Of a stretch of DNA of 39,236 bases, positions 1-39,236 are shown one piece after another. Each line of letters opens with the position of its first letter. Position 1 is the first letter of the stretch. Under the pieces are notes generated by a model, which had not been told where the DNA came from, did no database searches, and saw only the letters and a program-made list of their open reading frames with translations. Source of the stretch: Polychytrium aggregatum. Lineage: Eukaryota; Chytridiomycota; Chytridiomycetes; Polychytriales. Position numbers and translations under genes: made by a program. The stretch is taken from contig NW_026516454.1 of the NCBI RefSeq assembly GCF_025602895.1, positions 1 to 39,236 on the forward strand, given 5' to 3'.

Positions 1-1144
1 CTCCAGACATCTTGACGTTGACGCCATAGTGCCGCATCTCGATCTCGTTGGTATCGCTGTTGTAGTTGAACAAAACGACTCGGCGAGCCTCTGCCAGTTT
101 GATCTATGGAGACGGGGGTAGCGAAGCAAAGTTATTATGGGTTACTACTGGTTGCAGAAGTGCTGTACCGTGCGACGGGGCATACGGCGTGGGATCAGGG
201 GCTGCACCGATGGAGGAAACAGCGCCTTGAGCTCAGGTTGTAGTGGGCACATACTGTTGAGACGTTGATGGTTGGGAATAGGTTCTGGAGGATGGTTGCG
301 ACAAGTTTCATGTGCTTGCTCTCGGGCGAGAAGTTGTTCAAAACGATCTGGCAGGACCCGATAGATTAGCCATTCAGTGTGCCCCCAGATAGCCACAAAT
401 GTGCACGGCATGCAGATATGGAGGGCCAGAGCGTACCAGCGGCGCAGTTTTGTAGTCGTTTCCGGGCGACTTGGGTGTCTTTTGCAGCGCCAGCACATCC
501 TTTGTTAGAGAGTAGGACGCAATCTGGAAATGCACGGTGGGCCCGCGGGGAAACCGGGCGATACGCAGGTTGGGACCCTTCTCGGTTCGGGAGAAGATGA
601 CGCTGTGGGTGACGCCAAAGTGCGAGGCGATGCTCAGGAAGTCTCTGAGCTTGTTCCCCTTGCGCTCCTGTGGACCGAGCATCCAGGGATGAGTATTGCA
701 AACACAGCGATGCACAGCCGCGAGACAGCAGAGACGTCTTCGCCTCGGGGATGAAGGTTCGTGCTGTGGAGTGGCCTGAGCCGACTCGGCATGGCTGCAC
801 GGCCAAGCTGGTTGGCGACCGAGCTTCTTACCCGGAGCTTAGAGGCCGTGTTGGGCTCCATGACCCGTCGAAAGTCCTTGACGAGGTGGCAGAGCGAGTT
901 TCCGACGACTCCTGATTTTACAACAAAGGATCGCGGGACCTTCCCAAGGTCCTCCGGCTGGTCCTTAACGTGGGTCCTGGTTTTTCTTCTCTGGGGACGG
1001 CCACGGGCAGACAGGCAAGGTCAGGGCAATGCGACGAGAGAGGCAGCCAGACCGTTCGGAAGAGCAGCGCTGCAGCAGCGGCAGCGCAACGAGTGCATCC
1101 GGAAAGCCCGTGCATCCGGCCGAGACACCCACCTTGCCGCCCAT
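1..1144 (-). CDS. SSF1: Ssf1/Peter Pan (PPAN) Brix-domain ribosome biogenesis factor, partial at left edge
   Basis: The product should act in the nucleolus in 60S pre-ribosome (27S pre-rRNA) maturation, as Ssf1/PPAN does. Exons read on the minus strand are 1144-1133, 990-832, 667-437, 347-255 and 103-<1, joined in frame with GT-AG introns. The first exon is only 12 nt (MGGK) and is followed by RRKTRTHVKD, the basic N-terminus typical of Ssf1. The Brix domain follows: SLCHLVKDFRRVMEPNTASK, then NKLRDFLSIASHFGVTHSVI, the family signature LRIARFPRGPT, then IVLNNFSPESKHMKLV, and RRVVLFNYNSDTNEIEMRHY at the window edge. About 199 residues are visible; the C-terminal half lies outside. The ATG was chosen because the frame upstream of the second exon is closed by a stop and the first exon restores the basic start. 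The gene is divergent from the secreted-protein gene. Family assignment is firm; the 12-nt first exon is an inference. Confidence 0.9.
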
Positions 1145-1820
1145 CTCGAGAGTCTGTCAACGCAAGCAGGGGATGGAGGTCCGGGAGGTTGGTTGATCAG
1201 CCGCAGAGCGATCGGCGTTGCCAGGCGAGCCGAAGCGAGCCGAGGCGAAACAAAAAACAAAAAACCTGTGTCACCAGCCGACACTGCGCAACTCCGACCA
1301 ATGTCTTTGGCTGGCGCACCCAAGGGCGATGGCCATGGACAAGACCATGCAGTCTTTGGAGCAGCGTCGGTCCGTAGTGCTGCTCCGTGGCCGACGAAGC
1401 GGCGGGATAGCCCCGAGGGTCGCATAGGCGGAGCCGGTCGCTGAGGTGTGTCTGGAGTGTATGTCGGGCATGCAACTGGGGCAAACGCAATCGGCATGGC
1501 GGGTACAACAGAGTCGGCATATCGAATGTGGCCGAAGTGCACTATCAGCGGCGGATCGGCTTTGTGATTTCAATCTCCACCGCCTCTCCGTCTTATATGT
1601 TCCGCCTGTCTGTGGGTCTTGGGCCCTTGTCTTTTCACTTCCTCGCCCTGTCCCGATGGCCGTCCCTGGTGGCCGACCCTTGTCTTTCCTCTTCCCGAGT
1701 GCGTGCAGGCCGACCCTCGCCGACGGTCCCTGGGCTCTCTTGGTCAAGGCGACTCAAATACCGGCCTCGTCGAGCTCGAGTTTCCCGGGTTGCCATATTC
1801 TTCATATCACCGTCTCTATC
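1145..1820. other. Divergent intergenic region, SSF1 / secreted protein
   Basis: This stretch of about 680 bp holds the promoters of two divergent genes. It is GC-rich and no coding exon with splice support was recognised. A TATA-like ttatat lies near 1593, about 225 bp upstream of the plus-strand ATG, too weak to call as a promoter. Confidence 0.5.
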
Positions 1821-2645
1821 ATGTCTCGCTTCCTGTCACTGATCGTGCTGCTGCTGCTCGTTCTCCTTGCATGCCCCGATACCTCGGTGGCCCAAGACAC
1901 ACCCGAGCAACCACCAGGGGCCACCGCATCTTGCAGCGATGCAAAATCCGAGGCATCAGCGGTGCTGGCTACCGTAAGTTCAGCGCAGATAGTCCCTGTC
2001 GATGTGGATCGGCATCAGGACCAGGCAAGTACGCCAGTATCGTTGACTTATGATCGATCTAACCCACAGCGCTCTTCATTGCACTCTCAGGTATGCGACC
2101 GCAACCACACCGAGATGCTGCAAGTCTACGCAAATGCAACCGAGTTCTACAGCATGGTTTGCTCCAGCGCAAGCTGCTCGGTGGCCATCGCACAGGCAAC
2201 CGCCAACGTCAGCATCGCGGTAAGTCGGGCACAACATGTCCACCTCGAGATCCGCTTCCCACGACGCTTCGGGATGCTGACCAGCACGGCACCATTCTCC
2301 AGTGCGGCGAGCAGCTCGACAATCAAACACAAGCCTTTGTCGATATCTTCTCCCGGCCCTGGCACAACACACTCTGCCGAACGGGCAGCACGGAGCCGTA
2401 CTGCATCCTCGAGATCATCGACTTGCTGCGGCAAATCGATGTCGGTGCCGACTCGACAGACATGTGCACACGGTAGGCTTCTGCGCATTGTCGGGTCTCG
2501 CCAGATCAAGTGCCATGATCGTCCGGCGGTCAAGCACCGTGATCATTTGGCTAACTACAGTTGACACAACCTGAATCCCGTTTCCGCCATAGATGTGTTC
2601 AGCGCAATCTGCGACTCGTTCCTGGACTTTTGGGACAGGCGGTAA
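1821..2645 (+). CDS. Small secreted cysteine-rich protein, four exons
   Basis: I do not recognise a named family with confidence; fungal small secreted proteins with several cysteine pairs look similar. Proposed exons are 1821-1973, 2091-2219, 2285-2472 and 2603-2645, giving about 170 aa. The start MSRFLSLIVLLLLVLLA is a strong signal peptide, probably cleaved after VAQ, which predicts export. The mature part has nine cysteines (contexts SCS, VCD, VCSS, SCSV, QCGE, LCRT, YCIL, MCTR, ICDS) and four N-glycosylation sequons (NHT, NAT, NVS, NQT). Introns have GTAAGT or GTAGGC donors. The end is uncertain: the final TAA at 2643 overlaps a good donor (GTAAGG at 2642), so a fifth exon between about 2715 and 2910 is possible, where serine- and threonine-rich frames exist. 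The function could be cell wall, adhesion or effector-like; nothing in the sequence decides this. Confidence 0.65.
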
Positions 2646-3132
2646 GGTGCCTGCATGCACGCTCTGTCCCTCTGGCACACCCTGGTTCTGACACATGCGA
2701 TGGTTTGGCGTCCCAGGGATCAAATCTTGTCAAGCACTATCGGTCCTGGTGCGGCCCCGCCTCGGTATCGGCATCGACAACCGAGGACAGCGGGAGCGCT
2801 GCCCCGTCGCCATGCACGGAGATCCGGCCATTCCAGAGCAACCGACTACACTCGGCGGGCAGTAATAAATGCCCGCGGCGCCGTCATCGGCACCGGTCGC
2901 AGGCGAGCGAATGACGGAGTTGCTTTGAATCCCAGTCGAATATATCGTGCTGTGTATGAGAGTACAATCTCTGCGTTCGGGTTGGGACTGCGGGTCGTCC
3001 GTGCCGGCTGCGAAGGACGACAGCGCCATGGACATCCGCGGGATGGCATCATCATCCACATCGGCTCTCGTCCTCGCGCCATCGTTGCTGCGTTGCTGTG
3101 CCGACCCCTGCTTTGTCGTGTCTGCGATCTGC

Positions 3133-3184
3133 CTGCTTGCTTGCTCTGCTTGCTTGCTCTGCTTGCTTGCTCTGCTTGCTTGTG
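3133..3184. repeat. 13-bp tandem repeat, four copies
   Basis: Four consecutive copies of ctgcttgcttgct, the last diverging at its end. The unit is itself built of the tetramer gctt. It lies about 250 bp upstream of the TPPII start. Confidence 0.9.
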
Positions 3185-3369
3185 TTGCATCGATCTCCTG
3201 CCTCCACCCGCTCGTTGTGTGGTTCGCCCTCGTCGCCCACTCGCTCGCGCAGCCGTCGTGGGCGCTGTCTGTCCTCCCATCTTCCGTTGCTGGGCCAGAG
3301 ATCGGAACGGAGGCGAGCCACGGGGGGCTCGCTTGCCTTGTTCGTCCGTCGCCAGCCCCATGAACAGCC

Positions 3370-3376
3370 TATTTAA
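3370..3376 (+). promoter_or_regulatory. TATA-like box of the TPPII gene
   Basis: TATTTAA lies 54 bp upstream of the TPPII ATG and is followed by a pyrimidine-rich leader. The position and context suit a core promoter, but this is only a sequence match. Confidence 0.4.
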
Positions 3377-3429
3377 CCCGATCGCCTGCCCCCCCCCGCC
3401 TGTCCGCACGCATCCAGACAGCCCGCACC

Positions 3430-6400
3430 ATGGTCCAAAAATTCCCCTTCGATGGCATGCTGCCAAAGCATGTGAGTCGGCCGTGTCTTTCCGGATGTGC
3501 CCGCGGGCAACTCTCCCCTGCCTCGATCCGCTGTGGCCGGTCCCTGCCTCCCGCATGGCTCCTGTCGTTGTTGCTGAATGTGTGCTGCTGTCCTGGCCCG
3601 TGTCTTCTGCAGGAAACCCAAGCCTTCTCTTTCATCTCGAACCATCCCGAGGTAACGCTGCTGCTGCATGCCGCAATCTCATCCAATCGGCCGCTTCTTG
3701 GTTGCGACTCACCGGATCTCGATTCCCCACAGTACGATGGCCGCGGAACAGTCATCGCCATCTTGGATACCGGTGCGTTGCGACAGCTTGGCTGCTCTCT
3801 CTCTGGCTTGCAATACCGACTCTGCGAACACTGCGGCGCATCAGCCTGCTAATCTTCTCCTCGCTGGCTGCTCTGCTGGCCATCATTTCGTGGGACGCAG
3901 GCGTCGATCCCGGCTCCCCGGGTCTGCAGGTTACCAGCGACGGCAAGCCCAAGGTCATCGACACCATCGACTGCACGGGCTCTGGCGATGTCTCCATGAG
4001 CACCGTCGTTGAGGCCACCGTCGTCACCGAGGAGGACGGCACTGTCAAGCGCACCTTGCAGGGTCTCTCCGGCCGAACCCTGGCCATCGGCAACTGGGAG
4101 AACCCAACGGGCAAATACCGTCTTGGTGTCAAGTCCTACGTCGACCTGTTCCCCCACGATGCTCTCGACCGTCTGAAGAAGGTATCCTGCAGGCTGGCCG
4201 TGTGTGTGCTCGGTTGCTCCGGAGTCGCTGCTGCATCGCTTCCGTCTGCATCTACCGCTGGCTGCACGCCGAGCGGATAAACCTGCAGTCCGCACCCAGC
4301 AGCCTGATCAGCGCTGTCGTTTCAAACGGTCGATGGAGGACTGCTGACCATTATTCCACCGTCTTGCTCTGCAGGATCGCATCAAGGCCTTTGAGCTTGA
4401 GCACCACAAGCTCGCCACCAGCGCCCAGGACCGCCTCGCTCAGTTCGAGCGCGATCACCCTACTCCTTCCGAGGAGGAGGAGAAGATCAAGGCGGACCTC
4501 AAAGCTCAGGTCGAGGTCCTCCGGGACCAGATCAAGGGCTTCAAAGATCCCGGCATGATTTTTGTGAGTGATCTGAGCCCGCTACGGCGTCCCGTCTCGG
4601 CTGCGGCCACATTGTCGTTCTAGATCCACATGCTGACTCTCAAGCCCTTTCCCTTTGCAGGATGCTGTTGTCTTCCACGACGGCACCAAGTGGCGCGCCG
4701 TTGTGGATATCTCCCAGAGCGGCAACCTCGAAGGTAGAAAGCGATAGAGCGGTTGGGTGGGTTTGCGCGGGCGCAGCTGGCCAGATAGACTTGGGCAGGC
4801 GCAGATATATGGGTGCTCCATTGAACCGAAGCACTTTGATCAGAGGATATGCGGCTCTAGTTCAGCCCTGTCTGGTCTGCTCCAGTCTGGTTTGGTCCGG
4901 TCCAGTCGAACACGGCGGCTAATCGGTTTCGCTTGCAGGCCTGCCCCTGCTGACCAACTATGCCGACGAGCGGCAGTTCGTCCGGTTCGACGACCGCAGC
5001 TATCTCAACTTCTCTGTCAACATTTACGATGAGGGCGAGTCGCTCAGGTAGGTGTCGAACGCTGCTCCATGGTCGGTTGTCTTTCGCTATGGCACCGTTA
5101 ATGGTGTGCGGGTGGATTCGCTTCCCTGGCCCTAACCTTGATCGTTGCGCCCGCAACCTGCGACCAGCATCGTGTCTCTTGCAGGTAATTGCCATGACAT
5201 GCTCGTTGCGCTGCCTGCCAAGCATGAGCAGATATGCCGTGCATTATCGGTTCTGGCCTGGCATTGATCCCGGTTGTGTTTTGCCAGGTACCCACGGCAA
5301 CCACGTCGCAGCCATCACCGCTGCTTACTTCCCCGAAGATCCCCGACTGAACGGCGTAAGTATCGGCGTCGCTTGCTGCCCATACCGCAGCACACAAATG
5401 GCGCTTTGCGCAGGCCTTACTGTGCCCTAACGGTCTGCGATGATTCCGTGAATCGACAGGTTGCTCCTGGAGCCCAGATCATCTCCCTGAAGATTGGCGA
5501 CAACCGTCTTGGTAAAGCTTGTTGTCCCGCTCGGTGGTCTCGGCACCTCTACTCGCACGGCCGCTCGGGAAATCAATCTTGACGACGCTGACGCTGAGCT
5601 CCCTCCTCGCACCATTCCAGGATCGGCCGAATGCAGCGCTGGCCTGGTGCGTGCTGCCATCGAGCTTGCTCGCCTCAAGTGCGACCTGGCCAACATCTCG
5701 TACGGAGAGGCTGCTGCCATCCCAAACCAAGGGCGTTTCATCGAGATCTTGCGTGACGAGGTCATCAACAAGAGCAACTGCGTTGTTGTGTCGTCGGCCG
5801 GCAACGAGGGCCCCGCTCTCAGCACGCTTGGTGCTCCCGGCGGCACTTCCTCCGGCGTCATCGGCGTCGGCGCTTATGTCTGCCACTCGATGATGGATGC
5901 CGAGCACTCGCTGCTCAAGCGCGTGGACGAGACTCCCTACACCTGGTCCTCCCGTGGCCCCACCACCGATGGCGACGTTGGTGTCGATATCTTTGCTCCA
6001 GGCAAGTAATCTTGAACATGCGGTGCTCACACGTGTTCATACGGGCCTATGCGTGCTGCATGTGGACGAACTTGGACTGACTTGAGTATACATACAGGTG
6101 CCGCGATCACCTCTGTTCCTCAGTACACCATCCAGGCCGCCCAGCTCATGAACGGCACATCCATGTCGAGCCCCAATGCCTGCGGCTGCTTGGCTCTGGT
6201 AAGTGGGACTGCCACGGCGGAGTTTGTGATGGCCAGCTGCAGATGCCTTGGGTGCTGGAGCAAGCGTAGTGGGGCAACGTCAGCGCTATACTCACGCAGT
6301 CGCTCTGGATTACGAACGCGCACAGCTCGTCTCGGGTCTCAAGGCCGAGGGCATCTACTACACGCCGTATCTGCTCAAGTCCGCTATCCAGTACTCCGGC

Positions 6401-9400
6401 AAGGATGTCCAGGACCCCCTGGGCACCAAGTTCATACAAGTCGAGCAGGCCTGGGAGCACCTGAACAAGCTCGTGGGCCCCACCAAGGGCAATTACGATG
6501 CGAACGATGTAAGCATGATAAGCGTGGCGATGTAGCGGCGTCCCAGTCGAGCAGTTGCAGTGCTGACAGCGTCTGACCGGCCATCGCGATACCTTGGCGG
6601 CTAAACAGATTTCTCTCGCTGACCTGGAGAAGCTCGTCGGAGGCAAGAAGCTGCACTACGATGTGCATTACGATGTATGTATTCGATGTGCTAGCGGCTG
6701 ATGCAGAGGCGGCGCTATGATATGTGCGGCATGCGCGCGGGATGCAGTTGATGCAAGATCGATTGCTGCGAGCTTGGATATCGTAACATAGGTCCTCGGA
6801 CTGAAGTTGACGCCCGGGTGGGTCCGTTTGATTTCCAGATCTCGGTCAAGGACCGCCAGAACGCCCGCGGCATCTATCTCCGCGAGCTGCAGGAAACCAC
6901 CTCTGTCTCGCAGAGCCTTGTCAGTGTCGACCCCAAGTTCCCCAACCACGACGATCCGGCCCAGAACCCCCTGAAGCTCAAGCTGGAATGCTATGTGTCG
7001 CTCGTGACCACACAGAAGTGGATCAGCGCCCCGTCGCACATCTACATCAACAACGGCGGCCGCGCCTTCTCCGTTCGGGTCGATCCCACCAATCTGGCCC
7101 CTGGCCTGCACTTTGGCGAGGTTCTCGCCATCGACAGCACCGCCCCAGAGCTGGGCCCGCTCTTCAGAGTGCCCGTGACTGTGTGCAAGCCCGAGGTGGT
7201 CGAGAATGCCCTGGTCAAGTACAACAACCTCAGCTTCGAGCCCGGCACCATCATCCGCAAGTTTGTGAGCGTTCCGACCGAGGCCAACTTTGCCGAGCTG
7301 ACCGTGCGCATCGACAACCGCGACGCCCCCGGCATCTTCATTGCCCATCTTGTCCAGCTGCAGGCCCAGACCTCGTTTGCCAAGAACGAGCACAGCTACT
7401 GGCTCGGCCTCAACAACACCGGGACCCGTGACAGCGACGACAAGAATGTCTACAAAAAGACCCTCTCTGTCCTTCCTGGCGTGACCCTCGAGGTCTGTCT
7501 GGCGCAATTCTGGTCGACGCTCGATGAGTCTACTGTCAGCGTCGAGGTTGTCTTCCACGGGATTGGCGTGGTTTCGTCTGGCTGTGCCCTCGGCGACAGC
7601 AGCGTCACCGCCGGTGGAACGAACATTTGGCTCAACAGCGGCAACAACGGATTCGACCGTCTCGACATTGTCGCTGGTATCCGAAAGGAGAACATTGCCC
7701 TCAAGGCCAATCTTGGTGAGTGTGCCGAATGCCACAGTGGATTCCTGCCGTGCAGCCTCGTCTCGCCTCGTCTCTCCGATCCCGCTCGCTCGCTGCCTTT
7801 CCAGCAGACCGGACTGTTGGCTGAAAGGCTGGCTCGCTCTGATTCGTATCCATTCGCCTTTGTCATCGACAGACATCCACCGTCGCTCGATCCGCCCGTC
7901 CGAGACATTGACGGCTCCCCTCAAGTCGCGCGATGTCTTGCCGGACGGCCGCCAGCTCCATGAGCTTGTCCTGACCTACACAGTCAAGACTGCCGCCGCC
8001 GCCAAGACCACGTTCCGGTTCCCTAAACTCAATGACGTCCTGTACGATAGCGCTGTGGAGGGATTCTTTGTTGTCGTTTTTGACGCCAACAAGAAGGTGG
8101 TCTCGTCGCAGGTAAGGGTTTGCGGATCGTGTCGCCTTCCCCTCGGGCTGGAGCAAATGGGCGTGTGTGGACGCGAAGGTGGATGAAGAATCGGAATCGG
8201 CAGACGCCAGACGACCGATGCCGGACGACAAAAATCGGCCGACAGTCACCGGGAGGCGCATGCTCTTTCGTAGGGACTCAGATCCGATTGCAATATCGCC
8301 CCGGATAGCCGCTTGGCTCCGAAAGCTCATCGCGGCTGGTGCCTAACGCATCGAACTTGGCTTTGTCCATCCAGTATACCTTTAGCGATCGCACCAAGAA
8401 CGTTGACCTGAACGAAGGCACCTACACCGTGCGAGCCCAGGTTGTCTCGGGATCCGTCGAGCTTCTCGACAAGCTCAGCAGCATGCCCTTGATTGCAGAT
8501 GCCGCCTTCAAAGCCGCTTCGCTGCCGGTGTACTCAGCCATCTCGGATCTGATTGCGGGCTCGAGCGCCGGCCTCAAGACCAAGTCGCTCAAGAAGGGCG
8601 AGCGCACCGCGGCCTGGGTGGGTCCTCTGGACGACTCGAGCCTGCCCAAGGGTGCCCAGCCCGGCGATTTGCTGATTGGCACAGTGGAGGTCGCCGGGGA
8701 TGGCGCCTCGATCGACGGAGGGCTCTACAAGGCCTTCTACCTCGTCCCCAGCGAGAAAAAGTCTGCCGACAAGCCCGCCAAGACCGCCGAGGAGCCCAAG
8801 AGCGATGCCGAGCAGCTCAAGGAGGCCATCCGCGATCTCGAGATCAGCTGGATCAAGAAGATCAAGGACGAGGATGTGCTCAAGGCCCTGACCGAGAAGC
8901 TCCATGCCGAGTACCCGACGCATCTGCCCCTCCTTACTACTCGCCTCGAGGCTCTTGCTGACAAGATCAAGTCTGCTGAGGACGCCGAGCTGCTTGCCGA
9001 GATCCAGACCCTGATCGACACGGTGCTGCAGGTTGTGGATCTGGACCAGCTCGCGATCTATTTCGGCGTCCAGCACGACCTCACAAGCGAGCGCGAGAAG
9101 CAGCGCAAGAAGGAAAAGGACGCCCAGAAGGATGCAGTCATCCTGGCGCTCCGAACTCGTGCCAAGGTTCTGCAACTCCAGGTCCAGAAGCTCGACGGCA
9201 AGAAGGACGAAGCCGAAGCCCCGCAAGAGTCGGACGCCGATGTTCCTCCCGTGAGCGAGAAGGAGGACTTGACCAAGCAGTACGATCAGACCCTCGAGGA
9301 ATATGCCAAGTGGCAGGCTGACCAGTACAGCAACGGTGCCTTCCTGAAGCTCTGGGCCTGGAGAGAGTCGCAGAAGGGACTCTATGGCCAGGTTCTGAAG

Positions 9401-9568
9401 CACCTCAACAAGTATCTCGCCGAGGCCAAGAACCTCGAGTCGCCCGAGTGGAAGGAGCTCAGCGCTCTTCGACGCGAGATCTACAGCGCCCTTGGCTGGA
9501 CGATCTGGAAGGACTATGAGGAGACGTGGTCTGTCCTGAACGAGCCCAAGTCGTATGCCCCGTTTTAA
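3430..9568 (+). CDS. TPP2: Tripeptidyl-peptidase II (subtilisin-like serine exopeptidase, S8)
   Basis: TPPII is a giant cytosolic exopeptidase that removes N-terminal tripeptides downstream of the proteasome. Exons: 3430-3471, 3613-3651, 3733-3772, 3901-4181, 4375-4563, 4661-4733, 4939-5047, 5168-5184, 5288-5355, 5460-5511, 5621-6001, 6098-6198, 6326-6508, 6609-6674, 6839-7715, 7873-8111 and 8375-9568, total 1316 aa against about 1250 in animals. The catalytic triad is visible: Asp39 (AILDTG), His266 (GTHGNHVA) and Ser452 (NGTSMSSP), with oxyanion Asn365 (SSAGNEGP). The long insert between Asp and His typical of TPPII is present, as are GIYLRE and the [11 protein letters not shown] region. 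The lysine/glutamate-rich helical C-terminus has no recognised second enzyme. The ATG context is caccATGg. Intron 11 is GC-AG and exon 8 is 17 nt. The junction at 6674/6839 is chosen because it gives [17 protein letters not shown] in frame. The gene is convergent with the chitinase. Confidence 0.95.
5168..5184 (+). other. TPP2: 17-nt micro-exon of TPPII
   Basis: The exon is flanked by cgaccag upstream and gtaatt downstream. It supplies one base of a Ser codon, IVSLA, and one base of the following Gly. Inclusion gives [16 protein letters not shown] leading into the catalytic His; skipping it breaks the frame (17 nt) and removes a segment conserved in TPPII. Confidence 0.85.
6002..6097 (+). other. 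TPP2: GC-AG intron in TPPII
   Basis: The donor is CCAG|GCAAGT and the acceptor is ATACAG|GT. The splice joins FAPG to AAITSVPQ without a frame break, matching the APGGAI-type sequence in this part of the subtilisin domain. A GT donor four bases downstream (gtaatc) would shift the frame. Confidence 0.85.
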
Positions 9569-10244
9569 GGCCCTCTCTCGTTGCTTCTTCTCCACACCGG
9601 AGAGGGAGGGGAATGTGTGCATGATTATGATTATGATTATGATTGACGTTCAAGCGGGAGTGAAGCAAATACCGCAACCGCGTTTGTGCTCCGCCATCCG
9701 AGATGATACATGCATATCCATGGATGAACTGCAGTTGAATACACAACCAGTCTCATGATGTGTTGGGAGAGAAACACTTTGGAGTGTCCACAGAACGAAA
9801 CGAGAGACACTCCGAGTATGAATGCTCATTGACCGTGGTTGTGTTTTCGAATGGGAATGCACACGCCCATCGATCGTTTGCCAGTGGGGTCCACGGACAT
9901 TACATCCAAGACGGAGATGACTGCAACCGCTGGCGGCAACAATGGCGGGGTAATGGCTTGACGCGACAACGTCCCGATGCGACCCTCGTTGGTGAGACAG
10001 CCCGACCCTTCATTCTGTTGACTTTGCAGGGGCTGTATTTCTAGCTCCATTAGGGCAGCAAGTGCAACCAATACTTTCAGAGGATACATAGACAATGAGG
10101 ACAGAACAGCCAGGGATGGTGGTGGTGGAGGGGGGGGAGCGGACGAGGTTTGGCTGGATTACACGTTGTCAAGAGCAGTCGAGACTGGGTCAAAGAGGAG
10201 GGTGCGCGAAGCTGACCCTGCGCAGATACCATCCATCAAGGGAT
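9569..10244. other. Convergent intergenic region, TPPII / chitinase
   Basis: This is the shared 3' flank of two convergent genes, with a hexamer repeat at 9621-9644. No exon with splice or homology support was seen. The open frames on both strands here are short and unsupported. Confidence 0.5.
9621..9644. repeat. Hexanucleotide repeat (ATGATT)4
   Basis: Four perfect copies of atgatt lie about 50 bp downstream of the TPPII stop, in the presumed 3' UTR. Confidence 0.9.
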
Positions 10245-12554
10245 TCACTTGCGGAACTCGGCCACGGCGGCGGTGATGAGCTCGCCGTGGATGCCGGCAG
10301 CGGCGTCGTAGTAGTCCTCGCTGAGTTCCCAGGCAAAGACACCGAGGTTCCACTGCTTAGCAAACTTGACCTTCTGCTGGATCGACTTGGTGTCGTCGTA
10401 GGTGATGAAAACGCTGGTGTTGGTGTTGACGAGGGTGGGGGCCTGGATGGTGAAATTTGTCGCACGCGGCGCAGCAGCAACAGGAGAGCAGTGAGTCGAA
10501 GGCATAGCCAGCGATACCGCAGCGGAGAAGCAGCTCGATATGTGAGAGATGGCTTGGCAGCTGTCAAGTAGCTTGGCCTGTGAAACCCGGCCTTACCTGG
10601 ATCTTGCCGCCGTGCCAGGTGCGGACCCAGGGCTTCTGAGCCTTGGACTTGGACACCAAGACACCCTGCTCGCGAAGGCCACGGTAGGACCAGTCGCCCG
10701 AGACAGTGGGGACGCCGGTGCATGGGTCAGGGGCAGGAGTGTCGTACTTGTCGCCCTGGATGGGAGGGCACGCCTGCGGGTTGTTGGGATCAACTTGGGG
10801 GAGGCAGAGCTGGAAGACGCCGTCGCCCTTGACAGGAGCACCGAGGGCGATCGAGTGGCCGTTGAATTCGAGGCCCAGACGGAGCTTGCTGGCGGGGATG
10901 CCGAGCTGCTTGACAAAAGTGGTCACGGTCTGGTTGATGGAGACGTCGCCGTTGGGGCTGCTGGCATCGCTGTAGAGCGGAGTGTTGTAGTCGGTGTAGG
11001 GGTTCCAGTTGCCGTTGTAGTCGTAGGTCATAACTGCACCAGCGCGTCGATGAGGAGGATTTCAGCGAACACATAGGCGTCAATAGAGTTGATACTGCGT
11101 GCCACAATCCGGACTGGTGGTAATGCTGGCCAGTTCGAGTCCAGACAGGGACTCGGGTGGAGGATAGCGTGTCGCTAGTGCCATTATCAAGATGATACGG
11201 ACACGCTGTTGACACATCGAGAGACATTGCTGGAGGCAGCACGATACCCGACAGACTCACTGTTGATCTTGTCGAGAGTGTTGGCGTAGACGGGAATCCA
11301 GTTCTTGCCGGAGCCATCGGAATAGGTGGAAGCGGTGGCGCCGATGGCAGCGGTGATGGGGTGGCTGCTTCCAATCTTCTGGCGCAGCAGAACGAGGGTC
11401 TTGTTGAAGTTGGAGTAGTCGTCGGGGCTGATGACGTTGCAGCCAGCACCGTAGTTGTTGGGATATCTACGAGAGGGAGGGAGAGGGACAGCACCATGAG
11501 ACAGCGAGCGATGGAATGCGATGAGACAATATCGGGTGGACTGATGGGGGCCGACGGAGAAGCAAGGTTATACTCACTCCCAATCTGGCGAACCAAAGTG
11601 AACGAAAACTGTGTGAGTGATTGGCGGCGCAGCTGCGTTGACAAAACGCCAGGAACGTTCGCCTCATGGATCAAGTCGATCGAACGTCGGTGCGGCAGTG
11701 TGCGACGCGAGACTCTAATCCGTACCAATGTCGATGCCGTCAAAGCCAAGCTGCTTGATGAGAACGTCGTAGGCCGAGTTGACAAAGGCCTGGCGGTTGG
11801 TATCGTTGAAGGCATTGGAAAAGTAGGTGGATGCGGTCCAGCCTGGCAACAGAGCCATCGACAGAGAGTGTCAGCAAGCCAGAACAGACAGGCTTGTGTC
11901 GCAACAGAGGGCCTGCAGGCAACCACCATCCATTTCCGGGCACTGGGCGTACCTCCAATCGAAGCACTTGATACCGGCAAGTTGAGGATGGAAGCAGTCG
12001 CGTGCAACGGTGATGACAATGGGTCAGGGGCGATGTGGATGGATCAGCGGCGGCGCTGGTGTGGATCGGCAGCAGCAGCCCAGAGCAAGCAGCCCGCAGC
12101 CGTGGAGGGCGCACCGGGCCAGAATCAAGGGCGAGGTAGTCTGCAGAGCAAAGACAGACAAGCGACATACAGAGTCTTGAAGCCGTATTTCTTGCGGAGC
12201 TGGCCGTTCAGCACAGGGATGAGGTTGGCATCGGCGCTGGAGTCGGTGGAGAGGACGGTGCCGTTGGAGGCAACTTGGAAGAAGGCTGCGAGACACAGAG
12301 CGGTCAATGAGACAGTTGCAGCGGCAGGCTTGGTCTGGACGATATCCTCGGGCGAGCGACCATGGCCGCGGCCGTGGCTGCCTCGTACCGTAGATGACCT
12401 GGTTGATGTTGCTGAAGTTGATGCTGGTGTAGTCGCGGTCGGTCCAGTTGGGGATGTAGGCGGCAAAGTCCTGCTTGGGCACGGGGGTGGACACGGCGGC
12501 GGCCGAGCAGAAGGAGGCGAGGGCAAGGACACTGCTGACGAGGGCGAGTCTCAT
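10245..12554 (-). CDS. Secreted GH18 chitinase, eight exons
   Basis: The product hydrolyses beta-1,4-GlcNAc polymers; in a fungus it would serve wall remodelling, nutrition or substrate penetration. Exons on the minus strand: 12554-12389, 12285-12171, 11966-11953, 11842-11726, 11584-11578, 11466-11261, 11033-10597 and 10442-10245, total 419 aa. MRLALVSSVLALASFCSA is a signal peptide. GH18 landmarks are AAYIPNW (beta-1), LASIGGWTAS (SxGG), the catalytic signature DGIDIDWEYP (D133, D136, D138, proton donor E140), IMTYDYNGNW, and near the end FITYDDTKSIQQKV with GVFAWELSEDY. No carbohydrate-binding module is seen. The start has a strong context (cgccgccATGa). Two micro-exons of 14 and 7 nt carry parts of the SxGG and DxxDxDxE motifs, and the catalytic Glu codon is split GA|A. 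The gene is divergent from RDH54. Confidence 0.93.
11578..11584 (-). other. 7-nt micro-exon in the chitinase active-site motif
   Basis: The exon ATTGGGA lies between acceptor ttcgccag and donor gtgagt. With G from the upstream exon and A from the downstream exon it encodes Asp-Trp-Glu of DIDWEYP. Skipping it would shift the frame and remove the catalytic acid. Confidence 0.9.
11953..11966 (-). other. 14-nt micro-exon in the chitinase SxGG motif
   Basis: TGCTTCGATTGGAG lies between an AAG acceptor (ggtatcaag) and donor gtacgc. It supplies LASIG and the first base of the next Gly, joining KKYGFKT to GWTASTYF. The phase arithmetic (1+12+1) fits both neighbours exactly. Confidence 0.85.
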
Positions 12555-12997
12555 GGCGGCGATGGAGATCCGTTGGAGGAGGTGGTGGCGGATGCGAGAG
12601 AGAAAGCGACGAAGGCGGCAGAGGCCAGCGGGAAGTTTGGATGGGAACGGCAACGACGGCGGGGATGTTGCTGGGGCAAACACAAGAGCAAGGGACCGAA
12701 GGGGCGCTGAAGGGTGGCAACAGCGACAAAGGGTCGGCAGAAACAAGACCCGTGGGGAACTGGCGCCCGAAGCCAGCCCGAAGCCAGCCAGCAGTGTCTG
12801 TTTGCTGCGCACCGTTGTGTTGGCTGTGGCCCATCACGCCATCGCACATCCACGCGCTCGGCTTGTGCACGGAGTGGGACCGCGCTGCCCCAACAAGCGC
12901 TCGTGTGAGCGGCGGCGCGCGCCAGCAAGGGCGGTGCTGCGCAAAGAGAAAAGGCGCGCGCGTGACAAGCCACCCGAGTGGCACGGCTGTGCAGCGC

Positions 12998-13062
12998 AGC
13001 CAGATCCAGCCGGATCCAGTCACTCGAGCCAGATCTAGCCGGATCCAGCCGGATCTAGCCAC
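12998..13062. repeat. Imperfect 10-bp repeat (agccggatcc type)
   Basis: About six diverged copies of agccggatcc / agccagatct. It is rich in GATC and GGATCC and lies about 140-200 bp upstream of the RDH54 ATG. Confidence 0.8.
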
Positions 13063-13113
13063 AGCTCAGTCGCTGCGCAGTCCGCCCTGATCCCATCCGA
13101 TCTGCGAGGCCAG

Positions 13114-13176
13114 CATCCAACATCCAGCATCCAGCATCCAGCATCGAACATCCAGCATCCAACATCCAGCATCCAC
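13114..13176. repeat. 7-bp tandem repeat (catccag/catccaa), nine copies
   Basis: Nine consecutive heptamers, mostly catccag or catccaa with one catcgaa and one catccac, ending 21 bp before the RDH54 ATG. The array is therefore probably in the 5' leader or core promoter. Confidence 0.9.
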
Positions 13177-13197
13177 CAGCCCACAAGTCCTCCTGCC

Positions 13198-16100
13198 ATG
13201 CGACGATCAACAGCGCCCAGCCAGCGTCCGTCGCCGCTGCAGTCTGACGATCCGGCACCCCCTCTTGCAAAGAAACCGCGGATAGAATCCAGCGTCTTTG
13301 TCAATCCGCCCCGTGCATCCGATGTGCCTCGTGCCTCTGCCCCATCCGTCTCCAGTACACCAGCAAGCGACGCCGACATCACCTACGAGGTTGTTTGGAG
13401 AAAGAAGCAGTTCAAAAAGGTAGCATCCGCAAGCATCTGGCCGGCAACTTCTCATTTTGTGGATCTGACTTACTGCGCTGCTTCATCTTGCCTCCTCCCC
13501 TCGTCAAAAGCACAAGACCTGGGAAGGTATGGGATCAACCTGCTGCCAGCGACGCATTCGCTCTTTCAAGCTCACACGGCAGTGGCAATCTTCCTCCAAC
13601 GCGCTCTATATATCTCTCGTATCTAATGCCGCACCAATGACCAAAATCTCCAGGAGATGGTATGTCGTCGCGCATCCTCCAACAGCTTGCCGGATCGCCA
13701 CTCGCTCCATGTGTCAGTCCTCCAGCGCCATCCAGCTCACCCGAATGACGATGGGCACCCAGGATATCTCGAAATCAAAGGCGGAACATGTATACTCCTG
13801 GATTCAAAACGGACAGAGTGCGTATGCTGTACGACATTGGCCTTCTGCTCCGGCCCGAGAATCTCGGCCACTCGATTGTGCCAGGCTAACCCCATGATTG
13901 CTGTGGACGTCGAAGGATCGGGAGAGATGTCCTGCCAAAGACTCCCCTTGAAGCTGGAGCCCTGCTCTCATTTGGTGGAAAAGAAATCGAAGTCAGTAAC
14001 CCAAACATACTGTGCTGATGTATCTCCGTTGTATCGCTGAGATTCGCATGATCGGCATATCCGGGACCATCATTCTCCTCTGACAGCCTCATCCATTCAC
14101 TCGATTGCAACCTTACAGATTTCTGGAATCGCATCCGGTCGAGCCCAACAAGGTATGTGGTGTCGCAGCTGTTCAACATGCTGTACGGTTGAACGTCTCT
14201 GATTCAGTACCGACCCGAGACAATCAGGCTTGCCTTCTTCAGATGAGCCTCAGCACCAAGCCGCAGCGACCCCAAAGGCCCCGTTCAAGCCACTTTCTAT
14301 CAATCCCAAGGCAGTTGGATCTGCAAAAGCCACGCAGCCCAAGGTACCCGGCCGCGTGGCAGTTATTCTCATGTTCTCCCAATCCAATCGATTGCTCGTG
14401 TGGGACACTCACTCAGCAACCCTCGCTCTTTAGCCTGCAGAAGAACAATCTACTCCAGGTTAGTGATTGACCCGAATACGCAGCATCGCTTCGTCATCGA
14501 GTCTTCGCACTGACATTAGTTGTGCTCAGATGTGCAGCAACAGCGCAGCCATGAAGTTCCACCTGATGCAAAAGCCCCAATGGCCATGTTCAAAGCCTTC
14601 CGCGGCCTGACGAAGGCGCTGCCAAAATCGGGCTCTGCACCCAGACACGATCCCAAATCAAGCCAAGCCTATGTTTTGCCCCGGCCGCTGGATCAGAGGT
14701 ACCTGGAGCCCCTGCGAGCCCTGCATGTACACATCTAATCACGGTACTCCGGCCTCGTGCTCCCAAATTAACCACAAACTGCTCAGTTCCGAAGCTGTCG
14801 ATGTTGTCATCGATCCATACCTCAACCGACACCTCCGTCCTCATCAACGCGATGGTGTCAAGTTTCTCTATGAAAGGTCTGTCCTGAATTGGCACCGATA
14901 TTTCCAATCTCGTCCTGTGTACTAACTGCCAATCGCTCTGCCAATGTGCTTCTAGAATCATGGGAATCCACGGTAAGTACCTGTCCCCGACGGCCGCACA
15001 TGACACCGCTCGTTGAGTTCTCACACCCTCTTCAACTCACCAGACGGCGAGTACAAAGGAAACGGCGCCATCTTGGCTGACGAAATGGGTCTTGGGAAGA
15101 CCTTGCAAACGATCACGCTCATCTGGACTCTACTAAGTACTGCATCGCCAATGGCGCTGGCTTTGCGCAGTCCGATAGCGACAAGAGACGCCCATTGACA
15201 CATGTCTTAACATGCTCGCTGCTCCTCCGTCTAACTCTTCGTCGCAAGAGCAATCGCCGAGCCCAAGTGAAGGATCGGTGATCAAGAAAGGTAGTATCTG
15301 CAGAAAGTCGAGCATGGTGGCAGCCCGCAATCTCTGTTGAGTCTCATCTACTCACCGTGGCGAATCAACTTGTGTCCTCCTTACCCTGCTGGCCAGCGCT
15401 CGTTGTCTGCCCTGCATCACTCGTTAGCAACTGGGAAAAGGAGTTCAACAAGTGGCTTGGAAAGGAGCGCATACGAGGTAATTGCCGTGTCTATCGTTAC
15501 ATTGCCTCTGGCCGAAGCTCGCACACCATAGTGGCTCATTCTCGGTCAACAGTCTTTGCGATGGATCAAAAATCAAACATCAAGGACTTTATTATCGGTC
15601 GTGTCTACAGCGTACTGATCATCGGGTATGAACGGGTAAGGCATGTGCATCGCTCTGCTGGTTGGCTGTGTGGCACGATCCAGCCTACGTTGCTGCCGCG
15701 GACAGCCGTCATTAACCAGCTGCGTCCTCTCACCATCCTGAATGAAAGCTCCGTTCGAGTTTGGATACCGTTATAAACTGCAAGTTTGATCTCGTTGTCT
15801 GTGATGAAGGCAAGTGGCCGGCCTCATGAGAAGACATTGACTCCGCACCGGTGGTGCCTGGATGAATTGACCATACTATCAGCTTGCTTTGATGAGTCGC
15901 CTCACTGACAACAATACCACGACTCAGGTCATCGTATCAAGAACAGCAAAATCAAAGCGGCCTCAGCGATTCAGGTTCGGCGCATCGGCGATCTCGTCTC
16001 GTGAATGACACTGCAGAACCGAGTGTGCTCCCTATCTATGAGCAGCTCTGCTCCCTTTGCCTCTGCACTATCGGCCTTCTTTGATCTGATTCATGCACAC

Positions 16101-19100
16101 ACTCCAGCGATTCCAAACACCTCGCAGGATCATTTTATCGGGCACTCCTATTCAGGTGCGCGTGGTAGTCTAGTCTCTGAGCGGGCCTATCCGCACCCGT
16201 GAACATTGCGTCTGCACCGACAAAGTTGCCCCAGGCTCATTCTAACCGTTGGACACCTGTATCGGGCATTTTTACTGCGCTGCAATCGCCATGCTCGCTG
16301 TTGGATGGCCTCAATGCACCGTTGTTTGAAACACCGCGCCGGGCCGGGCACCAGAACGACCTTGGTGGGTGGTCTGAGCCGTTGATTGCTGCTGGAACAC
16401 GATCCCCAAGACCATGGCTAACGATGCATCATCGCTTTGGACACCAGGGGAATTCTTTGGTTTGTGATGTGCTTTGCCTGTGTCTCGTCGACCGGTTGGC
16501 TCACCGTAATCGCTCACGCCCGGTACTTGACTTAGCCATGGTAGACTTTGTGAACCCCGGGATCCTCGGGGAATACGCATCGTTCAAGGTATCTCCCATG
16601 CAAGCTGCGCTTCCACATGCACGTCTCTCGCCCTGCCAACGACTCAATATCATATGCAATCCCGGCGCTTCTGAGATTCTTCTTGAATAAGCTCATTATG
16701 AAAGGGTAACTCGTCTTTCGTTTATCTCCGCAGCGCAAGTTTGAGAATCCCATCGTCGCTTCGCGGGATGCCTCATGCAATCCATATCAAGCCGAACTGG
16801 GCACCACTCGTTCCGAGGAGGTATGCCGCACCAACTCGCATCCACGGCGATGTGCCTGATCGTTCGAGAGAGCGATTCGAATGCCTCAGGCAAGAGCAAT
16901 CCGGGCAACGGGCGCAAGTGGAGGATTATAACGGCATGATGCGTTCTTCTCTACAGCTCCGCAGAATCACCAGCTCCTTCATCTTGCGGCGAACAGCGGA
17001 CATCAACGCCCAGTATCTGCCGAGTCGAACCGAGTACGTGCTCTTTTGTCGCCCATCGGAAGTGCAGTCGGACCTCCTCGCACAGATTTCAGCCTCGCAG
17101 TTCGTGTCGGACACGATCAACGGCTCTGGAGCAAGCATCCTTGGTAAGATGTGCTGCTGCATTGCTCTGGCCAGAGAGAAACAACGCCACCATCGTCCAG
17201 ATGATCCCAAAACACCCGCAGTCTAACTAAGGATACATGATATTGTCGCCTGCTGTCAACCTGAATCGATTCAGGAATACTCAATACTATGAGAAAGCTC
17301 GCTGGAAGTCCTCAGATGGTACCACCAGTCTGCATTTTGCAATGACACAGTCTATTCGCCCGTGAGCCGGACTGGCTCGCTTGTCTGGTGCAGCTCCAAA
17401 ATGCACTGACCTACGTGTTGCGTGCAGATTGTCGACGATCTTGAAGAATGGAACCTGGCGGTTCTGCCGGAGCATGAGGATCGCTTGCTGGGCTGCCAGA
17501 ATCAACTACTGCTGGAGTTTAGTGGTAGGCACTTGATCGTGTGTGCACCGAAGCCTCCCGATTTGGTTCACCGTCGATGCACCATGATAATCATCGGGAT
17601 GCACTCAACAGGCAAGCTATGTGTTCTTGCGGATCTGCTTCATAATATCAAAACCAACACGTCCGAGAAAGTCGTTGTCGTTTCAAACTGGACCCAGATA
17701 AGTGTATACCGCCGTCTGCAACCACTTTTGTGGCCGACATTGGCCTGCGGCTCCGTTCAAACACAATCCCCATTTCCTGCGTTTCGCTATCCACACCTTG
17801 GATATAGTACAAGAGCTCTGCACCCAAAAGGGATACACATTTGCACGGCTGGATGGATCTGTCCCAGCGCAGAACCGGCAAAAGTAGGTCACTGTCCGCA
17901 GCACTCTCGCGACTCTCTGCAAGCATCTGATCGTACGTTGGTCTCCAGACTCGTCGACGACTTCAACAACACCTCCAGGCAATGTAAGAGGCGATATGGA
18001 GCGGTTTGAGGCTCAAGCCTTGGGAATCATGCTTGTGCGCAATGCTTGTGTCCAAACGGCACTTCACTGATGCATACTTTGACAGTCGTCTTCCTTCTCA
18101 GCTCGAAGGCTGGAGGTGTTGGCCTCAACCTGATCGGCGCCTCGAGGCTGATCATGTTCGATATTGGTAAGATGCGTTCGAGTGAATGTTGGCTGATCTG
18201 TCGGAACCCTTGTTCACTCCATAAACTCAACGGTGCTTTCAGACTGGAATCCCAGCGTGTGTCGTCAAGGTACGTTGCCAGGCCTGTCGCCGGACCATGA
18301 TCTTCAGATGGTTGCGTTTGCGCAACTCACCATCCCCCCCCCCGACTCTCCAATCGTCGGGTCTGCTCGGCGATAGCCATGGCACGAATCTGGAGGTAAG
18401 TCAAGCATGCCCAGGATCTTTGTAAAGTCAACACATAAACTCTGATATCCGGCTCACCCCTGTTCCAGAGATGGCCAGAAACGACCTGTCAAGATCTATC
18501 GACTGTTGCTGTGAGTAGCCCGGCAGTGCATCTTCAAAGCGCAGTCGGCCCCCTCCTCTGACCTAGCACGCTTATACCACAGGACGGGCTCAATAGAAGA
18601 GCGTATCTTCCAAAGACAGATCAAAAAGCTCGATTTGAGCGATGCCATCGTGGTATGGTGCAGATCTTGACTGTATCGAAGTCTGCGCTGTAAAACTAGC
18701 TCGTCGACCGACCATATGGTACCTTTCCATTCGCCCACAGGATCAAAAAGGACAAGTTATCGATGGATTTGATCCACAGGAGGTACGCGCGCCAAACGAT
18801 CCGATAACAGCACACCGACGCTCTCTGGAGAGCGGATTCCCGTGTGCCAAAGAAAAGAAAAGCCGTTTTTGATTCGTCGATTCGATTATCCAGCTGAGGG
18901 ACCTGTTGACATTTCGAGGCAACACCAAATGCCTTACACACGAGATCATGACCTGTGGCTGCCAGGTAAGCAGACGCGGCAGTGGCGAGGATCCGATGAT
19001 ACCGTCCCTGCATACACCATCGGGTCGCATGCACAGACATCCGCTTGACTGGCGCTACACTATGCGATATATCTAACGAGCGCACTGTCCTTTTTGCTGA

Positions 19101-19492
19101 TCGTGTTCGATTTCAAGTGGGGAGCCGAGGTACGTCGCTGTCGCAATTACCACTGGACTTTATCGTGTGGCTCTGGTGGCATCACAGAGCACATCTCGGT
19201 GTACAAGCGGAGACTTCGCTCACGTATGCGCACTGCGACACAGGAACTTGATCGTCTCATGGCGGATGAGCCTTTGGAAGGATCGGACGACTCTGGAGAG
19301 TGGAACCACTATCTCCTTCTTGACCAAAGCGATACCCGCGAGCGCTGGAGGCAGCATCTCGAGTTACTTGTCGAGGAAGGCCGTCTCGAGGACGACTCGG
19401 TGCTCATCGGCTCGATCCTGGATCGCCCTGGGTCGCTGACGTTCATGTTCCAAAAAACGGATAGCTCGCCGGATGCCAGTGACGATGTGTAG
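13198..19492 (+). CDS. RDH54: Rdh54/RAD54B-type Swi2/Snf2 DNA translocase, about 37 exons
   Basis: An ATP-driven dsDNA translocase that remodels Rad51/Dmc1 filaments in homologous recombination; nuclear. The start MRRSTAPSQ resembles the RAD54B N-terminus. Exons: 13198-13419, 13511-13526, 13654-13659, 13763-13817, 13916-13995, 14119-14152, 14208-14343, 14441-14458 (weak), 14538-14698, 14787-14876, 14956-14972, 15044-15136, 15186-15290, 15397-15477, 15553-15635, 15749-15809, 15928-15974, 16108-16155, 16355-16364, 16448-16459, 16536-16588, 16734-16820, 16873-17143, 17275-17318, 17428-17524, 17612-17697, 17795-17883, 17949-17983, 18086-18166, 18243-18269, 18377-18395, 18469-18510, 18583-18652, 18741-18782, 18894-18965, 19118-19129, 19190-19492; about 934 aa. 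Motifs: [83 protein letters not shown]. Oddities: KLAGSP where KLCNHP or KLCNSP is usual, one AT-AC and one GC-AG intron. Least certain are exons 8, 23 and 36. Confidence 0.9.
13654..13659 (+). other. RDH54: Candidate 6-nt micro-exon in RDH54
   Basis: GAGATG lies between atctccag and gtatgtcg. Included, it gives [13 protein letters not shown]; skipped, it gives [11 protein letters not shown]. Both are in frame. The RAD54B family has W-E-G-D-A at this place, which favours inclusion. Confidence 0.65.
15810..15927 (+). other. RDH54: GC-AG intron splitting the DEGH motif of RDH54
   Basis: The donor is GAAG|GCAAGT and the acceptor is ACTCAG|GT. The Gly codon of the Walker B box (DEGH) is split by this intron. 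Splicing gives [16 protein letters not shown] in frame. No GT donor nearby restores it. Confidence 0.85.
16355..16459 (+). other. RDH54: Two consecutive micro-exons (10 and 12 nt) in RDH54
   Basis: Exon 16355-16364 (after gcaccag, before gtgggt) encodes NDL plus the first base of Gly. Exon 16448-16459 (after acaccag, before gtttgt) encodes the rest of Gly, EFF, and one base of Ala. Together with their neighbours they rebuild [20 protein letters not shown], a near-invariant stretch of the Snf2 core. Confidence 0.88.
17698..17794 (+). other. RDH54: Probable AT-AC intron in RDH54 (U2-like donor)
   Basis: The donor is ACCCAG|ATAAGT and the acceptor is CTATCCAC|ACC. The splice joins SNWTQ to TLDIVQEL, the sequence expected for this family (SNYTQTL). 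The donor is ATAAGT, not the U12 form ATATCC, and no TCCTTAAC-like branch site is seen, so a U2-type AT-AC intron is more likely. Confidence 0.75.
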
Positions 19493-20431
19493 TCGACCTT
19501 GACTCTTATGTTGCTGTACAGCCTGCTACGGCCTGCCCAATGGCCTGGATTCGGCCATGCCAAATTTCATCGCACGAGTCTGTCCGTCTTGAGCCTGCAG
19601 AAGGAGAGTCCCTCGCTAATCCACAGGGAATCCTCAGGGAATCCACAGAGGCAGTGGCTTATTGGCGCAATTAGTCCTGTCCTGGGATGTACCGACAAAC
19701 TGGCAACACAAGCGGTACTCCTGGGCAATGACACACCGCCGTCGGCCCTCTTGGTCAGTGTGATGTCAAAGCCCTGTGTGCGGCGGCCCATCATGACAAG
19801 CATGTCTCGTCATGGGATGTGAAAATGGTGGCCATGCTCTCGGTCCATTTCGCTTTGGACGTTCTGCAACCCGACCCAATCAGCGTCGAGCGTGTGAATG
19901 ACCGAGCGGATCATGTTCAGAGTGACATCGTATGTCCAATCAGCCTGGCAGCGAGGCTCTGGTCGCCCAAGCAGATGCTGCTCAGAGCCTAGCGACGGAT
20001 TACATATTGCGAAACAGCGACTCAATGACCGGGGGGCGCTGCAGGGATATAGGGCATATTCAGAATGCGAGCCATTGTTGTTTCACCAGTGACGGCATTC
20101 ACACCCATCCCGCTCTCTCACTGTTCCCTGCTCAAACTCCCCAAACTCGACCCAGCTCCATAGCCAGGCAGCCCGGCGCTTTGAACTGCCTCGTGAAAAA
20201 GCTCCGATTCCACTTGACCTGCAGTCCCGCTGGGTCCTGCTCCCCAGTCCAGATCCATCCAACTGCTGCTGATATCACTGGTCGGAGCTTGTCATATCGT
20301 ATCCAGACCTGCACTTCAACCACTAGTGCCATTGCCGATATCATAGCTGTTGAACGCAGCTGCCAGCTAGATAACCAACTTGTGCTCAAGTCCGGTTCCC
20401 ATCTCTGTGAACACTGCATTGGGCTTCCTCG
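19493..20431. other. Intergenic region, RDH54 / dynein heavy chain
   Basis: About 940 bp between tandem plus-strand genes. Nothing recognisable was found: no exon with family similarity and no clear TATA box. A short direct repeat of cagggaatcc occurs near 19624-19650. It should contain the dynein promoter and leader. Confidence 0.45.
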
Positions 20432-23400
20432 ATGGCAGCCATCTCGGACGGCGACCGGCACCCCCAAAAGCATGGGTTGGCCGAAGCCAGCCAGCTCAGC
20501 GATCGCCGCGAACAAAAGGTCGAGCTGCACCGAAAGACCGGCACGCTCAGAGGTCTGTATTGCTGCACTAATGCTGCCATGGTTCTGAAATCGGTCGACT
20601 CTGGGGTGCTACACTGGCCAGCGAGTTGTGTTTGTCGCAGTGTTGCTTACGACCAATGATGTGTTGGATTGCGACTTGTCCATGCTCAGAGCTCATTCGC
20701 GCCTCGAAGGAGGCTCGGGCTGGACAGCGCGAGTTTCCCGACTCCCTTCTCAGCAAAATCAAGGTCAAGCCCCCGCCCCAAAAGCGAAGCCAAACCACCA
20801 CGACTCAGAAAGTCGAGTATGAGCAAAAACGACAGAAGATAGAGGGCGAGACGGCCAGAACCAAGGGCGGGATGGAGATCATCCACGAGGATCCCAACGC
20901 AGCCCGTCCGTCCTCTGCCCATCGGTCCTTCAAGGAAAAGCTCGTGGACTTTTTGATGTGGGCATTCGCTACTGCTGAACCGCTCTATGCCCGCATTTGT
21001 AGCGTTGCGTGTTCGTCTCAACGACACCAGCCCTGAGCCGCTGGTCCCGTCGACGCTTGCTTGGAAATATCGCCGTTGGCAGTGCGCCACGGCCCGATCG
21101 GAAAGCATTCTCATATCCCATTTCACCTTCCATGAACGCTCCCACAGCGACAAACAGAGCCACAGAGTCAAAGTCGAGTCTGGTAACACTTGTCTACGAG
21201 TGAAAGCAGCCGCCTTTCTATCGCATGACCACCTACGGCTGACGCTTTGTACTTCTGCTTGCAGCCGACGAAACAGCGGGTATGCTTCTGAAGAACATGG
21301 ACCCCAACTATCTCCCCGATGGCAGGGTGGCTGACGCCGTCAGGGCCTCATCCAGCGATCGGCTTGAGGCTACTGACGATGAAGATGCGCACGTGATTGT
21401 AAGTTGCCGAGCGGATCGCCGGATCGCAGCACAGTTGCAGCATAGTCGCAGCATTGTTGTCGGCAATGTAATGCGGTTGTCAATATTAGATGCTGCAGGG
21501 GACAGTGTGGCATGTTGCGGCGAACTCGTAGTACCGGACACGGGGAGCTGCCTTGATTCCCGATAGTGGTTGTATGCTTGGCTGCGTTGATATGCTCATT
21601 TTGGCTCCTTCATATCATCTGGTATGTGATCGGCCCCATCCATCTGGTCGTTCCCATCACAGGCGTTCTTCAAGTACTTTGATGCAAACATCAAGTCGCA
21701 CTACGTCAGCAATCTCAGCCCCCAGTGGATCGAAAACATACTGAACGCCATCCCCGACAACCTGCCGGACAAATACCCTGACGTCACCCGGAGTATTCTT
21801 GGCGAGATCCAACAAGAATACACCAACAGCGGCAAGCAGTCAGCAGGTATGTTGCATCCAACCGCACTCGCATCGAGCAGGATTCTGTGACAAGTAGAGT
21901 CTCGAAGCAGCCGATGTGTGAGCCCCACACCTCTATCTCTGTCGCCCATACTCGGACGCTTGTGCGTGTCGCCTTGAAAGCTGTTCTCACGAGAGTCGCT
22001 GTGCTGCTTCGCAAACTGCAGTGGATTATATCCTCAAGTCGCCGGTGAAGAAGTCGGACCAAAGCGAGAGGTACACTTTCGTGAGCAGTATCGCCGTGGC
22101 GCCTTCACAACCGCACCGACCACACCTTCTCTGATACCAGCCTGCGGGTGAATTGCTTCGTCATCTAGCGCCAAGACCGCAGGCAAGCCTGTGTATTTTC
22201 CCCAGGACAAGTGCCCGTTTCCAGCTGGATGGAAGACGCAATTCATGGACGCCTATCAAAAGATGGAAAGGAACCTGTTCATCACTCATCCGCTAATGAT
22301 CAGGCTCCTCGAAACGTGGGGCATATACAACAGCTTGAGCTTTGTAGATGTGGATGAGATCAAGAGCAACCCGCATGCCTTCCGTGTCTCGGGATTTAAG
22401 TCGATGCTCCTTGTCCACTCTGAAAAGTGCCGAGACAAGATGCTCAACAAGTACGTCCCTTGGCTGAGCACTCACACGCCTGTGACTATCTATCCGCGTC
22501 GGAACCAAACTCCTGGTGCAGTGGGGTGTTTGAGGCTTTGATTTTGCGGATCGCTATCCACCGCGGTTGCCACGACGATGTGCCAACTCTTTCGACTGAC
22601 ATACCCACAATCTGACCCTTCCTTGGCAGCTGGTATATGACCGTTCTGAAGCACTTTGCAGACTGCTTTCTGCGCACCAAGAAGAAAGAAGCCGCTTCTC
22701 GCCCCCCAGACAACTTCTTTCGGTCAGCTTCCATTCTGATCTATAACCAGATTCTGTCGATCATCACAAACTCGCTCGGTCGCTATGTCAAGCTGTTTTC
22801 TGCGCGGCCAATCGAGATGCCCTCTGAAAATACCGATCTCGTGCCGATGCGGGAACATGCCCCGCGTTTTGTTGTGCGCTTGATTTTGAACGAGTCGAAA
22901 ATCGAGTTCGAGCCGCCGCTTGAAGAGATCGGAACAACGATCGTTGACTGTCTCGAGTATGTCGTGCGGACCGTCGAGTCGGTTCCCAAGATAGAAACGA
23001 TTCTCTACAGCTCGCAGGGCGAGCAGCTCCTCAACAACACACTCGAAGGCATCATGCGGTCCACGGACGACCAGAACGAGATGAAAATCATTCCCGAGAG
23101 CGCAATCGTCGATGCCGCGGAGAAGCACTTGCGGCAGTACTCGCAAGAGTGCTTCGATGTTGCCAACGAGTATGTCCGACGGTACGAAAAGTACCAGGCA
23201 ATGTTTGCCAGTGATGTCGATGACGACATTGCCAAGTTCTTTTCAGAGGACCATTCCTTTGAAGATTACACCGAGGTAGGGTGGGACTTTGCAGCTGCCG
23301 CGCTTGGGCTTTGAACCCAAGCTGCCCGTTTCGCTCTGGCACTCTCTACTCAATCTGCACAAGTATCAGACTCAAGGAGGCCATCATTCAATACTAACCA

Positions 23401-26400
23401 CATTCTTGACTCCTTTCCCACACAGGCGATTGGAAGATATCGCGAAAGGGCCTCCGAAATCATGAACAATCCACGCAGCGTGGACTTGCCCATGGTGGCG
23501 CTACGCTGCGATGAGTTGCACAAGGCTCTCGCAAGCAAGTCCATGGAGCTTTCGAACCAGTTCCTCAACAAAATCATTCAAACAAATGCCGAACATCAGC
23601 AAAGGTGTGCTTCTCGGCCTTAGTTCTTGCTATTGGGGGGGTGTCTTTTTGCAATCGACTTCCAAGATGACCCGTGCTCTCCACCATTGGGAACTGGAGT
23701 TCCCATTTTGCCCTATCCAGCCTCCGCTGCGATCGGCGTTTCTATATGAGTGTATCGGACTAAAATGGCATATCGAAACGGAGTAGCATGGCTAGGTGTG
23801 TCGCAGCGACTGATCCATTTTATTAATCAACACATCGACTTGGCGACCGTGGAATGCTCTCGCTACAAACCCAGCATCTGTCGGCGATACGAGGTAATCC
23901 AAGAAAAGGCCCTGCGGATTCCAGAGAACTTCAAGGAAATGGCCGACCAGATGGCTTACATGGACGAAGTCCGCAATGTCGAGTTGCCCTCCCTCCTGAC
24001 CGAGCTCGAGGAGGCCCGGAAGCGCCTCTCGTATATACTCAACTTCTCGGCCTTGACCGAGGAGCACATCAATCTCAACAACGTCACCTTCACTTGGCCC
24101 GTGCGAATCGTTCCCATCCTCGAGAGACACAACGAAATCATTGGCGAGGCTCGCGAAAAGTCCGAAGTCAGTCTGAAGGAGCGCCGCACAAAGTTTGAGC
24201 AGGAGCTGGATGAGTTTGCCGCCCAGGTGGAAGATCTCAAGGACGTCGGAGACCTCGACGAAATGCCCTTCTACGTCAAGAAGGTCCAGACCCTGGCCAA
24301 GCAGCTCCAAACGGCCTCGGACACCATCGCCTCATTCAACCGCGAAGAGCAGCTCTTTGGCTGGAGCGTCACAGTCTATCCTCAGCGCAAACAAATCCTG
24401 GCCGCGCTCGAACCCTACCAGGCGCTCTATACAACAGCCGTGAACTTTCAAAAGTCCTATAAGCGGTGGATGGACGGAGGCCTGCTGGAGCTGGACGCAG
24501 AGGTGATCGAGCAGGAGGTTGACGCCCTCAAGCGAGAAATGTACCGCGTGGTCGGAACACTTGTTCAGGCAGCAGCTCCCCAGAACTTGGCAAAACAAGT
24601 GCGTGAAAAGATCGATGAGTTCATGGTCAACATCCCCGTGATTCGAGTTCTATGCAACCCTGGTATGCGCGACCGACACTGGAACAAGCTCTCTGCTGTC
24701 GCCGGGTTTGACATCAAGCCCGACAGCACAAGTTCTCTGAGGAAGATGCTCAAGAACAACCTCGAGCAGTTTCTTGATCCTTTCCAGGAAGTTAGCGGTG
24801 AGTCATGTGCCTCGGTCACTTAGCTCTTGCTCAGCCCATGGGTCCGCCGCCGGCTTAGGCTGCAGATACCAACGAGTTACGTAGTGCAGCACAGCGCGAT
24901 TCTAACAGATCCCTCGTCCTAGATGCGGCATCAAAGGAGTACACGCTCGAGAAGAACTTGACCAAGATGGTGACTGAGTGGGACCCGCTCGAGCTCACTC
25001 TCCTCGCCTACCGCGAGACAGGAACCTTCATTCTCTCCTCTGTCGAGGAGGCACAGCAGCTGCTCGACGACCAGATTGTCAAGACACAGTCCATGCGCGG
25101 CAGCCCGTACATCAAGCCGTTTGAGCAGCAGATCAAAGAATGGGAGAAAAAGCTGCTCACGACACAGGAGATTCTGGATGAGTGGCTCAAGGTTCAGGCG
25201 ACGTGGTTGTACCTCGAGCCCATCTTTAGCTCCGAGGACATCATGAACCAAATGCCAGAGGAAGGCCGAAAGTTCCGAATGGTGGACCAAAGCTGGAAGA
25301 AGATCATGGGGGTATGTCTAACGACTCATCCCGGAGCGGCGATGCTGCTAAACTCAAGCCAGCCGCATTTGCGTGTTCCAGCCTCAGGTACTGACCGTAC
25401 TCTCTGCAACGCCCCCAGATTGTCAACGAAGACCGCCATGTCCTCAAGGTCACCGACATCCCCAATCTTCTTGACGACATGCAAAAGAACAACGTCCTGC
25501 TGGAAGAGATTCTGAAGGGCCTCAATTCGTATCTGGAGCTCAAGCGCTTGTACTTCCCGCGCTTCTTCTTCTTGTCAAACGACGAGATGCTGGAGATCCT
25601 GTCCGAGACCAAGGACCCCACACGTGTCCAGCCCCATCTCAAAAAGTGCTTCGAGGGCATTGCCACGCTTGACTTTGACGACAAACTGGACATCCTGGCC
25701 ATCCAGTCGAGCGAAAAAGAGCGGCTCCCGCTGGCACAGCGAATCTCGACGGCCGAGGCAAAGGGATCGGTCGAAAAGTGGCTCTCGCAGGCAAGCCCAG
25801 TCCCGCTTCTCCCATTCTGTCGTCGCACGAGACTTCATTTGTTCGGCGATCAAAACCATCCATTCTAGTTCTAAGGTCCTTTGCGCGAATGGATCGGCAG
25901 TGGCCCCAACATATTGTCTGGGCTCAGAGCGCTGAACGCTTTGTTTTGTCTCATATCGCAATACCCAGGTCGAGTCGCTCATGCTCAGAAGTGTCCATTC
26001 GGTCATGGAAGAGGCCTACATAGCCTATCCGCAGAAGCCCCGCGCTCAATGGGTACTGGACTGGCCGGGACAAGTTATTCTGTGCGTCAGCTCTATTTTC
26101 TGGACGTCTGATGCCGAGAAGGCCATCGAAGGTGGAAAGAAGGGCCTGGAGAACTTCCACGCCAAACTGAACTCGGACTTATCTGACGTCATCCGACTCG
26201 TTCGCGGGCAGTTGAGCAAGATGGCGCGCCTGACGCTTGGTGCACTGGTCGTCATCGATGTCCACGCCCGTGATGTTATCCAGCTGCTTGCTGCCGAGGG
26301 CATCAGTGATATCAGCGACTTCAGCTGGCTCGCGCAGCTGCGCTACTACTGGGAGGATGAAAATGTCATGGTCAAAATGATCAACGCCCAGCGGCTGTAC

Positions 26401-29400
26401 GGATACGAGTATCTGGGCAACTCGCCCCGCCTCGTGATCACGCCCCTGACGGATCGCTGCTACCGCACTCTGTTTGGTGCCTTGCATCTCAACCTCGGAG
26501 GTGCCCCGGAGGGCCCTGCCGGCACAGGCAAGACCGAGACAACCAAGGATCTCGCCAAGGCCCTGGCCAAACAGTGCGTCGTCTTCAACTGCTCAGATGG
26601 CTTGGACTACCTCGCCATGGGCAAGTTCTTCAAGGGACTTGCCTCTGCTGGGGCCTGGGCCTGCTTCGACGAGTTCAACCGCATCGATCTCGAGGTGCTT
26701 TCGGTCGTCGCACAGCAAGTGTTGACGATCCAGCGCGCTATAGCCATGAAGGCGCGCGACTTTATGTTCGAAGGTACCAAGCTGGTGCTCAATCCAACGT
26801 GCGCCGTGTTCATCACCATGAATCCAGGCTATGCTGGCCGATCCGAGCTGCCGGACAACCTCAAGGCCCTGTTCCGTACCGTCGCCATGATGGTGCCCGA
26901 CTACACCCTCATAGGCGAGATAACCCTGTACTCGTTTGGCTTTATCGAGGCGCGCAACTTGGCCCGCAAGATCACCGCCACCTATCGACTTTGTTCCGAG
27001 CAGCTGTCGTCGCAGGACCACTACGACTACGGCATGCGGGCGGTGAAGAGTGTCCTCACCGCTGCCGGCAACCTCAAGCTCAAATATTCAGAGGAGGACG
27101 AGAACATCCTGGTGCTGCGGTCCATTATCGACGTCAATCTCCCAAAGTTCCTGTCGCAGGACATTGCCCTGTTTAAAGGCATTGCTACGGACCTGTTTCC
27201 GGGCGTACAGCTGCCAAAGCCTGACTACGAGCTGCTCGAAGGTGCAATCCAGAAGGCTTGCGCCTCGATGCATCTGCAAATGGTGCCCCCGTTCCTCGAG
27301 AAGATCATACAACTCTACGAGATGATGCTGGTCCGCCACGGCTTCATGCTTGTTGGCGAGCCATTTGCTGGCAAGACGTCGGCATACCGGGTGCTCGGGG
27401 ATGCCTTGGGCGATTTGGCAGTGACCCAGGGCGGCGAAGAGTGGCAGAAGGTGCAGTTCAAGGTCATCAACCCCAAATCGATCACCATGGGTCAGTTGTA
27501 CGGCCAGTTTGATCCGGTTTCGCACGAATGGACGGACGGCGTTTTGGCGACGTCGTTTCGAAGCTTCGCCAGCTCTACGAGCCCGGATCGCAAGTGGGTC
27601 GTTTTTGACGGGCCTGTGGACGCCATCTGGGTCGAGAACATGAACACTGTCCTGGACGATAACAAGAAGCTTTGTCTCATGAGCGGCGAAATCATCCAGC
27701 TATCCAACACAATGAGCTTGGTGTTCGAGGTCATGGACCTGGCTGTGGCTTCGGTACGTGGCTGCTCGGAGCTCACTCCACCGCTGGGATTCGGCCATTG
27801 CAGCGGCCACTCGCGGTTCTGGACTCATGCTGTATTGGGTCGTGGCTAACTGGATATTTGCTTGCAGCCTGCAACAGTGAGTCGCTGCGGAATGGTCTAC
27901 ATGGAGCCTGAGCGACTCGGGTGGCGGCCGCTCCTCAGTTCGTGGCTCGAGCGCATGGAAACTCTGCGCCCAGAGTATGCCAAGTACATCAGCCAGCTCT
28001 TTGAGATCTTTGTGCCTCCGTCAATCCAGTGCGTTCGCAAGGACTGTCGTGAGCTCTCCCCAACATCCGATATCGGTCTTGTCAACTCGCTCATTCGGCT
28101 GCTCGACAGCCAGATCGCCGAGTTCCAGGAGGCCAAGGTGACAAAAAACGACAGTCTGCTTAAACAACGACTCGAGTGCTTCTTTTTGTTTTCGCTTGTC
28201 TGGTCGGTTGGCGGCAGCGTTGATACCCCAAGCCAGCTCAAGTTCGACCACATGCTTCGTAGCCTGCTCTCGCGCCTGAGCACTCCGCTCACTCTGCCTA
28301 TTCCCGATGAGGGAACCGTTTACGACTATGTCTTCGAGACGAACGAGGATGCCGATCAATGGACGCTCTGGCTCAGCACCATTCAGCCAACCCCCATTCC
28401 AGCCGAGGCAGAGTTCAACGACATTGTCATCCCGACAAAGGACACGGCACGCTACAACTATCTCATGGACCTCTTGATCACCCACAACAAGGCCTTCCTG
28501 ATTGTCGGGCCAACCGGCACGGGCAAGTCCAAGTACATCGGAAGCAAGCTCCTCACGGGGGTCTCCAAGGAACGATACATCCCGCTCTTCATCAACTTTT
28601 CAGCGCGCACGAGCGCCAACCAAACCCAGGACATTGTCATGTCCAAACTCGACAAGCGGCGCAAGGGTGTCTTTGGTGCCCCTGTCGGGCGCCGGTTCCT
28701 GATCTTCATCGACGATCTGAACATGCCAGCCAAAGAGCAGTACGGTGCCCAACCCCCGATTGAACTGTTTCGCCAGTGGTTTGATCATGGCAACTGGTAC
28801 GACAAGAAGGACACCTCTCGGCTGGAACTCATCGACATTCAAATCATGAGTGCAATGGGTCCGCCAGGCGGTGGCCGCAATGCGGTAACACCGCGGTTTC
28901 TGCGGCACTTCAACCAAATCGTCATCAACTCCTTTGACGACATAACCATGTCGCGCATCTTCAACTCAATCTTGGACTGGCACTTCAATTGCTTCGAGTT
29001 TACCGAGGAAGTGATCTCGCTGGGCACCAAGATCGTCGATGCCACGACCAACATCTACAAGTGGGCCGTGGAAAACCTGCTGCCAACGCCCGCAAAGACC
29101 CACTATACGTTCAACCTGCGGGACTTTTCAAAGGTCATCCAAGGCCTAGTTCTGTCCAAGCCGGCGTTCTTCCCCGACAGCGCCAACATCATCCGGCTCT
29201 GGGTGCATGAGGTCTACCGGGTGTACTACGACCGCCTGGTCACCGACGACGATCGATACAGCATCTTCTCGCACATCCTGGATGTTGTGAAGCAGTGCTT
29301 TGATTGCGAGCCAGACGAGATCTTTGCCCGGATCGCCACAGGAGAGGATAATGTTCTCATGGAGGAGGACATGAGATCGCTGATTTTTGGGGACATTCTG

Positions 29401-32400
29401 AGCAAGGGCAAGCCTGGAGCAGAGGCCGATTACATCGAGCTCAAGAGCTACGACCAGATCACAGAGATTGTGCAGACCTTTATGAACGAGTACAACCAAG
29501 TCAAAAAAGCCAAGCTCAACTTGGTGCTCTTCCGATTTGCTGTCGAGCACGTTGCCAAGATTTGCCGTATTCTGAAGCTGCCTGGCGGCAACGCCCTCTT
29601 GGTCGGCGTCGGAGGAAGTGGACGCCAGAGCCTCGCTCGGCTCGCCTCGTTTATATCGCAGTACGAGCTCTTCCAAATCGAGATCTCAAAGCAGTACGGC
29701 AGAAACGAATGGAGAGAGGATCTCAAACGCATCCTGCTCCTCGCCGGGGCCGACAATCGCAAGACCGTGTTCTTGTTTCCGGACACCCAGATCAAGGAAG
29801 AGTCATTCATCGAGGATGTCAGCAACCTACTCAACGCCAGCGACGTGCCCAATCTGTTTGCAGCCGACGAACGACAGACAATCATCGAGCGCTGTGTCGA
29901 GAACGCCAACGAGGAAGGAAAGGCCGGCGATGGATCCCCTGCAGCGCTCTACAACTACTTTGTCTCGCGCGTCCGAAACAACCTGCATATCATTTTGTGC
30001 ATGAGTCCCATCGGCGACGCCTTCCGATCGCGACTACGGCAGTTCTCGTCGATTGTCAATTGCTGCACCATCGATTGGTTCCAGGCTTGGCCAGACGACG
30101 CTCTCCAGGCCGTTGCCAAGCAGTTTCTGCATGACATTGACACGGACGAGTCCATCAACGAAGCCATCGTGTCCATGTGCCGCCTGTTCCACCAATCGGT
30201 GATATTCCTCTCGGAAAAGTTCCGGCTGAGCCTCTCCCGCCACAACTATGTCACGCCAACGAGCTACCTTGAGCTGCTCCATGCCTACAAGACGCTGCTG
30301 GCTGCCAAGCGCAGCGAGGTGTCGGCAATCAAGTCGCGCTATGCAAACGGCCTGAACAAGCTGCAGTTTGCGGCCGAGCAAGTCATGCGCATGCAGCGCG
30401 ACCTCGGTGATCTCCAGCCCCAGCTCAAGCGCACCTCCGAGGAAACCACCGAGATGCTTCTCAAGATCCAGAAGGAATCTGTTGAAGTGGAAGCGACCAA
30501 GAGCACTGTCGCTGCGGACGAGGCTGTGGCCTCTGCCAAGGCAGAGGAGGCCCAGGCAATCAAAAACGAGTGCGAAAACGAGCTCGCCCAAGCGCTCCCA
30601 CTCCTGAACGCCGCCTTGGCAGCCCTCGATACCCTCAAGAAGAGCGACATTGATCTGGTCAAGGCGATGAAGAACCCGCCGGACGGCGTCAAACTTGTCA
30701 TGGAGGCTGTCTGTGTCATGAAGGACATGAAGCCGGAGAAGGTTCCAGATCCATCCGGCTCCGGAAGGATGGTCTTTGACTACTGGAAGACCTCCCTCAA
30801 GATGCTGGGAGACCCAAAGTTCCTGGAAACCCTCAAGATGTTTGACAAGGATGATATCCCGGCGCACGTCATCAAGAAGATTCGGCAGACCTACATCCCG
30901 AATCCCGAATTCAAGCCCGACAAGGTCCGGAACGCCTCATCGGCTGCCGAGGGCCTGTGTACCTGGATCGTTGCGATGGAATCGTATGACCGCGTGGCCA
31001 AGGTGGTGGCCCCGAAGCAAATCGCCCTTGCCCGCGCCGAAGCGGAACTGGCCGAGACCATGGCAGGTCTGGCTGAGAAACGGGCAACGCTCAAATCCGT
31101 GGTTGATCGCCTGCAGGCCCTCGACGACAACCTCACGGCGCTCTCTCGAAAAAAGGACAGGCTCGAGAAGGAGGTCAAGAGCTGCGAGGAGCAGCTCGAC
31201 CGTGCGCAGAAGCTTCTGGGTGGACTCGGCGGCGAGAAGCAGCGCTGGACGGAAGTCGTCCACCAGCTCGACGGAACCCTCTATCATCTGACCGGAGATG
31301 TGCTGATCTCGGCCGGTGTGATCGCCTATCTTGGCGCATTCACCAAAATGTATCGACTCGAGTGCATAAACGAGTGGCTGAAAAACTGTCGCGAGTACCG
31401 CATCCCATGCTCCGACACATTCTCCCTCGACAAGACCCTGGGCGACCCGATCAAGATCCGCGCCTGGAATATTGCTGGACTGCCGACCGACCAGTTCTCG
31501 ATCGACAACGGAATCATTGTCCAGAACGCGCGCCGATGGCCGTTGATGATCGACCCGCAGGGCCAAGCCAACAAGTGGGTCAAGAACATGGAGAAGGACA
31601 ACAACGTCATCATCATCAAGCTCACAGACAACGACTACATCCGCAATCTTGAAAACGCCATCCAGTTTGGCGTGCCAGTGCTGCTCGAGAACGTGAAGGA
31701 GGAACTCGATCCAATCCTCGACACCATCCTGCAGAAGCAGACCTTCAAGTCGGGCGGCACAACCTGCATCCGTCTCGGCGACGCCGTGGTTGAGTACTCG
31801 CCCAACTTTCGACTGTACATCACCACCAAACTCCGGAATCCGCACTATCTGCCCGAGCTTGCTGTCAAGGTCTCACTACTAAACTTTATGATCACGCCAG
31901 AGGGTCTGGAAGATCAGCTTCTCGGCATCGTCGTCCAGAAGGAGCGACCTGAGCTGGAAGACGAGAAAACACAGCTGATTCTGCAGTCGGCCGAAAACAA
32001 GCGCAAGCTCAAGGAAATCGAGGACCAGATCCTGCAGATTCTCTCGTCGGCCGAGGGCAACATCCTGGAGAACGAAACCGCGATCGAGGTTCTGTCGTCG
32101 TCGCGGGTTATTTCCGTTGAGCTGTTCGAGAAGCAAAAGATCGCCGAGGAAACCGAGCACAAGATCGACGAAACTCGCGAGTCGTATCGGCCGATTGCAC
32201 GACACTCGTCCATCCTCTTTTTTTGCATCGCCGACGTTGGGAACATTGACCCGATGTACCAGTATTCGCTGGTGTGGTTCATTGATCTGTTTGCAAACGC
32301 CATCGTGACATCGGCAAAGTCCAGCATCCTCAAGCGACGGCTGAAGAACCTGGAAACCCACTTCACGTACTCGCTGTACTGCAACGTCTGTCGATCGCTC

Positions 32401-35400
32401 TTCGAGAAGGACAAGTTGCTGTTCTCGCTGATGCTGTGCTACAACATTCTCAAGAGCCGTGATGAAATCGACGAGAGCGAGTTCCAGTTTTTCTTGACCG
32501 GTGGAATCGGTCTTGCCGCCCCAAGCTCGGCCAATCCAGCTCCCGGGTGGCTCTCGGACAAATCGTGGTCGGAGATCTGCCGACTCTCTGATCTACCCGC
32601 ATTCAAAGCAATGAAGGACGAATTTGTGCCAATCGAGTGGAAGATTTATGCCGAAAGCAACGAGCCACACATGCTGACGCCGCCGGGCAAGTGGTCCGCG
32701 CTCAACGACTTCCAGAGGCTGATACTGACTCGCATTATGCGGCCCGAGAGAGTCGTCCCTGGCATCCAAGAGTACATCAAGATCAAGATGGGTCACAAGT
32801 TTATCGAGCCGCCCAACTTCAATCTGGCCGAGAGCTTTGATGACTCGAGCAACAGAACGCCGCTGATCTTTATTCTGTCACCAGGAGTGGATCCTATGGC
32901 GCAGTAAGTGCGGATGTCCTGGCGGTATTATCGTCATGGAGAGGCGCGGAGCTTCAGCACCGGCGAAGCCGAGCGCAGGCTGAGGCGAGTTGCGAGGATG
33001 GCACGGCGGCGACAGCATATGCGAGGAGTATATATGAGAAGCACTGTGATCCAAACTGCTGGACTGGTGGATCGACGAGTGAGGCGGTGAATGCTGTGGA
33101 CTGCGGCACGATGTGTCCACACGGTGCTGGGTATGCCACGCCGTGCCTGGCGATGGGGTGCTGATGCTTCTGTTCTCGAAACAAAGGCTCCTGAAGTTTG
33201 CCGATGACAAAGGCTTCTCGGGCGCAAAGTGCCAGTCCATTTCACTCGGCCAAGGCCAGGGTCCAATCGCCGCTGCGATGATCAAGGACGCTCAGAAGCT
33301 CGGCACATGGGTTGTGCTCCAGAACTGCCATTTGGCGGTCAGCTGGATGGGTGTCTTGGAGAAGATTGTTGACGACATGACTTCGGGTGCTGTCCACAAG
33401 GAGTTCCGACTGTGGCTTACCAGCTACCCGAGCCCAAAGTTCCCGTCCTCCATCCTGCAGGCCGGTGTCAAAATGACAAACGAGCCGCCAAAGGGGCTGC
33501 GAGCCAATCTGATCAAGAGCTATCTGTCCGACCCCATTTCCAACGAAAAGTTCTTCTACGGGTGCTCGAAGCCTGCCGAGTGGGAGAAGCTGCTGTTTGG
33601 GCTGTGTACCTTTCATGCCATTGTGCAGGTACGACAGCACGGCTGCTACATCGTGCGCTCGACTGCAATCAGTGCCCTTGCAATCGAGAGTCACCGAAAT
33701 TGCATGGCGTGTTGCTGATTCCACTTCGCTTCCGTGTATGTATCGGATTCAGGAACGGCGCAACTTTGGCCCACTTGGATGGAATATTCCGTACGAGTTC
33801 AACGAGTCTGACCTGAGTAAGTGCAGCATGCATAGCGCCGTGGACACATGAATGTCCCGGCCTTCGACTGACGCACCCAATCGCGCTATTTCGTCGCCGT
33901 ATACAAACTGCCTCGCAACAGGAATTAGCATCCGACAATTGCAAATGTTCTTGGACGACTATGCCGAGATCCCATTCAAGGCCCTGACCTACCTGACGGG
34001 CGAGTGCAACTACGGCGGGCGAGTGACCGACGACTGGGACCGCAGGACGCTGATGAGCATCTTGACGACGTTCTACAACCCGGCGGTGATCGAGGAGGCT
34101 CAGTACAAGTTCTCGCCCTCGGGTATATACTATGTGCCGCCGCGGGGCAAGTACGAGAGCTATCTCGATTATATGAAGGCACTGCCGCTGAACCCGAGTC
34201 CAGAAATCTTTGGCATCCACGACAACGGCGACATTGCGCGGCAGCTCGCGGAAACAAAAGGGCTGTTTGACTCGATCCTGAAGACCATGGAGGGCAGCTC
34301 GGGCTCGTCAGGGGCCGGAGGCAAGTCCAACGACGAGATCTTGATCGAGGTCGCAACCGACATTCTGTCCCGTGTGCCCGCCACGTTCATGATCGAGGCC
34401 GCCATCCAGAAGTACCCCGTGAACTACAACGAGAGCATGAATACGGTCCTAATCCAGGAGATGATTCGGTTCAACCGTCTGATCCAAGTGGTACTCGTGA
34501 GCCTCGTCAACGTCCAGAAGGCGATTCGCGGCTTCATTGTGCTCTCGGCCGAGCTGGAAGAAGTGTGCAAGAGCATCTTGGTGGGTCGAGTGCCGGCCAT
34601 GTGGGCAGCCAGGTCATATCCGTCGCTCAAGCCGCTTGCAGCCTACGTCAACGACCTGGTTGCCCGAATCAGGTTCTTCCAGGAGTGGTACGAGCAGGGT
34701 TGCCCGAAGGCTTTTTGGATGGCTGGGTTCTTCTTTACGCAGTCGTTTATCACAGGTGAGTCTCGCCGACACTGATTTCACCCAGAGATTGCCACCGTGT
34801 CCGCACAGATTCCGCTGGTGCTGACGCAGCCGCCCTTTCTCCACCAGCAACGCTGCAAAACTATGCCCGCAAAAACACCATCCCGATCGACGAGCTTGGA
34901 CTCGAGTTTGAGGTCCTGAAGACTCCCAGTGATCAGGCGCAGCAGCTGCTCCCACCGACCAGCGGCGTGCATGTCTTCGGCATCTTCCTCGAGGGCGGCC
35001 GGTGGGACCGCAACACGGGATACCTGGGCGAGTCTCTGCCCAAGGTGCTCTTCGACACCCTGCCTGTGATCTGGTTCAAGCCTGTTCGCCAGGCCGACAT
35101 CAAGAAGGACAACCTGTACGTCTGTCCGATCTACAAAACCAGCGCGCGGAGAGGCGTGCTGTCGACCACGGGTCACTCGACCAACTTTGTCATTCCGATC
35201 CGGCTGCCATCGGACAAGCCAGAGAAGCACTGGATCATGCGCGGCGTCGCAGCACTGTGAGTATTGCCCAGCTATACAATGCGACGTATTCATGCGGGAG
35301 GGGCAGAGACAGAGGGGATAAACCCGACAGAGACGCCGCAGCGGTCGAGAGTATGCGGCGATCGAGAGTATGCGGCGATCGAGAGTATGCGGCGATCGAC

Positions 35401-35505
35401 AGTATGCAGCGATCGACAGTACGCAGCAGTGTCTCTGCTTGGCGTTTTCCATCGCACTGACAGCCGTTCCATCCTTTGCTCTCCAGGCTGCAACTGGATG
35501 ATTAA
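20432..35505 (+). CDS. Axonemal dynein heavy chain, single-headed inner-arm (DNAH3/7/12) type
   Basis: Motor subunit of a flagellar inner-arm dynein, used by zoospores for swimming. Exons: 20432-20552, 20690-about 20950, an unresolved stretch to 21264, then 21265-21398, 21663-21846, 22022-22070, 22169-22450, 22630-23275, 23426-23604, 23875-24797, 24923-25311, 25419-25790, 25969-27753, 27868-32903, 33187-33628, 33753-33816, 33922-34755, 34848-35256 and 35487-35505; about 4000 aa, as in DNAH7. The tail and linker run to about 26400. P-loops: AAA1 [13 protein letters not shown] (about 26512), AAA2 GEPFAGKTS (about 27355), AAA3 GPTGTGKSK (about 28507), AAA4 GVGGSGRQS (about 29605; Arg for Lys is usual in axonemal dyneins). 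The stalk coiled coil and microtubule-binding tip span about 30270-31290. AAA5, AAA6 and the C-terminal domain follow, ending [26 protein letters not shown] and [10 protein letters not shown] support the inner-arm class. One intron is GC-AG. The start and the 20950-21264 join are uncertain. Confidence 0.95.
25791..25968 (+). other. GC-AG intron in the dynein heavy chain
   Basis: The donor is TCGCAG|GCAAGC and the acceptor is ATACCCAG|GTC. Splicing joins VEKWLSQ to [16 protein letters not shown] in phase 0, the linker sequence expected for this family. Reading through the intron reaches a stop after about 26 codons. Confidence 0.83.
35344..35428. repeat. 17-bp tandem repeat, about five copies, in the last dynein intron
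   Basis: The unit is gagagtatgcggcgatc: three near-perfect copies, then two diverged ones (gacagtatgcagcgatc type). It lies entirely within the intron 35257-35486, between the long C-terminal exon and the 19-nt final exon. Confidence 0.92.
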
Positions 35506-35757
35506 CTTCCCCCAAGGCAACCCGGACCGTTTTTGTCGACACGGGTGTAGGCTGGATGACTGAGTTGAGGGAATATACCCGATTGAAGGGAAACCAGAGC
35601 GACCACCGATCACGTCAGCAATATAGGCGTCTCGCTTTGCTTTGTAAGAGCTGTGAAAGCATATATTGGCGGCGTGCTACGTCGCAAGGAGAGGTGCGTG
35701 GAGGCAAAGCATGTGAGTTGGAGGGGGGGGGCTGGGCTGCCCTCGATGCGTGCCACT
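35506..35757. other. Convergent intergenic region, dynein / COX15
   Basis: About 250 bp of shared 3' flank, including a run of G around 35722-35730. No gene was seen. Confidence 0.5.
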
Positions 35758-38116
35758 CTACTTGATGTACTTGAGGGTGTGCATCAGCCACAGCACAACA
35801 GTGAGCAGGGTGAGCGATCCGCTCTGGTGAGCAGCAGCGATAGGAACGGGAACAAAGTAGATCAGGGTGGCAATGCCCAGGGAGACCTGCAGAGCCGGCG
35901 ATACATCCGGGAGGAACAGTCAGTATTGCTGTCACCGAAGTGCTGTCGACGATTGGCATGAGCGGGTAACAACAACGCCAATACAAGACCGGCGCTGCCG
36001 AAGAATCGCCATCGCCATCGCCAGTCACTGGCAGCAGCAACCGCTCCGGAAACATCGGCGCTAAGATGGGACAGACCTGGGCAACGGCGACACCGAGTAG
36101 CGTATTCACGGCAAGGCGAGCGCCGCGTGGGAGAGGCAGTCGGCGCGACATGAACCAAAGCGAACTAATGCCGGCAAAGGTGACATAGGCCTATACATCC
36201 GCCGATGGGTGCCGGGCAGGACCACATCAAACCGTCGGGAGTGAAGCGAGTCGCATTGGAATCAGGCATCTCGTTCAGAGTCCCGAAGCAGCAAGTGTGG
36301 GGACCATGCATGCGAAAGGTGCATCGACAACAGCAGCAGGGGAACCATTCTGCTGTGAAAGCAGCCCACGTACCAAAATACGGTGGTCGAACTGCACAGT
36401 GGCGGGGTTCTCCAAAAAGTTGCGCCAGAAAGCCTTGGGGTTGGGGTTGGTCGGCGAGGCCGTTGAGTGGGCCCAGATGTCCGAGGGCACAAAGCCGCCG
36501 CCCATGGTAGGCCATTCGTTGTAGATCAGGCCGGCGTCCAGACCGGCGACAAAAGCGCCGGACATGGCAGTCAGGAAGACCAGGCCGGCAACAATGTGGG
36601 TGTTGCGCCTAAAACTGTTGAGCTGAGGGTTGTTGACGATGGCCTTGAGAGACTGAAGCCGGGAGAGTGCAGTGAGGATGCCGCGACGTGAAGACAAAGG
36701 CAGAGCCAATCGGAAGGAGGTCGCATGGTGAATCAGTCACCATGGCAAAAACCGACAATGAATGAGGGATCGATCAAGATCAGGGTGCGCCGGTGCCCCA
36801 TGTGTATGCACGCAGCACTGGCGGCAGATTGAGGACAGGCCATAGGCACGTCTTTGCCCATCCGCTTCGATCGCGGCCAACGAAACCCACCTCGAGGGAC
36901 TTGAGTCGGTTGTCGCGCAAGATTTGGAAACCATTGCTGAGCATGAACAGGTAGATGACAAAGGCACTGCCGAGATGAGCGGCGAGCCAGTACTGCGAGA
37001 CACGAGGGACGGCGCCAGGGGTTTCCATGAGCTCGTGGTCCAGACCGCTCTTGACCATGTACCAGCCGAGAACACCCTGTGGGAGAGGCAGTGTTCGAAA
37101 GCAGAGGCAGACGTTAGTTGGAATGGAAAGTATCAGTTTGGAACGGCACTGTCTCTGCTCCACAGCGAGCAATCACGCCAAGTGTACTGGCCAACTAGTG
37201 CAATCCAACGTCGTGCGGGCGATGCAAGACGGTGTCGAAAGACCGGCGTCCAAAGTGCAGCATCAGTGTCATGAGGAGGCAGAGCAGTATTCACCTGGCA
37301 TCCGATAAGCGTAGCGCAGACCAACGAGCGAATCTTCATCGAGCGAGACATCCAACCCTTGTAGGCAAAGAAGGCACCGGGGATGATGAAGCTGAGGCCG
37401 ATGAAGCGGCCCAGCATGCGATGGGCCCACTCAAAGTAGAAGATGCTCTTGAACTCATTGAGGGTCATGTGGTGGTTGAGACTGGGTGGTGGTAAGATTA
37501 GAATCGAGACACCGTCAGCCGGGGGAAAAGACAGCACCGAATGTGGAGGAAGGCAAGAGACATTGGCTCCTTACAGCTTGTACTCGGGAAACTGCTTGTA
37601 CTTTTCAAACTCTTCTTCCCACTCCTGCTGGCTTGTGGGAGGCTTCATGCCCTTGATCAGGTTCCATTCGACGATCGAGAGGCCAGACTCGGTGAGGCGG
37701 GTGACGCCTCCGAGGGCAACGATGGCAAAGACCAGCGATCCCGAAAACAGATACCACCAGCCGACAATCGGCTTGGCAGAGGGCTCGCGCTCGTTTCCAG
37801 ACGACGATGTTGACGAGGCTCCGGCGACAGTGTCGTTGGCGGCGGAACTACTGGCGAGGCGGCGGGCCGCGAGCAAGGACGAGATCACTGATGTGCGCTG
37901 CTTGGATGATGCTGGTGAGAGCGCCAGCAGACGCTGCTGGATACCAGCGGAGCAGCCGAGGCGAGCCGATCGGGCCCCGAGAGTCGAGAAGGTCGCCATC
38001 GGCACGGCCGAGAGCGCCTTGGGCTGGAGGAGGAGGCGAAGGGACTTTGCAGGCGAGGCCAGCGACTTGGAGGCCGATGCCCTGATGGCCGAGCAGAGCG
38101 AGAGCGGCAGCATCAT
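35758..38116 (-). CDS. COX15: COX15 heme A synthase, mitochondrial inner membrane
   Basis: Oxidises heme O to heme A for cytochrome c oxidase, in the mitochondrial inner membrane. Exons on the minus strand: 38116-37575, 37481-37295, 37076-36891, 36652-36374, 36190-36077 and 35886-35758, total 478 aa. Residues 1 to about 110 are Ser/Ala/Arg-rich with few acidic residues, as in a mitochondrial presequence. The mature part begins near [14 protein letters not shown], with [16 protein letters not shown], the COX15 signature. The four heme-ligand histidines are visible: His201 (EWAHRM), His277 (AAHLGS), His395 (QFDHRIL) and His456 (AAAHQSGS). [18 protein letters not shown] is also typical. Eight transmembrane segments fit the hydrophobic stretches. 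All introns are GT-AG and every junction keeps phase. A second Met directly follows the first, so initiation at codon 2 is equally possible. Confidence 0.95.
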
Positions 38117-38827
38117 GATACGACGACAGCCAGTGACCCGGGAGGGAGCTGAATGCTGCGAGGAAGGAGGGAGGGAGGGAAGGAAGCCGCCGCGATCTGG
38201 ACAGCGACAGCGACAGGCGCCAGCAGACGGAGAAGAACAGGATGCAGGACAGCAACGGCCAAAGGATGCTCAAAAGAGGAGTGCAGATCGGCGCGTCCGT
38301 CATTCTGAGTCGCCGGCTGCAACCAGACGATCGATCCTGCCGCGTGAGTCACGACGGGCAGGGCGGGGTGACTGCGGGAGCCGCAGGCAGCGGCAGAGAG
38401 TATCTCCGTCGTCGGCCTGAGCGAGCAGAGCATGTATTGCCGAACGGTGACTTGACTCTGGAGACAATCAAAGAGGCCACCCGAGGGGTGCCGTCGACGA
38501 AGCGAGGGGGGGGGGAATGGCATGGGTGAGGGGGAAAGGGAGTGCGAGAGGCAGGTTGTGGCAGCAGCACGGATTCAGACAAGTCCGTGCTGCTTGCTCA
38601 CACCGATCCCGCACGCCTTCGCAACGAGACAAAACAAACGAGCTGAATATACGCAGAGAAGAGCGAGGGATGACACCGAGGATGGCGGTGGTAGCAAAGT
38701 GCGGAGAAACTGGTGAAGGCGGGCGGGAAGCAAGGTGCAAAGAAAACGCGCGGAATCAACTACTGGCCGCCCTGCTGCTGGCCAATCGAGCATTGCCCTC
38801 CTCCACGCTGAACGGTGAAAATGCAAT
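38117..38827. other. Intergenic region upstream of COX15
   Basis: About 710 bp between tandem minus-strand genes. It should hold the COX15 promoter and the 3' flank of the GPI-anchored protein gene. A G run lies near 38508-38516. No supported exon was found. Confidence 0.45.
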
Positions 38828-39236
38828 CTAGATGTTCAAAAAATGCAGCGACGCCAAAACAAGGGCAGAGTAGAGCACCACGGAGGATCCCAGACGGATG
38901 GCGCCAGAGTAGGCCGGGCGGTTGAGGTTGGCAGGGTTGGAGAAGGTCGCGTTGGTGCCGCCGCTGCCGGAGGGGAGGTTGGATGTGTTGGTGCTGGGGT
39001 GGTCGACAAAGGGGTTGCTCTGGCCGTTGACGGTGCCATCGGGGTTCATGGGAGGGTCGACCACGCCGTAGCCGGCGCGATTGTCAAGTGTGTTGGCGGG
39101 CCATCGGGGCACCGGGTTGTCTTTATCATCGTAGCACTGTTGGAATCGGGCCAAGCGGTGGAACATCAATACGCCAGTCCATGATACTTCAACCGACTTG
39201 ACTTGATCGCAAGGATATGACCATGGCGCCGTCATC
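38828..39236 (-). CDS. Probable GPI-anchored secreted protein, C-terminal part (cut by right edge)
   Basis: The family was not recognised. The last exon probably runs from 39136 to the TAG at 38828-38830. It encodes CYDDKDNPVPRWPANTLDNR, then AGYGVVDPPMNPDG, a Ser/Thr/Asn/Gly-rich linker with N-glycosylation sequons (NTS, NAT), and ends in a hydrophobic tail SSVVLYSALVLASLHFLNI with no charged residue after it. A small-residue region followed by such a tail is the pattern of a GPI-anchor signal, so attachment to the plasma membrane or wall is likely. Upstream, 39236-39222 reads DDGAM in the same phase and may be the end of the previous exon, with an intron 39137-39221 whose donor (gtcata) is weak. 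Alternatively the frame is continuous to the edge. Confidence 0.6.
   Translation of the reverse strand, partial: MTAPWSYPCDQVKSVEVSWTGVLMFHRLARFQQCYDDKDNPVPRWPANTLDNRAGYGVVDPPMNPDGTVNGQSNPFVDHPSTNTSNLPSGSGGTNATFSNPANLNRPAYSGAIRLGSSVVLYSALVLASLHFLNI

Follow-up and report, generated by a model that had tools for sequence, protein, structure and literature searches.

The window, by which we mean the whole stretch of DNA that was analysed (39,236 nucleotides, positions 1-39236), is the entire contig C171 of the 64.7-Mb assembly of Polychytrium aggregatum, and its minus strand carries a complete chitinase gene (12554 to 10245) whose eight exons are joined through GT-AG introns. Strain JEL109 of P. 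aggregatum, a member of the Polychytriales, is reported to be chitinophilic and rich in GH18 (PMC12115818). Elsewhere in the window, the plus strand holds a tripeptidyl-peptidase II gene in several pieces (5494-9568, three open frames matching Peptidase_S8 and TPPII domains), a weak match to an SNF2-related domain (16741-17226; 24.5 bits, just under the curated cut-off of 24.9), and a dynein heavy chain gene (23750-34775), of which frames 23750-24823, 25981-27849, and 33852-34775 match dynein domains. Between these dynein-matching frames lies a 1681-aa frame (27862-32907) that is long and uninterrupted, unlike the chitinase gene. On the minus strand, 37571-38116 encodes an N-terminal portion of a COX15-type cytochrome oxidase assembly protein, matching positions 2-62 of the 322 in the profile.

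The chitinase gene, all of it on the minus strand, begins with exon 1 (12389..12554, 166 nt; from the spliced model, which equals the deposited protein P0001), which supplies the start codon and an N-terminus (MRLALVSSVLALASFCSAAA) that appears signal-peptide-like when judged by eye. Exon 2 (12171..12285, 115 nt) encodes AFFQV...FKTL and is followed by exon 3 (11953..11966), a 14-nt micro-exon (TGCTTCGATTGGAG) flanked by ag before and gtacgc after, which gives A-S-I-G plus the first base of the next Gly (SxGG); the SIGG motif is shared between this exon and the start of exon 4. This exon was absent from the earlier sequence-only reading of the locus. Exon 4 (11726..11842, 117 nt) ends in GACGGCATCGACATTG, encoding DGIDI and the first base of Asp138, and intron 4 (11585..11725; 141 nt here, 136 nt on the related contig C268) has donor gtacgg and acceptor cgccag. 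Exon 5 (11578..11584) is the 7-nt micro-exon ATTGGGA. It is separated by intron 5 (11467..11577, 111 nt; donor gtgagt, acceptor ctcgtag) from exon 6 (11261..11466, 206 nt), which begins A/TATCCC (the last base of Glu140, then YP; slashes mark borders), and the gene is completed by exon 7 (10597..11033, 437 nt), with an MTYDY motif, and exon 8 (10245..10442, 198 nt, stop codon counted in).

The order of elements at the site is thus GACGGCATCGACATTG/gtacgg...cgccag/ATTGGGA/gtgagt...ctcgtag/ATATCCC. Exon 5 finishes the codon of Asp138 (two bases), contains that of Trp139, and begins that of Glu140 (two bases), to which the A at 11466 adds the third base; the exon has AG/GT borders, runs from phase 1 to phase 2, is internal between canonical introns, and is needed for the frame. 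The spliced product is an open frame of 419 residues in which DGIDIDWEYP occupies residues 133-142. The sequence-only reading had placed a 7-nt exon at 11584..11578 with these phases and flanks, and is exact in this respect; its claim that DGIDIDWEYP is built from three exons is likewise borne out by the spliced model, identical as that is to P0001. Two of the eight exons are thus 14 nt or shorter and each holds the core of one motif, the 14-nt and 7-nt exons together giving the cores of SxGG and DxxDxDxE, the signature motifs of GH18; Glu140 is the catalytic acid expected for this family.

Membership of the product in GH18, as first proposed from the letters of the DNA, was confirmed by a profile search and by sequence matches to solved enzymes. 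PF00704 matched residues 30-397 over profile positions 2-317 of 317 (E 5.8e-56, 190.9 bits), and solved GH18 chitinases matched as well, including that of Rhizomucor miehei (PDB 5xwf, E 4.2e-37, residues 28-397), a solved fungal relative compared at the level of protein sequence. With the 7-nt exon in place the DxxDxDxE motif reads D133 G I D I D W E140, and it is lost on skipping. Among the matches listed (the best 120 of 1867), DWE was present in 118 of 120 homologues and SxGG in 116 of 120. The two departures from DWE were P0002, a truncated P. aggregatum paralogue, and P0014 (LWE), so that these 120 of 1867 matches gave no sign of micro-exons missed in homologues without DWE. Viral contigs scanned with P0001 yielded no relatives (three stretches fit a pattern, none of them confirmed).

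The spliced model was fixed before any database match was seen, and it is 100% identical over 419 aa to P0001, the deposited P. aggregatum protein annotated as "glycoside hydrolase superfamily", which bears out the chytrid origin implied by the sequence-only reading. P0001 comes from the sister contig C268, and there is one 8-exon GT/GC-AG placement of it on C268 and one on C171, both micro-exons being used. When more exons were allowed on C268, four further placements of nine exons each were obtained, and all five keep the 7-nt exon. The exact 8-exon placement was unique in all four micro-exon copies tried (C268, C171, C101, and C61, the relic on C223 left out), and a separate count by another method agreed for C268 and C101. 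Over the 3.2 kb compared, C268 and the window share 99.8% identity, and at window positions 30000-31500 they share 100%, so that C171 appears to be a duplicate contig or a second haplotype. Both copies of the locus carry the 7-nt exon. They differ in length by 5 bp at window positions 11590-11594, just upstream of the micro-exon acceptor (C171 ctttggttcgccag, C268 ctttgccag), a difference that could alter micro-exon inclusion between the copies.

We assessed how readily such an exon would arise by chance. Short in-frame candidates (30 nt or less) are frequent, with 2 in the real gap between exons 4 and 6 and a mean of 4.2 over 500 shuffles; because they are common by chance, the weight rests on the match to DWE. 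No AG/GT exon restoring DI-DWE-YP arose in 20000 dinucleotide shuffles of this gap (259 nt), in which the neighbouring exon ends were fixed and any codons were accepted, in effect at 7 nt. The 11-base core AGATTGGGAGT occurs once in the window and was matched in 1 of 100 shuffles. Across the 64.7 Mb of the assembly, with patterns chosen once the copies were known, AGAYTGGGAGTRAGT (exon, acceptor AG, and gtragt donor; copies with other donors would be missed) was found five times (C171, C268, C101, C61, C223) and the 14-nt exon pattern AGTGCNTCNATHGGNGGTA six times (C171, C268, C101, C61, C408, C7). All matches to either pattern fall in this chitinase subfamily, and reversed-pattern controls gave 0. 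The 7-nt or 14-nt pattern occurs once in each of six gap regions from four copies, compared with 0-1 of 10000 shuffles, these patterns too having been set after the copies were seen.

The subfamily comprises four gene copies in the genome, three of them on two contigs each. The protein of C101/C61 (P0004) is 50% identical to P0001 and its gene has the same eight exons, with a 14-nt exon TGCATCCATCGGAG and a 7-nt exon ACTGGGA, which lies at the same position and in the same phase and carries a synonymous change in the Asp codon. The protein of C408/C7 (P0003; the C7 copy differs from it by two residues) is 52% identical to P0001, and its gene has a 14-nt exon TGCTTCTATTGGAG and is without intron 4: exon 4 continues through GACTGGGA to the downstream intron, so that DGVDIDWE is encoded in one exon. 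The last copy, on C223 (L014, C223:1119900-1123000), keeps ATTGGGA with a gtaagt donor and exons 6-8 (offsets about 1117-2340). A search of about 7.5 kb upstream of its micro-exon did not recover exons 1-4, the matches there being weak (E 0.98 or worse). The deposited model for C223, P0002, starts in a former intron and closes its new first exon with the ATTGGGA stretch, and we therefore count this copy as a 5'-truncated relic that lends weaker support to the micro-exon. A solved-structure search with P0002 returned nothing further.

Differences between the paralogues in the micro-exons are confined to third codon positions and are synonymous. Identity between paralogues was 79-100% in the micro-exons and 64-86% in the other exons, although with so few bases the micro-exon percentages in themselves are of little weight, and the shared position, phase, and borders are more telling. 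Intron identity to the C268 copy lay near that of shuffled sequence, at 0.59-0.72 versus 0.58-0.67 for C101 (largest excess 0.10, in intron 3), 0.61-0.74 versus 0.60-0.69 for C408, and 0.67-0.74 versus 0.61-0.67 for C223. Together, these results support ATTGGGA as a real coding micro-exon of 7 nt in an eight-exon P. aggregatum GH18 chitinase gene, very probably one that is included constitutively, which is the part that we infer.

An exon of 7 nt is too short to be recognized from both sides at once, and splicing would for this reason be expected to proceed stepwise, by intron definition. Intron 5, with its gtragt donor, would be removed first, creating an ordinary 213-nt exon, and intron 4, with the weaker gtacgg donor, would be removed second. 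This downstream-first order seems to us somewhat favoured over its converse. Under a donor matrix derived from the very 23 introns that it scores, the donors that directly follow the 7-nt exon reach 10.0, 10.0, and 8.5 (ranks 2, 3, and 10 of 23), and both intron-4 donors (TTG/gtacgg) reach 6.2 (ranks 20 and 21 of 23). In matches to CAG/GTRAGT the gap is small (6 of 9 for the donors downstream of the 7-nt exon versus 5 of 9 for the intron-4 donors), and the 14-nt exon is without such a contrast (downstream/upstream donors 7.0/6.2, 5.7/6.2, and 9.4/9.1). These three points, the shared origin of matrix and scores, the small gap in matches, and the behaviour of the 14-nt exon, speak against the proposed order. 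In C408 the downstream intron is spliced in the deposited model and there is no intron upstream at this place, a pattern that counts in favour of that order; the corresponding downstream donor of C408 is weak (6.6), which counts against it.

Intron-4 acceptor tracts are pyrimidine-rich (0.78 in C268, 0.83 in C101, 0.72 in C171). For intron 5 of the C268 copy, the last 18 bases before the AG are the most pyrimidine-rich of all 23 introns (0.94), a feature not common to C101 or C223 (0.56 each), which is a point against our reading. The proposed order is in line with a plant dataset in which introns upstream of micro-exons are reported to be detained more often and, for 16 of 69 micro-exons, reads showed splicing of the downstream intron alone but never of the upstream one alone (PMC8831610).

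Without the 7-nt exon, translation would be frameshifted to a stop at codon 208, giving a 207-aa product without DWE, which bears out the frameshift foreseen by the sequence-only reading. Retention of intron 4 would give a stop at codon 141 after GTD, and retention of intron 5 a stop at codon 141 directly after Glu140. Skipping or retention would thus leave a truncated product without an intact active site, and for this reason selection would be expected to keep inclusion near complete.

A tree of 30 rows joins the C408 and C101 proteins as sisters (support 100/99), the window protein falling outside them, and intron 4 of the C268 copy and that of C101 are identical in position, phase, and donor (TTG/gtacgg). 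The tree and these identities favour a single ancestral intron 4, and its one exact loss in C408 would be simpler than two gains at one site with one and the same donor. It is unlikely, on the same evidence, that the intron was instead inserted separately in the window and C101 lineages with C408 keeping the ancestral form; such independent gain would agree with the single exon encoding DGVDIDWE in C408 and with the more distant relatives in this genome, which read the motif in one frame at 14 of 15 loci, but it is at odds with a tree in which C408 groups with C101 and not with the window gene (100/99) and with a shared position, phase, and donor that fit one ancestral intron lost once. The exception among the 15 own GH18 loci is L005, where the motif was not found in one frame.

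Seven other GH18 loci included in the tree (L001, L004, L006-L008, L023, and L024), which share 35-41% identity with P0001, have the GH18 domain in one open frame and form a separate clade beside a Chytriomyces protein, so that intron-rich and intron-poor GH18 lineages are found side by side in one genome.

The sequence-only reading had further made enzyme activity depend on inclusion of the micro-exon and envisaged regulated skipping; control of activity in this way is speculation, as nothing here points to such regulation, and we rejected regulated skipping as a leading view. A switch of this kind, in which inclusion would be controlled by growth stage or chitin and skipping would turn the enzyme off, strikes us as very unlikely. 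The predicted 207-aa frameshifted product would indeed lack DWE, there is a fungal precedent in the glucose-regulated 20-nt exon of Trichoderma Xlr2 (PMC11121469), and the two locus copies differ by 5 bp before the acceptor, with pyrimidine fractions of 0.72 in C171 and 0.78 in C268. Against a switch, the skipped product is without evident function, 7 nt is not divisible by three, and the arrangement is missing altogether from one paralogue (C408).

A related idea, to which we give hardly any weight, is that the paired 14-nt and 7-nt exons might form a checkpoint, at the level of splicing, on a chitinase that is probably secreted and could attack the organism's own wall. Because retention of intron 4 or 5 leads to a stop at codon 141, slow splicing would keep the message inactive, and if this were true it would be held so until a life stage that needs chitin digestion.

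That ATTGGGA is not an exon at all, but an intron coincidence, part of a pseudogene, or an assembly artefact, with a real protein that is without DWE, is almost certainly wrong in view of the shuffles and genome-wide pattern counts, the conservation in the sister contig and paralogues, and the deposited protein. Each form of this objection was considered and rejected: chance by the shuffles and genome-wide counts, and a pseudogene, for the window copy, by the open 419-aa frame and the full PF00704 match. An assembly error, which the sequence-only reading had kept in view as grounds for doubt, is contradicted by the agreement of C171 and C268 and by the presence of the micro-exon in two paralogues.

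Coding micro-exons in motifs are already established, and the chytrid GH18 case adds to a known type, leaving the understanding of splicing or of chitinases unchanged. Among literature titles and abstract openings, a scope outside which most subscription papers fall, no micro-exon of a chytrid chitinase was found. The gene offers a clean example from an early-diverging fungus, in which catalytic residues are carried on 7-nt and 14-nt exons and paralogues keep the arrangement, which is once absent. It could also provide a small system for studying the splicing, in fungi, of exons below the length needed for exon definition, and annotation that misses micro-exons could make chytrid GH18 genes look inactive or broken.

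Among fungi, cytochrome P450 genes of Phanerochaete chrysosporium are reported to contain micro-exons of 2-10 aa, the shortest exon being 6 bp (PMC1184071). The likeness lies in very short exons within a large fungal enzyme family; the difference is that those micro-exons are spread over the family, with no tie to a catalytic motif described in the text on these genes (PMC1184071). The 20-nt micro-exon of Trichoderma Xlr2 is regulated by glucose, and its authors state that functional micro-exons had not previously been described in filamentous fungi, although they also mention predictions in three fungal genes and a function in Schizosaccharomyces pombe (PMC11121469). Xlr2 resembles the present case as a fungal micro-exon on a conserved functional motif, with canonical introns and third-position changes among relatives. 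It differs in being a transcription factor with glucose-regulated inclusion, whereas the chitinase micro-exon sits in the enzyme gene itself.

In plants, exons of 1 nt have been confirmed by RT-PCR (PMC8831610), so 7 nt is not the known minimum, and the view that such an exon is near the lower limit of splicing was overstated. The placing of a micro-exon on a catalytic motif, also put forward from the sequence, stands for this gene, but such an arrangement was already known from the plant acid invertases (GH32), in which a 9-nt micro-exon encodes the DPN of the beta-fructosidase motif (PMC8831610, PMC4579127). In both cases, as far as those sources describe the invertases, a coding micro-exon in a glycoside hydrolase gene encodes part of a motif essential for catalysis and is conserved in a gene family while missing from some members. 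The invertase exon differs in its length of 9 nt, a multiple of three, in its occurrence in plants, and in belonging to an unrelated enzyme family; that of the P. aggregatum chitinase is 7 nt long, with a frameshift predicted if it is skipped, and is accompanied by a second micro-exon, of 14 nt, in the same gene.
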